From contig NZ_KB899420.1 of NCBI RefSeq assembly GCF_000378205.1, positions 1 through 64,000 on the forward strand: 64,000 nucleotides of DNA. The letters are read 5' to 3'. Under the pieces are notes generated by a model. It was not told where the DNA came from, did no database searches, and was given only the letters and a program-made list of their open reading frames with translations. Every line of letters starts with the position of its first letter. Position 1 is the first letter of the stretch. The translations under genes were made by a program, and so were the position numbers. Origin of the DNA: Sediminispirochaeta bajacaliforniensis DSM 16054. Lineage in GTDB: Bacteria; Spirochaetota; Spirochaetia; DSM-16054; Sediminispirochaetaceae. Of this stretch, positions 1 through 64,000 are shown piece after piece.

Positions 1-162
1 ATCTTGACCGGAAAGCTGGCCAAATAGCATTGAAACAAAGTGGCTCCATGATGAAAAACCTTTGCTGTGTTTTTCTGACTGGTACTCTTTTACGCACTTT
101 TGGAATTTATATCTCGAAATGAACTGTAGCATTTGTCCGAAAATACTGTTATTATTTTTCAT
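1..162 (-). mobile_element. IS4-family transposase (DUF4372-type N-terminus), 5' part only
   Basis: The minus strand reads 54 codons from an ATG at 162 to the window edge without a stop. An AAAGGAGA ribosome site lies just upstream (complement of about 168-176). The peptide starts MKNNNSIFGQMLQFI and contains SWSHFVSMLFGQLSGQD, the typical opening of IS4-type transposases with a DUF4372 N-terminal domain. The catalytic DDE part lies outside the window, so it is unknown whether the element is intact. Its right end must lie between about 177 and 258, because the TetR fragment starts there; I could not identify the terminal inverted repeat. The family call is from recognised motifs. Confidence 0.82.
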
Positions 163-255
163 GCCTGATCTCCTTTGTTTGTAATGATTTAGTCGTCAAA
201 CTATGTTCATTATAAACAGGTTTTCAGGCAATTAATAGTTTCTATAGCTTTTATT

Positions 256-723
256 TTGGACAGCTATGATTTTGACTCAAAGGACGACTTGCTTAGGCAT
301 TGCCTAGAATATGTAAAAAAACGGGCTATCGAAGGATTGCATGAAGGGACCGAAGGAATCCCGAGTTACCGGGAGTATATTCAACGTGTTGTTAAAAACT
401 GTTTCGTCTTTCCGCGAAGGTTTCCCGAGGGATTGGCATTTCTATATCTCTATATGCATACAGATTTTTGTAATAAAGAATCCTTTACGATATTCCCTCT
501 CGGAATTTTTACAAACACTCAGTTCGATACCGCGGGTGACTATTCGATACGGGAAAATATCCCCCCAGACCTGATTAATTTTCTTATCGGAAATGTTTTC
601 ACTATCGTCAACAGGTATATTCAGTCGCATCCGGAAGAGACGTCTGAATCAATCAAAGCCCTGGAAAAAAATATTTTCGATATGGTGTGGAATATGATTA
701 CAGGAAAAACATCAGAGGAATAA
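256..723 (+). pseudogene. TetR-family regulator fragment lacking the DNA-binding domain
   Basis: The reading frame is open from about 193 but offers only a TTG at 256, with no ribosome site. It begins DSYDFDSKDDLLRHCLEYV, matching the junction after the helix-turn-helix of TetR proteins (usually YyyFxSKxxLL). About 110 further residues then look like a TetR ligand-binding domain. The roughly 45-residue HTH that should precede it is absent; the upstream frame does not encode one and instead runs toward the IS4-type transposase. I infer an insertion or deletion at the IS end removed the 5' half. It would have been a regulator, possibly of the adjacent flavoprotein gene. Confidence 0.7.
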
Positions 724-790
724 AAGTCTTCGGTGTTACGGATTATTACAATGCAATCTGAAGGAAACCGGAGAATAGATAATAATAATA

Positions 791-2381
791 ATGAGAGGAG
801 CAGGAAGGAAAATAACGAAAAGGAAACTATGCAGTGCTTTATTGGCTGTTTTCACTCTGCTTTTTCTGTTGGTAGTTGCAGAATGCAACAACGACAAGGT
901 TTCGATTAAAGATGGAGTCTACACAGGAACAGGCAAAGGAAAAAATGGACCGATTACGGTTGAGGTAACGTTTCAAGAAGGAGCGATCAAAAAGATAGTG
1001 GTGGTTTCTCAAAATGAAACGGAAGGGTTGTCCGATCCGGCGCTTTCACGCATTCCCGCCGAGATCGTGAAGCATCAATCAATTGCTGTGGACGAGATCA
1101 GTGGCGCCAGCTATACCAGCCGGGGGCTGAAAGAAGCCGTTCAGGACGCTATTGTTCAGGCTAATGGCGACCCTCAGCAATTCAACCGCAAAGTAGCCCA
1201 AACGGCACAGGAAGCCGAAAAGTACGACACTGATATTGTCATTGTCGGGGGTGGAGGTTCAGGTTTAATGGCCGCAGTTGAAGCCTCCCGGGCCGGTGCA
1301 AAGGTGATAGTTCTTGAAAAAGCCGCTTTTGCCGGGGGCATTTCAGCTTTTGCGCCGGATCGTCGGAGAATCAGGAAAGAACCTCGACTGGGCGGCAAAG
1401 GAATTCGGTTGGGATGTGAAATTTGTATATCCCAACATCTGGGGTGAGGAGGCTTATGCGACCTATCATCTTGTTTATCCTTACGGACCGAGCCGATTCG
1501 CCCCTGTCGTTGACGACATACAAAAGCATGGCGGAACCATTCTCTTGGAGACAGAAGGAACAGCCTTTACGAAGGAACTCTTTGTTGAAGTTGCAGAAAT
1601 CGGGATGACACCAGGAGTTCCCGAAAATCCGAAATGGAATTTGGATTTAATGTCGGTTGCAGGTCTTCTTCATGTTAATACGAACGGCATCAGATATTTT
1701 AATGAAGGACTTTTCAAGGAAGAACCCTTGAATATTGGAGGTGCTTCGGTAGGAAACGGAGGGCCTTATTTCGTTGTATTCGACCAAAAGACCTATGATA
1801 CGGTAATACGAGAAGGCCTTATCGAATTAATTCCTGATTCGGAAAAAACAAAATGGGAAAAACAGCACGAGCGCCTGAGCCAGTATGGAGCAACATCCGG
1901 TGTGCCGCCGATGTTTGCCGGGATTGCTCATCCCCTTGATAATCTTGAAGCAGAGATGGGGCAGGCGTATGACATGGGAATTGCCTGGAAAGCGGACACG
2001 ATAGAAGCGTTAGCCGATAAAATGGGACTTCCAAATCTTGTTTCAACAGTGGAGCGTTACCAAGAGCTTGTTAAGCAGGGCCGAGATGAGGATCTCTATA
2101 AAAATAGTATTTTCCTGACCGATATAAGTACCGAGCCGTTCTATGCCATTTCTTTTTTACCAGCGGGATTCAACACCTCAGGAGGAGTCAAAGTCAATGA
2201 AAACCTCGAAGCACTGACGAATGACAATGTTCCTATCCGTGGTCTCTATGTCGCAGGGGTAGATGGCGGGAGTATGTTTCACAAACCCTATTATGATATT
2301 TGCGGAACGAGCATGATGTATGCCATCGGAAGCGGACGAATCGAAGGAAGGGAAGCCGCTAAATATGTTGTGTCAAAATGA
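791..2381 (+). pseudogene. FMN_bind/FAD fumarate-reductase-like flavoprotein, frameshifted with internal deletion
   Basis: Two frames together encode one protein. The first (791-1447) has a signal peptide with a lipobox-like LVVAEC, an FMN_bind domain ending in the flavinylation-type motif DEISGASYTS, and the FAD-binding start VIVGGGGSGLMAAVEASRAG followed by EKAAFAGG. The second (useful from about 1356 to 2381) resumes at GKNLDWAAKEFGW and continues to the C-terminal signature SGGVKVNENLEAL and GTSMMYAIGSGRIEG. Between them the stretch after the FAD GG motif, estimated at 60-100 residues, is missing and the frame changes near 1345-1365. The product would not be functional. A related, intact gene with two FMN_bind domains is present at 56820-59153. 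Confidence 0.8.
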
Positions 2382-2391
2382 GAAACGCTTT

Positions 2392-2415
2392 GAAACGCTC
2401 CAGCGTTTCCATTTT
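2392..2415 (+). terminator. Probable terminator after the flavoprotein pseudogene
   Basis: GAAACGCT (2392-2399) and AGCGTTTC (2402-2409) are perfect inverted arms, followed by ATTTTTAAAA. It lies 11 bases after the pseudogene stop. The loop is short, so the innermost pair probably opens. Confidence 0.55.
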
Positions 2416-2765
2416 TAAAAGTTGATCCTCTTGGAGAAAAGAGCTGAAGAATGAATTGATGTGGATAGGAAGCTGGAATCCTGCAGAATTTGATTTTGCA
2501 AAAAAGGGACAGCAGGCTTCCTATCCGTAAGAAGTGTATAGTGTTCGGAATCCTGGTGATAAGTGAAATCCTTTTCCATTTTCCGGCAAATAGATAACGA
2601 ACATGATTCCTTTCCACTCATGGCGACATGTTAGCAATTCGGTCTTTCAACAAGCAATGGGCCACATGTCCGTTGCGATATCTGATGCTACTACACCACA
2701 TACTTCATTCGATTGCCGCCGAGGACGTTTTGAATGACGTCGACGGCGACAACAGGCAAACGAAA
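2410..2765. repeat. Gene-free stretch with a long stem-loop and one copy of a short dispersed motif
   Basis: No convincing gene is present in these ~350 bases. GGATAGGAAGC (2463-2473) and GCTTCCTATCC (2516-2526) are perfect 11-base inverted arms 42 bases apart. At 2538-2560 lies ATAGTGTTCGGAATCCTGGT, which recurs with small changes at 29120, 35830, 47131 and inverted at about 47178. It may be a remnant of a dispersed element or a convergent termination region between the pseudogene and the GH4 gene. Confidence 0.5.
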
Positions 2766-4112
2766 TCAGGTAAAGTCTTTCAAGTACTCTTTGTTGGCTT
2801 CAATGAGCTCTGCAACCATGTCGTTGATCTGGCCCAATGTGCACATAGCGGCGGTTAGCGGATCCAGCTTCACCGCATCATATATCATGGATAGCTTCTT
2901 TTCGTTCCCTGCCATGGCCATGAGTTTGTGCATGTTGATGTTGGTTATATTCAATGCCGCAAGTTGTTGAGGTATTTCACCCACGTAACAGGGATGGATT
3001 CCCTCGCTGTCGGTGTAACAAGCAACTTCGACAACCGAATCGGCCGGCAGGTTCGGAATCAGGCCGGTGTTCTTCACGTTGAGATTTGCCCTGAAGGGTT
3101 TGCCCGTCTCATAGGCATGAATGATCTCCGGCGCATATTCAAAGGTCTTCGCAACCTCGATGTCCTCGCCCGATTCCAGCATCCCGACAAGTTTATGGTA
3201 GTAGACATCGGTGTATTTTTCATGTCTCAGCCACCATCTGTCGTCCACCTGATATTCCTTGATCATGTCCGGATTCTTGCGAAAATACGGACAGTATTCC
3301 CCCATATGAAAGGGTGATTCTGAGACATACTTTCCGAAGTTGTCCATGACCTCAAACCTGACGAGGTCGACAAGCCTGACGTGGGGTTCAAGTTCATACT
3401 TGCTGTAATCCGGTTCTACCTGCCAGAGCTTCTTCACCTTCTCCTTATCCTTGGAGATTTCCTTGAGTTGGGGATATGCATCCTTGCCGTCCACCTTCAG
3501 TTGCAGAAACCAGTCCATATGATTTATACCGGCCGCCCAGTAGGAGACCCGGCTTCGGTCAACACCCATATAGGCTGACAGCTGCAAGGCGGTACTCTGG
3601 ACGTTGTGGCAGAAGCCGAAAACCTTGATGGAAGTTGCATGGTTCAGAGCAAGACACAGAGGCGCCATTGGGTTTGTGTAGTTAAAGAAATATGCATCGG
3701 GACAGAGCCTCTCCATGTCCTTACAGATATCGAGAAGTACTGGGTAGGCCCTTAGAAACCTGAACATTCCCCCGGGACCGATGATGTCCCCCACGCACTG
3801 GTGCAGTCCGTATTTGTCGGGGATTTCAAGATCTTTCTCGTACATCTCAACACCGCCGACGCCAACTGTACTGGTTACAAATGTTGCATCTTTTAGAACT
3901 TTGCACCGATCGGTACTAGATTCGACAACAGTTTTTCTGCCGAACTGTTTCACGATCTTTTTCGTTACCTTTTCCATGACAGCCAGTTTCTCCGCATCGA
4001 TATCGACCAGAGAAATGTTGTCGATCTCCATATCGTCGTAGTACAAGAGATCTCCAACCAAGTTCTTCGTAAACATTGCACTGCCAGCACCGATAATTAC
4101 TACCTTTGTCAT
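2766..4112 (-). CDS. Glycoside hydrolase family 4 (NAD- and metal-dependent glycosidase)
   Basis: 448 residues, about the usual GH4 length. It opens with the NAD-binding strand MTKVVIIGAGSAMFTKN. It has NYTNPM (144-149), CHN (168-170), the Mn-site Cys region of GH4, and INHMDW (196-201). GH4 enzymes cleave O-glycosides by oxidation at C3 and elimination using NAD+ and Mn2+. The CHx motif places it with the non-phosphorylated-substrate group (alpha-galactosidase, alpha-glucosidase, uronidase types) rather than with 6-phospho-glycosidases, which carry CNxP or similar. It is the last gene of the importer operon, 17 bases after the permease gene, and probably hydrolyses the imported sugar in the cytoplasm. 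AAGAGG precedes the ATG. Exact substrate not determined; alpha-galacturonidase (LplD-like) is one possibility. Confidence 0.88.
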   Translation of the reverse strand: MTKVVIIGAGSAMFTKNLVGDLLYYDDMEIDNISLVDIDAEKLAVMEKVTKKIVKQFGRKTVVESSTDRCKVLKDATFVTSTVGVGGVEMYEKDLEIPDKYGLHQCVGDIIGPGGMFRFLRAYPVLLDICKDMERLCPDAYFFNYTNPMAPLCLALNHATSIKVFGFCHNVQSTALQLSAYMGVDRSRVSYWAAGINHMDWFLQLKVDGKDAYPQLKEISKDKEKVKKLWQVEPDYSKYELEPHVRLVDLVRFEVMDNFGKYVSESPFHMGEYCPYFRKNPDMIKEYQVDDRWWLRHEKYTDVYYHKLVGMLESGEDIEVAKTFEYAPEIIHAYETGKPFRANLNVKNTGLIPNLPADSVVEVACYTDSEGIHPCYVGEIPQQLAALNITNINMHKLMAMAGNEKKLSMIYDAVKLDPLTAAMCTLGQINDMVAELIEANKEYLKDFT

Positions 4113-4129
4113 GTTAATACCTCTTAAAA

Positions 4130-5092
4130 TTATTTTACGACAATAGCAACATTCCTATCGGTTGTTGCTACCACAATAGCCAAAAATAAGACGCCCCGTA
4201 TCAGCTGCTGAATATTGGGATCAATCTGCAACAGGGCCAGACCGTTATTTAAGACGGCGAATAATAGTACGCCCACAATGACACTGCTGAATCTATTCTT
4301 AGAACCTCCCGCTACCGGCATGCCTCCTAAAACAAGCGCAATCATGATGTTCGTCTCCAGTAATGTACCTGAAGTAGCCGTTATGGAGCCGACGCGGATG
4401 GTGTTGATCGTCGCAGCAAACCCTGCGAGGGCACCTGCCAGCGTATAGACAAAGATTTTTGTACTCGCGACTCTTATTCCAGAAAATTTAGCCGCCGTCT
4501 CTCCAGCCCCAATCGCCTTTATCTTTCTCCCAAAGGAGGTCCCGCTAAACAGAAACCAGCCTAGCCCGAGTATGACGGCAACCGCCGGCACGATAATGTA
4601 CAATTGGTCAAGTGAGTACATATACATAGGGGCAGACATCGGCTTTTCCGTCGTGAGAAACGCACATACGCCGCGGAAGATAAACATTGTACAAATCGTG
4701 ACGATAAACGAACTGACCTTGAACTTCACAAATAAAAATCCGTTTATAAAGCCGATAACCGCGCCTACCGCTATTGAGACAATGACAGCCAAGATAAGAT
4801 TAAACTGTGCCAAGAAGGCAACAGCAATGGAAGCGACACCAATGATGGAGCCTTGGGAAAAATCGAGGCTTCCCATGGTCATAATAAAAAAGACGCCGAC
4901 GGAACAGATGACCAGGACATAGGACTGTTGAACAATCAACCGCAGGTTTCTCAGAGAAACGGAGGTGAAATTCGTCATAGTACCGAAGATCAGTACCAGT
5001 ACCAAAAGGCCGATATAGGGCAACAGTGCCTGGAAAAGGTTCCCCCCGATACATGTTTGCTTTTTTGCTGCTCTTAATGTTTTCTTCATCAT
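4130..5092 (-). CDS. Sugar ABC transporter permease (RbsC type)
   Basis: 320 residues with about 8-10 hydrophobic segments and the BPD_transp_2 signatures SVGVFFIMTMGSLDFSQGSI and ALVLGGMPVAGGSKNRFSSV. This is the ribose/galactose-type permease fold, an inner membrane protein forming the channel with a second RbsC-like subunit (6624-7580). The start follows nine bases after the ATPase stop. Two different permease genes in one operon suggest a heterodimeric channel. Substrate is unknown, but the linked GH4 enzyme implies a glycoside. Confidence 0.9.
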   Translation of the reverse strand: MMKKTLRAAKKQTCIGGNLFQALLPYIGLLVLVLIFGTMTNFTSVSLRNLRLIVQQSYVLVICSVGVFFIMTMGSLDFSQGSIIGVASIAVAFLAQFNLILAVIVSIAVGAVIGFINGFLFVKFKVSSFIVTICTMFIFRGVCAFLTTEKPMSAPMYMYSLDQLYIIVPAVAVILGLGWFLFSGTSFGRKIKAIGAGETAAKFSGIRVASTKIFVYTLAGALAGFAATINTIRVGSITATSGTLLETNIMIALVLGGMPVAGGSKNRFSSVIVGVLLFAVLNNGLALLQIDPNIQQLIRGVLFLAIVVATTDRNVAIVVK

Positions 5093-5101
5093 ATACCCTT
5101 A

Positions 5102-6604
5102 CTACAGCATTTGGTGAATCAAGTCGTGTTCGGTCAATTCTTTGCTTCTGAAAAACTCTCCGTTAATTCTTCCGTTCTTCAGAACAAGAATGCGATCGCA
5201 CATTCCGATAAGCTCCATGAGCTCTTCCGAAATCATGACAATGGCTCTTCCCTCTTTTCTCAGGTTGTCCATGAGGGAATAGATATCTGCCTTGACCTTG
5301 ATATCGATTCCACGCGTCGGACTATCCAGAATCAGTATTTGAGGCTCTGTACCCAACCAACGGGCAAGCACTACTTTCTGTTTATTTCCGCCGGACAGCC
5401 CCGCAACGAATTGTTCGATTCCCTGCATCTTGACACTCATCTGGTCTGCGAGCCTCTGGGCGAATTGTTTTTCCTTTGTCCGCGAAATGACAGGTCCTTT
5501 CCTAACCTTTGGCAACGAGAGAAGGGTGATGTTATCTCTGATACTGGCATTCAGAACAACCGATTCATTGTCTCTGTCCTTCGCCGTATAGGCTATGCCA
5601 TTTTTGATGGCATCCGGTATCGAATTGATCTTAACGCCCGCGGCAGTCGCGATCTCTCCGCTACGATCGTAGGCCGCCCCGAAAAACGCCTTGGCCAAAT
5701 CGTGCATTCCGCAATCGCTTAAACCGCCGATACCGAGTATCTCGCCTTTATGAACATCGAGGTCTATGTCAAAAATCTTGCCTTTAACGTTAATGTTCCT
5801 TGCCCGCAACACTACTTCTTCGCTTATTGCCCCACCGTAATCGGTCCGGTAGTACCTCCTGTCGATTTCCCTGCCAACCATGAGGAGCTTGAGCTGATCC
5901 GTACTGCTCTCCGACGATACAACCGTGTCGACGTAACGGCCATCCCGCAGGACCGACACCCTGTCGGTCAGTTGCAACACTTCATCAAGATCGTGGGAAA
6001 TGAACAGCACGGTATTTCCGCTATCGCTAATCTTCTTTATGTGGTCATAGAGGATGTCCCGCCCATCCTGGGACAACGCGGTGGTTGTTTCATCGACAAC
6101 AACGATCTTCGGACCGAAATGGGTTGCTTTGACTATTTCAACCAGCTTGCGTATTTCGTAGTCGTAACTGTCTATCATATCGCCGGCGTTGATATAGTCG
6201 AAGCCGTACCGTTTCAGTATCTCATTGACGGTTCTGTTCAACTTATGTGGTCGAAGGATACCGAAATGCGTAAACCTGTCTTCCTTTCCCAGGAAAATAT
6301 TCTGGGCGACTGTCAATCCGCTTAAGGTTCCGATTTCCTGCACGATAATTGCCACACCTTTCTCATTGGCTTCAACCTGGGTGTGGGCGCTATACTCTTC
6401 CCCGTCCAGATAGAACGTTCCACCGTCCGGCGCGTATACACCACACAGCATCGACGCGAAAGTTGACTTACCCGAGCCATTCTCACCGATGAGCCCGTGA
6501 ACCTCCCCTCGTGCAAGGGAGAGGGTGACGTTATTACACGCCTGGGTATTTCCGAATGCTTTGGAGATGTTCTCCGCCCTGAGGATCTCTACCGACTTAT
6601 TCAT
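5102..6604 (-). CDS. Sugar ABC transporter ATP-binding protein (RbsA/MglA type, two ATPase domains)
   Basis: 500 residues from the chosen ATG at 6604 (GGAG 7 bases upstream). A longer frame to 6670 would overlap the upstream permease gene and adds non-homologous residues. First domain: Walker A GENGSGKST near residue 40-48, Walker B VVVDETTTAL. Second domain: degenerate Walker A (GLSDCGMHD), signature LSGGNKQKVVLARWL, Walker B ILILDSPTRGID. Two fused domains with a degenerate second nucleotide site is the normal RbsA pattern. It energises uptake with the two RbsC-like permeases on either side. Confidence 0.93.
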   Translation of the reverse strand: MNKSVEILRAENISKAFGNTQACNNVTLSLARGEVHGLIGENGSGKSTFASMLCGVYAPDGGTFYLDGEEYSAHTQVEANEKGVAIIVQEIGTLSGLTVAQNIFLGKEDRFTHFGILRPHKLNRTVNEILKRYGFDYINAGDMIDSYDYEIRKLVEIVKATHFGPKIVVVDETTTALSQDGRDILYDHIKKISDSGNTVLFISHDLDEVLQLTDRVSVLRDGRYVDTVVSSESSTDQLKLLMVGREIDRRYYRTDYGGAISEEVVLRARNINVKGKIFDIDLDVHKGEILGIGGLSDCGMHDLAKAFFGAAYDRSGEIATAAGVKINSIPDAIKNGIAYTAKDRDNESVVLNASIRDNITLLSLPKVRKGPVISRTKEKQFAQRLADQMSVKMQGIEQFVAGLSGGNKQKVVLARWLGTEPQILILDSPTRGIDIKVKADIYSLMDNLRKEGRAIVMISEELMELIGMCDRILVLKNGRINGEFFRSKELTEHDLIHQML

Positions 6605-6623
6605 GCAGACTCCGTACTTTTCA

Positions 6624-7580
6624 TCACTTGACCACCGCGCCCTTGGGCACCCGTGTCGTAAGGACGACAATACCGATCAGTGTGCAGCCTGTGATCACAT
6701 TCTGTATTGTCGTCGGAGCGCCCAGCGAAATCAGCCCATTCAAAATCATCGTAATGATAAACTCACCCACCAGCATTGCAATAACAGGGTTGACGCTCTT
6801 CTTGAAGGCAAGCCCGAAAAAACAACCCATAATTGGGGTAAAGTTCCGCGCCATGCTAGACATATTCGTGCTTGCAGTAATCGCGCTGCCATAACTGATA
6901 GTCAATATGCTCATGATGCCGGCAAAGAAACCGCAGAGAACAAAGGCTATAATCTTATATGTATTGATTGCGATTCCCATATTCTTCGCTACGGTTTCAT
7001 TGCTTCCAATTGCGTAGGTGTACGTCCCTATTTTTGTGTGCTCCAGAAAAAGGAAGGTGAGCAAAAACGCGGCAACTGCGAGAATGATATTCCAGGGTGC
7101 TTTGCCAAATGCTCTTACGTTTTGTCCTAAAGTAAGCACGCTTCCCGATGCTATCAGAGCTCCTATGCATTCATACACCATCATTAATCCGACGGTTGCA
7201 ATAATAGAAGGTATCTTCAGCCTTACATACAAAGCGCCGTTGACAAAACCGATGAGAGTGCCGACAAGCACTGGTCCCACGATCAAGCCGAGATAGCCGA
7301 AACGGCGGCTCAGTAGCACGCCGACAATTGCGGACAAGACTATATTTGCACCTATACTGAAATCGAAAAGTCCCATAGCGATAATGAAATAGAATCCGCA
7401 AGCGGCGACCGTCGGAAGCAGTGCCTGCTGAAAATAGGAGGACAGGCTATTGAGATTACCGAAATTGTGAGGCCGCATTATTTTGAAGACCGCATAAATG
7501 AGCACCGTAACGCCAATAAGATAGAGCACGCCGTTGAGTTTCCCAGGGGATGATTTCTTGTGAATTAAATCTGTTTTCAT
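6624..7580 (-). CDS. Sugar ABC transporter permease (RbsC type)
   Basis: 318 residues, mostly hydrophobic, with the BPD_transp_2 segment GFYFIIAMGLFDFSIGANIV and YAIGSNETVAKNMGI typical of ribose-type permeases. It lies between the binding-protein gene and the ATPase gene. The start ATG at 7580 is preceded by AAGGGACA. It is a partner of the other permease at 4130-5092, from which it is clearly divergent. Confidence 0.9.
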   Translation of the reverse strand: MKTDLIHKKSSPGKLNGVLYLIGVTVLIYAVFKIMRPHNFGNLNSLSSYFQQALLPTVAACGFYFIIAMGLFDFSIGANIVLSAIVGVLLSRRFGYLGLIVGPVLVGTLIGFVNGALYVRLKIPSIIATVGLMMVYECIGALIASGSVLTLGQNVRAFGKAPWNIILAVAAFLLTFLFLEHTKIGTYTYAIGSNETVAKNMGIAINTYKIIAFVLCGFFAGIMSILTISYGSAITASTNMSSMARNFTPIMGCFFGLAFKKSVNPVIAMLVGEFIITMILNGLISLGAPTTIQNVITGCTLIGIVVLTTRVPKGAVVK

Positions 7581-7594
7581 TGTCCCTTCTGTAG

Positions 7595-7628
7595 TACGGG
7601 CAGTACGGTATGCACCACACCGCCCGTA
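7595..7628 (-). other. Intercistronic stem-loop after the binding-protein gene
   Basis: TACGGGC (7595-7601) and GCCCGTA (7622-7628) form a stem between the binding-protein stop and the first permease start. There is no T-run directly after it. Such hairpins commonly protect the 3' end of binding-protein mRNA or partly terminate transcription. Confidence 0.5.
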
Positions 7629-7657
7629 TTGTTCATGTCATGGATATAGTTTGCGAC

Positions 7658-8791
7658 CTAATGTCTGGAGGCAACATCCTGGATGCTCAAAGATGCCGCG
7701 GTCATCTTCAGTTCTTCAAAGCTGGAGTTGGCCATTTTCATGAGTTCTTCCGGATTGTAGGGCAAGGACTGAATAAAATACTTGTCGAATGCTGCATAGT
7801 CTTCCGCCGATGCGACAAACATCATCGGAAAGATGACTTCAAGATACTTGTCTGGCGTTTTCGTGTAGTTACCTTTGACAGCATTGTAGACCATCATGAA
7901 GGAGAAGAGGGGATCGGCGTAATGGCCTCCGGACATTGCCGACATTTCGCCGTCCGCAAGTTGCTGTCCGAGATTCGTCGTAAAGTCCGTCGAAGCAACG
8001 TGGATCTTACCCACAAGATTTTTTGCCTTGATTGCTGCAAGAGCCCCTTCAAGTGGTTGACCGCCGCCACCTACGACAATAAGACCGTCCATCGTGGGAT
8101 TCGCGTCGATCATCCCTTCTACTGCCTGCCGGGCCTCCTCGGAGGTATATTTGTCGTCAACCACGTTCATAAGTATGGCTTTGTCGGAGGGATATGCGCT
8201 GTTCCAATCCGCGATTGCCTGTTTGTATCCGGCTATACGGGCATTAGCAGTTGCATCGCCAACACGGTAGCTGGTAATTCCGATGTTCCTGCAGCCCTTG
8301 TCCTGGACCAGAATTTTTCCCAGTTCATAGCCATTCGCGGTCTCATCCTCATGAGTGCACCCAATATAGTATGAGCTGTCTAGTGCTATCTTGTTAATCG
8401 CGGGATCACCGATCTTCCTGAAGAATTGAGCAATGCATACCTTGTTCTGTTGCGCGATGGGAATTACACGTGCCATTTCGGCATCGGCGGAGTTACAGAT
8501 GACAATACCGTCAACGCCGGAGGCACACAGGTTTTCAACGGAGGAAATGACCTGTTCCGACTTGTGAGACTGCTCGATGTATACCACCTTTACACCAAGT
8601 TCACTGGCTGCTGCATCAAGCATGCGCTTCACCTGGCTTCCCAAAGAATCATTAATTGACCAGGTTGAAACACCGATTGTGATTGAGTCTGACTTTGCGG
8701 TTGTGGAAGCAGCACCTTCCGACTGGCCGTTTGCAAAAACCGCTCCGACTACCACGAATGAAATTACAAGTGCCAAAAGATTCTTTTTCAT
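7658..8791 (-). CDS. Periplasmic sugar-binding protein of RbsABC-type importer
   Basis: 377 residues. A signal peptide (MKKNLLALVISFVVVGAVFA) is followed by NGQSEG, a junction common in spirochaete binding proteins. The mature part is a Peripla_BP_4 (RbsB-like) fold: SITIGVSTWSINDSLGSQVK, GVDGIVICNSADAEM, GLIVVGGGGQPLEGALAAIK. It captures a sugar outside the inner membrane and delivers it to the two RbsC-like permeases. First gene of the operon 8791-2766. AGGAGG lies before the ATG. The upstream region carries an AraR-type operator (9007-9020). Confidence 0.92.
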   Translation of the reverse strand: MKKNLLALVISFVVVGAVFANGQSEGAASTTAKSDSITIGVSTWSINDSLGSQVKRMLDAAASELGVKVVYIEQSHKSEQVISSVENLCASGVDGIVICNSADAEMARVIPIAQQNKVCIAQFFRKIGDPAINKIALDSSYYIGCTHEDETANGYELGKILVQDKGCRNIGITSYRVGDATANARIAGYKQAIADWNSAYPSDKAILMNVVDDKYTSEEARQAVEGMIDANPTMDGLIVVGGGGQPLEGALAAIKAKNLVGKIHVASTDFTTNLGQQLADGEMSAMSGGHYADPLFSFMMVYNAVKGNYTKTPDKYLEVIFPMMFVASAEDYAAFDKYFIQSLPYNPEELMKMANSSFEELKMTAASLSIQDVASRH

Positions 8792-9006
8792 TGCATAACC
8801 CTCCTTACATCTATTGTGATTCGTTATATAAGAAGGACTAGTCCCCTGTCCTTCTCAATTTCGTGCTTGCGTATGATTCAGCACATCGAATTTTCTTGTA
8901 TGATCCTTTGCCTCCTTTTTTCGAAAATGTTTAGTGCATCGTGTACGGTAACGCAGCTGCCATTGCCACATGCTTGTCCTTATAAACAACCGCAACTTGT
9001 ACTATT

Positions 9007-9020
9007 CTTGTACGTACAAG
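9007..9020. promoter_or_regulatory. AraR-type operator upstream of the sugar importer operon
   Basis: CTTGTACGTACAAG is a perfect 14-base palindrome in the 243-base gap between the binding-protein start and the regulator stop. Its core TTGTACGTACAA matches the known Bacillus AraR box core. The same 12 bases occur at 10133-10144 before the regulator gene. Confidence 0.8.
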
Positions 9021-9034
9021 ATGGCATAAAAAAC

Positions 9035-10117
9035 CTACAGATTTCTACATGAATCCCGTACGATAAGATCAGGCTTGTAAATATACTGCGGCCTTGTCAT
9101 ACGGCCTTCAATCATATCAATAATAAACCTTGCCCCCTGGACTCCCATATCCCTTTTAGGATGCTTTATCGTCGTGATTCCTATATCCTGAGACAGGACC
9201 TCAATCGAATCGTCATAACCGACAACCGAGACATCTTCCGGAAACCTCAAGCCGCTGTCCTTTATTGCTTGGATAACCATGAGTGCGCTCTGGTCGTTAT
9301 AACACGTAAAGGCTGTCGGCCGGTTGTCCGAACGAAGCAAGGACTGGGCAAACATGTACGGAAACAGATACATCCCGGCGGTATCATACTCTCCAATCAG
9401 TGAATTATCTATTTCCACACCGTAACTATCCAAAGCCTTCAAATAACCGTCTTTTCTATCCACACCCTGTCTATCGTCGGTCTTGTAAACACAGGCTATT
9501 CGCCGGTGCCCCCGCTGAAGAAGATGTTCAACAACGAGATAAGCACCTTTTTGATCATCCATAACTATATAGGAACTGTCGAAATCAGAATAATATGCAT
9601 TGATGAATACGAATTTTATACCTTTCTTGCTCATTTCATTGAAAATCTGCAAGTTAATATTTCCCTGAGCGCTTTTCGACGGTTCAATGATAACACCTAC
9701 AACATTGTGTTCCATGACATTCCTGAGATATTCAGCTTCCTTTTCCTTGCTGTTGTTTGTATTCGCAAGAAGCATCATGTAACCTTTGTCAGATAGAACA
9801 TCTTCAATACCGGAAACAATTCCCGGAAAAACAAACTCAGAAATATATGTGGTAATAACGGCAATAACCTGCTTCTGCCTTGCATTCTTTCTATACTTAC
9901 TGAAAGTCCCCTTCCCCTGCTGTTTGTAAATAAGCCCCTCGTTGGCAAGATCACTGAAGGCCTGCCGGATTGTCTGACGGCTGACCTGGAATTTCTTCAC
10001 CAGCTCATTCTCCGAAGGGAGCCGCATACCAAATCCAATGGTCCCATCAACCAGTATCTGCTTGATGTAGTGCCTGACCATCTCCTTTTTCGTTCCGCTA
10101 AATATTTTGTTGTCCAA
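9035..10117 (-). CDS. AraR-like repressor: GntR-type HTH fused to LacI/PBP-type sensor domain
   Basis: 360 residues from TTG at 10117, chosen because AAAGG sits 9 bases upstream. A TTG at 10144 would put the start inside the operator. Residues 1-75 are a winged helix (MRLPSENELVKKFQVSRQTI, then GLIYKQQGKGTF). The rest is a periplasmic-binding-like sensor (VIAVITTYISEFVFPGIVSG, ending in VRDSC). This is the AraR architecture: a repressor released by a sugar. It is flanked by two TTGTACGTACAA boxes, one at its own promoter and one before the importer operon, so it probably represses both. The inducer may be arabinose or another sugar; that is inference. Confidence 0.88.
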   Translation of the reverse strand: MDNKIFSGTKKEMVRHYIKQILVDGTIGFGMRLPSENELVKKFQVSRQTIRQAFSDLANEGLIYKQQGKGTFSKYRKNARQKQVIAVITTYISEFVFPGIVSGIEDVLSDKGYMMLLANTNNSKEKEAEYLRNVMEHNVVGVIIEPSKSAQGNINLQIFNEMSKKGIKFVFINAYYSDFDSSYIVMDDQKGAYLVVEHLLQRGHRRIACVYKTDDRQGVDRKDGYLKALDSYGVEIDNSLIGEYDTAGMYLFPYMFAQSLLRSDNRPTAFTCYNDQSALMVIQAIKDSGLRFPEDVSVVGYDDSIEVLSQDIGITTIKHPKRDMGVQGARFIIDMIEGRMTRPQYIYKPDLIVRDSCRNL

Positions 10118-10131
10118 TTTTATTAGCCTTT

Positions 10132-10176
10132 CTTGTACGTACAATTATTATACAAGCCGTTTTTTGCTATTGTCAA
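10132..10176 (-). promoter_or_regulatory. Promoter and AraR-type operator of the regulator gene
   Basis: On the minus strand TTGACA (complement of 10171-10176) and TATAAT (complement of 10147-10152) are separated by 18 bases. The operator TTGTACGTACAA (10133-10144) follows the -10 box directly and spans the likely start point. Binding there would block initiation, indicating autorepression. Confidence 0.8.
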
Positions 10177-10218
10177 GAAAAAGTTTGGTTCTTCTGGAGG
10201 GAAGATGTAAAAGCGAGC

Positions 10219-10920
10219 TTACGCCTTTTTTCCCATGGTTTCATTTTTACTTGTCTGTAAGTTAGATTGATATGTTTTTTGCGCACGATTTTTGAATGAT
10301 TCTATATGTTCTTGCATCTCGGTTTTCATGCCATCGAAATCTCTATCAAGTAGCTTTTTGTAAATCTCTTTATGCTGATGAACACTAACAGAAAGACGAT
10401 TTGTTTGTATATCGGCAACGGCATGAAGGTTTTCGACAATATCGGTAAGCCAGAATTCCGATACTGAATTATAGATTATCTGGTGAAACATCATGTCAAT
10501 TTTTTTATATTCATTTTGATTGGTATTGACCTTCTCTTCCGCTTCCTGGAAATGAACTTCCAACAGCTTTATAACTTCATCAATTTTATCATCAGATAAA
10601 TTTCTCATCTTATCGATAGTATATAGTTCAAGGCACTTTCTAATATCAATGGCTTCTTCTATTTCTTTCCATTGAGGACTTCTTACTCTATAGCCCTTCC
10701 AATGCTCTTTTTCTACAAGATGGTTTCGTACCAGGTTGGATAAAGCCTCCCTAACCGAATTCCTGCTCGTTCCAAATTGTCGTGATAATTCTTCGTCATT
10801 TAATCGGTCGCCGGGTTTCCATGTCCCTGAAATAATCCCTTCATAAAGGATATCATAAACCATATTCGCCTTGTTCATCTTTTTTAGCGGATAAGCATTA
10901 TTCTCAAATCGATTTTCCAT
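10219..10920 (-). CDS. GntR-family regulator with FCD ligand domain
   Basis: Winged helix KPGDRLNDEELSRQFGTSRN followed by VREALSNLVRNHLVE, then an all-helical FCD domain with DMMFHQIIYNS and HQHKEIYKKLLDRD. The frame extends to a TTG at 10974 that lies inside an operator-like palindrome; I use the ATG at 10920 (233 residues). No start has a clear ribosome site, and the ATG at 10878 is also possible. FCD regulators usually sense organic or sugar acids. The gene is divergent from the TTT/KARI-like operon and most likely controls it through the AAATTT repeats between them. Confidence 0.85.
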   Translation of the reverse strand: MENRFENNAYPLKKMNKANMVYDILYEGIISGTWKPGDRLNDEELSRQFGTSRNSVREALSNLVRNHLVEKEHWKGYRVRSPQWKEIEEAIDIRKCLELYTIDKMRNLSDDKIDEVIKLLEVHFQEAEEKVNTNQNEYKKIDMMFHQIIYNSVSEFWLTDIVENLHAVADIQTNRLSVSVHQHKEIYKKLLDRDFDGMKTEMQEHIESFKNRAQKTYQSNLQTSKNETMGKKA

Positions 10921-10962
10921 AACGTTATTTAATCGTGATTGATGAAAAAAATCAATAACATC

Positions 10963-11023
10963 TTGAAATTTCAAATTTGAAATTTGAAATTTGTTGACAA
11001 CACGACAAAACCGAGTTTAGAAT
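10963..11023 (+). promoter_or_regulatory. Operator repeats and promoter of the TTT/KARI-like operon
   Basis: Overlapping palindromes TTGAAATTTCAA (10963-10974) and TTCAAATTTGAA (10970-10981) continue into another AAATTTG unit. They run up to a sigma-70 promoter, TTGACA (10994-10999), 18 bases, TAGAAT (11018-11023). A regulator bound to the repeats would abut the -35 box. The divergent GntR gene is the likely source of that regulator. Confidence 0.72.
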
Positions 11024-11051
11024 ATCTTTACTTAAATTTAGGAGGACTACT

Positions 11052-12065
11052 TTGGCGAAGGCTTATTTTGATGATGATGCAAATTTGGATGAGTTAAAAA
11101 ACAAAACGGTTGCGGTTATCGGATATGGTAATCAAGGCCGTTCTCAAGCCTTAAATATGCGTGATAGCGGAGTTAACGTGATCGTCGGCAACATTAAGGA
11201 CGGAGCAAGCTGGACACAGGGGAAAAAAGATGGGTTCGAGGTGTATAGTATCTCAGAGGCAAGCAAAAGAGCAGATATTTTGTTTCTCTTGATTCCAGAT
11301 GAAATTATGCCTTCGGTTTACGATGAAGACATTGCTCCATATATTGAGGACGGCAATGTAATCAATTTTGCAAGCGGATACAATGTACACTTTGGCTTTA
11401 TCAAACTGCCGGAAACTGTAGATATAATACTCATTGCACCAAGAATGATAGGAAAAGGAGTTCGGGACCGTTTTGTAAGCGGAGAAGGTTTTCCGAGTCT
11501 GGTGGCAGTTCATCAGGATTCCACCGGAAAAGCAAAGGCGACAATGCTTGCCTTGGCAAAAGCGATAGGCACAACAAAGATCGGAGCATTTGAATCAAGT
11601 TTTGAAGAAGAAGCCGTTGTAGATCTTTTCGGCGAACAGGTTATGGGAGGATTCAAACTCTATAATTTGAGAATGGCCTATGAACTGCTTGTTGAGGAAT
11701 ACGGTTTCAGTCCCGAGTCAGTATTGCTTGAATTGTATCTTTCCGGAGAAGGTATTGAAACCTTACGGAATGCTCAGGAAGTCGGAATTTGGGGACAGCT
11801 TAGATACCATTCCACAACCAGTCAGTACGGACACCAGACAAGAGGGAAATATGCGGCCAGTGATGAATCCAGGGCCTTACTCAAAAGTATTGTCGAGAAT
11901 ATAAAATCAGGCGAATTCAGCAAAGAATGGAAAACGGAACAGTTAACAGGATATCCTGTTTTCAATCGATTATGGAAGGATAATCTAAAGCATCCTTTTA
12001 TTAAATCCGAGCAGGATTTGTTAAAAATATTGAATGCAAACAAAAGAAAGGAGGATGAGAAATGA
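11052..12065 (+). CDS. Ketol-acid reductoisomerase-like NAD(P) oxidoreductase, divergent catalytic site
   Basis: 337 residues, TTG start six bases after GGAGG. The N-terminal Rossmann domain has VAVIGYGNQGRSQALNMRDS and LIPDEIMPSVY, clearly IlvC-like. The C-terminal knotted domain retains DLFGEQ (191-196) with the Mg-binding Asp and Glu, and STTSQYG (254-260). But the FAHG catalytic His is Ser (FASGYN, 106-111), the APKGPG Lys is Arg (APRMIGKG), and the second metal motif (ECLHE in the family) reads ELYLSGE. Normal KARI makes branched-chain amino-acid precursors. Here the gene leads a transporter/dehydratase operon, which suggests another 2-oxo-acid or hydroxy-acid substrate. Function is inference. 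Confidence 0.82.
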   Translation: MAKAYFDDDANLDELKNKTVAVIGYGNQGRSQALNMRDSGVNVIVGNIKDGASWTQGKKDGFEVYSISEASKRADILFLLIPDEIMPSVYDEDIAPYIEDGNVINFASGYNVHFGFIKLPETVDIILIAPRMIGKGVRDRFVSGEGFPSLVAVHQDSTGKAKATMLALAKAIGTTKIGAFESSFEEEAVVDLFGEQVMGGFKLYNLRMAYELLVEEYGFSPESVLLELYLSGEGIETLRNAQEVGIWGQLRYHSTTSQYGHQTRGKYAASDESRALLKSIVENIKSGEFSKEWKTEQLTGYPVFNRLWKDNLKHPFIKSEQDLLKILNANKRKEDEK

Positions 12066-13036
12066 AAAAATTTCTACTATTTTCGTTTAGTCTTTTTATC
12101 ATTGTGGGGCTCAGCAGCACTTTTGCAAATGGGGATCAGGAAAAGCCATTTCCTTCAAAACCCGTTACAATTTTAGTTCCTTTCGCTGCCGGTGGGACCG
12201 CCGATACAAATGCCAGGGCATTGTCAGTGGTAGCGGAAAAGTACTTAGGACAGCCGCTCTTAATTGTTAATAAACCGGGCGGAGGAGCATTGATTGCAGC
12301 AAACGAATTTGCCTACGACACAAAAAACGATGGTTATACATTATGGTATGGAACATGGTCTCCATATATTTTGGCACCGCATTTAGGGCTTGTAGATTAT
12401 GAATACGATGCCTTTCAACAGGTATGCGCCATGACTGACAGCCCTATGGCGCTTACTGTCAGGGCAGATTCTCCATACAACTCACTTGGGGACTTGCTTA
12501 CGGCAATAAAAAATAATCCGGGAAAGATAAAAGCCGGAACATTGGGCGCAGCTAACTCTCTTTCATTGGTTTTTACAATGATTGGTATGGAAGCTGGTGC
12601 TGAAATAGGAAAAGTGCCGTATGACGGTGGAGCAGAAACGGTTCCCGCTTTATTAAAGGGCGATGTGGATGTCATAATTCAAAATCCTGCAGAAACGATG
12701 GAATATGTGGAGGCTGGCTCTTTGAAGTATCTGGCAATACCATCATTAAAACGGTCAAGTTATTTTCCGGAAATCCCTACCTTTATTGAAGAAGGGATAG
12801 ATATAGTGAATTCTGCCTATAAAGGTTTTTATGTTCCCAAAGGTACTCCTCAGGAAAGAATAGATATTCTGGCTGAGGCTTTCAGACAAATGTCTCAGGA
12901 TGAGAAATTCATTGAAGTTATGGAAAGAACAAAGCAGGAAATTGTTTGGGCTCCAGCTGAAGATCTGAAAAAACTTGATGATCAAATGCGTGATAATTTT
13001 GGTAAGGCTGTACAAGCAGCAGGCTTAAGCAAGTAA
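12062..13036 (+). CDS. TctC-type solute-binding protein of a TTT transporter
   Basis: 324 residues; its ATG overlaps the preceding stop by four bases. A signal peptide ends near SSTFANG. The mature protein begins PFPSKPVTILVPFAAGGTAD and continues with VNKPGGGALIAANEFA, the standard Bug/TctC pattern. LVPFAAGGTAD and AGTLGAANS form the carboxylate-binding loops. It binds an organic or sugar acid in the periplasm and passes it to TctAB (13111-15072). The adjacent dehydratase and dehydrogenase point to a sugar acid. Confidence 0.92.
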   Translation: MKKFLLFSFSLFIIVGLSSTFANGDQEKPFPSKPVTILVPFAAGGTADTNARALSVVAEKYLGQPLLIVNKPGGGALIAANEFAYDTKNDGYTLWYGTWSPYILAPHLGLVDYEYDAFQQVCAMTDSPMALTVRADSPYNSLGDLLTAIKNNPGKIKAGTLGAANSLSLVFTMIGMEAGAEIGKVPYDGGAETVPALLKGDVDVIIQNPAETMEYVEAGSLKYLAIPSLKRSSYFPEIPTFIEEGIDIVNSAYKGFYVPKGTPQERIDILAEAFRQMSQDEKFIEVMERTKQEIVWAPAEDLKKLDDQMRDNFGKAVQAAGLSK

Positions 13037-13049
13037 ACCAAGCCGAGTA

Positions 13050-13081
13050 CGGTTGTTGTCGGAACACCATGACAACAACCG
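13050..13081 (+). other. Intercistronic stem-loop after tctC-type gene
   Basis: CGGTTGTTGTC (13050-13060) and GACAACAACCG (13071-13081) form a perfect 11-base stem with a 10-base loop between the binding-protein and TctB-type genes. No T-run follows. It probably raises binding-protein expression relative to the membrane subunits. Confidence 0.6.
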
Positions 13082-13110
13082 TCATAATATAAACAAACAA
13101 GGATGTTATT

Positions 13111-13584
13111 GTGGAAGATAAGAAAGATCTGGTAACCGGGATAGGTTTTTTTTCCCTGGGAATGTTCCTTCTCATACAGTCTTTACTATTGGAAAACTAC
13201 AAAGGTGTAGTGGCAGGAACTGACCCTGGAATAAAATTTCTTCCGATCATTATATCGATACTCCTGATTCTGGATAGTATCCTTCTAATAACAACGAATA
13301 TTATCAAGGCGAGAACGAAAAAAATAGAAAAAAACAATAATTCGATATCCATCCTTGAAATAATAGATAGAAATAAAAAGTTATTTTTAACTGTAGCCAT
13401 TCTGATAGTATTTCCTTTTATATTAAAACCAGCTGGATTTTTGATTTCCGTATCTGTTTTTACTTTTTTGCTGCTTAGAATACTATCAAATTCCAGATGG
13501 TATAAGAGTGTTATCACTTCATTACTGATAACACTCCTTTGTTATGCTGTCTTCGGGTATCTATTTAAAATACCTCTGCCATGA
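13111..13584 (+). CDS. TctB-type small membrane subunit of TTT transporter
   Basis: 157 residues, GTG start with AAGGA upstream. Four hydrophobic segments (for example FFSLGMFLLIQSLLL, PIIISILLILDSILL, LFLTVAILIVFPFIL, VITSLLITLLCYAVFGY) match the four-helix TctB subunit. The GTDPGIKFLP motif before helix 2 is typical of TctB. It partners the large TctA-type subunit that follows 18 bases downstream. Confidence 0.88.
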   Translation: MEDKKDLVTGIGFFSLGMFLLIQSLLLENYKGVVAGTDPGIKFLPIIISILLILDSILLITTNIIKARTKKIEKNNNSISILEIIDRNKKLFLTVAILIVFPFILKPAGFLISVSVFTFLLLRILSNSRWYKSVITSLLITLLCYAVFGYLFKIPLP

Positions 13585-13602
13585 GATAAGGAGGTTGATA
13601 AA

Positions 13603-15072
13603 ATGAGTAATTTCTTACAAGCACTGTTATTAGTTTTTAATATAAAAACCTTCGCATTTATTTTCTTCGGCACCTTTGTAGGTATCGTTTTCGGAGCTCT
13701 TCCGGGTCTTACCGCAGTGATGGGTGTAGCATTGTTGATGCCGCTTACATTTTTCATGCCGGCACACTATGGGTTGCCGATGCTTATTGCTGTGTATTGT
13801 GGGGGGATCTATGGAGGCTCCATAACGGCAATTCTGCTAAATACACCAGGCACCCCGGCATCCGCAGCAACAACCCTTGACGGATATCCAATGGCCAAAC
13901 GAGGAGAGCCTGGCAAGGCATTATCAATTGCTGTAATAGCCTCTGGTTTCGGCGGAATCGTAAGTGTTATTGTTCTGACTTTTTTATCTCCGATACTAGG
14001 CAAAATAGCACTGGCATTCGGCCCTATAGAGTATTTTTCTCTTATACTTATCGGGGTTGTTCTTATTGGCTTTTTGTCAAGCGACTCCATATTCAAGAGC
14101 GTAATTGCGGCATTGATGGGGTTTGTCCTTTCCTTTATCGGTATGGATCCTATTCTTGGACTGCCAAGATTTGACTTCGGAAATTACCATCTTTTTCAAG
14201 GAATTTCGTTAATACCTGCCGTTATCGGTCTCTTTGCCATATCAGAAGTTTTTGTCATGATAACAAACATACAGACAGCAACAGATGATATAAAACCAAT
14301 AAAAAAGGTTACATATGCAAAACCTGAAGTGTTTTTCCGCAATATAAAAACGCTTATAAAAGGTTCCCTTATCGGAACTCTTATAGGTGCCGTACCTGCG
14401 GTAGGCAGCTCTACCGGCGGATGGATTTCTTATGGAGAGGCAAAACGTGCTTCAAAAAATCAGGACAAATTCGGCACAGGATGTGCGGAAGGAATCATTG
14501 CCAGTGAATCAGCAAATAATGCAGTCCCAGGGGGAGCCATGATACCTTTGCTGTCGTTAGGAATTCCGGGAGATCCTGTTACCGCCGTATTACTCGGCGG
14601 CTTGATAATACAAGGATTGACCCCGGGGCCTAATTTTTTCCTTAAGCATGCTGATACTGCGTACATGATATTCATTGCGTTCTTTTTTTCGAACATCGTT
14701 ATGGTTCTTCTTGGGCTGATAGGCGTGAAATTTTTTGCAAAGGTGCTGCATATACCTAAACACCTTCTGGCTACTATTGTAATGATCCTTTCGCTCATAG
14801 GCTGTTACGCAATAAACAACAGCATCTTTGATATCAAAATAGCAATCGTCTTGGGAATCTTTGCTTTTTTGATGAAAAGTGTGAAGGTACCTATTGCGCC
14901 TATGGTTCTGGCACTCGTCTTAGCGCCTATGTTTGAGCAAAATTTAAGACGAGCAATGATACTAACCGAAGGCAGTATCATTCCGTTTTTTCAAAGTCCT
15001 GTTGCCTTGTTTTTCTATGGGCTCTGTATCCTTTTAGTGATAGGTCTGAGGAAAACAAAGAATAAAAGTTGA
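13603..15072 (+). CDS. TctA-type large permease subunit of TTT transporter
   Basis: 489 residues with about 12 membrane segments. It has the TctA signatures GALPGLTAVMGVALLMPLTF, YGGSITAILLNTPGTPASAA and ESANNAVPGGAMIPLLSLGI followed by PGDPVTAVLLGG. It is the ion-driven channel subunit in the inner membrane, working with TctB (13111) and TctC (12062). GGAGG lies before the ATG. Confidence 0.93.
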   Translation: MSNFLQALLLVFNIKTFAFIFFGTFVGIVFGALPGLTAVMGVALLMPLTFFMPAHYGLPMLIAVYCGGIYGGSITAILLNTPGTPASAATTLDGYPMAKRGEPGKALSIAVIASGFGGIVSVIVLTFLSPILGKIALAFGPIEYFSLILIGVVLIGFLSSDSIFKSVIAALMGFVLSFIGMDPILGLPRFDFGNYHLFQGISLIPAVIGLFAISEVFVMITNIQTATDDIKPIKKVTYAKPEVFFRNIKTLIKGSLIGTLIGAVPAVGSSTGGWISYGEAKRASKNQDKFGTGCAEGIIASESANNAVPGGAMIPLLSLGIPGDPVTAVLLGGLIIQGLTPGPNFFLKHADTAYMIFIAFFFSNIVMVLLGLIGVKFFAKVLHIPKHLLATIVMILSLIGCYAINNSIFDIKIAIVLGIFAFLMKSVKVPIAPMVLALVLAPMFEQNLRRAMILTEGSIIPFFQSPVALFFYGLCILLVIGLRKTKNKS

Positions 15073-15125
15073 CAAGAGCATTTGATTATTTTCCTCAGAA
15101 ATTAAAAAGATTACGGAGGCCTAGT

Positions 15126-16253
15126 GTGGGATATTCTATATATATGCCCGTTAATATACAATTCGGCGAGGGTAAGGCAAAACGCATTGATCAATTTTGC
15201 TCTCCGAAAGATAGGATACTTTTTGTATGTGATCCGGTTATTGAACAGATGGGGGTACGAAAAAAACTATCGGATAATTTGAAAAATGGTGATATCTCTG
15301 TTTTCTCTGATGTTGAGCCGAATCCTTCGGTTCATACTGTGAACAAGGCTTTGAGGATAGCTAAAGAAAATAAAATCGATTTATGTATCGGGCTTGGCGG
15401 AGGAAGTTCTATGGATACCGCCAAGGCCGTAGCTTGTATTTCATCTGAGGATGGGAGTTTTGAAGATTATCTGTACGGAAAGCAAGTCGTAAAAAGACGG
15501 AAAAAGCTTATTCTTATTCCGACTACGGCTGGCACAGGAAGCGAGTGTACATGCGTCGGCGTTTATACCGATACAGAAAAAAACAGAAAAACAGGATACC
15601 GAACCCCCTACTTTTATTGTGATACCGCCATTATTGATCCTGAACTTACGTATTCTGTTCCTTCTTCGGTAACAGCGGCAACAGGTATTGATGCTTTTAC
15701 CCATGCTCTTGAAGCATACTGGAATACCAGTTCCAATTCACTATGTCGGGGTGCTGCAATGTATGCCTGCCGGGATGTCCTAAAAAATCTTTATAGCTGT
15801 TATGAAGACCCTCAAAACAAGGCCGCACGCTCTTCCTTGAGTCATGCATCCATGCTTGGGGGCTGGGCTTTTGGCCAGGTCCGGACTACCCTTGTACATG
15901 CGCTCAGTTTTCCTTTTGCCGATTATTTTCATGTTCCGCATGGGATAGCTTGTGCCTTAAGTCTTGTACCGGTAATGAGATATGCAGTTTCGAACGAACC
16001 CGCTTGTTTGGCGGAATTGGCCTGTTTTTGTAGTTATTCATCAACAAAAGATTTTATTACCGATGTTGAAAACATGATTACCAAGATGGATCTGTTATCA
16101 AGTATTCCTGACATACATATATCGCCTGCCGAAATGAGGGACATAGCCGAAAAAGCATGTGCTCTTGAATATGCCCATCTGGTCCCTGGAGATATTGATG
16201 TTGAGCGTTTGACCGTTCTACTACATGATTTTTTAAGGAGAGTCTTCGAGTGA
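15126..16253 (+). CDS. Iron-containing (group III) alcohol dehydrogenase
   Basis: 375 residues from GTG at 15126, preferred because GGAGG (15115-15119) sits six bases upstream. A TTG at 15069 overlapping the TctA stop would add 19 unusual residues. The family motifs are IGLGGGSSMDTAKAVA (NAD site), IPTTAGTGSECT, and the metal ligands in TGIDAFTHALEAYW, TTLVHALSFPF and HVPHG. It probably oxidises or reduces a hydroxy- or oxo-acid derived from the imported substrate. The next gene starts within its last four bases. Confidence 0.9.
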   Translation: MGYSIYMPVNIQFGEGKAKRIDQFCSPKDRILFVCDPVIEQMGVRKKLSDNLKNGDISVFSDVEPNPSVHTVNKALRIAKENKIDLCIGLGGGSSMDTAKAVACISSEDGSFEDYLYGKQVVKRRKKLILIPTTAGTGSECTCVGVYTDTEKNRKTGYRTPYFYCDTAIIDPELTYSVPSSVTAATGIDAFTHALEAYWNTSSNSLCRGAAMYACRDVLKNLYSCYEDPQNKAARSSLSHASMLGGWAFGQVRTTLVHALSFPFADYFHVPHGIACALSLVPVMRYAVSNEPACLAELACFCSYSSTKDFITDVENMITKMDLLSSIPDIHISPAEMRDIAEKACALEYAHLVPGDIDVERLTVLLHDFLRRVFE

Positions 16254-17440
16254 AAATTACAAGCATTGAGGTTGTGAAAGTAAATACCGGCGTTAGCAAA
16301 AGGGTTGAAGGTGTGCCATGGAATCCTATTGTTGTCATGGTACATACCGATGAAGGAATAACCGGTTTCGGAGAAATCGGTCTAGCATATGGAAATGCCG
16401 GGGATGCTGGATTTGGTATGGCAGTTGATTTTGCGAAGCTTATCATTGGGATGGACCCAATGAATAATGAAGAAATATGGTCAAAAATATTTAGAAGCAC
16501 GTTCTGGGGAATGGGCGGCGGTACTGTTGTGTTTGGCGGTATTAGTGGAATCGATATTGCGCTATGGGATATAAGGGGAAAAGCCTTAAACGTTCCAGTT
16601 TATCAACTGCTGGGAGGTAAAACAAATAAAAAGTTAAGAGCCTATGCAAGCCAGCTGCAATTTGGATGGGGCACGGAAAGCAAGGCTATGATTACTCCCG
16701 ATGATTATGCCTGGGCAACGCAAAAAGCTCTGGATAACGGATATGATTGTGTTAAGGTCGACCCGATTGGTTTTGACCTGGATGGCAACTGGATGAAAGG
16801 GAAAACAACCGGCCTTCTGGAAAACAAGCAAATTTCTACTGCGGTCGACAGAGTAAGAGCAATGAGAGAAGCGGGCGGCAAGAATATGGATCTGATAATA
16901 GAACTCCATTCACTTACAGATACAAATTCCGCAATCCAGCTGGGTAGGGAATTGGAGCAGTTCAACTGTTTCTATTATGAAGAACCCACAATGCCTTTGA
17001 ATGCTGAGCTCATGAAAGAGATAGCAAATAGTGTGAAGATTCCTCTTGCAAGCGGGGAAAGAATATACAGCAGATGGGGCTACAGACCATTCTTTGAAAA
17101 CAGATCTCTTTCCATTATTCAGCCAGATCTTGGATTAGTCGGAGGAATCACTGAAGGCAAGAAGATTTGTGATATGGCCAATGTATATGATATAGGAGTT
17201 CAGGTTCATATCTGCGGTGGACCAATTGCAAAAGCAGCAGCATTGCAACTGGAAGCCGTAATACCCAATTTTGTTATCCATGAGCATCATTCCGGAGCAC
17301 TTTTACCACATAATATTAATAGCTGCAAATATGATTATCAGCCGAAAGATGGTTATTATGAAACACCTGATTTGCCAGGGATAGGTCAGGAACTTACCGA
17401 AGAAACAATAAAGGCGTCAGAGAAAGTGGTAATACAATAG
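16250..17440 (+). CDS. Enolase-superfamily (mandelate racemase/muconate lactonizing type) sugar-acid dehydratase
   Basis: 396 residues, GTG start with GGAG upstream. The N-terminal capping domain contains TDEGITGFGEIGLAYGNAG. The barrel has DCVKVDPIG, IIELHS (first metal Glu), FYYEEPT (second) and LASGERIY (third), then HICGGP and HEHHSG near the C-terminus. The ELHS/HICGG layout resembles the mannonate/galactonate dehydratase group, which dehydrates sugar acids to 2-keto-3-deoxy acids. It closes the operon led by the KARI-like gene. Exact substrate not determined. Confidence 0.87.
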   Translation: MKITSIEVVKVNTGVSKRVEGVPWNPIVVMVHTDEGITGFGEIGLAYGNAGDAGFGMAVDFAKLIIGMDPMNNEEIWSKIFRSTFWGMGGGTVVFGGISGIDIALWDIRGKALNVPVYQLLGGKTNKKLRAYASQLQFGWGTESKAMITPDDYAWATQKALDNGYDCVKVDPIGFDLDGNWMKGKTTGLLENKQISTAVDRVRAMREAGGKNMDLIIELHSLTDTNSAIQLGRELEQFNCFYYEEPTMPLNAELMKEIANSVKIPLASGERIYSRWGYRPFFENRSLSIIQPDLGLVGGITEGKKICDMANVYDIGVQVHICGGPIAKAAALQLEAVIPNFVIHEHHSGALLPHNINSCKYDYQPKDGYYETPDLPGIGQELTEETIKASEKVVIQ

Positions 17441-17512
17441 CAGAAAAGTAAGTGAAGATGCAATTCTGAAAACATGTATCTTTTTATTGCCGTGGAAGAT
17501 TTGCTAATCTTT

Positions 17513-17550
17513 AGCATCAGGAATCTTATTGATTCCCTGATGCTTTTTTT
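17513..17550 (+). terminator. Rho-independent terminator of the TTT/KARI-like operon
   Basis: AGCATCAGGAATC pairs with GATTCCCTGATGC (one bulged base) around a TTATT loop, directly followed by TTTTTTT. It lies about 75 bases after the dehydratase stop. Confidence 0.9.
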
Positions 17551-17628
17551 GGTTGGCATACGTATTCATTCTGTCAGATAATCTTGAGAGGTTTAAGAAA
17601 CAGATCCTAACGGATTACGATACGTACG

Positions 17629-18606
17629 TTATACCAGTGCACGGTACATCCTCAACAATGTTGGGGCTAAACGGCTTGCCTTTTTCTTCATCTTGGCAGC
17701 CCTCTTTATGTTTTGTACCAATCGCCTGAGGAGCATAATAATTAGCAAAGGTACGAAAATCATCCTGGGAGTAAGGTCGGGATAAAGATTGATGATAAAT
17801 AGGTGTATGTGATCCATGACCGAATAGAAAACGGCCTGTGCCTGATGTCCGGCCGCCGCACTTGCCTGTACCTTGTGAAAGAAATACCAACCGTCTTCAA
17901 ATATGGTATGTAAGTGGGTGTAGGGTGCATGCAAAAAAGGCAGGTACGTGCTCAGAAATGAATCAATTTTGTCATAGTAAGGCGGGGCCAAGAAATCAGG
18001 AAAGGAAAGAATAAGGCCAAGGATTCCGCCCTTTATGAGCATTTTCAGAAAGGACTTCTTCGGTGGAAGAAGGCCTAGGGTTTTAAAAACCGGCTTATCA
18101 AGCTCCGTATGGTAGTTTTCCCCTGTTGTACTGTTGATCAGAGCTAAGAAGCAGCGCCCACCAGCCCCTTCTCCGAAGACATCTTTCATTTCATGGCCGT
18201 TACGCATGATGACCGACATATTTGTGTAGTGGTAGGGAATACATTTGCCGCTGGAATCCTTGAGGATAAAGGTTTGATGAACAATATTCCTGGAAGAGAT
18301 TTTAGGCGGTCGATAATAGGCAATAGTTCCATCAGCGGCATATTGTTTCCCCCCACCACTGCTGAACACCTGCAATTCGTTATTTTCCTGGTAGTCGTTG
18401 ATAACGCCGTAGCGCCAGCCAAATCGGAGGTCCGTCCCTTCGAAGTTGAGGCATAGCCAGTTATCTTTTTCATAGAATCCGTCATCTTTTAGGTTGTCAG
18501 CTACACGCTGAACGTAGGAAAGGGGTTTACCCTTGCTACCCGATACAGGGTTCGCAGCTTTTTTCTTCGCTGGTTTTGTAATAGTAGGCATTTTTGTTTT
18601 TGGCAT
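17629..18606 (-). CDS. Unrecognised membrane-associated protein
   Basis: 325 residues from ATG at 18606 (AAGGA seven bases upstream; the frame extends to 18645 without a better start). The first ~30 residues are Lys/Pro-rich (MPKTKMPTITKPAKKKAANP). A polar domain follows (about 40-180; WLCLNFEGTDLRFGWRYGVI, GEGAGGRCFLALINSTTGEN). Two hydrophobic segments come next (ILGLILSFPDFLAP near 205 and MIFVPLLIIMLLRRL near 290), ending in a basic tail. I do not recognise the family. It stands alone between two terminator-bounded units and has no signal peptide. Cytoplasmic domains anchored by two helices is one reading. Confidence 0.6.
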   Translation of the reverse strand: MPKTKMPTITKPAKKKAANPVSGSKGKPLSYVQRVADNLKDDGFYEKDNWLCLNFEGTDLRFGWRYGVINDYQENNELQVFSSGGGKQYAADGTIAYYRPPKISSRNIVHQTFILKDSSGKCIPYHYTNMSVIMRNGHEMKDVFGEGAGGRCFLALINSTTGENYHTELDKPVFKTLGLLPPKKSFLKMLIKGGILGLILSFPDFLAPPYYDKIDSFLSTYLPFLHAPYTHLHTIFEDGWYFFHKVQASAAAGHQAQAVFYSVMDHIHLFIINLYPDLTPRMIFVPLLIIMLLRRLVQNIKRAAKMKKKASRLAPTLLRMYRALV

Positions 18607-18705
18607 ACGGGGTTCCTTAAATCTACAGACATATTCTGAAACCAATCCAGTGCGTTTACTATACCATCTATACTAATTCTTTTATAGATGATCAGCTCTG
18701 TTTCT

Positions 18706-18840
18706 ACCCCAATCGCGGCAGGGATTGGAGGGGTGCCGCAGGCAGACCCCGCAGGGGCCACGGGCCCCGAGGAGGCCGGAGCGATAGCGGAGCCCCGCAA
18801 AGCCCGGTCCGAGCGGCCAGCGAGGAGCCGCCCAAAGTCA
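18706..18840. repeat. GC-rich palindromic intergenic element
   Basis: An abrupt ~130-base GC-rich island with short inverted arms, for example GGGGCC (18754-18759) and GGCCCC (18763-18768), and ACCCCGCAGGGG. It ends in CGGTCCGAGCGG...GGAGCCGCC. The pattern of CGGTCCGAG...GAGCCG recurs, less exactly, in the 28999 and 35704 repeats. The phosphatase frame happens to stay open through it, but the true start lies after it. I think it is a dispersed element; copy number elsewhere is unknown. Confidence 0.5.
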
Positions 18841-18897
18841 TTCACAAATCGGGAAGATAGTAGCATACTGGAGTTATCGAACAGACAGGAGGTTGAT

Positions 18898-21342
18898 ATG
18901 AAAAGAAGTCGAAATCTGGTGCTTGCGGTTTCGTCGCTATGGCTCTTCTTTGCACTGACCGCAGGTTTGGCGGCACAGTCGCCCCAGAGCGAGTTTCAAG
19001 AGGTCGCGGGAAGTGTGGCGAGCATCAGCAAGTATGGGAATTTGGAATTGGATATCAAGCCCTCGGCGCTTTATCAGGCGGGCTATGAGCTTGGCGATGT
19101 GCTGAACATTTCCATCGGAGAAGCGACGGTGCAGGCGCCGTTTTGTACGTCCTACAGTGATGTGGATACCGGTAGTCCATTGGTACGGGACGACAAAAAA
19201 AACGACCTGCTGATCATCGCCATCAATATGGGGAACTTTGCCTCAAGCTACGGGGTAGCAGAGGGAGATGCGGTAACCCTTTCCATGGAGGAAAAGGGAG
19301 CCTATCTCAGTGAGTATCTTCTGCGTCAGCTGAAGCGGAGCAACGATCGGGCCGACTACGCCTCGGATTCTATTTTTGCAAATTTCCGCAACATTCCCTT
19401 CGGTGATATTGCACCGGGACTCCTGTTTCGAAGCAGCAGCCCCGCGAACAACGAGCTCGGCCGTGCGGCCTATGCCGATGAGCTGACAAAGGCTTTTAAA
19501 ATCAGGACGGTGATCAATCTCGCAGATTCGAAAGAGGAGCTGGAAGGCTTCTTCGCCGGAAAGGATTTCGCCTCGCCCTACTACAAATCGCTCTACGATG
19601 CGGGCCAGGTAAGTTTCCTGGACATGGGGGTCGATCTGACATCCGATGATTTCGGTGCAAAGCTCGCCGAGGGGCTTCGTTTCATGATCTCCCACGAAGG
19701 TCCCTACCTCGTTCACTGTACCGAAGGGAAGGATCGCGCGGGCTTTGTCAGCGCCCTTTTGGAAAGCCTCATGGGGGCCTCTCTCGACCAGGTTGTCGGG
19801 GATTATATGCGTACCTACGAGAACTACTACAAGGTGGAGCCAGGCAGCGAGCAGTACGAGGCCATTGCCGAAAGCAATATCAAAACATCCCTCGCGACCA
19901 TCATCGCAGATCGGCCCAAGGGCAGCGACCTTGCGGAAATCGACCTCACCACAGCCGCACAATCCTACCTGCTCGGTATCGGACTGACGAGTGATGAGAT
20001 CTCGGCCCTGAAAACGCGGCTTTCCACGGCTGTCGAACAGGATGCCGTCTCCATATCGGGAACGGTCCGCGAAATCGAAAAGTACGGTCACACCTCCACG
20101 GACATTACAATCGCTGATTTCTACGACAAGGGCTTTGCGCTTGGCGATATGGTGACCGTTACGTACAACAACGGCTATGCCATGGAGGCTCCCTTTCTGG
20201 ATGGCTACTATGTGGAAAACGGTCAGCCCCTGGTTCGGGCCTATCCCGGCCACGAGGATATCGCCGTCTGCATCAACTACGGAAAACTGTACCAGGTTGC
20301 GGATGTAAAGGTGGGGGACAGGCTTACCATCACCTTGAGCCAAAAGGGAGGTTATCTCGACGAATATTCGGTCAGGAGCCTCAAGCGGACCAACGATCGG
20401 GAAGACTATTACTCGGACCGGGTTTTTGCAAACTACCGAACCATCACCGAGGGCGATATCGACGCAGGTATCCTCTATCGTAGTTCCAGCCCCATCAATC
20501 CGGAGCTTGGGCGTGCGGCCTATGCGGATAAGCTCATAGCCGCCGACGGGATAGCAACGGTGGTCAACCTGGCGGACAGCGAGAGCGAAGTCGAGGGCTA
20601 TATTGCCGGTAAGGATTTTGCCTCTCCCTATTATGCCGATCTGTTTCACAGGGGCCAGGTTATAACCCTTGGGATGGACCTTGCCTACGCGGGAGAGCAG
20701 TTTCGCTCCGACGTTGCCGAGGCCGGCCGCTTTATCATCGGCCACGAGCCTCCCTACCTCATTCACTGTACCGAGGGGAAGGACCGGGCCGGTTTTGTAA
20801 GCGCCCTGCTGGAGTCCCTCATGGGAGCCACCCCCGACGAAATTGTTTCCGACTATATGACCAGTTACATCAACTACTACAAGATCGAGCCGAACGGCGA
20901 TACCTACGCGGTCATCACCAAGGATATTCTGGGGATGCTCAGGACCATCGCAGGAAGCGACGAGATTGCAGGCGCAGACCTTTCGGCAGGAGCGGCAGAC
21001 TATCTGATTTCAGGTGGTATGAGCGGTGATGAGGTAAAGCAGCTGAAACGCATCCTCTCAGGAGCTGCTCAAGCAACGGCAGCCGTCGCAGAAACGACAG
21101 CCGACACGGGAGCGGCGGGAGAGCCCGATGCAGCTGCGGCACCGGAGGCCTCAGAGCCTGCAGCAAGCGAAGTCCCACACGCCATCTATACCGTGGGTTC
21201 TGGTGACAGTCTCTGGAAGATATCCCGCAGGCTTTTGGGGACCGGTTTCCGGTATCAGGAGATCTACGATGCAAATAAGGAAAAGATACAGGATCCCCGG
21301 CTGATCTATGCGGGGCAGGAGTTTGTTATTCCTGCTCGATAG
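18898..21342 (+). CDS. Secreted tandem tyrosine-phosphatase-like protein with C-terminal LysM
   Basis: 814 residues from ATG at 18898 after AGGAGG. The frame is open further upstream but only through the GC-rich repeat. A signal peptide covers 1-29. Two repeats of ~350 residues follow. Each has a beta-rich domain (SISKYGNLELDI..., then SYSDVDTGSPLVR) and a phosphatase domain with FANFRNIPFGDI, LFRSSSP and the CX5R loop HCTEGKDRAG (Cys274 and Cys624). An Ala/Glu-rich linker (~715-760) leads to one LysM (764-814: YTVGSGDSLWKISRRLLG). The loop resembles the Y_phosphatase3/LipA-like dual-specificity or lipid phosphatases. The beta domain resembles the SAM hydroxide adenosyltransferase C-terminal domain. 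LysM should anchor it to peptidoglycan. Substrate unknown. Confidence 0.85.
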   Translation: MKRSRNLVLAVSSLWLFFALTAGLAAQSPQSEFQEVAGSVASISKYGNLELDIKPSALYQAGYELGDVLNISIGEATVQAPFCTSYSDVDTGSPLVRDDKKNDLLIIAINMGNFASSYGVAEGDAVTLSMEEKGAYLSEYLLRQLKRSNDRADYASDSIFANFRNIPFGDIAPGLLFRSSSPANNELGRAAYADELTKAFKIRTVINLADSKEELEGFFAGKDFASPYYKSLYDAGQVSFLDMGVDLTSDDFGAKLAEGLRFMISHEGPYLVHCTEGKDRAGFVSALLESLMGASLDQVVGDYMRTYENYYKVEPGSEQYEAIAESNIKTSLATIIADRPKGSDLAEIDLTTAAQSYLLGIGLTSDEISALKTRLSTAVEQDAVSISGTVREIEKYGHTSTDITIADFYDKGFALGDMVTVTYNNGYAMEAPFLDGYYVENGQPLVRAYPGHEDIAVCINYGKLYQVADVKVGDRLTITLSQKGGYLDEYSVRSLKRTNDREDYYSDRVFANYRTITEGDIDAGILYRSSSPINPELGRAAYADKLIAADGIATVVNLADSESEVEGYIAGKDFASPYYADLFHRGQVITLGMDLAYAGEQFRSDVAEAGRFIIGHEPPYLIHCTEGKDRAGFVSALLESLMGATPDEIVSDYMTSYINYYKIEPNGDTYAVITKDILGMLRTIAGSDEIAGADLSAGAADYLISGGMSGDEVKQLKRILSGAAQATAAVAETTADTGAAGEPDAAAAPEASEPAASEVPHAIYTVGSGDSLWKISRRLLGTGFRYQEIYDANKEKIQDPRLIYAGQEFVIPAR

Positions 21343-21364
21343 GATTGCAGGGGTTATGGATTAC

Positions 21365-21402
21365 AGCACACAGCGGCTCTTTCGGGAGCCGCCGTGCTTT
21401 TT
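21365..21402 (+). terminator. Rho-independent terminator after the phosphatase-LysM gene
   Basis: GCGGCTC (21373-21379) pairs with GAGCCGC (21386-21392), extended by GCAC (21366-21369) and GTGC (21394-21397), then TTTTT. It lies 22 bases after the stop. Confidence 0.9.
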
Positions 21403-21429
21403 GACTTCAATGGAGAAGATCACCTTTTA

Positions 21430-22257
21430 TCATCCCTTTACCGCACCGGAAGTCAAACCGCGAACAATATACTTTTGCAGAAAGAAGTACAGGATCAGGG
21501 GGATCAGGCTGAACAAGACGGTTTGAGAGAAGGTCATGGCCCAGTCCGCTCCGATACGGGAGGTATTCGAGGCGATTCCGGTGGTCCCCAGCCATTTCTT
21601 TGTATCTGTAATCAGAGTCGATGCAAACATAAATTCGTTGTACATGTCGAAAAACGATATAAGAAGTACGGAAATCAAAGCGGGGATGGAAAGGGGCAAA
21701 ACAACATACCCAAAGGCCTGGTAGGCATTGCATCCGTCGATTTCCGCTGCTTCATCAAGTTCGTACGGGATGTTGTCGAAAAATCCTTTCATGATCCATA
21801 TTGAAAACCCCAACGATAAGCCGGTGTTGACAATGATTAATCCACCAAAGCTATTAATAAGGTGCAGAGAATTCAGCATCAGGTATACGGGGGTGATAAT
21901 AAGGGCCGGAGCAATCATCTGTGAAGCAATCGATGAAATAACAACAACCTTATTGAAGCGGTATGAGAAACGGGAAATTCCAAAGGCCGCTAAGGAAGCC
22001 AGCGTGATGTTCAGAAAAACCGAAACACCAGATACGAAAACTGAGTTTTTTATCCATAAAAAGATAGTCCCGTTCAGAAAATTTTCGACATATCCTCCCA
22101 TCTGTAAGTCTACCGGAATAAATCGATAGGGGTTTGCGAACAAATCCACTTCATCCTTGAAGGAAACATTAATCATCCAATATACCGGAAAAAGTACTAC
22201 TATCGAGATGAGGATTGAGACGACTATCAGGCTTATTGATTTTCCTTTTACCTTCAT
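21430..22257 (-). CDS. ABC sugar-type transporter permease (MalG type)
   Basis: 275 residues with six membrane segments and the cytoplasmic EAA loop YELDEAAEIDGCNAYQAFGY, which docks to an ATPase. The C-terminus GLTSGAVKG is typical of MalG-like subunits. Its ATG overlaps the upstream permease stop. No ATPase gene is in this operon, so a shared MsmK-like ATPase encoded elsewhere is probably used. Confidence 0.92.
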   Translation of the reverse strand: MKVKGKSISLIVVSILISIVVLFPVYWMINVSFKDEVDLFANPYRFIPVDLQMGGYVENFLNGTIFLWIKNSVFVSGVSVFLNITLASLAAFGISRFSYRFNKVVVISSIASQMIAPALIITPVYLMLNSLHLINSFGGLIIVNTGLSLGFSIWIMKGFFDNIPYELDEAAEIDGCNAYQAFGYVVLPLSIPALISVLLISFFDMYNEFMFASTLITDTKKWLGTTGIASNTSRIGADWAMTFSQTVLFSLIPLILYFFLQKYIVRGLTSGAVKG

Positions 22258-23147
22258 TCTTCGGTCTTCCTTCGCATAAGGTGGAAGTAGAGTAATAAAA
22301 GACAGATCGTAAACAGCAAGAGCATATTTCCGATGGCGGCTGCATAGCTCATTTTGTTAAACTGAAACGCATACGAATATATCTGAATAACGATCGTCTC
22401 GGTCCCTCTGTTGGGCCCACCTTGAGTAAGAAGCCATATCATGGTGAAACGCCGCAGACACCAAATAATGGTCATGGTGAGTAGAATCGATAAAACCTGC
22501 TTGAGATAGGGTATGGTAATCTTTGTAAGCTTACAGAAGAACCCAGCCCCCTCGATATCGGCAGCTTCATACAATTCACTGGGTATATCCTGCAAACCGG
22601 ACAATATGATAAGCGTATGTAGCGGGTATTGTCTCCATAATTCGATCCCGATAATCGTGAGAAGACTCACATGTCTGTTCTGGCCCAGCCAATTAATAGG
22701 CCCATGAGATAACCCAAAAAGCTGTATCAGATGGTTGGCAATGCCGAATTGATAATCCAGGATCCAAAGAAATACCATCGCGGCCACGACATCAGGAATA
22801 GCATATGGTAAGACAAAGATGGTTCTAAATAGCGATTTCGATGTTGAAGCATTCCGGTCAAGAATAAGCGCCGTTACGAAACCTATAAGAAATACACCGA
22901 CGGTATAGAGGCAGGTGTATTTCAGCAAAACCAATACGGAATTCCAGAAATTCTTGTCGGTTAAGAGTCTCTTATAATTTGCCAGACCAACAAAATCAGC
23001 ATGTTCGATGAATCGTGCGTTGTGTACACTGAGAAGCAGGTTTTTGAAAATTGGGTATACATAAACGAAGCCCAAAACGACTAACGCCGGCAAAACAAAC
23101 GTCGCATAGATGTATCTTCTATCGCGGGCAAGGTGAAACGTTTTGAT
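22254..23147 (-). CDS. ABC sugar-type transporter permease (MalF type), start codon unusual
   Basis: The frame shows a MalF-type permease with six helices and the EAA loop LYEAADIEGAGFFCKLTKIT. The first usual start is TTG at 23093, but it has no ribosome site and would cut the N-terminus to LPALVVLG. The 18 codons upstream read IKTFHLARDRRYIYATFV, the expected basic cytoplasmic tail. They begin at an ATC (23147) placed after GGGAGG with proper spacing. I therefore place the start at the ATC, giving 297 residues, the usual length; a mutated ATG is possible. Next come the overlapping MalG gene and, upstream, the binding protein. Confidence 0.85.
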   Translation of the reverse strand: MKTFHLARDRRYIYATFVLPALVVLGFVYVYPIFKNLLLSVHNARFIEHADFVGLANYKRLLTDKNFWNSVLVLLKYTCLYTVGVFLIGFVTALILDRNASTSKSLFRTIFVLPYAIPDVVAAMVFLWILDYQFGIANHLIQLFGLSHGPINWLGQNRHVSLLTIIGIELWRQYPLHTLIILSGLQDIPSELYEAADIEGAGFFCKLTKITIPYLKQVLSILLTMTIIWCLRRFTMIWLLTQGGPNRGTETIVIQIYSYAFQFNKMSYAAAIGNMLLLFTICLLLLYFHLMRRKTEE

Positions 23148-23176
23148 GGTATCCCTCCCTTTGCACGGTGGCGTAT

Positions 23177-23203
23177 GCTATAAGGTGGCATAATCCCTAT
23201 AGC
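23177..23203 (-). other. Weak intercistronic stem-loop after binding-protein gene
   Basis: GCTATA (23177-23182) and TATAGC (23198-23203) form the arms between the binding-protein stop and the MalF-type start, with partial pairing inside (AAGG/TCCC). It is weaker than the equivalent hairpins in the other operons. Confidence 0.3.
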
Positions 23204-23258
23204 AGAGCAAACACATGTGTATGTATGCTCATGCCATAAGGATCATGATAATGTGTTT

Positions 23259-24533
23259 CTATCTGGTGACTTGTATGAGCTCCTCTTTACACTCTTTCAT
23301 TACCTCTTCTACCGGGCTATCCGTGTTCAGGGCGATAAGCAGGTAATTAGCCACAATCTTTCTGATTTCGCTCGACTGCGTTTCATGTCCTTTTACGGCC
23401 ATCGATACACCGTGAGCTGCAATATCCTCATAGACCTTGAACCAGGGAAACTCCTCGCGAAAAGCAGGAGTAACGGCATTCTTCATTGTCACGGGGTAAC
23501 CACACTGCCGTACCCATTTTTCCTGAAAGCTTGGTTGCATATATGCCTGGAGAACCCTTGCCGCCGCCGCTTTCTGCCTGTCGGTCGCCTCTTTGTTGAT
23601 AAAAAAGAAGGTAATGTCTGTCTGACTGCCCATATCCGCAAAGGGAGGATAAGCGACATCCAGTTTCTTAGCAAGTTCGGGATTCTCGGACATTGCCCAG
23701 GTAACAAAATAGCCGCCGTCGAGGCACATCGCAACCTTTCCCGCAAAAAAGAGCTTACGCTGTGTATTGTATACCATGTTTTGGGGAACAGCATCCGCCT
23801 TGTTCAGCTCTTTCCAGAATTTTACCCCTTCGATAAATTCAGGGTCTGCAACACCAAAGTCTCCCTTTGCATTGATGATTCTTCCGCCGAAACCATTAAT
23901 GATCAACATCACTTCCTGCATGATGTGCTGCAAATTATCGGGTGAATTAGCGGTTATGAACCCATACTGCTGATTACCGATCGTCAAAGTTTTTGCGGCA
24001 CGTAACAATTCTTCGGGAGTCGTCGGAACCTTTACCCCTGCCTTTTCAAGAAGCTCTTCATTATAGATGAGGCCACCGTAAGGGCAGGCTTCCAGATAAA
24101 GGCCGTACATGTTTCCGTCGATTTCGGCCTTCTTTTGCGATTCGGGAGAGGAAACTTCCGTCATCAGCTTCGGAATATCAAAGTGTTCATTCAGGGGTTC
24201 AAGATATCCCATCTCCTTCCAAAGCTTTATCTGGGCCTCGGTTCCGAAAAAGATGACCGGAGCGTTCGACGAGGCCAGCACAATATCGATCTTATCGAAG
24301 TATTCCGTATACGACATCGCCACCGGTTCAATGACAATATCGGGATTTGCCGCTTCAAATTCGGCCTTAAAGCTTTCATACAGCTCTTTCCTTCCCGGCT
24401 CGACCCAAAACTGACTCGCCATTTTCACCGTAACAACGCCATCCTCATCCTGTTGGCCCTGTGAAAAAAGATTCGGCGCCGCAAGCATCGAGACAATGAG
24501 AGCCACGATACTAAAGAGTGTTTTCCTTTTCAT
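23259..24533 (-). CDS. Extracellular solute-binding protein, family 1 (sugar ABC importer)
   Basis: 424 residues from ATG at 24533, which follows AAAAGGAGGG; upstream in-frame codons overlap the aminotransferase end. The signal peptide runs to about residue 26 (NLFSQGQQDEDG). The mature part has the SBP_bac_1 pattern VVTVKMASQFWVEPGRKELY, FEAANPDIVIEPVAMSYTEY, GLIYNEELLEKAGVKVPTTP. It feeds the MalFG-type permeases downstream. Placement in an operon with a DapA-family aldolase and an aminotransferase suggests a ligand that is a sugar acid or amino-containing compound. Confidence 0.9.
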   Translation of the reverse strand: MKRKTLFSIVALIVSMLAAPNLFSQGQQDEDGVVTVKMASQFWVEPGRKELYESFKAEFEAANPDIVIEPVAMSYTEYFDKIDIVLASSNAPVIFFGTEAQIKLWKEMGYLEPLNEHFDIPKLMTEVSSPESQKKAEIDGNMYGLYLEACPYGGLIYNEELLEKAGVKVPTTPEELLRAAKTLTIGNQQYGFITANSPDNLQHIMQEVMLIINGFGGRIINAKGDFGVADPEFIEGVKFWKELNKADAVPQNMVYNTQRKLFFAGKVAMCLDGGYFVTWAMSENPELAKKLDVAYPPFADMGSQTDITFFFINKEATDRQKAAAARVLQAYMQPSFQEKWVRQCGYPVTMKNAVTPAFREEFPWFKVYEDIAAHGVSMAVKGHETQSSEIRKIVANYLLIALNTDSPVEEVMKECKEELIQVTR

Positions 24534-24573
24534 GATAGTCCCTCCTTTTACAGGCTGCATGCCCGTTCGAAAT

Positions 24574-25740
24574 TTAATGACATTTCTTTGCAATAAAGCT
24601 ATTGATCCTGTTCAAACCCTCCTGAATGATTTTTTGTGAAGTTGCAAATGATATTCGTATATAGCCCTCTCCTGCGCTGCCGAAACCGGACCCGGGAACA
24701 AGAAGGACCCCCGTATCATCGAACAGCGACATGGCAAATTCTTCTGAACTCATGCCGGTTTCCGACATATTTGCAAAGGCATAGAATGCGCCTTTGGGCT
24801 CGATACAAGAGATATGCGGTATGCTGTTCAAGCCGTCGACAATTAATCTCCGTCGTTTTCCATATTCGCCGATCATATCGTGCAGAGCTTGCTGAGGGCC
24901 GGCATAGGCCTCAACTGCTGCAAATTGTGCGGCTGTGCTGACACAGGACATGACATTTTCCTGCATATGCATCATGTGGGCATAGATATCATCGTTACAA
25001 GCCGCAAAGCCGACTCGCCACCCTGTCATGGCATAGCTCTTCGAAAGGCTGTCCAGGATGATGGTTCGTTCCTTCATGCCGGGAAAAGAAGCGATGGAGA
25101 CATAGGCCTCGCCGTCATAACGAAACGCTTTATACACCTCATCGGTGACGACATACAAATCGTACCGCACGGCCAACTCTGCTATTCCCTGCAATACCTC
25201 CGGAGCAATCATCCCTCCGGTAGGATTTGCAGGAGAGTTTACAAGTATCGCCTTCGTATGTTTTGTAATTGCCTTCTCCAAAGATGCAAGGGTAAAAACA
25301 AAGCCGTCCCGTTCATGGACATCGACAAATACGGGAGTTCCCCCTCCCAAAGCGATTTCATTCGCATAGGGAGGGTAATAAGGATTCGAAAGTATGACTT
25401 CGTCACCTTTCTCCAGCAACGTTTGAAAGGTCAGAAACAAGGCTTCCTGTGCCCCGGCCGTTACTATAATTTGACTGTCAAACTGATAATCCAGACCGGT
25501 TTCCCTGTTCAATTTCTGAGCGATGGTTTTGCGCAAGAGCTCCATACCGGAGTTATGGGTATAATGGGTGTTACCTTCGCAAAGAGCGCGGTACGAAAAA
25601 TCTATGATATGTCTTGGTGTCGGGAAATCCGGCTCACCGAGAACAAGATTGATCGTATTCGCCTTCGAACCGACCAGATTAAACATTTTACGTATGGGAG
25701 ATGGCGTTATACTACCATTCCGCTTCGATAGTTTTTTCAT
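24574..25740 (-). CDS. PLP-dependent aminotransferase, class I/II (AspC-like)
   Basis: 388 residues. Motifs include VLGEPDFPTP near the N-terminus, ILSNPYYPPYANEIAL, VNSPANPTGG, DEVYKAF, and ILDSLSKSYAMTGWRVGF whose Lys should bind PLP, then GEGYIRISFA with the substrate Arg. It is a fold-type I aminotransferase of the aspartate/aromatic group. The second gene of the operon, between the DapA-family aldolase and the binding protein, so it may handle an amino or oxo acid derived from the imported compound. A general amino-acid role cannot be excluded. Confidence 0.88.
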   Translation of the reverse strand: MKKLSKRNGSITPSPIRKMFNLVGSKANTINLVLGEPDFPTPRHIIDFSYRALCEGNTHYTHNSGMELLRKTIAQKLNRETGLDYQFDSQIIVTAGAQEALFLTFQTLLEKGDEVILSNPYYPPYANEIALGGGTPVFVDVHERDGFVFTLASLEKAITKHTKAILVNSPANPTGGMIAPEVLQGIAELAVRYDLYVVTDEVYKAFRYDGEAYVSIASFPGMKERTIILDSLSKSYAMTGWRVGFAACNDDIYAHMMHMQENVMSCVSTAAQFAAVEAYAGPQQALHDMIGEYGKRRRLIVDGLNSIPHISCIEPKGAFYAFANMSETGMSSEEFAMSLFDDTGVLLVPGSGFGSAGEGYIRISFATSQKIIQEGLNRINSFIAKKCH

Positions 25741-25785
25741 GTCAAAATCCTCGTTTTATCCGGTTATCAGTCTGACATTGTTCTG

Positions 25786-26706
25786 TTACAGGCTCTTGAT
25801 TTCGGGGTATACCTGTGACAGATAGGAGTGAAAAACCTCTTTCTGATGGGAATTCATCGCTTCCGCAGGAAGCCGGGGGATTCCGACATCCTGGCCTAAA
25901 AGAGGAAGGCCTTCCTTGAAAACGGTCAACCAGTGGGGAGACTGATTTTCGCCCACCCGTTCATACATAAAGTAGTAGGCAATCGGCAATATCCGTTTCC
26001 AGATCTTCTGAGCCTTTTCAAGATCCTTGTCTACGGTAACGGCATTGAACAGATCCACCGCTAAATCGGGAATAAGGTTGGGAAGCCCCGAAAGCCATCC
26101 GTCTCCTCCGACGACAAAGGCCTCCAAGGGAGAATAATCATGGCCATACAGGGTGGAGACCGAATCACCGCACAGATATTTGATGTAGTTGACCCTCATA
26201 GGATCACCATGGGCCGCCTTTACCGCGTTCACAACCCCCTCATCGGCAAGATCTTTGATCTGCTGGGGAGTAAGTTCGAATCCGGCAAACCAAGGATTGT
26301 TGTAAACCATGATCGGCATTCCCACAGCCTTTGAAATCGCCCGAAGGTAGTTCAGAGCACTTGGGATAGTGGGCTTGTAATAGTATGGAAGTAAAACCAT
26401 AAGTCCGTCTACACCGATATCCATGTAGGCCTTTGCCAAATTGGTGGCCAGACGGGTCGAATAGTGAACGACACCTGCGAATACAGGGACCCTTCCGGCG
26501 GACTGCTCAACGGTCGCCTTGGCGATCTTAATCCGCTCCTCATCCGACATTGCCGCGGCCTCGCCCGTGCTTCCGCAGGGAGCAAGCCCATGCACGCCCT
26601 TCTTAATGAGCCATTCAGTGAATGCCTTATGCCCTTCAATATCCAGACTGCCATCATTATTAAAGATCGATAACATTGCCGGGATAATTCCATGTGGAAT
26701 CTTCAT
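25786..26706 (-). CDS. DapA/NanA-family aldolase
   Basis: 306 residues from ATG at 26706, eight bases after AGGAG; the ATG six bases earlier is too close to it. A TIM barrel with LAPCGSTGEAAAMSDEER (pyruvate carboxylate site), the conserved Tyr in IMVYNNP, and the Schiff-base Lys in VNAVKAAHGD. Members make or cleave 4-hydroxy-2-oxo acids with pyruvate, for example dihydrodipicolinate synthase, sialic acid lyase and KDG aldolase. The catabolic operon favours a lyase role. First gene of the operon, directly under the twin operators. Confidence 0.88.
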   Translation of the reverse strand: MKIPHGIIPAMLSIFNNDGSLDIEGHKAFTEWLIKKGVHGLAPCGSTGEAAAMSDEERIKIAKATVEQSAGRVPVFAGVVHYSTRLATNLAKAYMDIGVDGLMVLLPYYYKPTIPSALNYLRAISKAVGMPIMVYNNPWFAGFELTPQQIKDLADEGVVNAVKAAHGDPMRVNYIKYLCGDSVSTLYGHDYSPLEAFVVGGDGWLSGLPNLIPDLAVDLFNAVTVDKDLEKAQKIWKRILPIAYYFMYERVGENQSPHWLTVFKEGLPLLGQDVGIPRLPAEAMNSHQKEVFHSYLSQVYPEIKSL

Positions 26707-26756
26707 TGCCATTCTCCTCTCTCAAGATATGTAAGATTTTCATGCACACACCCGAT

Positions 26757-26832
26757 ATGCAACATGTTGGATATAAGCATAGTCCCGTTTTTCACAGCTG
26801 TCAACCAACATTTTCAATCCAACATGTAGCAT
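26757..26832. promoter_or_regulatory. Divergent control region: twin GntR operators and promoters
   Basis: ATGCAACATGTTGGAT (26757-26772) and, inverted, ATCCAACATGTAGCAT (26817-26832) agree at 15 of 16 bases. On the minus strand TTGACA (complement of 26799-26804) and TATGCT (complement of 26776-26781) are 17 bases apart, and the first operator starts just after the -10 box. A TATAAT at 26861-26866 may serve the plus-strand regulator gene. The layout fits repression of both sides by the GntR protein encoded at 26884. Confidence 0.8.
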
Positions 26833-26883
26833 TCTGCAAAAAAACCTGTTATATGTATGATATAATCCAAATCGGAGAATGAG

Positions 26884-27552
26884 ATGAAGGAAAATCAAAG
26901 CAAGATCGAATTAAAATCCCTCAACCAAGAGTGCTACGAACGAATAAAACAGGAAATCCTCATGGGACATATGGACTGGGGCCAACGCATCGACATCATC
27001 CAGATTGCAAGCAACTACGGTATCAGTCGTTCCCCCGTTGTAAAGGCCGTCGACAGGCTTTCGATGGAAGGCTTCATCGATATCCTTCCCAACAAAGGCA
27101 GTTTTGTAGCCAGACCATCCCTGCAGCGAATCAACGAGGTAACGGAAATACGGCTCATGCTGGAAACCTACAGCCTCAAGCTGTCGATGAAAAAAGAACG
27201 AAAAGAACTTCTCCAGGAGCTTCGGGAAAATCAAAAACTCGTTGCAGAGGAAGAAAACAAATTCGAAGATTTTCTCCTGTACGACCGCAATTTCCACCTT
27301 GTCATAGCCAGACACACCAATAATAGCCGTCTTCTCGAGCTCTTTGAGAACACACGAAATCAGGTGGAATTCTTCAGAATTCACACCTTCATACCGGCAC
27401 AGGTGCGCCTCGCGATACGAAGGCATACGGAAATCATCGAAGCAATCACCGATAACAATCGGGAACGGGGAATCGAGATGCTTGAGATCCACCTAAAAGA
27501 AGTCTACAACGATTCGATTAATTCCTTTCACAGCGAAACGGGAAAAACCTGA
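26884..27552 (+). CDS. GntR-family regulator with FCD domain
   Basis: 222 residues. Winged helix at about 20-75 (MDWGQRIDIIQIASNYGISR, SPVVKAVDRLSMEGF, PNKGSFV) and an FCD sensor with the metal-site residues in DRNFHLVIARHTNN and RRHTEIIEAI. ATG follows CGGAGAATGAG. Divergent from the aldolase/aminotransferase/ABC operon and separated from it by the twin operators, so it is the likely local repressor, responding to a carboxylic acid ligand. Confidence 0.9.
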   Translation: MKENQSKIELKSLNQECYERIKQEILMGHMDWGQRIDIIQIASNYGISRSPVVKAVDRLSMEGFIDILPNKGSFVARPSLQRINEVTEIRLMLETYSLKLSMKKERKELLQELRENQKLVAEEENKFEDFLLYDRNFHLVIARHTNNSRLLELFENTRNQVEFFRIHTFIPAQVRLAIRRHTEIIEAITDNNRERGIEMLEIHLKEVYNDSINSFHSETGKT

Positions 27553-27557
27553 AGCGC

Positions 27558-28931
27558 CTACATCTTCAACATCCGCCGCAGCAGCCCCAACCCCTTGTTA
27601 TAGGGAGGATAACGCAGGGGAACATCGATGAGGTTGCTCTTCTCCAGCACACTTTTACTGTGGGAAAAGGTGCGGAAACTTGCCTCACCATGATATCCGC
27701 CCATACCGCTCTCCCCTACTCCCCCAAAAGGCAGGTAGGAGGTGGCAAGATGCACAATCGTGTCGTTTATACAGCCGCCGCCGAAGGAACAGCGCTCGGT
27801 GACAAGCTTCTTAATCTTCCGCGAACCGGTAAACAGATAAAGTGCAAGCGGTTTGGGCCGTTCGCTGACCCTGGCAAGGACATCTTCCAGACGATCGTAG
27901 ACCAATATCGGCATAATGGGACCGAAAATCTCCTCCTGCATCACCGGATCATCCCAATCCACATCATCCAGAATCGTCGGAGCAATCTGTCTCGTCGACT
28001 CATTCACTCCGCCTCCGAATACAATCGACCCGCTTTTCATCAAGCCCCGCAATCGGGCAAAGTGCTTCTCATTGACGATCTTCGGATAGTCGGGATTCTG
28101 CTCCGGCTCCCTGCCAAAGAAATCTACGATCGAACGCCGAAGCTCCTCAAGCAGCGCCTCCTTCACTGTGCGGTGCACCAGGATATAATCAGGCGCCACA
28201 CAGGTCTGGCCCGCATTCAAAAGCTTTCCCCAGACGATCCGCTTTGCCGCCAGGGCAATCTTCGCACTCTCATCCACGATGCAGGGGCTTTTTCCTCCAA
28301 GCTCAAGGGTAACAGGCGTCAGATGTTCGGCGGCAGATCGCATCACCGTCCGTCCCACCCCCACGCTGCCGGTAAAAAAGATATAATCAAAATGCTGCTC
28401 AAGAAGCGACTGGTTCACCTCCCGTCCACCCTCGACCACCGAAACAAGCCCCTCATCAAGGCTCTCCGCAAGGATCTTCCTGATCACCGCCGAGGTTCGA
28501 GGCGAGTAGTTTGAAGGCTTCACCACCGCCGCATTTCCCGCAGCAATGGCCCCTGCAAGGGGTGCAAGGGTAAGCTGAAAGGGATAGTTCCAGGGAGACA
28601 TGATCAGAACCAGGCCATAGGGCTCCTGATACACCACACTCTTGGAAGGGAAATGCACAATCGAACTCTTCACCCGCCTCGGCCTCGACAAACGCCCGAG
28701 GTTCCGCACCATAAAGCCGATCTCCTCCAGCACCATGCCAACTTCCGTTGCATACGCCTCATAGGCGGATTTATTCAAATCCTCCCGCAGCGCCTCCAGC
28801 ACCGCAGATTCGTTCGCCTCAATAGCCCTGCCCAGGCGCAGGAGTTGCCTTCGCCTAAAGGCCGGATCCTTCGTAACACCGCTTTCAAAAAAACGCCGCT
28901 GATCGGCAAGAACCCCACTCATATCACCCAT
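27558..28931 (-). CDS. Aldehyde dehydrogenase (ALDH3-like)
   Basis: 457 residues from ATG at 28931, seven bases after AAGGAG; the frame runs to 28970 without a ribosome site. Motifs: SPWNYPFQLTLAPLAGAIAA, VKPSNYSPRTS, FTGSVGVGR, the general-base Glu in LELGGKSPCIV, the catalytic Cys in NAGQTCVAPDYIL, and EEIFGPIMPI. The short N-terminus and YLPFGGVGESGMGGYHG end are typical of class 3 enzymes, which oxidise aliphatic or aromatic aldehydes with NAD(P). It appears monocistronic. The convergent GntR gene ends six bases away. Confidence 0.9.
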   Translation of the reverse strand: MGDMSGVLADQRRFFESGVTKDPAFRRRQLLRLGRAIEANESAVLEALREDLNKSAYEAYATEVGMVLEEIGFMVRNLGRLSRPRRVKSSIVHFPSKSVVYQEPYGLVLIMSPWNYPFQLTLAPLAGAIAAGNAAVVKPSNYSPRTSAVIRKILAESLDEGLVSVVEGGREVNQSLLEQHFDYIFFTGSVGVGRTVMRSAAEHLTPVTLELGGKSPCIVDESAKIALAAKRIVWGKLLNAGQTCVAPDYILVHRTVKEALLEELRRSIVDFFGREPEQNPDYPKIVNEKHFARLRGLMKSGSIVFGGGVNESTRQIAPTILDDVDWDDPVMQEEIFGPIMPILVYDRLEDVLARVSERPKPLALYLFTGSRKIKKLVTERCSFGGGCINDTIVHLATSYLPFGGVGESGMGGYHGEASFRTFSHSKSVLEKSNLIDVPLRYPPYNKGLGLLRRMLKM

Positions 28932-28998
28932 GACTACGCTCCTTATATCCTTAACCATACGACGGTCCACACGGCTCGTACAAGCGCTTTTCCCTTTT

Positions 28999-29143
28999 TT
29001 CTCCTGGGCGTTGCCCGTGCACCTGAGTGCACGGGCCAGTCGACTCCGGGGTACGCTTCGCTCCCGTCCTCGGCTCCCCGCCTCGGACCGCCGACGCCCT
29101 CCGTCTCCTTAACGCGGGGATAGTGTTCCGAATCCTGGTGGTA
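28999..29143. repeat. GC-rich ~145-bp dispersed repeat, copy A
   Basis: Nearly identical to 35704-35851, differing by a few substitutions and two small indels. It begins CTCCTGGGCGTTGCCC, contains a perfect hairpin GCCCGTGCAC (29013-29022), CTGA loop, GTGCACGGGC (29027-29036), then a GC-rich tract, and ends CTCCTTAACGCGG plus the short motif ATAGTGTTCCGAATCCTGGT (from 29120). It sits between the divergent aldehyde dehydrogenase and LacI genes. Mobility is not demonstrated. Confidence 0.85.
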
Positions 29144-29190
29144 AAAAAGAAGCACTTGTCCTTTGTCCGATGTATACCATACTATCACCT

Positions 29191-30219
29191 ATGGGCATAC
29201 GAAAAATAGCACAGATTGCGGGAGTTTCCGTATCGACAGTCTCCCGTGTTCTCAACGGAACAAAGCCGGTAAGCGACGATCTGAGAGAAAGAGTGGAGCA
29301 GGCAATCCAGGATGTCGGCTATGTTCCCGACTATGTTGCCCGAAGCATGGTGCTGAAAAAAAGCTTCACCGTCGGGGTCATCATGCCGAATACCTCAGAA
29401 TTATATCACCAGGCAATATTTTACAGCATAGAAAAGGTACTTGATCAGTATGGCTATAAGGCCTTGCTGTGCCTGGTCAAAGACCCGGATGACGCACAGC
29501 ATCAAAACAACGAATCAGGATATCTGGAAGTATTGGTAAAAAGCAGAACCGATGGGATCATCATGATGCATGAATCATCACGCCCGGAAATCTATTCACG
29601 TCTTCACGACAATACTATTCCGATGGTGCAATGCAATATCGATATTCGCAACATTGGCTATCCCCAGGTCAGAATCGACGACTTTGCGGCGGCCTATGAC
29701 GGAACCTCCTATCTGCTCGGACTCGGCCACACGAACATCGGTGTCATCAGCACCGTTAGCTATTCGATGGCCGAAAAGCGGATCGGAGGATATCGCAAGG
29801 CACTTGCCGACCACGGTATCCAGTTCGACAAGCATCTTATTATCTACAGCGAAGACGGACCAGCATACACGCGAGTCTCCTTTGGCGCAGGAAAAGCAGC
29901 AATGCGTCAGTTGCTGGATACGACGAAGGGAGTCACGGCGGTTTTTGTGATGAGCGATGAAATGGCGGTAGGTGCTTTTCAAGCCGTACGCGAAGCAGGC
30001 TTATCAATACCCCATGACATATCGATCCTCGGATTCGATGGAATAGAACTCGGAGCATTTACCAATCCGCAGCTCACAAGCGTCGAACAGCCGATCGAGC
30101 GACTCGGAACCATTGCAGCAAACAAACTTATGACAATGATATCGGGCAATACAATCGAACAGGACGAAATTCTCAAGTATCAGTTACGGGTCCGTTCCTC
30201 ATGTAGAAACATCTCCTAA
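29191..30219 (+). CDS. LacI-family transcriptional repressor
   Basis: 342 residues from ATG at 29191 (MGIRKIAQIAGVSVSTVSRV). An ATG seven codons upstream is possible and neither has a clear ribosome site, so the mRNA may be nearly leaderless. The helix-turn-helix and hinge helix (DYVARSMVLKKS) precede a periplasmic-binding-like sensor (TVGVIMPNTSELYHQAIFYS, VMSDEMAVGAFQAVREAGL, ILGFDGIELGAFTNPQLTSV). It lies 107 bases before the ABC/kinase/GH4 operon, whose promoter has a LacI-type palindrome; it is the probable repressor. The ~145-bp repeat ends just upstream. Confidence 0.9.
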   Translation: MGIRKIAQIAGVSVSTVSRVLNGTKPVSDDLRERVEQAIQDVGYVPDYVARSMVLKKSFTVGVIMPNTSELYHQAIFYSIEKVLDQYGYKALLCLVKDPDDAQHQNNESGYLEVLVKSRTDGIIMMHESSRPEIYSRLHDNTIPMVQCNIDIRNIGYPQVRIDDFAAAYDGTSYLLGLGHTNIGVISTVSYSMAEKRIGGYRKALADHGIQFDKHLIIYSEDGPAYTRVSFGAGKAAMRQLLDTTKGVTAVFVMSDEMAVGAFQAVREAGLSIPHDISILGFDGIELGAFTNPQLTSVEQPIERLGTIAANKLMTMISGNTIEQDEILKYQLRVRSSCRNIS

Positions 30220-30271
30220 ACCGAATAATCCATGCCGACAAAAAATGACAAAAAACGGAGGAAGGAAAAAC

Positions 30272-30300
30272 TTGACAGGAAAACGTTTTCCCAATACCCT
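30272..30300 (+). promoter_or_regulatory. Promoter with LacI-type operator for the ABC/kinase/GH4 operon
   Basis: TTGACA (30272-30277) and TACCCT (30295-30300) are 17 bases apart. The palindrome GGAAAACGTTTTCC (30278-30291) fills the spacer. A CG-centred palindrome between -35 and -10 is a classic LacI-family repression site. The LacI gene ends 53 bases upstream. Confidence 0.82.
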
Positions 30301-30326
30301 TGTACCATAACTTTTGAGGAGGCATT

Positions 30327-31607
30327 ATGAAAAAGATCGGAATGGCATGTTTAGCTTGCCTATTGACCGCTTCTGCGGTATGGGGCGCAGGCAGCCAAGA
30401 AGCACAATCGGAGAAAACACGACTTATCTTGTGGGACCAGTACTACCGAGGAGTCGAAAGTACGATTATGGATGGCCTCGTACAGGAATTCGAGGCCGAG
30501 AATCCCGATATTGATATTGTCAGAGAGACAAAAACCCTCGACGACCTGAAACTGGTGTTAAAGATGTCTGTCGAATCGGGGACCGGTCCCGACATCATGC
30601 AGCTCAATCAGGGCGAGGCCGACATGGGCGCATTCGTAAAAGCCGGCCTCATCGTCAACATGAACGAGACAGCCGCAAAAGAGCATTGGGAGGAGATCTT
30701 CTCCGAGGCTACGCTGAAAGCCATGGGATATCAGGGCGACTACTACGGTATCGCGACGACCGCAGAGGTTGTCGGATTTTTCTACAATAAAAAGCTGTTT
30801 AAGCAGCTTGGTTTCTCTATTCCCAAGACCTTCAAAGAGCTCGAAGATATCCTTGCCGCGACAAAAAAAGCGGGCTATACGCCGATTAATTTTGGAAACC
30901 TTGACGGATGGACCGGTATTCATGAATTCAGCGCGCTGCAGCATGTGTTTACGACAAGAACGGAGCTTGATGATATGATGAGCGGGAAGACCGGGAACTT
31001 CTGGACGGCCGATGCGAACCGCAAGGCTGCAACGAAACTACAGGAGTGGGTCAAGGCAGGCTACTTTACAAAAGATTTTTCAGGAATCGGCTATGACGAC
31101 TCTGCAAATATGTTTTTCATGGGAGATTCCCTGTTTATGCTGACCGGCAACTGGTTAATGGGGGAGATGCTCGAAAATGCCCCCTTCGAGGTCGGCTTCT
31201 TCCTTTTTCCGGCCGATGATGCGGCCCATCTGAAAGCCATTGGCGGCCCCGGCATTCCCTTTGTCATATCAAGTAAGTCGGAACACCCTGAAGAGGCTAC
31301 AAAATTCCTCAACTTCCTAGCCTCCAAGCAGACGGCGAAGGCATGGGCCGATCAAATGATGTTGCCGGCACAGACCGTATCGGCATCAGATTATCAGGAC
31401 TCGCCACAACTATATCAGGATATTTTAAGAGCCTACAACGATATAAACAAAATCAACGGTATGGGCTATTACATAGATTGGATCACGCCTACCTTTTATG
31501 ACACATGTGCAGCTGCCGTACAACAGCTGACCGCTCTTGAAATTACCCCGCAGAAGTTCGTGGAAAAATTGCAGGCTGATTACAACAGCTACTATCCGGC
31601 AAAATAA
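30327..31607 (+). CDS. Extracellular solute-binding protein, family 1 (sugar ABC importer)
   Basis: 426 residues, ATG after GAGGAGG. The signal peptide MKKIGMACLACLLTASAVWG is followed by AGSQEAQSEK. The mature protein shows the SBP_bac_1 pattern LILWDQYYRGVESTIMDGLV, FEAENPDIDIV, GTGPDIMQLNQGEADMGAFV, FFYNKKLFKQLGF. First gene of an operon with PfkB kinase, GH4 enzyme and two MalFG-type permeases; ligand is probably a di- or oligosaccharide. Confidence 0.92.
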   Translation: MKKIGMACLACLLTASAVWGAGSQEAQSEKTRLILWDQYYRGVESTIMDGLVQEFEAENPDIDIVRETKTLDDLKLVLKMSVESGTGPDIMQLNQGEADMGAFVKAGLIVNMNETAAKEHWEEIFSEATLKAMGYQGDYYGIATTAEVVGFFYNKKLFKQLGFSIPKTFKELEDILAATKKAGYTPINFGNLDGWTGIHEFSALQHVFTTRTELDDMMSGKTGNFWTADANRKAATKLQEWVKAGYFTKDFSGIGYDDSANMFFMGDSLFMLTGNWLMGEMLENAPFEVGFFLFPADDAAHLKAIGGPGIPFVISSKSEHPEEATKFLNFLASKQTAKAWADQMMLPAQTVSASDYQDSPQLYQDILRAYNDINKINGMGYYIDWITPTFYDTCAAAVQQLTALEITPQKFVEKLQADYNSYYPAK

Positions 31608-31619
31608 CAATCGCAGTAC

Positions 31620-31647
31620 AGGGCCCTATCTACTCTCTCGGGGCCCT
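31620..31647 (+). other. Intercistronic stem-loop after binding-protein gene
   Basis: AGGGCCC (31620-31626) and GGGCCCT (31641-31647) form a 7-base GC stem with a 14-base loop, 13 bases after the binding-protein stop and before the kinase gene. No T-run follows. Confidence 0.55.
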
Positions 31648-31673
31648 CATATACCTACACAACGAGGAGCAGC

Positions 31674-32630
31674 ATGAACAACGTTCTCATAGTCGGATCG
31701 GTATTCGTAGACATCATTTGTGAAGGACTTTCTGAGTACCCCAACAAAGGAGAAGAGCTCTATATAGATAGCATCATCACGTCTCCCGGAGGATCCGCTA
31801 TTACCACCGTGATACTGAAAAACCTTAACATGAACGTATCACTGGCATCGGCAATAGGAACAGATTTCTTTGGGGCATACCTCATAGACTACCTCACGCA
31901 AATCGGGATCTCCGATAGACTTATACACCACGAGCCGACACAAGAAACCGGTGTAAGTATCTGCATTCCGAAAAACAATGACAGGAGTTTTATATCGAAA
32001 AAGGGACCGGAGCTTGCACGTTATCTTCCCCACATATTCGAAAAGCTCAAACCCGCAGATATAGAAGAATTTCGATTCTTACATGTCGACTTTCCCCAAC
32101 TGCAGCATCCTACAATTCAACAATATATATCCGATCGCAGAGATTCTTTGATTATTACCTCGGATATCGGCTATGAAGAGGCATTGGCCTGGAAAAGCGA
32201 CGACTTTAGTGCATTAAAAGAGGTATCATGGTTTTTTCCAAACGAACAAGAGGCTCGTTTAATCACAAACGAACAAGATCCGGCTGCCATGGTGCATCAC
32301 TTACGCCGATACGTCCCACACCCGGTGGTGACGCTAGGCCCCAAAGGGGCAATGACGATAGACGAAAGCGAAACGATAATTCAGATTCCCGCACCGCAGG
32401 TAAAAGCGGTAAACCCCAGCGGCTCCGGTGACTCATTTACTGCAGGCCTATTGTACGGCCTGGCCCATGGTTTTTCGATTGCCGATACGATACGCTTTGC
32501 AAATATCGTGGGAGCAATGTCGACGGAAGATCTGCGATCCTGCAGTTCCGATCTGACTATCGAAGATGTACGAAAGCGATTTGATCTTGAAAAAGAACTT
32601 GAAAAAGAAACAGAGGAGGCACATACATGA
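31674..32630 (+). CDS. PfkB-family carbohydrate kinase
   Basis: 318 residues, ATG after GAGGAGCAGC. The N-terminal motif SPGGSAITTVILKNLNMNV and the C-terminal ATP/catalytic motif NPSGSGDSFTAGLLYGLAHG (catalytic Asp near 258) define the ribokinase/PfkB family. It precedes a GH4 gene of the phospho-glycosidase type by a four-base overlap. I infer it phosphorylates either the imported glycoside, making the substrate of GH4, or the released monosaccharide. Confidence 0.9.
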   Translation: MNNVLIVGSVFVDIICEGLSEYPNKGEELYIDSIITSPGGSAITTVILKNLNMNVSLASAIGTDFFGAYLIDYLTQIGISDRLIHHEPTQETGVSICIPKNNDRSFISKKGPELARYLPHIFEKLKPADIEEFRFLHVDFPQLQHPTIQQYISDRRDSLIITSDIGYEEALAWKSDDFSALKEVSWFFPNEQEARLITNEQDPAAMVHHLRRYVPHPVVTLGPKGAMTIDESETIIQIPAPQVKAVNPSGSGDSFTAGLLYGLAHGFSIADTIRFANIVGAMSTEDLRSCSSDLTIEDVRKRFDLEKELEKETEEAHT

Positions 32631-33982
32631 TCCTTGCCGTAATAGGGGCTGGAAGCCCGAGAACACCTTTATTAATACGCGGGCTGCTTTCCCGAAACAT
32701 GAAGCTTGAACATCTGTATCTCTACGATAAAAAGCAGCAGAAACTAGAGCTCAATGCACGGGTAATAGAGGCGATCATTGCAGCATCGGGACAGGGGCTG
32801 AAGCTAACAATCGCATCCTCGTATCAGGAAGCCGTGGAGCAGGCCGATTTCGTCTTCTCGTCAATTCGTGTAGGAGGAGACGAAAGCAGGATTGCCGATG
32901 AAACGACAGCCCTAAAGTTCGGACAACTCCCGCAAGAAACCGTCGGAATCGGCGGATTCTCCATGGCCTACCGAACCATTCCCGTTGTTGTGGAGCAGGC
33001 AAACATCCTCCACCGCATAAACCCCAAGGCATGGATCATCAATTTTACCAACCCCTCGGGAATGATCACACAGGCCATCCTGGAAAATAGCAATCACAAA
33101 AAGGTGATCGGCATCTGCGATGCACCTATCATGATTGATAAATTCGTCGGAACGCTATACGGAGTGTCCAAGGATCATATCACGACACACTATACCGGGC
33201 TAAACCACCTCGGATGGGTTACCTCGGTAAAGGTAGACGGGAAAGGGGTAATGGAAGAACTTGTTCACGAACGATTAAAGGAGTTTGTCAAACAGGAACC
33301 ATTTTATCAAGATCTGGTCGATCACATACAAACCTACCATATACTGCCGAACGAGTATCTCTACTATTATCTCTATCACGAAACCATAGCAAAAAAAATG
33401 GCCGGTGTAAAACAGACACGCGGACAGGTTATTCATACGCTGAATAAGCAGTACTATGAAGCACTATCGGTTCCAGGTACAAACCCTATCGATGTGTATA
33501 ACCACTATATTCAACAGCGCGACGGATCGTACATGACACAGGAAACCGGGTATGCACGAAAAGAAGCACCACGCTTCGACATCCTTACCCACACGGGGTT
33601 GTGGGGATATGATGCGGTTGCATTCAACCTTGTCGAAGCCCTGGTTGATACAAACCAAGGCAAGCAGCTGATTGTGAATGTCGCAAACAGGGGTACCCTT
33701 CCCTATCTTACAGATAGCGATGTCATCGAAACTTCATGCCTATGCAAAAACGGCCAATGCCATGCAACGGAAACAACGACCGAACTACCCGCATGTGCCA
33801 CCGATCTCATCAAGCAGGTCAAGAAATTCGAGCGGCTTACCATCGCCGCCGCAGGAAAGAGAGATCGGGAATCCCAAATCGCGGCCCTGGAAGAGAATCC
33901 CGTGGTCGCCAAGCATCTTGTTCCGCAGATCATTGACGACCTGAACAAGCGCTTTGCATCTATAGGAAGTGATGATGAGTGA
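32627..33982 (+). CDS. Glycoside hydrolase family 4, 6-phospho-glucosidase-like
   Basis: 451 residues. MILAVIGAGSPRTPLLIRGL (NAD site), LPQETVGIGGFSMAYRTIPV, INFTNPSGMITQA (138-150), CDAP (164-167) and GLNHLGW (191-197). The QETxGxGG and C-x-x-P motifs match the 6-phospho-beta-glucosidase branch of GH4, distinct from the CHN-type enzyme at 2766-4112. It uses NAD+ and Mn2+. Phospho-GH4 enzymes normally follow a PTS; here the neighbours are an ABC importer and a PfkB kinase. The stop overlaps the next permease start. Confidence 0.88.
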   Translation: MILAVIGAGSPRTPLLIRGLLSRNMKLEHLYLYDKKQQKLELNARVIEAIIAASGQGLKLTIASSYQEAVEQADFVFSSIRVGGDESRIADETTALKFGQLPQETVGIGGFSMAYRTIPVVVEQANILHRINPKAWIINFTNPSGMITQAILENSNHKKVIGICDAPIMIDKFVGTLYGVSKDHITTHYTGLNHLGWVTSVKVDGKGVMEELVHERLKEFVKQEPFYQDLVDHIQTYHILPNEYLYYYLYHETIAKKMAGVKQTRGQVIHTLNKQYYEALSVPGTNPIDVYNHYIQQRDGSYMTQETGYARKEAPRFDILTHTGLWGYDAVAFNLVEALVDTNQGKQLIVNVANRGTLPYLTDSDVIETSCLCKNGQCHATETTTELPACATDLIKQVKKFERLTIAAAGKRDRESQIAALEENPVVAKHLVPQIIDDLNKRFASIGSDDE

Positions 33983-34865
33983 ACATAGATCCCTGTATGA
34001 TTCACCCCTTCGCGGCTATCTCTATCTCCTCCCCGGATTTTTCATCTATTGCCTGTTTTTGTTTATTCCCGTGCTTCAGACCCTCCAGTTAAGCTTTTTC
34101 TCCTGGAACGGACTGCAGCCGAAAGTATGTGTGGGAATAAAAAATTTCCTAACACTTTTTTCCGATCCCATCTTTTACCGGTCGCTGGTAAACAATCTGG
34201 TATTAGTCATCTTTATCATGGTATTACCCACGCTCATCGGCCTGGTGCTGGCATCGATAATCGAACTTAATCGATACAAAATACGTAAACTCTTTGAAGT
34301 GGTTTTGTTCATGCCCTACATTCTTTCCCTCGTTGTTGTCGGAGTCATCTGGAGATGGATCTACAATCCCTCATTCGGCGTCATAAACACATTTCTGCGG
34401 GGCATAGGCCTTTCGGATATGACGAAAGCCTGGTTGGGCAACAGCGCTACCGCCCTTACAGCCGTCGGCATATCAGGAACCTGGGTATTCCACGGCTTTG
34501 CGATGGTCATCTTTTTGGCAGGGTACAGCAAAATCTCTCACTCCCTTTACGAGGCGATATCCATCGACGGAGGAAATACGCTGCATAAATTCTGGTATAT
34601 CGCCCTTCCGTCGCTGAATCACGAAATTTCCGTTGTAACGATTTTTCTTTTTATCAACTCGCTTAAAACCTTCGATCTCGTTTATGTGATGACAAAAGGT
34701 GGGCCGGGATATGCAACCAATGTTATCTCCCTCTATGTTTTCAAAAACGCATTCCAATACAACCGGTACGGCTACGCCGCAGCACTTGCCGTGACACTTG
34801 CGCTCATCATCTACGGAATTTCTTTTGGCATGACCACATTACGAAGGAAGCACACCGATGAATAA
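33975..34865 (+). CDS. ABC sugar transporter permease (MalF type)
   Basis: 296 residues from ATG at 33975, seven bases after AGGA; GTG at 33969 and ATG at 33972 are alternatives. Six membrane segments and EAA loop LYEAISIDGGNTLHKFWYIA. Overlaps the GH4 stop and the following MalG-type start, showing tight translational coupling. The ATPase is not in the operon. Confidence 0.92.
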   Translation: MSEHRSLYDSPLRGYLYLLPGFFIYCLFLFIPVLQTLQLSFFSWNGLQPKVCVGIKNFLTLFSDPIFYRSLVNNLVLVIFIMVLPTLIGLVLASIIELNRYKIRKLFEVVLFMPYILSLVVVGVIWRWIYNPSFGVINTFLRGIGLSDMTKAWLGNSATALTAVGISGTWVFHGFAMVIFLAGYSKISHSLYEAISIDGGNTLHKFWYIALPSLNHEISVVTIFLFINSLKTFDLVYVMTKGGPGYATNVISLYVFKNAFQYNRYGYAAALAVTLALIIYGISFGMTTLRRKHTDE

Positions 34866-35694
34866 ACACCATAGAATTCCCGTCTCCCGCGTCATCTGTT
34901 TTCTGATCTTAGTACTTTTTTTAATCATTGCCTGTGCTCCGTTCTCATTAATCTGGAGTGCCGCATTCAAAACCAAAGCGGAACTGGTGCATAATGTATT
35001 CGGTCCTCCGCAGCAGATGCATTGGGAAAATATTGCGAAAACCTGGGAGCAAGGGCACTTCGGTATCTATTACAAAAACAGTGTTCTTGTCGTCATTCCC
35101 GTAGTGCTGTTTTCGATCATGCTGTCACTGACAAATGCATATGCCTTTGCCTATTTTCGCTTCCCCGGAAAAACCCTTCTGTGGGGCATCGTCCTCTTCG
35201 GTATGACCATCCCGATGGAAGTCGTGGTCATCCAACTCTATCACCACCTCAAGGGAATGGGCTTACTCAATACCCTTCCCGGCTTGATCCTCCCCCAAAT
35301 TGCCATGGGCATTCCATTCGGAACCTTTTTCATGCGGGGAACCCTGAAAGAGATCCCAAAATCGCTCATCGAGGCTGCCGAAATCGACGGTGCAGGAACC
35401 TCGCAAGTGCTGTGGAAGATCATAACCCCAATGATAGGACCATCGGTCATCACGCTCATCGTATTCTTCTTTACCTGGACCTGGAATGAATTCCTTCTAA
35501 CCCTGGTGATCATCAGCAAAGAAGCGCTCAGGACCCTGCCTGTCGGTATGGCCTTCTTCCAGGGCAAGTATGTCGGCAACACCCCCTTGATCGCCATGGG
35601 CGCAACCTTAATGACGGCCCCCATTATTCTGCTCTATATCTTCCTGCAACACTATGTAATCTCAGGAATAACAGCAGGGGCATTAAAAGAATAA
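34858..35694 (+). CDS. ABC sugar transporter permease (MalG type)
   Basis: 278 residues with six membrane segments, EAA loop LIEAAEIDGAGTSQVLWKII and the terminal GITAGALKE. Last gene of the LacI-controlled operon; its start overlaps the MalF-type gene. The ~145-bp repeat starts about 10 bases after its stop. Confidence 0.92.
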   Translation: MNKHHRIPVSRVICFLILVLFLIIACAPFSLIWSAAFKTKAELVHNVFGPPQQMHWENIAKTWEQGHFGIYYKNSVLVVIPVVLFSIMLSLTNAYAFAYFRFPGKTLLWGIVLFGMTIPMEVVVIQLYHHLKGMGLLNTLPGLILPQIAMGIPFGTFFMRGTLKEIPKSLIEAAEIDGAGTSQVLWKIITPMIGPSVITLIVFFFTWTWNEFLLTLVIISKEALRTLPVGMAFFQGKYVGNTPLIAMGATLMTAPIILLYIFLQHYVISGITAGALKE

Positions 35695-35703
35695 TCGAAT
35701 TCT

Positions 35704-35851
35704 TTTCCTGGGCGTTGCCCGTGCACCTGAGTGCACGGGCCAGTCGACTCCGGGGTGCGCTTTCGCTCCCGTCCTCGGCTCCCCGCCTCGGACCGCCTGG
35801 CGGCGCCCTCCGTCTCCTTAACGCGGTGGTAGTGTTACGAATCCTGGTAGT
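35704..35851. repeat. GC-rich ~145-bp dispersed repeat, copy B
   Basis: Same element as 28999-29143 and in the same orientation. Hairpin GCCCGTGCAC (35717-35726), CTGA, GTGCACGGGC (35731-35740). Relative to copy A it has one extra T in the TTTCGCTCCC stretch and four extra bases (TGGC) after GACCGCC. It ends with TAGTGTTACGAATCCTGGTA (from 35830), two bases from the LacI stop. It could act as a terminator between convergent genes. Confidence 0.85.
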
Positions 35852-35852
35852 T

Positions 35853-36818
35853 TCAGGCTCTCGTACTTTCGCGAATAACCAATTGTCCGGAAATTCGCGA
35901 CTTCAGATAGCGATAATCGGCATCTGCAATACATTTAAGTATCTGGTCGACAGCCTGTATCCCTATCATGCTTTTGGGAACCCGCACGGTAGTAAGGGAC
36001 GGCACATGTATCGCTGCAAAGGGAACATCGTCAAATCCGACAACAGAACAATCGCCGGGGATATCGTAGCCTGCCTCCAGCAGTGCCTTCATGGCACCAA
36101 GAGCGATAATATCATTATCGGCACATGCAAACCTCGGCAACTGAAAGGGCATGAGCCTCTTGATCGATTCATAGGCTCCAAGCAGGGTCGGTTCAAGTAA
36201 AAGCGTTTTTACCGATAGCCCCATTTCAGCAGCTGCCGAGAAGAGTGCATCACTTCGCTCCTGGAAATTGGCCGTCCAGGAACTACTTTTGAGATAGGCA
36301 ATTTCCGCTTCATTGCAGAGGGAAAGGGCGCTCCGAACCCCCTCTTCATTGTCGATACCTACCGTACTGCAGACATGTCCCTTCATGTTGTTATCCAGAA
36401 CAAGATAAGGAGCTTCAATCATGTCGAGAAGTGAATACTGCTCAGGCTGCAGTTCTGTCCCTAAAACGATCACCCCACAGAAAGAGGCCATATCAAGCTC
36501 TTGCAAGGCTTCTTCCAAGGCATGATCACAGGCGATCATGGTAACCCGGTATCCATGGACCTTGCATTCTTGTACGATGTATTCGAAGATCGATGCAACC
36601 GATCCCTGATTTTCCTCAACTAATTTGCAATGGTATCGGTACTTGAGAAACAAGATCGTTTTGCTCGTCTCAGTAGGATAACCATTGGCCTCCAGCAGCT
36701 CCCGGATAGCCTTACGTTTTTCCTCTCCGACTCCCGTTTTGTTGTTAAGTACCAAGGATACCGTTGCAGGGGAGACATGGGCGATCGATGCAATTTCCTT
36801 AAGCGTCTTTTTTTTCAC
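35853..36818 (-). CDS. LacI-family transcriptional regulator
   Basis: 321 residues. HTH LKEIASIAHVSPATVSLVLN and hinge region, then a shorter, divergent sensor domain (MASFCGVIVLGTELQPEQYS, VVGFDDVPFAAIHVPSLTTV, ending LVIRESTRA). The start overlaps the end of the kinase gene, so it is the last gene of a LacI-kinase-LacI operon. Confidence 0.9.
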   Translation of the reverse strand: MKKKTLKEIASIAHVSPATVSLVLNNKTGVGEEKRKAIRELLEANGYPTETSKTILFLKYRYHCKLVEENQGSVASIFEYIVQECKVHGYRVTMIACDHALEEALQELDMASFCGVIVLGTELQPEQYSLLDMIEAPYLVLDNNMKGHVCSTVGIDNEEGVRSALSLCNEAEIAYLKSSSWTANFQERSDALFSAAAEMGLSVKTLLLEPTLLGAYESIKRLMPFQLPRFACADNDIIALGAMKALLEAGYDIPGDCSVVGFDDVPFAAIHVPSLTTVRVPKSMIGIQAVDQILKCIADADYRYLKSRISGQLVIRESTRA

Positions 36819-37720
36819 TGCAATTCCTCTTTGGTCGGCAATGATTCATAGACGCCGATGCGCTGAGCACAGGTCATGGCGGCATCATGAGCCTTGGCTG
36901 CACTATCCAAAAGTCCGTGCCCCTTGATCATTTGGGCAATAAAGACTCCTGTAAAGAAATCAGACATACCCGACGGGTCAATAATCTTTCGCTCGGGACA
37001 AGGGTCGATAATATCCCAGGAATGGCTGGTAGCCACGATCGTTCCAAGATTTTCCATCTGAAAGACAATCGCCTGTTTTACCCGAGAAAGGAGGAGGGTC
37101 GTCGCAATCCTTGCCCCTTTCAGATTATCCACCGGGAATCCGCACAAAAGGCTTGCCGTGTTACAAGACAAAATTAAGAAATCGGGTTTTGTTGAAAACA
37201 CGTTTTCGGGAATGTCGACCGTGGAAAAATTGATTGCCGTGGGAATACGATGACGTTCGGCCAATTCCAAAAGCGTAAGGGAAGGCTGTACGGTAGCCAC
37301 TCCGAGATGAGCTCCTATAAAACCACACTGCTTAATCTGCTCTTCACAACTTGCAATATACTGGCTATTTAAAGTAAAGTTGGCACCGAGAAAGTCCAAA
37401 TACATATTGGGCTCATCGGCACGGACGATGATAGTGGACAGTCCTGTTTTTTCGTTGGCTACCACCTGAACCAAGCTGTAATCGACCCCTTCTTCCCGAA
37501 CGGTTTCGATGATGTCGCGGCCGAAGGCATCATCCCCGATTTTTCCCATCACGGCGGAAGGTATACCGCACCGGGAACAACCAAAACTTTGGGTGCACCC
37601 GTAGCCGCCGGCATGGGTCGACACTCGTTCCCCCATAATCTTGTTCCCAATGACTTGCCTACCAGCCTCCAGGACCATATCGATATTAAGTACACCAAAG
37701 AAAAGGGCTTCGGCCTTCAT
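36815..37720 (-). CDS. PfkB-family carbohydrate kinase
   Basis: 301 residues. MKAEALFFGVLNIDMVLEAG, HAGGYGCTQSFGCSRCGIPS and the C-terminal DPSGMSDFFTGVFIAQMIKG. The usual GAGD anion-hole motif reads GMSD, keeping the catalytic Asp. It probably phosphorylates a monosaccharide at C1 or C6. It is sandwiched between two LacI genes with no transporter, so it may serve the neighbouring importer operon. Confidence 0.87.
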   Translation of the reverse strand: MKAEALFFGVLNIDMVLEAGRQVIGNKIMGERVSTHAGGYGCTQSFGCSRCGIPSAVMGKIGDDAFGRDIIETVREEGVDYSLVQVVANEKTGLSTIIVRADEPNMYLDFLGANFTLNSQYIASCEEQIKQCGFIGAHLGVATVQPSLTLLELAERHRIPTAINFSTVDIPENVFSTKPDFLILSCNTASLLCGFPVDNLKGARIATTLLLSRVKQAIVFQMENLGTIVATSHSWDIIDPCPERKIIDPSGMSDFFTGVFIAQMIKGHGLLDSAAKAHDAAMTCAQRIGVYESLPTKEELQ

Positions 37721-37723
37721 TTT

Positions 37724-38686
37724 TTAGGTCTCCCGGGGGATCAGAACCGGGGTAAGTAATGTGGATAACGATTCATCGACGGCCTGCCCCTCTATTTCCG
37801 CAAGAATCATCTTTGCCACGGCAACGCCGATCTGATATCCGGAAGGAGCAACGGAGGTTATCTGGGGTGATAAATTCTGGGCAAGAGAGGTATTACCGAA
37901 ACTGACAAGATGCATCGGCTCGCCCCGATTTCTCAGATAGTTCAGGATACCCAAAGCCTGAAAATCGTTGACAGATATAAATGCGTGTCCCTGCCCGTGT
38001 ATATCATATTTTCGACACATCCGCTCTGCATCCTTAGGATCGTCGGTAGTCAGCACCAAATGAAGCTTTGCAGGGCATTGGGCAATTAAAGCCTCATCCA
38101 GGTAGATGTTTCCGTTAAACAGCGAGGAAAAAAACCAGATATCGTTCGGCTGAAATTGAGCGAGATGCAAGAAAGCCGACTGGGCCAAGGCCTTCACATC
38201 GTATTGGACAAAGGAAACCTTTCCGACCGTCTCCTGCACCGTGTCCCCAATGATCAGACACGGAAAATTGGCATCACAAAGTTGTACCAACATGTTGTCC
38301 ATAACATCAAGATGAAAAACAATGCTGCCGGCAATACCCATACTCCTGATATTCCTCAGGCATTGCCGTTCCACCTCGTCATTTTTCGTCGTATCGTTAA
38401 AGAGCATGCTATAGCCTGCTATGGTAGTCACATCATCTATGCCTTGGAGCATTTCGGCAAAAAAAAGGTTAGCGATGGTAGGAAGAGTAACGGCGATGAT
38501 TTTCAGGTACTCCTGCCGTAATCCTCTGGCGACCTCATTTGAGTAGTACCCCAAATCCTGAATAGATTTTAGGACACGCTCTCGGGAAGCCTCCGTAACG
38601 TTTTGATTTCCGTTGATCACTCGCGATGCCGTTGCAATGCTTACCCCAGCGCGCGCCGCAACATCTTTGAGTGTAACCAAAAACAT
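37724..38686 (-). CDS. LacI-family transcriptional regulator
   Basis: 320 residues. HTH VTLKDVAARAGVSIATASRV, hinge EVARGLRQEY, then a PBP-like sensor (IIAVTLPTIANLFFAEMLQG, HAFISVNDFQALGILNYLRN). A GGGGGG stretch precedes the ATG. First gene of the operon; the second LacI (35853) is only about as similar as unrelated family members, so they likely sense different ligands. Confidence 0.9.
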   Translation of the reverse strand: MFLVTLKDVAARAGVSIATASRVINGNQNVTEASRERVLKSIQDLGYYSNEVARGLRQEYLKIIAVTLPTIANLFFAEMLQGIDDVTTIAGYSMLFNDTTKNDEVERQCLRNIRSMGIAGSIVFHLDVMDNMLVQLCDANFPCLIIGDTVQETVGKVSFVQYDVKALAQSAFLHLAQFQPNDIWFFSSLFNGNIYLDEALIAQCPAKLHLVLTTDDPKDAERMCRKYDIHGQGHAFISVNDFQALGILNYLRNRGEPMHLVSFGNTSLAQNLSPQITSVAPSGYQIGVAVAKMILAEIEGQAVDESLSTLLTPVLIPRET

Positions 38687-38703
38687 CCCCCCCTTTTGGG
38701 CCT

Positions 38704-38733
38704 ATTGTAACCTACAACAAATATGAGATGCAA
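38704..38733 (-). promoter_or_regulatory. Candidate promoter of the LacI-kinase-LacI operon
   Basis: On the minus strand TTGCAT (complement of 38728-38733) and TACAAT (complement of 38704-38709) are 18 bases apart, 18 bases before the LacI ATG. No convincing operator palindrome is seen. Confidence 0.5.
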
Positions 38734-38776
38734 TCAGAACGTATACATCTATAGCAGACCTTGAGGAAGCATTTCA

Positions 38777-38804
38777 GGTGCTGAAAGGCTTCCCATTCAG
38801 CACC
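38777..38804. terminator. Stem-loop downstream of the second TTT operon
   Basis: GGTGCTGAA (38777-38785) and TTCAGCACC (38796-38804) form a perfect 9-base stem, 58 bases beyond the 2-hydroxyacid dehydrogenase stop on the minus strand. A clear T-run is lacking, so termination is likely but not certain. Confidence 0.5.
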
Positions 38805-38861
38805 CGATCATCAATTTTTAACGGCGGCGGACGAAACATATACCCTACGGGAATTTCGTCA

Positions 38862-39821
38862 TCATGTATTTACCCAGTTTTGGGGTTCTTTTCCATTCAG
38901 AACATCGATGACGGCTTGTGCCGTACAGAGACTTACCGCAGTGTAGGTCTCAAAGGTTTCGGCCCCTGTATGGGGAGTACAAATAATCTTATCTACGGCA
39001 ATAAGCCGGCTCTCCTTCGGCAGGGGCTCCGTCTCAAAAACATCAAGAGCAGCCCCACCGAGGTGCCCGGCCTCAATGGAATCGCACAATGCTTCGCTAT
39101 CGACCAAAGCACCTCGCGCGGTATTAATGAAATAGGCCCCCTTTCGCATCTGGGCAAACGTATCCCTATTCATATAATGGCGGGTCTCCTTGGTACTAGG
39201 AATATGGATACTGACAATGTCGCTTTCCGCAAGAAGAGCCTTTTCATCCACAAGGGTAACGCCCAGCGCCGCTGCCGCCTCCCTGTTCGGAAACAGATCG
39301 CACGCAAGAATCCTCACCTCAAACCCCGACAATTTTTTTGCGACACGGCGGGCAATATCCCCAAAACCAAGCAAGCCAACGGTTTTCCCCTTTAGATCGT
39401 GTCCCACGGCCCGACTCCAAACCCCCTTGCTGAGATCAGCATTGAGGCGAATGGTATTCCTTGCCATGTCAAATATGTACCCAACGGCAAGCTCCGCCAC
39501 TGCATTGGCGTTCATGCCGAGAGCGTTGGTTACCTTGATGCCTCGCTGCCGGGCCGCGGATAGATCGATATTATCTATTCCGACACCAAAGCGGGCTATA
39601 GCCTTGAGCCTCGGGGCAAGAGCGAAAATTTCCTCATCCCATCGATCCATTCCGATGATCGCAGCATCAATATCCGCCACCAGAGGACGTAGCTGCTCGA
39701 AAGAATAATAGGGCATGTCACTCTTATTGAGAACAACCGTATGTCCCGCTTTTTCAAGCATCTCCTTTGCAGGTGCACACAATTGCGCATAGTGAGATGC
39801 CGTTATCAGTATTTTCCCCAT
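38862..39821 (-). CDS. D-2-hydroxyacid dehydrogenase (SerA/GyaR-like)
   Basis: 319 residues. VGLLGFGDIARRVAKKL (NAD site), substrate and catalytic residues in RFGVGIDNID, NTARGALVDSEAL, ALDVFETEPL and CTPHTG give the Arg-Glu-His triad. Oxidises D-2-hydroxy acids or reduces 2-oxo acids such as glyoxylate or hydroxypyruvate with NAD(P). It lacks the ACT domain of biosynthetic SerA enzymes. Last gene of the second TTT operon, so a catabolic role on the imported acid is likely. Confidence 0.88.
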   Translation of the reverse strand: MGKILITASHYAQLCAPAKEMLEKAGHTVVLNKSDMPYYSFEQLRPLVADIDAAIIGMDRWDEEIFALAPRLKAIARFGVGIDNIDLSAARQRGIKVTNALGMNANAVAELAVGYIFDMARNTIRLNADLSKGVWSRAVGHDLKGKTVGLLGFGDIARRVAKKLSGFEVRILACDLFPNREAAAALGVTLVDEKALLAESDIVSIHIPSTKETRHYMNRDTFAQMRKGAYFINTARGALVDSEALCDSIEAGHLGGAALDVFETEPLPKESRLIAVDKIICTPHTGAETFETYTAVSLCTAQAVIDVLNGKEPQNWVNT

Positions 39822-39824
39822 AAT

Positions 39825-40256
39825 TTAGATATACTCCTTCATTCGATCGACCAATATGTGTAGAGCTGCATCGTCAAGCAGCAACGGCTTTGCCTCATCC
39901 ACGGCAAAGGGAACTCCCCATTGCTTCCCATCCCGATATTTCGGGCAAAGGTGAATGTGCATGTGTTCGGAGGTGTCTCCAAGAATAAGAATGTTCACTT
40001 TATCCGGGCTCAAGGCCTTGGTGATAGCTAAAACGGAAGTATGAATATCTCCCATCAACGCCATGTACTGTTCACGTGAAAGCTCCGTTATTTTCCGTAG
40101 GTGTTCCTTGTAAGCGAAGATGCACCTTCCGCGGTGTGTTTGGTCACGATGCAGATAGAGCGTTCCCGTCGGAAAACTTGCGATCTCCCTGACAACTTTC
40201 TCCAGAGCCTCGTCCCTGTCACACCAGATGCATTGATCCACATCTTTCGTATCCAT
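39825..40256 (-). CDS. HIT-family nucleotide-binding hydrolase
   Basis: 143 residues. The histidine triad reads EHMHIHLCP near residues 102-110. An N-terminal CIWCDRDE resembles the zinc-binding CxxC of some HIT proteins, and HRDQTHRGRCIF is the family core strand. HIT proteins hydrolyse or transfer nucleoside phosphates. Its start overlaps the TctA stop (TAATG), so it belongs to the TTT operon; its role there is not obvious. Confidence 0.85.
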   Translation of the reverse strand: MDTKDVDQCIWCDRDEALEKVVREIASFPTGTLYLHRDQTHRGRCIFAYKEHLRKITELSREQYMALMGDIHTSVLAITKALSPDKVNILILGDTSEHMHIHLCPKYRDGKQWGVPFAVDEAKPLLLDDAALHILVDRMKEYI

Positions 40257-41773
40257 TACGCATTAATCCTGCGGCTCTTTCGCTCCGCCAGTTTACGTTT
40301 GATGATGGGGAAAAAGAGAGGATAGAATAAAGAAACGATTCCGATGATCAGCAGAACACAGGAAATGGGCCGCTGGAAAAATATCCATGCATTTCCATCG
40401 GACAGGGCCATCGCCCTTCGGTAATTGTTCTCGATTGTCGCGCCCAGGATCAGTCCCAGAATGATAGGAGGAATGGAAAATTCCATTTTGATGATGAAAT
40501 ATCCAAGGATACCGCAGATAATCATCAGGTAGACATCGTTAATGTTATGATTGATCGCGAAGGTTCCGACAAAGCAGAAAACGAAAATGATGGGAGTCAT
40601 CAGGTGATTGGGAACATTGACAATCTTTGAGAAAAACTTGATACCGCTGAAGCCTATGATTGCCATGAAAACATTGGCAAAGAACAATCCCACGATGATG
40701 AGATAGACCTTTTCGGTTTGTTCGGTGAACAGTAACGGCCCAGGGCTTATACCCTGCATCATCAAGGCACCCAACATAATTGCGGTACAGGCATCACCGG
40801 GAATTCCCATGGTGAGAAGGGGAATCAAGGCCCCGCCGCTTATGGCATTGTTTGCGGCTTCCGGAGCTGCAATGCCGTCGGGAGCTCCGTCGCCGAACTT
40901 CTCGGGATGCTTGGACCAGCGCTTTGCCTCGTTGTAGCCGACCCAGGCGGCAATATCGCCACCTGTCCCCGGTATCGCACCTATCAAGGTACCGATAAGG
41001 CTGGAACGAACAAGAGACGGAAAAATTGTCTTGATATCCTGTCTGGATGGAAAGATCCGCTCTATCTTTGTCTTTTGTACCTCTTCCTTCTTTTTATTGA
41101 AGGTTTCTTCAACGGTAATAAGCCCCTGAGAAAATGCAAATAAACCAATGAGAACCGGAATAAAGGAGATGCCTCCCGAAAGATAGATCGTCCCAAAGGT
41201 CAATCGGAAATCTCCGGTAAAGCTGTCCATGCCGATCGTTGCAAGCAACAAACCAAGGATGGCTCCGATGATTCCCTTCAGCATACTCGTGCTGGATACA
41301 CTGGTAACCACCGATAAGCCAAACACAGCCAGGGCAAAGTATTCCGGTGCACTGAACTTCAGAGCGACCTTTGCCAACAGGGGGGCCGTTATCAATAACA
41401 TAACGGAAGAAAACATCCCCCCGAAGGTAGAGCCTGTAGTGGAAATAGAAAGGGCACGACCGGGCTGCTTGTATTTGATTGCCATGGGATTCCCATCAAG
41501 GCAGGTAGCAGCCGAATTCGCCGTTCCTGGAGTATTCAAGAGAATTGCGGTGACCGACCCCCCATAGATTGCCCCACAGAAAATCCCCAGCATCATCATG
41601 ATGCCGTTTGAACCGGAAAGCGAGAGGGTAAGAGGAAGCATAATCGACATGCCCATAACAGAAGATAAGCCGGGCATGACACCGACCCAGACCCCACAGA
41701 GAGCCCCCGAAAATAACGACAAAAGGCTCGCCGGACTAATAACCGATGCTAAAGCTTGGAAGAAAGCGCTCAT
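40256..41773 (-). CDS. TctA-type large permease subunit of second TTT transporter
   Basis: 505 residues. Signatures VMPGLSSVMGMSIMLPLTLS, YGGSVTAILLNTPGTANSAA and PEAANNAISGGALIPLLTMG followed by PGDACTAIMLGAL. Around 12 membrane segments. It differs clearly from the TctA at 13603, so the two TTT systems are paralogous but not recent duplicates. Confidence 0.93.
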   Translation of the reverse strand: MSAFFQALASVISPASLLSLFSGALCGVWVGVMPGLSSVMGMSIMLPLTLSLSGSNGIMMMLGIFCGAIYGGSVTAILLNTPGTANSAATCLDGNPMAIKYKQPGRALSISTTGSTFGGMFSSVMLLITAPLLAKVALKFSAPEYFALAVFGLSVVTSVSSTSMLKGIIGAILGLLLATIGMDSFTGDFRLTFGTIYLSGGISFIPVLIGLFAFSQGLITVEETFNKKKEEVQKTKIERIFPSRQDIKTIFPSLVRSSLIGTLIGAIPGTGGDIAAWVGYNEAKRWSKHPEKFGDGAPDGIAAPEAANNAISGGALIPLLTMGIPGDACTAIMLGALMMQGISPGPLLFTEQTEKVYLIIVGLFFANVFMAIIGFSGIKFFSKIVNVPNHLMTPIIFVFCFVGTFAINHNINDVYLMIICGILGYFIIKMEFSIPPIILGLILGATIENNYRRAMALSDGNAWIFFQRPISCVLLIIGIVSLFYPLFFPIIKRKLAERKSRRINA

Positions 41774-41794
41774 TGTTCTCCTCGATATAATTGG

Positions 41795-42253
41795 CTAATA
41801 GAAAAGCTTCCCTTTGGGCAAAACCAAGCCCAAAGCCACTGCGAATATGACATAAATGCTTATGGTGATTGCAAAGCTTGCAATGCAGATCTTTGGTATA
41901 CTTCGCACGCCCATGATCCACATAACCAGTACAACAAAAAGCAATGACGAAGGTAGAAAGCCGATAAAATTAAGTCCAACACCGAAGAGAATCATCACGG
42001 CAAACAATTTAACGACCTGGCGAAAGCCCTTCGCCTTGAAATCAATCAGATGATCGGCAAGTTGTTTCCGTGTGAATATCGTCGTTACAGCAAGCAGCGT
42101 GGAGACGAAAATGAGCAAGACACCAAGAATTCTCGGCCAGAAGCCTGGTCCCGGGGTTCCATTTACAATTGGGTCAAATCCGCCGGAATAATGAATCACA
42201 TAGATCCCGACACAGATGAGCAGTATCGCGGTTCCGATATTATATTTTTTCAC
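41795..42253 (-). CDS. TctB-type small membrane subunit of second TTT transporter
   Basis: 152 residues from GTG at 42253, eight bases after AAGG; the frame reaches a TTG at 42289 inside an intercistronic hairpin, an unlikely start. Four hydrophobic segments (IGTAILLICVGIYVIHYSGG, ILGVLLIFVSTLLAV, LFAVMILFGVGLNFIGF, ITISIYVIFAVALGLVLP) and GTPGPGFWPRILG match TctB. Confidence 0.87.
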   Translation of the reverse strand: MKKYNIGTAILLICVGIYVIHYSGGFDPIVNGTPGPGFWPRILGVLLIFVSTLLAVTTIFTRKQLADHLIDFKAKGFRQVVKLFAVMILFGVGLNFIGFLPSSLLFVVLVMWIMGVRSIPKICIASFAITISIYVIFAVALGLVLPKGKLFY

Positions 42254-42271
42254 GTACGTCACCTTGATGAG

Positions 42272-42308
42272 GAGTGAACGGCGGCGCAAAAAGGGCTACC
42301 GTTCACTC
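42272..42308 (-). other. Intercistronic stem-loop after tctC-type gene
   Basis: GAGTGAACG (42272-42280) and CGTTCACTC (42300-42308) form a 9-base stem with a 19-base loop between the binding-protein stop and the TctB start. Same position as the hairpins after other binding-protein genes here. Confidence 0.6.
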
Positions 42309-42315
42309 GTTTCGA

Positions 42316-43287
42316 TTATTTGACAGAGATATCCTTGCAAAGCTTCGAATAGAGTTTCAGCTGATCGGCAAGGAAGGCCTTAGTCTCCGCCCCATCCATA
42401 TTGATTGTCTGCATTCCCATGGTTTTCAGCGTTTTCTGGAATGCATCAGAATCGATTGCAGGCCGTAAAACGTTTCGCAGATATTCCACCTTTGCAGGAT
42501 CTACATCGGCCTTGGCAGAAATAATGCAGAAGCCGGGCATGAAGAAATCGATATCTGCATAACTCTCTTTCATGGTGGGCACATCAGGGTAGGTGGAAAG
42601 CCGCTCTTCGGACATCGATGCAAGGAAACGGAGGTTCCCGGCTTGAACTTGCGATGCCGCATTGACGGTTTGGGCGATGGTTGCATTGATATGTCCGCCG
42701 ACGATGGCGGTCACGCAGTCCGCACTCCCTCCATAGGATACCGTCTTGAACTTGACATCGAAAAACTGCTCGATGGCAAGGACCGCAAGCGAGGGAGCCG
42801 CACCCATTCCGGTTTCTCCAATAACAATCTCATTCGGATGAGCCTTTGCATATTCGATGAACTCTTCGAAGGTTGTATACGGCGCATCGGCAGCCGCAAT
42901 CAGCACAAAGGGATCGATCAGGGCGCAGGCAATAGGCTCAAAGTCTTCTACGGAAATCTTGGTTCGCCCCAGGCAGTAGTTGATGACGAGGTCGGTGTTA
43001 AGCACGCCGAGGGTGTAACCGTCGGAGGGAGAGGTGACAACCTGGTTCAGTCCGATGAGGCCGGCACCTCCGGTAACATTGGAAACGGCAAAATTGGTAC
43101 CGGAAGGAAGCGTTTCCTTCGCTGCATCAAGAACGCCACGAACGGACAGGTCCGTTCCACCGCCGGCAGAATACTGAACGATAACGTTGATGTTCTGATT
43201 CGGGTATTCCTTTTCTCCATTCGCGAAAACCTCGCCGGAGAACAGCAGGAATGTTACGATCAGGGCCAGGAAAACTCTTTTCTTCAT
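42316..43287 (-). CDS. TctC-type solute-binding protein of second TTT transporter
   Basis: 323 residues, ATG after AAAGGAGC. The signal peptide ends near GEVFANGEK. The mature part reads YPNQNINVIVQYSAGGGTDL, VTGGAGLIGLNQVV and GETGMGAAPS, the Bug fold carboxylate loops. It feeds TctBA downstream. Upstream genes are a TIM-barrel isomerase, a Gfo/Idh oxidoreductase and an SDR, so the ligand is probably a sugar acid. Confidence 0.92.
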   Translation of the reverse strand: MKKRVFLALIVTFLLFSGEVFANGEKEYPNQNINVIVQYSAGGGTDLSVRGVLDAAKETLPSGTNFAVSNVTGGAGLIGLNQVVTSPSDGYTLGVLNTDLVINYCLGRTKISVEDFEPIACALIDPFVLIAAADAPYTTFEEFIEYAKAHPNEIVIGETGMGAAPSLAVLAIEQFFDVKFKTVSYGGSADCVTAIVGGHINATIAQTVNAASQVQAGNLRFLASMSEERLSTYPDVPTMKESYADIDFFMPGFCIISAKADVDPAKVEYLRNVLRPAIDSDAFQKTLKTMGMQTINMDGAETKAFLADQLKLYSKLCKDISVK

Positions 43288-43327
43288 ATATTGCTCCTTT
43301 GTATCCCTTTCGGGAAAGAATTGCTGA

Positions 43328-44218
43328 TTATTTCAGATCTCGAATGATCTTTCGCAGAAATGCGGCACTCTGCTTCATTCCAAGCGATGCGTCGGGAATA
43401 TCCTGCGGATGCCATCGCCGCTCATATTCAAGCGACAACCAGCCGTTGTAACCTCGATCTTTAAGCATCTGCAGGATTGCTGGCCAGTCAAGGATTCCCT
43501 CTCCGACAATTCGGGTCACGACCTTCCGCTCCTCCTCCTGAGGGTGTGATACATCAGATGATGAGAAGGTGTGGTCATTTCCCCTGAAGACAAAATCCTT
43601 AACATGAACATACCAGCTCTTGTCGAATTGCAGAGGAATGGCCGTTTCGTATTCTTCGTTTCCGGTAAATGTCAGATTTGCCTGATCGTAGAGAATACCT
43701 ACCGAAGGATGGTTAATAGCATAGGAAATATCAACACTTTCCCGGGCCGATACGGTCATGGTATTAAAGTGATTTTCCAGCACCAGAGAGACCCCATGCT
43801 TCTTGGCAATCTCCCCTAGGAAACGAAGACTTTCCACCAGACAGCCGCGCTTTTTCCCGTCTTCATCCCTTTCGTCCTGACCGAAGTTTCCACCATACAG
43901 GCGGATGTACTTGGCCCCCAGAATTTCTGCGTATGTGATAACCTTGCAAATGCCTTCGATTTCTTTTTCCCGGATACCCTCGTCAAGATCGTTGAACCGG
44001 GAAAAATAGGGAGTCAGACAGGGAATCTCAAGGGACAGATCTTTTGCAAGACGGGATAACTCCCGAAGCGTATCAGTGGATGTCTTTTCCTCCAGTGCAC
44101 AGCGGTAACCATCCTGAACAATGATCTCGGCTCCGTCGAGTCCAATCTTCTTGAAGAGCCGAAGAGCATCCCCGAGTGAATACTCGGGGGTTCCCATCGT
44201 ATGACCGGCAATCTTCAT
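43328..44218 (-). CDS. Sugar phosphate isomerase/epimerase-like TIM barrel
   Basis: 296 residues of the AP endonuclease 2/xylose isomerase-like fold. Metal ligands are visible in SLVLENHFNT (Glu), GILYDQANLT (Asp), YVHVKDF (His) and LSLEYERRW (Glu). Members are epimerases, isomerases or dehydratases of sugars and inositols (IolE, IolH, Hyi and others); I cannot choose between them. It lies between the Gfo/Idh oxidoreductase and TctC genes. Confidence 0.85.
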   Translation of the reverse strand: MKIAGHTMGTPEYSLGDALRLFKKIGLDGAEIIVQDGYRCALEEKTSTDTLRELSRLAKDLSLEIPCLTPYFSRFNDLDEGIREKEIEGICKVITYAEILGAKYIRLYGGNFGQDERDEDGKKRGCLVESLRFLGEIAKKHGVSLVLENHFNTMTVSARESVDISYAINHPSVGILYDQANLTFTGNEEYETAIPLQFDKSWYVHVKDFVFRGNDHTFSSSDVSHPQEEERKVVTRIVGEGILDWPAILQMLKDRGYNGWLSLEYERRWHPQDIPDASLGMKQSAAFLRKIIRDLK

Positions 44219-44222
44219 TCGC

Positions 44223-45167
44223 CTACTCCAGGTCGGGGAGGCCAGCGGCCTTGAGAATTTTATGCATCAGGAGATGAGTTTTAAAGGAATCCGCTGCATT
44301 GGTAAGCATCGTCTCTCCTGCTTCGAGGCAGGAGAAAAAGTGCTCGTCTTCGGCACGAAATCCCATCTTATCAGCGACCTGAGCCCAGCCCATGGCAAGA
44401 GGCGTCATGTCGGTGGTATGGCTCTCCTCATGGTCCACGACAGTTACGGTATCGGGACAGTTGACAAGGACGCTCTTGTTATGGCCGTGCATCTGGAATG
44501 TCTCCACCCATTGCCCGCTTGCGCGATCGGCGACAAGCATACCGACGGTACCGTTCGAAAAAGTCATTTGCGCCGTCGCAAGGGTTTCATAATAAGGGTC
44601 CGTAAATTTAGAAATTGCCTGGACATCCTCACACTCACCGCAAAAGTAGCGCAGGAGATCCACCATATGGATGGCATTCTCCAACGTTGCACGATATTCC
44701 GATGCCGGCCTATTTTTCTGGGCTATGATGACATCGGGAGACAAGGTTCCGTATACTTCCTTTGCCTTTCGATATACAGGAGCATAACGGCGGTTAAAAC
44801 CGATCATCAAGGCCTTGCCGCTTTTTTCCGAGGCCTCAACCATTTCCTCCATTTCGGAAAGGCTGCATCCCATGGGTTTTTCGCTGAACACATCGAGGCC
44901 GGCGTTGAGTAACGCAAGCACATGCTCATGGTGACATTCCTTGGGAGAGAGGACAAAGGCACAATCGAGGCCAAGCTCAATCAGCTGTTCGATGTTTTCT
45001 ACGGCATGGGAAATGCCGTACCTCTCTTTTGCGCTTTGGGCACTGGCAAGACGTTTTGCGATAACACCGACCAGTTCAACATTATCCATCTCCGAAAGAA
45101 TCGGCAGATGGGCATTCTCTGCAATCGAGCCGCATCCCACCAGCCCGACTCTGAATTTCCTTTTCAT
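44223..45167 (-). CDS. Gfo/Idh/MocA-family NAD(P) oxidoreductase
   Basis: 314 residues from ATG at 45167 (GGAG six bases upstream); an ATG four codons earlier sits too close to its own AAGGAG. VGLVGCGSIAENAHLPIL is the NAD site. SEKPMG contains the catalytic Lys, and GFNRRYAPVYRKAKE follows. The usual catalytic His region is not clear. It probably oxidises a cyclic sugar, inositol or sugar acid in the cytoplasm. Confidence 0.88.
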   Translation of the reverse strand: MKRKFRVGLVGCGSIAENAHLPILSEMDNVELVGVIAKRLASAQSAKERYGISHAVENIEQLIELGLDCAFVLSPKECHHEHVLALLNAGLDVFSEKPMGCSLSEMEEMVEASEKSGKALMIGFNRRYAPVYRKAKEVYGTLSPDVIIAQKNRPASEYRATLENAIHMVDLLRYFCGECEDVQAISKFTDPYYETLATAQMTFSNGTVGMLVADRASGQWVETFQMHGHNKSVLVNCPDTVTVVDHEESHTTDMTPLAMGWAQVADKMGFRAEDEHFFSCLEAGETMLTNAADSFKTHLLMHKILKAAGLPDLE

Positions 45168-45185
45168 GCGTTTCTCCATGTCTCC

Positions 45186-45953
45186 TTAGGATTTAGCCAA
45201 AAATCCGCCGTCCACGGCGATGGTGAATCCATTCACATAGTCCGAAGCCTCTGAGGCGAGGAAGATGGCAGCCCCTGCCAAGTCTTCCGGAACTCCCCAG
45301 CGCTCCATAGGAATCCTGGTATTTGTTTCCGCCATGCGCGAAGCCTCACCCCGCATGGGAGCAGTCATGTCGGTAACCATATATCCGGGAGCAATACAGT
45401 TGACATGAATACCGTAGGGAGCCCACTCATTGCACATATGCATGGTAATCATCCTGACCGCGGCCTTCGAAGCGGTATAGGGAATAACCTTGATGCCTCC
45501 CTGATACGAGGTCATGGAGCCTATGTTTATGATCTTCCCTCCATGTCCCTGTTTGACGAACTGCCGTGCCGCAGCCTGGCAAAGGAAAAACAAACCAGTC
45601 AGATTTACATTCAGGACATCCTGCCAATCCTTACGACTGACATCCAGCGCCATTGCTCTCCTTGTAATTCCGGCGGCGTTCACCAGCACATCAATTTTCC
45701 CAAAGGCCGACACCGCCTTATCAATGATAAGATCTGGACTTTCAGGAAGTGCTACATCGAGTCGAATATTGAGGTATTCACGCCCCAAAGCTTTTACTTT
45801 CTCACGAGTTCCCGAATCATCGCTTCGTCCAACACACACAATATTGGCCCCGGCTTCGGCAAGCCCCAATGCAATGCCCTGGCCGAGTCCTCTTGTGGCC
45901 CCGGTCACCACCGCGGTCTTCCCTTCCAAGCTAAATTTCTCACAAGCCTTCAT
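45186..45953 (-). CDS. Short-chain dehydrogenase (KduD/gluconate 5-dehydrogenase-like)
   Basis: 255 residues. TGATRGLGQGIALGLAEAGA (NAD site), VNAAGITRR, NIGSMTSY with the catalytic Ser, PYTASKAAVRM with Tyr-x-x-x-Lys, and CIAPGYMVTDMT. The DGGFLAKS end and overall pattern resemble 2-deoxy-gluconate 3-dehydrogenase and gluconate 5-dehydrogenase enzymes. First gene of the second TTT operon. Confidence 0.9.
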   Translation of the reverse strand: MKACEKFSLEGKTAVVTGATRGLGQGIALGLAEAGANIVCVGRSDDSGTREKVKALGREYLNIRLDVALPESPDLIIDKAVSAFGKIDVLVNAAGITRRAMALDVSRKDWQDVLNVNLTGLFFLCQAAARQFVKQGHGGKIINIGSMTSYQGGIKVIPYTASKAAVRMITMHMCNEWAPYGIHVNCIAPGYMVTDMTAPMRGEASRMAETNTRIPMERWGVPEDLAGAAIFLASEASDYVNGFTIAVDGGFLAKS

Positions 45954-46020
45954 TATAGTTCCTTAATCTTTGTGATTTATTTTTTCACGATATGTAATCG
46001 TTATCAAAAGTATGAAAATA

Positions 46021-46137
46021 GTATTAACATGGCTTTTGTGAGGTGTCAACAAAAAACAATTTTAATTTGTTTTACCCACTAATTACGCTCCTAATATAGC
46101 ATTTTCACTTGACATCAACTTAATTTTGGATGATAAA
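46021..46137. promoter_or_regulatory. Divergent promoters between the TTT operon and the DapA-family gene
   Basis: Minus strand: TTGACA (complement of 46044-46049), 17 bases, TAATAC (complement of 46021-46026). Plus strand: TTGACA (46109-46114), 17 bases, GATAAA (46132-46137). The gap is AT-rich; I found no clear operator palindrome, and no regulator gene is adjacent. Confidence 0.7.
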
Positions 46138-46201
46138 TTTAGTTATTCATGATATTTTATCGTTTTTAAGACAGAGACATACAGAAAAAGGAGCTATAAG
46201 A

Positions 46202-47134
46202 ATGAAAAAGAAAATAGAAGGCATTGTTCCGGTAATGATCACACCCTTTACCGAAAACGACAGCATCGACTACGAAAGTCTGGAGGCTTTAATCGAATGG
46301 TACATCAGCCATGGGGCAGATGCCTTATTCGCCGTCTGCCAATCCAGTGAAATGCAATACCTCAGCCTTCAGGAAAAATCAGAACTCGCGAAATTCGTCG
46401 TCAGGACGGTAAAAGGGCGCGTTCCCGTCGTCACCTCGGGACACACAAGCGACGATCCCTATGGGCAACTCGAAGAATTAAAGGTGGCGGTTGATTCAGG
46501 CGCCGACGGTATCGTCCTGGTCTCAAACCACCTCGACCCCGGCCGCAAAGGAACAGATACCTTTATCGGCAACCTAAAATGGCTACTGGAACGGCTTCCT
46601 TCGGACTTGCCCCTGGGAATCTATGAGTGTCCGGCCCCCTACAGGCGCCTGATCTCCGATGAAGAACTCAAAGTCCTGGCCGATAGTGGGAGGTTCAGCT
46701 TCATGAAGGATGTCTCCTGTGATCTGCCAACCGTACAACGCCGTGTGGCCATCACAAAAAAGAGTGGCATGGCAATCCTCAATGCAAATGCGGCAATCGC
46801 CTGGGATGCAATGAAGGCAGGGTCCAGAGGATTCAACGGCGTCAGCACAAACTTTCATCCCGATCTATATAAATGGCTTTACTGCTCAAGCCAGGATCAT
46901 CCGGCCCTTGCCCAGGAGCTTGCGACCTTTCTGGTCCTTGCCGCCTGCACCGAAGCATACGGCTACCCCGTACTGGCAAAGATGTACCACAAGCGTTTGG
47001 GAAATTTTAAGGCTATAGGGTCCAGAACCTTTCCTTATGACGTACATGAAAAGGTATGGGGAGTCGAAGCCATACTGGATAAACTCATTGAAGGTACCGA
47101 GGCTTACAGGAAGAAAATCGCTGACCTTGGATAG
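46202..47134 (+). CDS. DapA-family aldolase/synthase
   Basis: 310 residues from ATG at 46202 after AAAGGAG; the open frame continues upstream to 46130 through the promoter. MKKKIEGIVPVMITPFTEND, the conserved Tyr in GIYECP and the Schiff-base Lys in SFMKDVS are present, but the GTTGE motif is changed to VCQSSEM. The carboxylate site is thus unusual, pointing away from dihydrodipicolinate synthase and toward a specialised lyase for a hydroxy-oxo acid. Divergent from the second TTT operon and likely part of the same pathway. Confidence 0.85.
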   Translation: MKKKIEGIVPVMITPFTENDSIDYESLEALIEWYISHGADALFAVCQSSEMQYLSLQEKSELAKFVVRTVKGRVPVVTSGHTSDDPYGQLEELKVAVDSGADGIVLVSNHLDPGRKGTDTFIGNLKWLLERLPSDLPLGIYECPAPYRRLISDEELKVLADSGRFSFMKDVSCDLPTVQRRVAITKKSGMAILNANAAIAWDAMKAGSRGFNGVSTNFHPDLYKWLYCSSQDHPALAQELATFLVLAACTEAYGYPVLAKMYHKRLGNFKAIGSRTFPYDVHEKVWGVEAILDKLIEGTEAYRKKIADLG

Positions 47135-47199
47135 TGTTTCGAATATTGGTGATCTCTATCCCCTCTCGGGCATAGAGATCACCAGGATTCCTGACAGTA
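47131..47199 (+). terminator. Long hairpin terminator carrying inverted copies of the dispersed motif
   Basis: GGTGATCTCTAT (47148-47159) and ATAGAGATCACC (47172-47183) form a 12-base stem with further pairing inside (CCC/GGG) and, with two mismatches, outside. The two flanks are versions of ATAGTGTTCGGAATCCTGGT, one direct (47131) and one inverted. The start overlaps the aldolase stop. No T-run, so termination may be factor-dependent. Confidence 0.65.
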
Positions 47200-47336
47200 G
47201 AGACCATTCATTCTTCAAACTCAGTATTTCTACAACAAATCTGTAATTCTTCATTGGCATCATATTCCGCAAAAGAACGATTTATCATACACCAAAACCT
47301 TAATCTATTCGTCTATGCTTACCGTAGGGAGGATGA

Positions 47337-47882
47337 ATGGGACACCGGCTTGAGCAGGTTTTTCGGGATCAGTACAGCGAAATGCTCCACTTCATTATTC
47401 GGCGTATCGATGATGCTGCAGAGGCGGAAGATATGCTTCAGGAAATTTTTTCCCGGGCGACGGAGCATATGAATGTTCTCGATCCCATCGAAAACCTGGT
47501 AGCTTGGCTATGGTGTTCCGTAAAAAATCGCGTGATCGACTACTATCGTGCCCGTGCTCTTCGTCGGAAGCGAGAGACAGAGCTTATCGTCGACGACGGC
47601 ACCGACGGCTTTGACCTGCTGGCCGATCTAAAACTGCCGGGGGGTGAGCATGCGTACCTACGGAGGATTATTGCGGACACCCTTTATGAGAGTCTTGATG
47701 AACTGCCCGAGTCCCAACGAGAGGTTTTCATATTACAGGCGATAGAGGGACGCACCTTTGCAGAAATTGCCGAGCTTACCGGGGAGTCGATCAATACCCT
47801 TACCGCCCGTAAACGTTACGCCGTGAAGTTTTTACGACAAAGACTAAAGGAAATCAAGGAGCTCTTACATGAGGAAATGTGA
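47337..47882 (+). CDS. ECF-type RNA polymerase sigma factor
   Basis: 181 residues, ATG after AGGGAGG. Region 2 covers about 1-75 (DQYSEMLHFIIRRIDDAAEA, EDMLQEIFSRA, LWCSVKNRVIDYYRARALRR). Region 4 covers 115-170 (LYESLDELPESQREVFILQA, FAEIAELTGESINTLTARKR). It directs RNA polymerase to specific promoters. There is no zinc-type anti-sigma gene next to it; a short membrane protein follows and may take part in its control. Function target unknown. Confidence 0.9.
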   Translation: MGHRLEQVFRDQYSEMLHFIIRRIDDAAEAEDMLQEIFSRATEHMNVLDPIENLVAWLWCSVKNRVIDYYRARALRRKRETELIVDDGTDGFDLLADLKLPGGEHAYLRRIIADTLYESLDELPESQREVFILQAIEGRTFAEIAELTGESINTLTARKRYAVKFLRQRLKEIKELLHEEM

Positions 47883-47907
47883 GGCTTACTATGCAGGAGG
47901 AAAAAAG

Positions 47908-48225
47908 ATGTTTTACCATAACAGAAAATTTCACCCATTAAGGATAGGGCTCTGGGTTATTCTGGGAATCGTTGCCACAGCGGCCTTTGCCCTTGTCCTC
48001 GGCCTTGTTGTCATGCTGCTTTGGAATTGGCTTATGCCCCCGCTTTTCGGTCTTTCCGTCATCGGCTATTGGCAGGCCTGGGGGCTGGTATTGCTAAGCC
48101 ACATCTTATTCAAAGGGGGATTACATCACGCAGGCCATTATGACAAAGGCTCGTATCATGATCGGAATGACTGGAGAGAAAAGTTCAGACAGCGATTTGA
48201 GGACGCGGAACATGATCCTCAATAA
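47908..48225 (+). CDS. Small membrane protein downstream of the ECF sigma factor
   Basis: 105 residues from ATG at 47908 (AGGAGG upstream); a longer frame from 47869 overlaps the sigma gene. Two hydrophobic segments (IGLWVILGIVATAAFALVLG and WLMPPLFGLSVIGYWQAWGL with VLLSHILF) are followed by a His-rich charged tail (GGLHHAGHYDKGSYHDRNDW). I recognise the LMPPLFGL...QAWGL pattern as recurring beside ECF sigma genes but know no assigned function. Possible membrane sensor or anti-sigma-like partner. Confidence 0.7.
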   Translation: MFYHNRKFHPLRIGLWVILGIVATAAFALVLGLVVMLLWNWLMPPLFGLSVIGYWQAWGLVLLSHILFKGGLHHAGHYDKGSYHDRNDWREKFRQRFEDAEHDPQ

Positions 48226-48775
48226 GCTTTTCCTGCAGGGTTTGAACCTGAAGGCAGAAAAGGAGGTAACTGAAATTCTCAGCTGCCTCTCCCTTCGGGA
48301 AGGATCGATAGTGGCGGACATAGGTTCGGGCGGTGGCTTTTTTGCCGTCGAGTTCGCCAGAAAAATCGGCGACACCGGTAAGGTCTACGCAGTCGACATC
48401 AGCGGAAAAAATCTCCGCTTTTTGATGGACTATGCACGGGACAAAGGGATGGAATCCCGAATCATCGCGGTTCTCGGAGAAGAAAATAGCTGTCTCCTTC
48501 CGGCGGCATCCCAGGATTTGATCTTTTCGCACAATAGCTTTCATCACATTGCCAGACCTGAGCTTTATTTTCAATCTGCCAGCCGGGCCATGAAATCAGA
48601 AGGTCGCCTTGTGGTGATCGACCGGAATAAGGAGGCAAAGGGAGGACGACACTGGGGCCACTCATCATCACCGGAGGATATATGCAGTGCCATGGAAGCG
48701 GCAGGACTCTCTTTTGAAAGTTCGCAGGAAGTCCTCAAGGGAAAGTCATTCCAAATTTTCCGAAAGTCGGTTTGA
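48212..48775 (+). CDS. SAM-dependent methyltransferase (UbiE/class I type)
   Basis: 187 residues from ATG at 48212 (GAGG nine bases upstream, 14-base overlap with the previous stop); longer starts at 48140 or 48167 overlap more. SAM motif VADIGSGGGFFAVEFA, acidic VYAVDIS, and IFSHNSFHHIARPELYF. The gene follows the sigma factor and membrane protein in one transcript. Substrate unknown. Confidence 0.8.
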   Translation: MILNKLFLQGLNLKAEKEVTEILSCLSLREGSIVADIGSGGGFFAVEFARKIGDTGKVYAVDISGKNLRFLMDYARDKGMESRIIAVLGEENSCLLPAASQDLIFSHNSFHHIARPELYFQSASRAMKSEGRLVVIDRNKEAKGGRHWGHSSSPEDICSAMEAAGLSFESSQEVLKGKSFQIFRKSV

Positions 48776-48793
48776 TTCGATAAGGTAAGTATT

Positions 48794-48818
48794 ATGGAGG
48801 GGGCACGCCCCCCTCCAT
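48794..48818. terminator. Strong hairpin between convergent methyltransferase and kinase genes
   Basis: ATGGAGGGGG (48794-48803) and CCCCCTCCAT (48809-48818) form a 10-base GC-rich stem. It overlaps the kinase stop codon on the minus strand. No T-run on either side, but its position suits bidirectional termination. Confidence 0.6.
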
Positions 48819-49603
48819 TAGTATGGGTTAAACTTCTGGATAACCTCCGCAGAAAATTTCGTACCACTATGCATACAAGATTCGATACCGTTGTTCTGCA
48901 TTACCCCATACATGAATCCGGCAATAAAGGCATCACCCGCTCCCACGGTATTTATCACAGGCACATCCATAATACCGTGGGAATAAAAGGAGTTTCCATC
49001 ATACGCCATGCTACCTTCCGGGCCAAAGGTAGCGATAATGCTTCGGGGTCCTAAGCCTTTCGTGTATATCAAAAAATCACGTACGAACGAATCCTTTTTC
49101 CCATACGAAAAAAAGGCATAATCTACAAATGGCAGGGTCGCGGTAAGGGTTTGTTCATTTTTCTGAACCGAATAGTCCATGATGATCTTACAACCGGATG
49201 CCTTAAGCTCAGGCATTAGATACAGCACATGACCGGTAAGATCCATATGCACATATTCATGTTTTTTTACAAACAGAATGTCTTCTCGCGTCGGAGTGTA
49301 GTCAGCCATAACACCGGGAATATTTTCCAAATGGACTCGATCATTTCCGTTCTTCAAGCCCATTTTAAAAATGGAAGTCGACCCCGAACGAATCTGTACA
49401 TGATCGGTATTGATAGAAAAAGAGTTCAGCGTACCGATCATTTCCCTGCCGTATTCATCATCACCGACAACGGTAACGGCAGAAGTTGCGATCCCCCTCC
49501 GGGCAAGCTGAATTATACAGTCGATACCGTTTCCTGTAGCGTAGTGAAGCCCCAAATCTTCATATACGTCGATTGTAGAAAAGCCGAAGGCTGCAACTTT
49601 CAT
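48818..49603 (-). CDS. PfkB-family sugar kinase (FrlD-like)
   Basis: 261 residues from ATG at 49603, eight bases after AAGGAG; the frame continues upstream to 49717 inside yjbQ. MKVAAFGFSTIDVYEDLGLH, YATGNGIDCIIQLARRG and NTVGAGDAFIAGFMYGVMQN with the catalytic Asp. The compact size and N-terminus resemble fructoselysine 6-kinase (FrlD) relatives. Last gene of the ABC/amidohydrolase/YjbQ operon; it may phosphorylate the imported glycated compound or sugar. Confidence 0.87.
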   Translation of the reverse strand: MKVAAFGFSTIDVYEDLGLHYATGNGIDCIIQLARRGIATSAVTVVGDDEYGREMIGTLNSFSINTDHVQIRSGSTSIFKMGLKNGNDRVHLENIPGVMADYTPTREDILFVKKHEYVHMDLTGHVLYLMPELKASGCKIIMDYSVQKNEQTLTATLPFVDYAFFSYGKKDSFVRDFLIYTKGLGPRSIIATFGPEGSMAYDGNSFYSHGIMDVPVINTVGAGDAFIAGFMYGVMQNNGIESCMHSGTKFSAEVIQKFNPY

Positions 49604-49632
49604 GACAAACACTCCTTGTACATTGTTTCTGC

Positions 49633-50061
49633 CTATTCTCCCTGGACTTGAATGAAAAGCCTCCGCTTCTGCGGACCGTCGAATTCGGCAAAATAGATAT
49701 CCTGCGCAAATCCACACTGGATAACGCCATCTTTAATGGGCAGAACAGCATGATTACCGCACAACATTGATTTTAGATGCCCCGGTGCATTCCCCCCGGT
49801 GGCACCGTAACTAGGCAGAAAATGAGAGTGCGCATAGGAATGTTCGGTTGGTATCAAACGCTCCAAAGTCTCCTCGATATCGATAGCCAGGCAGTCAAGT
49901 CGCTCATTGACCATGATACCTGAGGTAGTATGTGAAGTAATGACAAAAACAACGCCGTTTTGTATACCGGTATCTCTGACAAAATCACGAACTTTATCTG
50001 TAACAGGGATAAGCTGAAACTCTTTATCCGTTAAGTATTCTACTTCTGTTATTTTTACCAT
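49633..50061 (-). CDS. yjbQ: YjbQ-family protein (UPF0047)
   Basis: 142 residues, full-length. Family motifs VVFVITSHTTSGIMVNERLD, HSHFLPSYGATGGNAPGHLK and GNHAVLPIKDGVIQCGFAQD. YjbQ proteins carry weak thiamine-phosphate-synthase activity, but the main role is unknown. Placement inside a sugar importer operon between an amidohydrolase and a sugar kinase suggests it acts on a sugar-derived compound here. The gene ends 30 bases before the kinase start. Confidence 0.9.
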   Translation of the reverse strand: MVKITEVEYLTDKEFQLIPVTDKVRDFVRDTGIQNGVVFVITSHTTSGIMVNERLDCLAIDIEETLERLIPTEHSYAHSHFLPSYGATGGNAPGHLKSMLCGNHAVLPIKDGVIQCGFAQDIYFAEFDGPQKRRLFIQVQGE

Positions 50062-50065
50062 ATTC

Positions 50066-50917
50066 CTACCCTTCTATTCCTAAAAATGTCATTGCATTTT
50101 CACCCAATATGTCCTTTAAGGTTTCCGGACGCCAATTAAGCGATTCTATTCCACGCTTTATCCTGGCAGTTCGGAATCGGGGATTATTCGAACCAAAGAG
50201 AACCTTGCGACTTATATTATTTTCTATCCAAAGTGGTCCCATATGATGCCGCATGAGATGGTCAAAAAAGTCTTCAGGGGAATCCATATACAACAACGCC
50301 GTATCGGTATACACATTTGGATATTTCAAAACGATTGCGACCGTTTCATATATCCAGGGCCAGCCAAAATGGGCAAGGCAGAAACGCAGATCCGGATATT
50401 TGATGGCAAGCTCTTCGAAATACAAGGGATGAGAATATTTCATGGGAGTCTTGGGTTCCCACGACATACCGGCATGAAATAAAATCGGCTTATTGTAGTA
50501 CAAACATTTTTGATAGATATCATCCATGATCGGATCCTGCGGATAGAATCCCTGCTTGGATGGATGTAATTTCAGCCCCATGAGGTGTAGTTCCTCAAAA
50601 GCCTTTTCAACGATTTCGACGGCATTTTTCCGGAAAGGATCAACACTTGCAAAACCGTAAAAAAGGTCGGGAGCACTATCGACCAAGCCTCTGATCTCCT
50701 CATTTGTAATAACACAGCCCCCCATTTGCGTCGTCAAATCCAGCGGCAGCAAAACAAGTCTATCGACACCGGCAAATTGCATCTGTTTTCTCGTTAGTTC
50801 AACAGGAAAAGGTGACATGAGATCCCACCCCATTGCTTTCTTCCGAAAATCAACGTCATCCTTATTCTCACATACGTTTTCGTAAAAACCTGGATGTACA
50901 TGAATATCAATAACCAT
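50066..50917 (-). CDS. Amidohydrolase-superfamily (PF04909-type) metal-dependent hydrolase
   Basis: 283 residues. DIHVHPG (metal His pair), GLKLHPS, PILFHAGMS, CLAHFGWPW and, at the usual GSDxP aspartate site, LFGSNNPRFR. The Asp that normally binds metal and acts as base thus reads Asn, unless the alignment shifts by one. The family includes decarboxylases, lactonases and hydrolases of aromatic and sugar lactones. Third gene of the ABC operon's metabolic part. Confidence 0.82.
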   Translation of the reverse strand: MVIDIHVHPGFYENVCENKDDVDFRKKAMGWDLMSPFPVELTRKQMQFAGVDRLVLLPLDLTTQMGGCVITNEEIRGLVDSAPDLFYGFASVDPFRKNAVEIVEKAFEELHLMGLKLHPSKQGFYPQDPIMDDIYQKCLYYNKPILFHAGMSWEPKTPMKYSHPLYFEELAIKYPDLRFCLAHFGWPWIYETVAIVLKYPNVYTDTALLYMDSPEDFFDHLMRHHMGPLWIENNISRKVLFGSNNPRFRTARIKRGIESLNWRPETLKDILGENAMTFLGIEG

Positions 50918-50947
50918 AGCAATCTCCTCATGGTTGTAAGAACGTGT

Positions 50948-51802
50948 TTATCCTTTGACGGCTCCGGCTGTTAATCCCTGTACAATATATTTTTGCATAA
51001 AGATGAAAACAAAAAGAACAGGGAGGACAACCATACAGCCAAAGGCCATCGACCGGCACCATTCAATCCCATACCGTCCTACGGTATTATAAATTCCCGT
51101 GGTAACCGGCCACTTTGTTGAATCGGTTACATAGGTCAAACTATAGATCATATCGCTGTAGCCAAAGAGAAAAGAAAAAACGAAAGAAACGACAACACCC
51201 GATGAACTCATTGGCAGAATAACCCGCAAAAAGGATTGTATCGAACTACATCCGTCTATCCTTGCTGCTTCATCAATCTCTTTCGGTATGCTTAAAAAGT
51301 ATGTTCGCATCATGAGAATGCAGAAGGGGATACCGAGGGTACAGGTTGCCAGGATAGGAGCAAAAAGCGTGTTATAAATTCCAATTTTTTTAAAGATGAT
51401 AAAATTGGGGACCAAGGTTGAGATTTGTGGTAACATCTGAGAGATAAGAAAAAGAAAGATAATAATCCGTTTCCCCTTGATACGAAATCGAGCAAGGCCG
51501 TAGGCCGCCAAGATAGCTAGTGTTGCAGAAATAACCATGCACGTTCCTGCGATGATCATGCTGTTACCCAGGGCTCTTGGAATGTTGAATATTAAGGACT
51601 CAAACTGTGTAACATACGCATCAAATGAAGGATGCATTGCAATAAAATCAGGCGGGCTTTTGAAAATTTCCGGTTCGGTTTTTAGCGAACTTATAAACAT
51701 CCAATAGAGAGGAAATATCAGAAGCACAAACAGTATGATGGAAAAGAATAAATTTATTTGTTTCTTACATTTCCTATGATTCAATTGTATATGGAAACAC
51801 AT
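50948..51802 (-). CDS. ABC sugar transporter permease (MalG type)
   Basis: 284 residues with six membrane segments, EAA loop EIDEAARIDGCSSIQSFLRV and the C-terminus GLTAGAVKG. The start lies just after the MalF-type stop; an AAGAGG site sits inside the preceding gene. Works with the MalF-type subunit and an ATPase encoded elsewhere. Confidence 0.92.
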   Translation of the reverse strand: MCFHIQLNHRKCKKQINLFFSIILFVLLIFPLYWMFISSLKTEPEIFKSPPDFIAMHPSFDAYVTQFESLIFNIPRALGNSMIIAGTCMVISATLAILAAYGLARFRIKGKRIIIFLFLISQMLPQISTLVPNFIIFKKIGIYNTLFAPILATCTLGIPFCILMMRTYFLSIPKEIDEAARIDGCSSIQSFLRVILPMSSSGVVVSFVFSFLFGYSDMIYSLTYVTDSTKWPVTTGIYNTVGRYGIEWCRSMAFGCMVVLPVLFVFIFMQKYIVQGLTAGAVKG

Positions 51803-51805
51803 GTG

Positions 51806-52696
51806 TTACATAACCTCTTCTTCTTTATTAATCATTTGTATATATATCAGCCCGATAAAAAATAAGATGACAAAAAGGATATTGGAGATCACGGCACCTT
51901 GAGCGAAGTTGTATTTGACGAAAGAGGTTTTATACGAATAAATTGTCATGATTTCGGTTCCATTCACTGGTCCTCCGGCAGTCATGACATAGATCAATTC
52001 AAAACACCTGAACGTATAAACGACCCCAAGAACCAAGACAGCTTTAATTGAACTTTCCAGGCATGGAATTGTTATATGGACCAGTTTCTGAATAGTATTT
52101 GCACCATCGATGTCCGCACTTTCGTAGAGTTCATCCGGAATATTCGTTAAACCGGTAGAAAGTAAAATCATATTAAAAGGAATTCCGCTCCAGATATTGG
52201 CGATGATTACCGAGGCCATAGCAATCTTTGGAGCAAGTAACCACTCGATACGAGAATCTACGGCACCGGTCATCAAAAGAATCTCATTCAAAATGCCGCC
52301 TTTCACGCTGAAAAAGAATTTAAAGACAATTGCCGTAACCGTTGGCGGAATAATATATGGAATTAAAAGAAGCGCTCGCATAAATCTATATGACGCTGTC
52401 TCTTGCTTAAAAAGAAGTGCAAGTAAAAAGCCAATCGTAAATTGGAAAACGATACAAAAGAAGGTATATATCAATGTCAGCTTTACCGAATTATACAAAG
52501 AATCCGATGTACACACTTCTTTATAGTTATCCAGAAAAACAAAATCCTTTACATCATCCATGAGGGTAAAGACATCAACCTTTTGAAAACTCAATATGAA
52601 ATTATATATTAGTGGATAAAAGATCAGGACACTCATGAATGCAAATGCCGGTAGTATATACAGGTACCCTACACGATTTCCGTCCAGATATTTCAA
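51806..52696 (-). CDS. ABC sugar transporter permease (MalF type)
   Basis: 296 residues, six membrane segments and EAA loop LYESADIDGANTIQKLVHIT. The start follows GGAGGGATTGC. It lies after the binding-protein gene and the perfect stem-loop at 52760-52789. Confidence 0.92.
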   Translation of the reverse strand: MKYLDGNRVGYLYILPAFAFMSVLIFYPLIYNFILSFQKVDVFTLMDDVKDFVFLDNYKEVCTSDSLYNSVKLTLIYTFFCIVFQFTIGFLLALLFKQETASYRFMRALLLIPYIIPPTVTAIVFKFFFSVKGGILNEILLMTGAVDSRIEWLLAPKIAMASVIIANIWSGIPFNMILLSTGLTNIPDELYESADIDGANTIQKLVHITIPCLESSIKAVLVLGVVYTFRCFELIYVMTAGGPVNGTEIMTIYSYKTSFVKYNFAQGAVISNILFVILFFIGLIYIQMINKEEEVM

Positions 52697-52759
52697 AATG
52701 CAATCCCTCCATCAAAAGTGTCCATGTGTGTCCCCCGCCGGATATAAAAAAAGCGGTAC

Positions 52760-52789
52760 GAAATAGTGGAGGCTTTCCTCCACTATTTC
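52760..52789 (-). other. Perfect stem-loop between binding-protein and permease genes
   Basis: GAAATAGTGGAGG (52760-52772) and CCTCCACTATTTC (52777-52789) form a 13-base stem with a 4-base loop. On the minus strand, eight bases later, comes TTTTTTT, so it can act as a partial terminator that raises the binding protein above the permeases. Confidence 0.75.
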
Positions 52790-52809
52790 ATCTAAACAAG
52801 AATCCGGTC

Positions 52810-54027
52810 TCAGTTATTCAAAGCTTTATCAATGAGTTTTTGGCCGGCTTTCAAGGCTTCTTCCACCGTCATCTGTCCAGATAAGGCACCCTGAATCGCC
52901 AATTGATATGCAGAGGAAATCTCAGGCCAAACAGTCGTTACATCCCGTGCCCGAGTATTGGGAATCATTTCAACAAAGGGTATCCAATACTCATTATTGA
53001 TGTAGCTCGGATCGCTAAGAGTAGACTTGCTTGCAACAAATTCATCCGTATAAAGATTCCACTCGCTATTTCTGTCATAGTCTAAAAACCATTCAAGGAA
53101 TTTTGCGGCTTCACCAGCATTCTTTCCCTTGACGATAGCCATGTTTTCCCCGCCATATACCGATCTTTGATATTTGTCTGCCGGAATCTTACAGATACCG
53201 AAGGAGATCCCTTTATTCTGATAATTTTGAATCTGCCAAGGTCCCATTACTTCCATTGCAATGTTACCCGCAACAAACTGGCTGGAAAGCTCACTCTGAC
53301 TCCAGCTGATACACTCCTTTGGCATGTAGCCTGCTTCCACCATGCGCGTAAACAATCCCAAAGACCTGACACCGGCGTCACTGTTAAGTTTCATCGTCTG
53401 TCCGCCGGCAGACCAAAAGAAAGGCAGGAACTGATATGTAGACTCCTCACTCTCAATTCCTGAAATCGCAAATCCGTAATGATCCTCCGTTGTCAGCCTT
53501 TTTGCGGCCTCGAACAACTCGTCAAACGATGTAGGTGGAGTAACACCAGCAGCCCTTAGCATATCGTCGTTGTAGATAATTTCCAGATTATTCGATTCGC
53601 ATGGAAGAGCATACAGACGATTTTTGTAGGTACAGGTAGCCATTATTTCAGGGAAAATATTTTTCGTACTTTCCCAGTCGGAAACATAATCGGTAATATC
53701 CTCAAACATACCCATTGCGGCATAAGAGACGGTATCGCAGTTATCAAGTATGACAATATCCGGTAAAGTACTTGCCGCTGCTCCGACCGACAATTGAGTT
53801 TTGAAATCGGCAAAAGGTAAGATGGTCACCGTTATATGCGATCCTTTCGATTGTGCATTATACATATCAACATATTCCTGGAATCGCACCTGGATATTCT
53901 CGGTACTGAAATAATGCCACAATGTCAGTTCGGCCTTTCCCGTCCCCTCGGTTTCCGTCTCTCCCTGTGAGAAAATAAAACAAGTACATACCATTATAAG
54001 AACTACTATTCCCAGTGCCCTTTTCAT
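52810..54027 (-). CDS. Extracellular solute-binding protein, family 1 (sugar ABC importer)
   Basis: 405 residues, ATG after AAGGAGGAC. Signal peptide MKRALGIVVLIMVCTCFIFS, then QGETETEGTG. Mature protein: ELTLWHYFSTENIQVRFQEY, TLPDIVILDNCDTVSYAAMG, LEIIYNDDMLRAAGVTPPTS. First gene of the operon 54027-48818, which contains MalFG-type permeases, an amidohydrolase, YjbQ and a PfkB kinase. Confidence 0.92.
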   Translation of the reverse strand: MKRALGIVVLIMVCTCFIFSQGETETEGTGKAELTLWHYFSTENIQVRFQEYVDMYNAQSKGSHITVTILPFADFKTQLSVGAAASTLPDIVILDNCDTVSYAAMGMFEDITDYVSDWESTKNIFPEIMATCTYKNRLYALPCESNNLEIIYNDDMLRAAGVTPPTSFDELFEAAKRLTTEDHYGFAISGIESEESTYQFLPFFWSAGGQTMKLNSDAGVRSLGLFTRMVEAGYMPKECISWSQSELSSQFVAGNIAMEVMGPWQIQNYQNKGISFGICKIPADKYQRSVYGGENMAIVKGKNAGEAAKFLEWFLDYDRNSEWNLYTDEFVASKSTLSDPSYINNEYWIPFVEMIPNTRARDVTTVWPEISSAYQLAIQGALSGQMTVEEALKAGQKLIDKALNN

Positions 54028-54413
54028 ACAGTCCTCCTTTAATGAAAATCCGCATACCTGTCGTATGCTTCATTCCATTCAATTTAGGAAAAAGCATACA
54101 AACGACGCTCTGAGCGCCATTAGATCTTCTGATTCATTATATAACGTTATATAACCTTTAATACAAACACTCTATCATGCAAGCATTGTATTTGCAAGCA
54201 TTTTTAACAACCTTTAGTTGTCTATTACAAATAAAGATATTACCAAGGGTTGTGTACATTTTCAATGAGATAGCCATAAGTCTGTGTTATTAAACAATGA
54301 AGAAAAGAGATTTTATTCATTTCCCGCCACGATTCAGGACAGTATCTAAACTTTATACTCGATGATAGAATAATAACGAAAATAGCGATCACCGACGGAC
54401 ACAAAGAGAAACC
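54028..54413. promoter_or_regulatory. Divergent intergenic region with an 18-base perfect palindrome
   Basis: No gene is present in these 386 bases. TTATATAACGTTATATAA (54137-54154) is a perfect palindrome. On the minus strand TTGTAT, 17 bases, TATATA overlap it, so it is a good operator candidate for the ABC operon starting at 54027. Two copies of TGCAAGCATT also lie nearby (54179 and 54194, approximately). No regulator gene is adjacent. Confidence 0.55.
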
Positions 54414-55193
54414 ATGAAACATTTTTCATCATGCAAAGCCAATAGATATCTCTCCTACATCTCCGATAACAATCTACCATTTCCGCAACATCAGATCTCA
54501 ACATCATTTACCGATGGAATGTACGGAGATGCATATGTACATCTCCTCAACTCTGCAATAACCGTAGGAGATTTTGTCGAACTTATTGGATCCTTCGATG
54601 AAGAAATTTATAAGAAGATCATCGAACCAAAGGAAGTGCATCTCATGGCTCCCCCTGCAACATGGAAAAAAGCTTTAGAGAAACGTTTTTCCGGGAAAAT
54701 TTCTGAATACACAAGGGTGTCCTTTCATCCAATGGTTGCAACTTTTGCAGCAAAAGCAGCAACGGCTTTCAAAAAAGAGAAGAAACTATCAATAGAGGGG
54801 TATCCGGTAGAAATAAAACCGATCGAAAAAAAGTTACTTCCAGTCCTGCTCGAAGAGGAATGGTCATCCGATGTGGTTGCAAATACCATGGTGAACAATA
54901 AAAAAGATTTTCAGGGCTTTGGATTTGTGGCAGGTATCGGAACCAAGATCATAGGCGGGATTGGTTGCTATACGCTTTACCGTAATGGCATAGAAATTGA
55001 GATTGACACCCAGGCCGAATATCGACGTCGGGGTATCGCAACGCTACTATCACTACGAATGCTGGAAGAATGCGGAAGACGAAACCTTGCATGTCACTGG
55101 GATGCAATGAATATAGCTTCAGCTTCACTTGCCAAGAAACTAGGCTTCATTGAAAAGAGTCAATACAGTTGCACCATGCTATCGAGAAGCTAA
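54414..55193 (+). CDS. GNAT-family N-acetyltransferase
   Basis: 259 residues. The C-terminal half has the GNAT acetyl-CoA motif EYRRRGIATLLSLRMLEECG and a final AMNIASASLAKKLGFIEK. The N-terminal ~120 residues are less typical and resemble the two-domain PF12746-type acetyltransferases. Substrate unknown. It ends tail to tail with the sheath gene, overlapping by four bases. Confidence 0.82.
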   Translation: MKHFSSCKANRYLSYISDNNLPFPQHQISTSFTDGMYGDAYVHLLNSAITVGDFVELIGSFDEEIYKKIIEPKEVHLMAPPATWKKALEKRFSGKISEYTRVSFHPMVATFAAKAATAFKKEKKLSIEGYPVEIKPIEKKLLPVLLEEEWSSDVVANTMVNNKKDFQGFGFVAGIGTKIIGGIGCYTLYRNGIEIEIDTQAEYRRRGIATLLSLRMLEECGRRNLACHWDAMNIASASLAKKLGFIEKSQYSCTMLSRS

Positions 55194-56722
55194 GATTTCT
55201 CCATGTGCTGCTGGAGGGTAATTTCAATAAATTCTTTCGGACGGACTAACGCCACCATAACTGTAATACGTAAGATATTTTCCAATATATCCTTGGCAGC
55301 CATGGTTTCTCCCAATCCGACATGGACACTGAAAGCATCTTCCTCAGTAGCTCCGGCTAATCCTCCCCGTTTCCAGATACCTTCAAGGAAATTTGAAATC
55401 ATACGTTTTATCGAATCCCAGGTAGACGCTGTATTACTTTCAAAAACATAGGCTTTCGAAGCCAGGCTGATGGACTCTTCCAGCATAATCGCCGTTCGGC
55501 GAACGTTTATATAACGCCAATCATGACTGTTGCCGTCCAGAGTACGGGCTCCCCAGACCAAAACACCTTCTCCGGTAAAAGAACGAATGGCATTTACCGC
55601 TTTGCCGTCGGAAGGAACATTCAGATATTCCTGTTCGTCCTGGGAAATATCGATAGTTGAAGAAACCACGGAAGCGATGCTCACATTGGCAGGGGCCTTC
55701 CAGACACCCCGCGAAGAGTCGACCATAGCGTAAATTCCGGCTATCGCCGCGGAGGGAGCCATTCTGTTCAGATAATCTCTGATTTTCTCTAAAATATTGT
55801 TATAAACAGGACTGGCCGGAACCAGGGTTTTGTGTATCAATGCTTCTTCGTCGGCGGTGAAACTTTTTGAAGAAAGTTCATCCAGAAGCTCCAGAATTTT
55901 TTTCCCCTTTTCATCGATTTTTGCAGCATCAGCGACTCCCATTTCTTCCTTAATGCATGCCGCCAGAACATCACGGTTGGAAATCTGTTTAAAACTAAGC
56001 TCGTTACCGGATATAAGTTCGGTATTCAGCCAGGGATAATAGGCCGCAGCAAAATCCAGATAGGTGTTGCCAATGCCTTCACGGAAATTCTTTACGCAAT
56101 CGCCTTCCGCGGCCCGAAAGTCTTTGTAACCCTCATAAACATCCAGTATGGCAATGCGGTTTTTCATTTTGCCGCCGCAATGCTCAAGAATCTGCTGCTG
56201 CAGGGAGTAACAGGCCTCTTTTGACGGTAATTGTATTGCTTCAGGGATGAGAACCATGGTAGGTTCCTCTTCTTTGAGAAGGGGACCAATACCATTCTTC
56301 AATGACTCTGCATTAATTTCGTCTTTATAGGTACCTACGGAAACGATATAGCAGGTATTCCCACCATTCGCAAAAAAGAACAGCAGGCTTCGGAACAGAC
56401 AATAGTCCGTCGACTTCGGCATAATGGCGTACTTCTTCTTTCCGGCCGAAACCGTTCCTGCCACCCCGGCCGTAGCGACATCTTTTTCCACCGCCGTCTC
56501 CGTCAGTTCAAACTGATAATCGGGAGCGCCGCCGAAATATGCCGTAAAATCTTGTAGCGACGAAATCCTCGTCGGCATGCTCAATAGAGAACGATTGTCC
56601 TTCACGGCCTTTTCGGTATACCCGATAAAAGCCGGTACGGCTGTGGCAACCTCCACGACAGAATTCGGAAAGTCATTGTTTTCTACGATATAGGCACCCG
56701 GTGTTTTCATTGAACCGCTCAT
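55190..56722 (-). CDS. Contractile tail sheath protein (phage or injection-system type), apparently orphan
   Basis: 510 residues with no disruption. The N-terminus reads TPGAYIVENNDFPNSVVEVA then TAVPAFIGYTEKA, the sheath opening. The C-terminal part has YINVRRTAIMLEESISLASK, YVFESNTASTWDSIKRMISN, FLEGIWKRGGLAGATEEDAF and ALVRPKEFIEITLQQ, the conserved sheath handshake region. Sheath proteins form the contracting outer cylinder of myophage tails and extracellular injection systems. No tube, baseplate, spike or ATPase gene is in the window. AGAGG precedes the ATG. The gene starts 47 bases after a terminator, so it has little space for its own promoter. Confidence 0.88.
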   Translation of the reverse strand: MSGSMKTPGAYIVENNDFPNSVVEVATAVPAFIGYTEKAVKDNRSLLSMPTRISSLQDFTAYFGGAPDYQFELTETAVEKDVATAGVAGTVSAGKKKYAIMPKSTDYCLFRSLLFFFANGGNTCYIVSVGTYKDEINAESLKNGIGPLLKEEEPTMVLIPEAIQLPSKEACYSLQQQILEHCGGKMKNRIAILDVYEGYKDFRAAEGDCVKNFREGIGNTYLDFAAAYYPWLNTELISGNELSFKQISNRDVLAACIKEEMGVADAAKIDEKGKKILELLDELSSKSFTADEEALIHKTLVPASPVYNNILEKIRDYLNRMAPSAAIAGIYAMVDSSRGVWKAPANVSIASVVSSTIDISQDEQEYLNVPSDGKAVNAIRSFTGEGVLVWGARTLDGNSHDWRYINVRRTAIMLEESISLASKAYVFESNTASTWDSIKRMISNFLEGIWKRGGLAGATEEDAFSVHVGLGETMAAKDILENILRITVMVALVRPKEFIEITLQQHMEKS

Positions 56723-56769
56723 AAAAACCTCTTTTTAGAGTGTAACATGAAATATAAAGAAATGAAAAA

Positions 56770-56795
56770 GCCTGCAAGAAATATTCCCTGCAGGC
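56770..56795 (-). terminator. Rho-independent terminator after the flavoreductase gene
   Basis: GCCTGCA (56770-56776) and TGCAGGC (56789-56795) form the stem. On the minus strand it is followed by TTTTT, 25 bases after the flavoreductase stop and before the sheath gene. A T-run also exists on the plus side. Confidence 0.8.
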
Positions 56796-56819
56796 TCTTT
56801 TTCGGTTTCGTATGAATCG

Positions 56820-59153
56820 TTATTTCAGCTCATCGGCTATATATGAACCGGCAAGATAGCCGGAGGTGAAGGCCCATCCCTGGTCGGCACCTCCGTAGGT
56901 GACGTATTCCTTTTTTTCCGTGAAAAGGACGCCCATACAGTCGGTACCCACCGCATAGAGTCCATCGATGACAGAGCCCTCTCTGTCGAGAACTTGGAAG
57001 TGCTTATTTACATCCAGTCCGCCGGTGGTGGAATAGACCCATGGAGCTCCAATAACTGCATAATAGGGTCCCTCTCCTTCCACCTTCTCAAAGGTATCCT
57101 GATCACTTGAAATCGGCGTTCCGGAAAGATCAAGAACCTTTTGACTCTTTTCCACGCCGTCGGCGGGATTCTTCTTTGTATCACAGTATTCGTTGTACTG
57201 GTGTACGGTCTTGGCGAGAACGGCCTGATCGACATGTATCTCCTTCGCGAGGTTTTCAAGGCTATTACCTTTCAGGGCAATCTTATGCTCGACGGCCTTA
57301 TCCAGAACCTCATAGATGTTGTCGATGGGACTCAGGGCCGGCCAGCCCCCCTGGTTGACAAAAATACCCACGGTATCGAATCGCAGGCCCTTTTCTTTGA
57401 TCTCGTCGATCATGTTGTTGGACCAGATCGTATAGAAATAGGGACCGGACCGCCAGTTTCCATACGAATTAAGCATCGTTTCGTCGACGAATCGCTTCCC
57501 CTCTCTGTTGACAGCCATGGCATTGGGAGCCACAGCCATCATCATGGGAATATCATTCAAAGACCGGGTAGCTGGAGCTCCTGTCAGAAAATCTACACCA
57601 TCGACGGTTTTGATCTCGTATTCATGCATAACCGCCTTTGCCCCACCAATATGGCTTACCGGGGGTATACCGATATTATAGGTGGCGGCGCCGTCATCGA
57701 TGGCCTGCTGCAACATCTTTCCATCATTCTGAAGCATGCCGTAGACATTCCAATGCCCGCCGGTAAGCGGATAGTACTTGTCGGAGAGATACTTGTTCAT
57801 CATATCCGAATTGCCGGCGAATCCCCCGGTTGCAAGCACCACCTTTTTGGCATGGATTATATACCTTGTTCCGTCAGCATTGTGTGCCTTGACCCCAATC
57901 ACGGATCCGGCATCATTGGTGAGAAGCTCCGTAGCCTCCGTTTCAAGCATATATTTTCCGCCCAATGCGGTAAAATGGTCGACAAAGCCATGAAAGTAGC
58001 CGTCTATCTCGTCCTTATTGTTTCCGAAGGAATCGGCATAGTTCACGCACAGCTTGTAAGGAGCGGAGAGGCCCTGTGCAGGTGCTCCGAATACAAAACC
58101 GTTTCCGATCAGCCAGTCGATCGCATTGCCCGACTGATCCATCATGTAATCGATTGCCCATTCCTTTGCATCGCCCTCGGTATAGTTCATCCAGTCGGCT
58201 TTTAAAACGGCTGGGTCCACATAGTTCCTACCGCCATTCTTTTTTACAAAAGAGGGGGGATTAACCGACATCGGAGATGAGGTAACGGAGCTGGTCCCAC
58301 CGAATTTTCCGGCCTTATCAATGGCAAGGATGTGCACCTTGGAAGGATCATTCTCGGCGGCCGCGTATAATGCTTCTGCCGCCCGTACCGCCGTGGCGCA
58401 TCCGGATCCTCCCATTCCAATAACCAGAAGATCGGTATCGATCGTCTCTTCCTGATCCTTCAGGGCCGGAGTCGAATAGAAGGCCGCTACCAGATTTTTA
58501 TCTCCACCGGCGGCCGTAATGGCCTGTTTCAGGCACGCCTCCGTGGCAGCCTTGATTGCGCTACAGGAAGCGGTAGCACCGGTTATGCTGTCGATCTTAA
58601 CGGATTGGTGTTCTATCATGCGGGGAATCAGAAGATCTATTGCACTCTGAAGGATCGGGCCGGTCTCGAAATTTTCGAGAAGGTGTATGGTCTTCATCCT
58701 GTTATCCGCAATTTCCACCGAAAGATTGACTTTATTATTGGTAGAAAATCCCCATGCCGATGCTGTATAGCTCCCATCCGCCATCTTGACATCTTCGAGG
58801 TCTATCGCCTGGGCACCAGAAGCCTGAGCCAAACAGTCCTGCACCGCGGCCTTGACCGCCTCGGATGTATGAGAGGCCCCAGATACAACATCCACATCGG
58901 CCGACTGACTTTCGAGGATGGCCTCCTTGAGAGGCTCTAAAGCAGCCTGGCCCACGGCCGGTGTCTCATCATCCCCTTTTATGGTGATATTTGCAATCTT
59001 GCCTTTATCAATGTTCAGAGTAACGGCGATATCTCCACCGAAGCCCTTCTCTACCGAACTATAGCTCCCGTCGCTTAGTTTACTTTTGGAAGGCTGGCAG
59101 CCAAGCAAAATAAGTGCAGCAAGAAGACCAGCAAAAAGATGCTTACATTTCAT
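56820..59153 (-). CDS. Lipoprotein flavoreductase with two FMN_bind domains and a fumarate-reductase-type FAD domain
   Basis: 777 residues from ATG at 59153 (GGAGG upstream); the longer frame to 59291 has no ribosome site. Signal peptide with lipobox LLGC (Cys near residue 19). First FMN_bind (about 25-105) ends DVVSGASHTS, second (about 120-205) ends DSITGATASCSA, whose Ser/Thr are candidate covalent FMN sites. Then the FAD-binding domain from LLVIGMGGSGCATAVRAAEA, with EGKRFVDETM and TGGLDVNKHFQVL. No c-type heme motif is seen. Family members reduce fumarate, urocanate or acrylate-like acceptors at the cell surface. The ApbE enzyme needed for flavinylation is not in the window. A decayed relative lies at 791-2381. 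Confidence 0.87.
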   Translation of the reverse strand: MKCKHLFAGLLAALILLGCQPSKSKLSDGSYSSVEKGFGGDIAVTLNIDKGKIANITIKGDDETPAVGQAALEPLKEAILESQSADVDVVSGASHTSEAVKAAVQDCLAQASGAQAIDLEDVKMADGSYTASAWGFSTNNKVNLSVEIADNRMKTIHLLENFETGPILQSAIDLLIPRMIEHQSVKIDSITGATASCSAIKAATEACLKQAITAAGGDKNLVAAFYSTPALKDQEETIDTDLLVIGMGGSGCATAVRAAEALYAAAENDPSKVHILAIDKAGKFGGTSSVTSSPMSVNPPSFVKKNGGRNYVDPAVLKADWMNYTEGDAKEWAIDYMMDQSGNAIDWLIGNGFVFGAPAQGLSAPYKLCVNYADSFGNNKDEIDGYFHGFVDHFTALGGKYMLETEATELLTNDAGSVIGVKAHNADGTRYIIHAKKVVLATGGFAGNSDMMNKYLSDKYYPLTGGHWNVYGMLQNDGKMLQQAIDDGAATYNIGIPPVSHIGGAKAVMHEYEIKTVDGVDFLTGAPATRSLNDIPMMMAVAPNAMAVNREGKRFVDETMLNSYGNWRSGPYFYTIWSNNMIDEIKEKGLRFDTVGIFVNQGGWPALSPIDNIYEVLDKAVEHKIALKGNSLENLAKEIHVDQAVLAKTVHQYNEYCDTKKNPADGVEKSQKVLDLSGTPISSDQDTFEKVEGEGPYYAVIGAPWVYSTTGGLDVNKHFQVLDREGSVIDGLYAVGTDCMGVLFTEKKEYVTYGGADQGWAFTSGYLAGSYIADELK

Positions 59154-59331
59154 TTTTCCCTCCGTGATTCGTATATGAGCATATAGATAAAAAAAACTCG
59201 ATAAACTATATACCCTATGAAAACGAATATCCATTACGATGCCGAATAATGAGGAATAGAAACTAAAAAAAGCTTGTATATAATACGACATTATAATACG
59301 ATATATATCATATTAATATAGAGGTGTTTTT

Positions 59332-60168
59332 ATGAATATATCAAAAGTCATCTGCGGCAATTACTCCTATCAGCTGTATAGCTTCGAGTATTTTCTTGAA
59401 TCAATGAAACGACTGGAACAAAAAGAGATAGAACTTTGGGGGGCAGGACCACATCTATTTCAAGACGACTTTTCAGATGCTATGATAAAATCGTTATCAA
59501 AAAAAATCAAAACCTATAACCTAAGTGTCATTTGTTATACCCCGGAACAATGTATGTATCCGATAAATATTGCATCAAGTGACCCTGTTATCAGAAAACG
59601 CAGTATAGCGTATCTTATACGATCCATCGAAATAGCATCTCAAATAGAATCACCAAAGACCTTAGTCACTACGGGACAGGGATATCGAGATGAAAGCAAA
59701 GAGGATGCATGGGATCGCTGTGTTGAAGCACTATCCATATTAGGCCGAAAAGCAGAACAGCTGGGTGTAACCATTGTGTTTGAACATCTAACGAAAACAA
59801 CAACCAACCTATGCCTGAAAGCACGAGATGTCGATCGTATGCTGAAAGAGGTCGGAATGAAAAATGTTGTCGGAATGATTGATGTCGATATGGCGGCCCG
59901 GCTGCATGAGGGGGTGCGCGACTATTTCGAACTCATGGGGAAATCGATTCAGCATGTCCACTTCGTCGATGGAAATCCGGGAGGACATCTTGCGATAGGA
60001 GATGGGATACTTCCTATGGATTCTTATATTGCTGATTTAAACGCATACGGCTATGACGGCTATCTGACCATGGAAATCCTCCATGATTCTTATCATCTGG
60101 ACCCGGAAGCAGCCTATGCGAAAAGTCTGGAGTGGTGCAGAAATCACCAATACCTTTTTTCAAGGTGA
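59332..60168 (+). CDS. Sugar isomerase/epimerase-like TIM barrel (possibly FrlC-like)
   Basis: 278 residues of the xylose isomerase-like fold. Metal ligands: Glu in TIVFEHLTK, Asp in GMIDVDMAA, His in IQHVHFVDG, Glu in YLTMEIL. It resembles fructoselysine/psicosamine 3-epimerase (FrlC) relatives in length and in the VFEHL and HFVDGNPGGHLAIGDG parts. Alone on the plus strand; AT-rich upstream sequence with repeated TATAATACGA (59280-59310) is its likely promoter. An FrlD-like kinase is 10 kb away. Confidence 0.82.
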   Translation: MNISKVICGNYSYQLYSFEYFLESMKRLEQKEIELWGAGPHLFQDDFSDAMIKSLSKKIKTYNLSVICYTPEQCMYPINIASSDPVIRKRSIAYLIRSIEIASQIESPKTLVTTGQGYRDESKEDAWDRCVEALSILGRKAEQLGVTIVFEHLTKTTTNLCLKARDVDRMLKEVGMKNVVGMIDVDMAARLHEGVRDYFELMGKSIQHVHFVDGNPGGHLAIGDGILPMDSYIADLNAYGYDGYLTMEILHDSYHLDPEAAYAKSLEWCRNHQYLFSR

Positions 60169-60181
60169 ACCGACGATTGCG

Positions 60182-60210
60182 TTGACTTTTCTTTCAGCCA
60201 CATCTATCAT
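60182..60210 (+). promoter_or_regulatory. Promoter of the thiamine operon
   Basis: TTGACT (60182-60187), 17-base spacer, TATCAT (60205-60210), 15 bases before the riboswitch. Confidence 0.7.
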
Positions 60211-60224
60211 TGTATGTATACAAC

Positions 60225-60318
60225 ACCTTGGGGTGCCGGAATTGGCCGGCTGAGATGGAAACCCTCGAAGTTTCCGACCCATGAACCTGATCCGGATAAT
60301 GCCGGCGGAGGAAAGCGT
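60225..60318 (+). ncRNA. TPP riboswitch (THI element) aptamer
   Basis: The sequence shows the conserved TPP aptamer segments CTTGGGGTGCC, GGCTGAGA, ACCCATGAACCTGATCCGG and ATAATGCCGGCGGAGGAA. It binds thiamine pyrophosphate and lowers expression of the thiamine genes that follow at 60387. Confidence 0.97.
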
Positions 60319-60362
60319 GAGGTTGATTCATCCATCATCCATTCATTAATCCCTAGCCAGCC

Positions 60363-60385
60363 GGATCTCGTAGATAAGGAGATCC
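60363..60385 (+). promoter_or_regulatory. Probable riboswitch expression platform: ribosome-site hairpin
   Basis: GGATCTC (60363-60369) pairs with GAGATCC (60379-60385). The AAGGAG ribosome site (60376-60381) is partly inside this stem just before the thiD ATG. This suggests translational control by TPP, with aptamer folding favouring the sequestering stem. Confidence 0.65.
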
Positions 60386-60386
60386 C

Positions 60387-61235
60387 ATGAAACATCTTCT
60401 CTCCATTGCAGGAAGCGACTGCTCGGGGGGCGCGGGCATTCAGGCCGACTTGAAGGCCTTCAGCGCCAACGGCGTCTACGGCATGACGGTCATCACCGCC
60501 ATAACAGCCCAAAACACCCGGGGAGTCAGGGCAGTCAGGGCCATGGACCCCGACATTGTCACCGCCCAGATCGATGCGGTCTTTTCAGACATCCGTGTCG
60601 ACGGGGTAAAAATCGGTATGCTTGCCGAAGGCCCTATCATCGAAGCGGTTGCCGCGGCGCTGCGCAGATGGAAACCGCCGATTACGGTTCTCGACCCGGT
60701 TATGGTGGCAAAATCGGGACACCGCCTTCTGACAGAAGAGGCCGAAAGGCTTCTGACTGAGGAGCTGCTCCCCCTTGCGGACCTCATCACTCCCAATATC
60801 CCCGAAGCCCTGAAACTTGCATACGCAGGACAGACGCAGACACAGGCGGAAGGAGCCGAACAAAACGAAAACCTGTCGGAACAGGAACGCGAAAGGCTCG
60901 CCCTTGAGATTTTGAAGCGGGGTGCAAGGGCCGTTCTGATCAAGGGAGGGCACGCGGACGATCCCGACCGTTCTGTCGATCTCTTGGCAGATGGTAAGGG
61001 CTTTCGCCGTTTCGAGGCCGGGCGCCTTGATGCACACCACACACACGGTACGGGATGTTCCCTCTCCAGCGCCCTTGCGGCCTTTCTCGCCCGGGGATTC
61101 AGCCTCGAAGCGGCAGTAGAAAGGGCAAAGGCATATGTGACCGAAGGCATAGCCCACGGTATAGCCATCGGCGGTGGCTGCGGCCCCATCCATCACTTTT
61201 ACGCCCTCTACGGCGGAGAGGAGCTACAGCCATGA
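60387..61235 (+). CDS. thiD: Hydroxymethylpyrimidine/phosphomethylpyrimidine kinase
   Basis: 282 residues, ATG after AAGGAG within the hairpin. LLSIAGSDCSGGAGIQADLK, VKIGMLAE, VLDPVMVAKSGHRLL, LITPNIPEALKL and HTHGTGCSLSSALAAFLARG with the catalytic Cys. Phosphorylates HMP to HMP-P and HMP-PP for thiamine synthesis. An insert of about 15 residues (QTQTQAEGAEQNENLSEQE) in the middle is a small extension. Neighbours cytX, thiM and thiE make this a salvage operon. Confidence 0.97.
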   Translation: MKHLLSIAGSDCSGGAGIQADLKAFSANGVYGMTVITAITAQNTRGVRAVRAMDPDIVTAQIDAVFSDIRVDGVKIGMLAEGPIIEAVAAALRRWKPPITVLDPVMVAKSGHRLLTEEAERLLTEELLPLADLITPNIPEALKLAYAGQTQTQAEGAEQNENLSEQERERLALEILKRGARAVLIKGGHADDPDRSVDLLADGKGFRRFEAGRLDAHHTHGTGCSLSSALAAFLARGFSLEAAVERAKAYVTEGIAHGIAIGGGCGPIHHFYALYGGEELQP

Positions 61236-62458
61236 ATACAAGTACCAGAGACCATACAACAATCGGCTCTCCCCAGCTTGCCCTCCTCTGGTTCGGTGCG
61301 GCAATCTCCCTGGCCGAGATTCTCACCGGGGCCCTCTACCGCGGCATGGGAACAGGAGGGGCGCTTGCGGCAATCATAGGCGGCCATCTTTTGGGAGGAA
61401 TAGCATTTTTCGCCGTCGGCTGGATCTCCTGGAAAGAGCATAAGGATGCCATCGCCATTGCGGACAGCACCCTGGGGAGGCCGGGAGTAACAAGCTTTGC
61501 CCTGGTAAACGCCCTTCAGCTTATTGGTTGGACAGCGGTGATGATCATCGCCGGAGCCGAGGGACTTGTTGCCGCGAGCAGCGCAGCCGGAATGACGATA
61601 TCGCCTCCGGCCTCCCGGCTGCTGATAGGAGCGCTCCTGCTTATCTGGACCGCAGCTGGACGAAAGGGTATACGGGGCATCAATATGATTGCGGTGGCCC
61701 TTCTCCTGGTCCTTTCACTATTGTGGGCGATCAAGTTGATTACCCTTCCCGCAGGGGAAATTTCGGCCATTTCCAAAGCCCGGGAACCAGATTCCATAGC
61801 CTTTGGGAACATGCTGGAACTGGCGGTCCTCATGCCCCTTTCCTGGCTTCCCCTGATTGGGGACTACACCCGCAGCGCAAAACATGGCCGCAAAGGGGTA
61901 TCGGCCGCAGCCGTCGGCTACTTTCTGGGAAGTTGCGGGATGTATCTGCTGGGGCTGCTTTCCGTCACCAAACTACCCGGCGCAGGGGCGGTTGAGAGCA
62001 TGCTTGCCGTGGGAATGGGAGCGGGCGCCGCCTTCGTCGTCCTCCTATCCACGGTTACCACCGGTTTTCTCGACGTCCATTCTGCGGGAGTCTCCCTCCG
62101 CCTTGCCTTTCCCGCAATAGGAAGGCACGTGGCCCCCTTACTTGTTGGTTTCGCAGGTCTCATGCTTGCCATGCTGCTTCCCGGCGGCTGGTACGAAAGC
62201 TTTCTCTATCTTTTGGGCTCCCTCTTTGCCCCCTTCTTCGGGGTGATTTTCTGCCGCCGCCTCTTCTTTGCAAAAGCCCCGTTATCCATACTCCTGATTA
62301 TTCTCGGCTTTGCAGCCTGGGCGGCAGGGGTCGGAGCCTACTATATCCTCTTGCCCAAGGGAACCCCTCTGGGTGTCTCCCTGCCGGCAATGCTTATCTC
62401 GATGGTCGTCTATTTTCTCTTCATGAAAGGAGCTTATGTATGGAATTCAAAGGCTTAA
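61232..62458 (+). CDS. cytX: CytX-type HMP transporter (NCS1 family)
   Basis: 408 residues from ATG at 61232, after GGAGAGGAGC and overlapping the thiD stop by four bases; the open frame to 61055 lies within thiD. About 12 membrane segments. Motifs LLWFGAAISLAEILTGALYR and LPLIGDYTRSAKHGRKGVSA fit NCS1 cytosine/purine permeases. CytX is the usual importer of hydroxymethylpyrimidine when encoded between thiD and thiM under a TPP riboswitch. Confidence 0.9.
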   Translation: MNTSTRDHTTIGSPQLALLWFGAAISLAEILTGALYRGMGTGGALAAIIGGHLLGGIAFFAVGWISWKEHKDAIAIADSTLGRPGVTSFALVNALQLIGWTAVMIIAGAEGLVAASSAAGMTISPPASRLLIGALLLIWTAAGRKGIRGINMIAVALLLVLSLLWAIKLITLPAGEISAISKAREPDSIAFGNMLELAVLMPLSWLPLIGDYTRSAKHGRKGVSAAAVGYFLGSCGMYLLGLLSVTKLPGAGAVESMLAVGMGAGAAFVVLLSTVTTGFLDVHSAGVSLRLAFPAIGRHVAPLLVGFAGLMLAMLLPGGWYESFLYLLGSLFAPFFGVIFCRRLFFAKAPLSILLIILGFAAWAAGVGAYYILLPKGTPLGVSLPAMLISMVVYFLFMKGAYVWNSKA

Positions 62459-63246
62459 ACACGGCTTTTCACAACATACGCAGTGCATCTCCCCTGATTC
62501 ACCACATCACCAACATGGTGACCATCAACGACTGCGCCAATATCACCCTCGCCTTCGGCGGTGCTCCGGTTATGACAGACTGGGAAGAAGACGCCCTCGA
62601 TATGGTGGAACATGCAGGGGCCCTGGTCCTGAATATGGGGACCCTTAATCCCGATAGTATTGAAGCCATGCTGGCCGCAGGCGGCAGGGCAAGGGAACTC
62701 GGCATTCCCATCATTTTCGACCCGGTCGGGGCAGGAGCCACGGCCCCGCGCCGCAAAGCTGCGAGGCAGATCCTTGAAGGTCTGCGCCCGGACATCGTCA
62801 AGGGAAACGCCGCGGAGATCGCCTTCCTTGCAGGACAGGAGGTGAGGCAGAAAGGGGTCGATTCAACCCTCGAAGAGGGGGTGCTGGAAAGCGTATATAG
62901 CCTGGCCTCTGCCTTCGGCATAATAGTAATTGCAACAGGACGCGAAGACCTCATATCCGACGGCAGCAATACGATTCGGATTTGCGGCGGCTCCGCCATG
63001 ATGGGAAGGATAACCGGCACGGGCTGCATGAGCGCATCGGCCCTCGGATGCTTTGCCTCGGTCTTTCCCTCGAAGCTCGAGGCGGCGGCAGGTGCCATCC
63101 TTGCCATGGACCTGGCCGGAGAGACGGCAGCCCGGGCATTGACCGCAGAAGAAGGCAGCGGCAGCTTCCGTATGCGGCTCATCGATGCAGCAAGCCGTAT
63201 GGACGACAGCACCTTTTTCCACCCGGAGCGGATCAGCCATGTGTAA
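62440..63246 (+). CDS. thiM: Hydroxyethylthiazole kinase
   Basis: 268 residues, ATG after GAAAGGAGC, overlapping the cytX end by 19 bases. PLIHHITNMVTINDCANITL, FDPVGAGAT, VKGNAAEIAFLAG and GRITGTGCMSASALGCFASV with the catalytic Cys. Phosphorylates the thiazole precursor for salvage to thiamine phosphate. Confidence 0.96.
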   Translation: MEFKGLNTAFHNIRSASPLIHHITNMVTINDCANITLAFGGAPVMTDWEEDALDMVEHAGALVLNMGTLNPDSIEAMLAAGGRARELGIPIIFDPVGAGATAPRRKAARQILEGLRPDIVKGNAAEIAFLAGQEVRQKGVDSTLEEGVLESVYSLASAFGIIVIATGREDLISDGSNTIRICGGSAMMGRITGTGCMSASALGCFASVFPSKLEAAAGAILAMDLAGETAARALTAEEGSGSFRMRLIDAASRMDDSTFFHPERISHV

Positions 63247-63913
63247 GCCCATGAAGTCCATGTATAAATCCATCAATGCAGCCATGAGCCTTTGCATCGT
63301 AACCGATGCGGGATTCCGCCCCGAAGACCAGTTCCTTTCCACGGTGGAGACGGCCCTGAAAAACGGTGCGACCATGGTCCAGTACCGGGAAAAAAGCGGA
63401 CGCTATTGCGACAGAGAGATATACGATCGTGGTATGAAGCTGGTGACACTGTGTCGCAGATTCGGTGTTCCGCTGGTCGTGGACGACCGAATCGATATCG
63501 CCATGGCAATCGGTGCCGACGGACTTCACATCGGCCAGAACGACCTTCCTTTGCCGGTTGCAAAGCGAATCTGGCCGGAAGGAGGGATCTTCGGTGTTTC
63601 GGTCGCAGACCTCGGGGAGATGCGGCTGGCCCAGGAACAGGAGGCCGACTATCTCGGAGTCGGGGCCTTTCCCACAACGACAAAGAAGGATTATTCCAAT
63701 GTGGAGGCAAAGCTGTTATCATCGATGGTGAAAGAAAGCAGCCTTCCGATGATGGCCATCGGCGGAATAAATGCCGAAAACGCCTCGATCCCTATCGGGT
63801 GGGGCTGTGTCGGTGTGGCGGTGATTTCGGCGATCTGGAAGGCCCCGGATCCTGCCGCGGCAACGCGACACATCCTGGAAACGGTACGGAAAGCGAAAGG
63901 AGATCGCGCATGA
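63239..63913 (+). CDS. thiE: Thiamine-phosphate synthase
   Basis: 224 residues from ATG at 63239 (GGAG ten bases upstream; an ATG at 63251 is possible). VQYREKSGRYCDREIYDRG, VDDRIDIAMAIGADGLHIGQ, GVGAFPTTTKKD and AIGGINAENAS form the pyrophosphate and pyrimidine sites. Joins HMP-PP and thiazole phosphate. The open frame extends into thiM, but overlap of eight bases is more plausible. Confidence 0.95.
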   Translation: MCKPMKSMYKSINAAMSLCIVTDAGFRPEDQFLSTVETALKNGATMVQYREKSGRYCDREIYDRGMKLVTLCRRFGVPLVVDDRIDIAMAIGADGLHIGQNDLPLPVAKRIWPEGGIFGVSVADLGEMRLAQEQEADYLGVGAFPTTTKKDYSNVEAKLLSSMVKESSLPMMAIGGINAENASIPIGWGCVGVAVISAIWKAPDPAAATRHILETVRKAKGDRA

Positions 63914-64000
63914 AGGAACCGGTCAAAGCACTGCTCTGGGACAAGGACGGAACCCTGGTGGACAGCCTTGAACAATGGGTAGCCCGCGACCGTCGGCTGC
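63910..64000 (+). CDS. HAD-superfamily phosphatase, 5' end only
   Basis: ATG at 63910 overlaps the thiE stop by four bases. 30 codons are visible: MKEPVKALLWDKDGTLVDSL, with the HAD nucleophile motif DKDGTLVDS. The rest is outside the window. Coupling to thiE suggests a thiamine-phosphate phosphatase or a related salvage role; that is inference. Confidence 0.85.
   Translation, partial: MKEPVKALLWDKDGTLVDSLEQWVARDRRL

Follow-up and report, generated by a model that had tools for sequence, protein, structure and literature searches.

A ketol-acid reductoisomerase paralogue from an old, widespread clade heads a putative sugar-acid operon in Sediminispirochaeta bajacaliforniensis

The window analysed here is the first 64,000 nucleotides of contig NZ_KB899420.1 from Sediminispirochaeta bajacaliforniensis DSM 16054. 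At positions 11052-12065 of its forward strand lies an open reading frame for a 337-residue protein resembling ketol-acid reductoisomerase (KARI, IlvC), which starts at a TTG codon with GGAGGA 5' of it. The frame is followed on the same strand by genes for TctC, TctB, TctA, an iron-containing alcohol dehydrogenase (Fe-ADH), and an enolase-superfamily dehydratase (MR_MLE), in that order, and is preceded by a divergent regulator gene.

10219..10974, minus strand: GntR/FCD regulator, divergent (Pfam PF00392, PF07729); retained in the orthologous locus of genome G003
11052..12065, plus strand: KARI-like (IlvC-fold) oxidoreductase of the variant clade, 337 aa, TTG start (Pfam, NCBIfam, AlphaFold)
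12062..13036, plus strand: TctC solute-binding protein of a tripartite tricarboxylate transporter (TTT; Pfam PF03401)
13111..13584, plus strand: TctB small membrane subunit (Pfam PF07331)
13603..15072, plus strand: TctA large membrane subunit (Pfam PF01970)
15069..16253, plus strand: iron-containing alcohol dehydrogenase (Pfam PF00465, PF25137)
16250..17440, plus strand: enolase-superfamily acid-sugar dehydratase (MR_MLE), galactonate/mannonate dehydratase-like

The Pfam assignments, together with 4-bp overlaps at the KARI/TctC, TctA/Fe-ADH, and Fe-ADH/MR_MLE junctions, bear out the preliminary description of this DNA, which made the KARI-like gene the first of an operon with a TTT importer, an Fe-ADH, and an enolase-superfamily dehydratase. 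A genome of the same genus (L039) has the complete set in identical order, with a KARI that is 96% identical, and the divergent GntR/FCD protein likely regulates the KARI-TctCBA operon. The MR_MLE dehydratase did not reach the equivalog cut-off of any NCBIfam model. Because the operon holds neither an aldolase nor a kinase, its substrate cannot be read from its gene content. Elsewhere in the window, positions 38862-47134 form a second sugar-acid module, its members named from sequence reading: TctA/TctC, an SDR, a Gfo/Idh-type dehydrogenase, a TIM-barrel epimerase-like protein, a DapA-family aldolase, and a 2-hydroxyacid dehydrogenase. The window also encodes a secreted protein of 884 residues (18688-21342), made up of two tyrosine-phosphatase-like halves that repeat each other and a LysM-like stretch at the C-terminus, and a 510-residue protein that resembles the sheath protein of a contractile tail and seems to stand by itself among genes of metabolism (55190-56722).

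The product of the first gene is a full-length KARI-fold protein. It exceeds both curated Pfam cut-offs, with 217 bits for KARI_N (cut-off 20.6) and 104 bits for KARI_C (cut-off 29.1), and scores 288 bits against the NCBIfam ilvC model TIGR00465 (cut-off 226). Its AlphaFold model (pLDDT 95) has the KARI fold and matches KARIs in Foldseek with a TM of ~0.9, the nearest PDB structures being Sso-KARI from Saccharolobus (Sulfolobus) solfataricus and then other KARIs. The 4.57-Mb genome encodes three KARIs. A normal ilvC, the presence of which had been raised as a point to check, is among them; its product is 39% identical to the window protein in an alignment, and it lies in a complete cluster with ilvB, ilvD, cimA/leuA, leuC, leuD, and leuB. 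Valine synthesis is therefore served elsewhere than by the window copy, for which a branched-chain role is disfavoured. The KARI on contig 11 (L004:7972-10500) is of the window type, with FSSG and APRMIG motifs, and has a GntP-type permease gene directly 3' and a GntR gene close by. The same three genes, for KARI, GntP, and GntR, are found together again in other spirochaetes and in Lachnospiraceae. The genome also has two GarK-type glycerate kinases, one of which adjoins GntR and GntP permease genes. On contig 1, a single run of genes (L194:2349-7227) encodes a GntR regulator, a metallo-beta-lactamase-fold protein, a GntP permease, and a glycerate kinase, and is likely a glycerate-uptake locus.

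Relatives of the window protein were sought by scanning genome contigs with a family-specific alignment, which found 262, of which 80 loci were kept; the majority of these yielded full-length proteins. Their hosts include Spirochaetota, Bacillota, Chloroflexota, Acidimicrobiia, Alphaproteobacteria, Acidobacteria, haloarchaea, and Asgards, among others. An order-wide search of 299 genomes around Compostibacillus added only one further relative, and a scan of viral contigs found none. A match on an Alkalihalophilus plasmid was rejected as a variant, being a canonical KARI within an ilv operon. In a maximum-likelihood tree of 114 proteins, the 73 variants are separated from 41 canonical KARIs by one branch with 100% SH-aLRT support, although the variants were collected by a motif-based search and intermediates may be under-sampled. 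Relative to the canonical enzymes, N27, D50, R131-M132, S231 within an insertion, and Q258 are fixed in all 73 variants, and the window protein falls inside the variant branch and carries every one of them. It can thus be placed, as a KARI paralogue, in a clade that is old and widespread. Sso-KARI (PDB 6jcv) also lies inside this clade (98* with L078/L114).

The main residues that distinguish the clade, and the metal ligands, map to the window as follows.

11199..11201, plus strand: codon of Asp50, beta2-alphaB cofactor loop; Asp in 73/73 clade members, Gly in 30/41 canonical KARIs
11373..11375, plus strand: codon of Ser108 (canonical catalytic His); in the clade, Ser in 56, His in 14, Thr in 3
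11442..11447, plus strand: codons of Arg131-Met132, in place of canonical Lys130-Gly; shared by 73/73 variants, the canonical KARIs having Lys (41/41)
11622..11636, plus strand: DLFGE, first metal-ligand pair D191/E195; invariant
11730..11750, plus strand: E227-x5-E233, the second pair of metal ligands, set further apart by two inserted residues; every clade member has S231, which canonical KARIs lack

Alignment with the genome's own ilvC product confirms two motif changes that had been read from the sequence, FAHG to FASG (S108) and APKGPG to APRMIG (R131, M132, I133), so that the catalytic His107 of canonical enzymes (in FAHG or FSHG) is replaced by Ser108 and the catalytic Lys130 by Arg131. 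The retention of the KARI fold and of DLFGEQ (D191, E195) was likewise correctly described. The ExxxE metal motif had been called rearranged, and it has indeed changed, from E226xxxE230 to E227xxxxxE233, but both glutamates are kept and two residues are inserted between them; the motif is therefore lengthened rather than lost. All of the canonical Mg ligands and the associated serine (D190, E194, E226, E230, and Ser251) have counterparts in the window protein (D191, E195, E227, E233, and S254), and T256 is retained as well. The protein thus resembles canonical class I KARIs (EC 1.1.1.86; Sac-KARI, PDB 5yeq; the Pseudomonas enzyme, PDB 1np3) in fold, metal carboxylates, Ser251, and length, but differs from them in the change of Lys130 to Arg and of Gly-Pro to Met-Ile, the two-residue insertion, Asp50, Asn27, Gln258, and the lack of an ilv operon context. 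The loss of the catalytic histidine, which headed the preliminary description, holds for the window protein. As the defining mark of the clade it is ruled out, because 14 of the 73 members keep the histidine, as do the haloarchaeal KARIs that adjoin an enolase-superfamily gene and that have R131-M132, D50, and the insertion. The two altered catalytic side chains could also be taken to mean that the protein is a degenerate or non-catalytic paralogue. This explanation is highly improbable, given that the metal ligands and the clade-specific residues are invariant in bacteria and archaea alike and that the operon, including its 96% identical KARI, is retained between species. Across the clade all four metal carboxylates are retained, position 227 being Asp in five members. 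The fold, the two-Mg2+ carboxylate site, and the dinucleotide site are kept, as seen in the sequence, the model, and the Sso-KARI structure.

Asp50 belongs to the beta2-alphaB loop, which in canonical KARIs binds the phosphate of NADP, and the invariance of this residue in the clade suggests that the variant KARI probably uses NAD(H). The NAD-using KARI relative BurG excludes NADP through Asn48 and Asp51 (PMC9359912); the equivalent residues of the window protein are N47 and D50, and NADH use is predicted from this match. BurG is a cyclopropanol synthase that also converts hydroxypyruvate to glycerate with NADH (PMC9359912). It sets a precedent for a KARI paralogue with a new job and, like the window protein, stands in a separate clade with a normal ilvC elsewhere in its genome. 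Unlike the window protein, BurG belongs to specialised secondary metabolism, and its structure (7pcc) scores 183 bits against that protein, less than most canonical class I KARIs do; the content of the window operon is not that of a gonydiol/malleicyprol cluster, and a BurG-type cyclopropanol synthase is not indicated. As the IlvC paralogues of Streptomyces demonstrate, a KARI paralogue can diverge and can act as a promiscuous reductase (PMC4353338), but these arose by recent duplication and retain the ability to complement an ilvC mutant, in contrast to the deep branch on which the window KARI lies.

The genome neighbourhoods of the variants differ from those of canonical KARIs. An ilvB gene lies within 8 kb of 0 of ~75 variant loci, as compared with 9 of ~16 canonical control loci drawn from a subset of the same genomes, and a clear canonical KARI is also present in 31 of 46 host genomes. 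Near the variant loci we found GntR regulators (14), MDR alcohol dehydrogenases (10, mostly in Acidimicrobiia), GntP permeases (9), aldehyde dehydrogenases (7), Fe-ADHs (4), TRAP transporters (3), and glycerate kinases (2), with GntR and GntP together at nine loci. Over the small canonical set, GntR is enriched (p=0.035) and the other families are individually not significant. Homologues therefore lie outside ilv operons, a location that would have counted against the preliminary reading, and sugar-acid genes often adjoin them. The same description had envisaged a separate clade marked by FASG and by TctABC neighbours. The clade exists, but FASG is not universal in it and TctABC neighbours were seen only in the window genus: no KARI-TTT pairing was found outside that genus among 296 spirochaete genomes or the 80 other loci, where the importers near relatives are GntP, TRAP, or ABC.

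Several of these neighbourhoods contain sugar-acid or glycerate genes. The Compostibacillus locus encodes a TRAP transporter, D-galactonate dehydratase (695 bits), RpiA, a PfkB kinase, the KARI, an FAH hydrolase, ketoglutarate-semialdehyde dehydrogenase, and a YjhG xylonate dehydratase. A Sulfitobacter locus has GntR, KARI, aldehyde dehydrogenase, TRAP, and glycerate 2-kinase genes, and a locus in a Clostridia metagenome-assembled genome (MAG) has glycerate kinase, KARI, and CdaR. For high-GC loci, gene content was taken from annotated plasmid records, because long spurious open reading frames masked the real genes. In Haladaptatus, the cluster includes, besides the KARI and its MR_MLE neighbour, a GarL-like aldolase, an enolase, a kinase, a lactaldehyde-reductase-like Fe-ADH, and a sugar ABC importer, and Halomarina has a similar cluster. 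Contexts are nonetheless diverse, and no sugar-acid genes were identified close to many of the members from Acidimicrobiia, Asgards, and Acidobacteria. The closest non-spirochaete sequences (L040 and L078/L114) have functionally mixed neighbourhoods and were left out of the argument from context. In Clostridiales (L103, L080; L101 is also listed), the variant KARI adjoins a glycyl-radical enzyme and its activase, and at L103:2496-9726 a molybdopterin DMSO-reductase-type protein comes after it. Haloarchaeal and Sulfitobacter megaplasmids (L152-L157, L178, L179) carry variant KARIs that are mostly annotated ilvC with valine-biosynthesis GO terms. There is good support for treating the variants as a KARI subfamily of their own that occurs in catabolic contexts, and members across bacteria and archaea probably reduce sugar-derived keto acids. 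Searches of the literature for KARI with TTT, with mandelate racemase, or for Sso-KARI yielded no paper on the role of the clade.

Sso-KARI, an archaeal protein, is the best match of the window KARI by both sequence and fold, with 48-50% identity and the same FASG, APRM, DLxxE, and E-x5-E motifs and cofactor-loop Asp. It is deposited as 'Putative ketol-acid reductoisomerase 2' (6jcv and 16 further PDB entries). In a 2019 paper in JACS, it is reportedly described as an acetolactate KARI of cofactor bispecificity that uses NADH and NADPH; it is not known to have a sugar-acid role. The window protein could, by analogy, be a second functional, NAD(H)-using IlvC that acts on acetolactate and either happens to sit in a catabolic operon or serves under other conditions, and its score above the NCBIfam ilvC cut-off agrees with this. 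So does the finding that seven of seven tested Asgard genomes (G304, G306, G313, G314, G321, G322, and G338), all of them MAGs whose completeness is not established, have only the variant KARI together with ilvD above cut-off. In these genomes, however, all acetolactate-synthase matches fall below cut-off, and the Asgard variant may possibly act in branched-chain synthesis or in another pathway. Given the Sso-KARI report and the Asgard genomes, part of the clade may have a role in making branched-chain amino acids. In the case of the window protein, the complete ilv-leu cluster of its own genome, the absence of ilvB near variant loci noted above, and the replacement of the catalytic Lys by Arg throughout the clade argue against such a role, and we regard it as an appreciable but minority possibility. 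The earlier suggestion of a new reaction for the IlvC fold is, with Sso-KARI inside the clade and published as a KARI, unproven. The preliminary interpretation is thus supported in part: the clade, the separate ilvC, and the non-ilv context stand, whereas the histidine mark, the TctABC association, and the new reaction find no support in the form proposed.

The neighbouring dehydratase invites comparison with the order of the valine pathway, in which IlvC is followed by IlvD. The adjacent enolase-superfamily enzyme might form a 2-keto-3-deoxy acid from a 2,3-dihydroxy acid made by the KARI-like enzyme. KARI-like and MR_MLE genes are linked in the spirochaete, in Compostibacillus, and in haloarchaea, where on plasmids the MR_MLE gene is directly upstream of KARI on the same strand and ends ~60 bp before it. 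Such a dehydratase gene is found near only three variant loci, plus Halomarina, where the ORF caller missed the anchor gene; the majority of the clade has none nearby. The linked MR_MLE enzymes are 25-34% identical to that of the window and belong to different subgroups, and no single shared substrate is therefore implied. This mimicry of the IlvC-IlvD sequence is improbable.

From the operon, the paralogues, and the relatives, we infer that a sugar-derived acid would enter the cell through the TctABC importer under control of the GntR regulator, and that the window KARI would act in its breakdown rather than in valine or isoleucine synthesis. A small hydroxylated ketol acid would be bound between the two Mg2+ ions, and its reduction, either direct or after a 1,2-shift, would yield a 2,3-dihydroxy acid. 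This reading as a whole, in which the protein is a sugar-acid catabolism enzyme working as an Mg2+- and NAD(H)-dependent ketol-acid reductase or reductoisomerase, has in our judgement about an even chance of being right. Given the conserved two-metal site, the substrate would most likely be a ketol acid or a 2-oxo acid that two Mg2+ ions chelate. The earlier proposal that a 2-keto-3-deoxy acid is isomerised appears chemically awkward because the acyloin shift needs a 3-hydroxyl that this substrate lacks, and a 2-hydroxy-3-oxo acid would suit the site better. In tartronate semialdehyde (2-hydroxy-3-oxopropanoate), hydrogens take the place of the two methyl groups of acetolactate, and hydroxypyruvate corresponds in the same way to the KARI intermediate, so KARI chemistry would lead from tartronate semialdehyde through hydroxypyruvate to glycerate. 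This route fits with the glycerate kinase, CdaR, GarL-like aldolase, and enolase genes near relatives and the two GarK-type kinases of the genome itself. The pair tartronate semialdehyde/hydroxypyruvate, reduced to glycerate, is accordingly the one we favour from context and chemistry, but only as a speculative and rather unlikely assignment. Under it, the window KARI would occupy the same pathway slot as GarR, the tartronate semialdehyde reductase, a metal-free enzyme of the beta-hydroxyacid dehydrogenase family and hence of another family than KARI.

The reaction might also run in reverse, as an NAD+-dependent oxidoisomerase acting on an imported branched sugar acid such as D-apionate. D-apionate is a hydroxylated analogue of 2,3-dihydroxyisovalerate and D-apionate oxidoisomerases carry out chemistry of this kind, Asp50 predicts NAD use, and loci with only a GntP importer and KARI would allow direct action on the imported acid. 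We identified no apiose or apionate pathway genes, and the known apionate oxidoisomerase belongs to a different branch of the 6PGDH superfamily; this direction is quite improbable. Returning to the reductive reading, its extension to the clade as a distinct class of NAD(H)-linked, Mg2+-dependent catabolic reductoisomerases of sugar-derived ketol acids, mis-annotated as IlvC, is a tentative proposal that we hold to be possible but doubtful.

Since databases label the variant proteins ilvC, metabolic models assign them to the valine pathway. Should the clade prove catabolic, many genomes would carry erroneous annotations of this kind, the KARI two-metal site would gain a second natural function open to assay, and a naturally NADH-type IlvC scaffold would be available for comparison with engineered NADH-KARIs. 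It would also raise a question over Sso-KARI, the sole clade member with solved structures.
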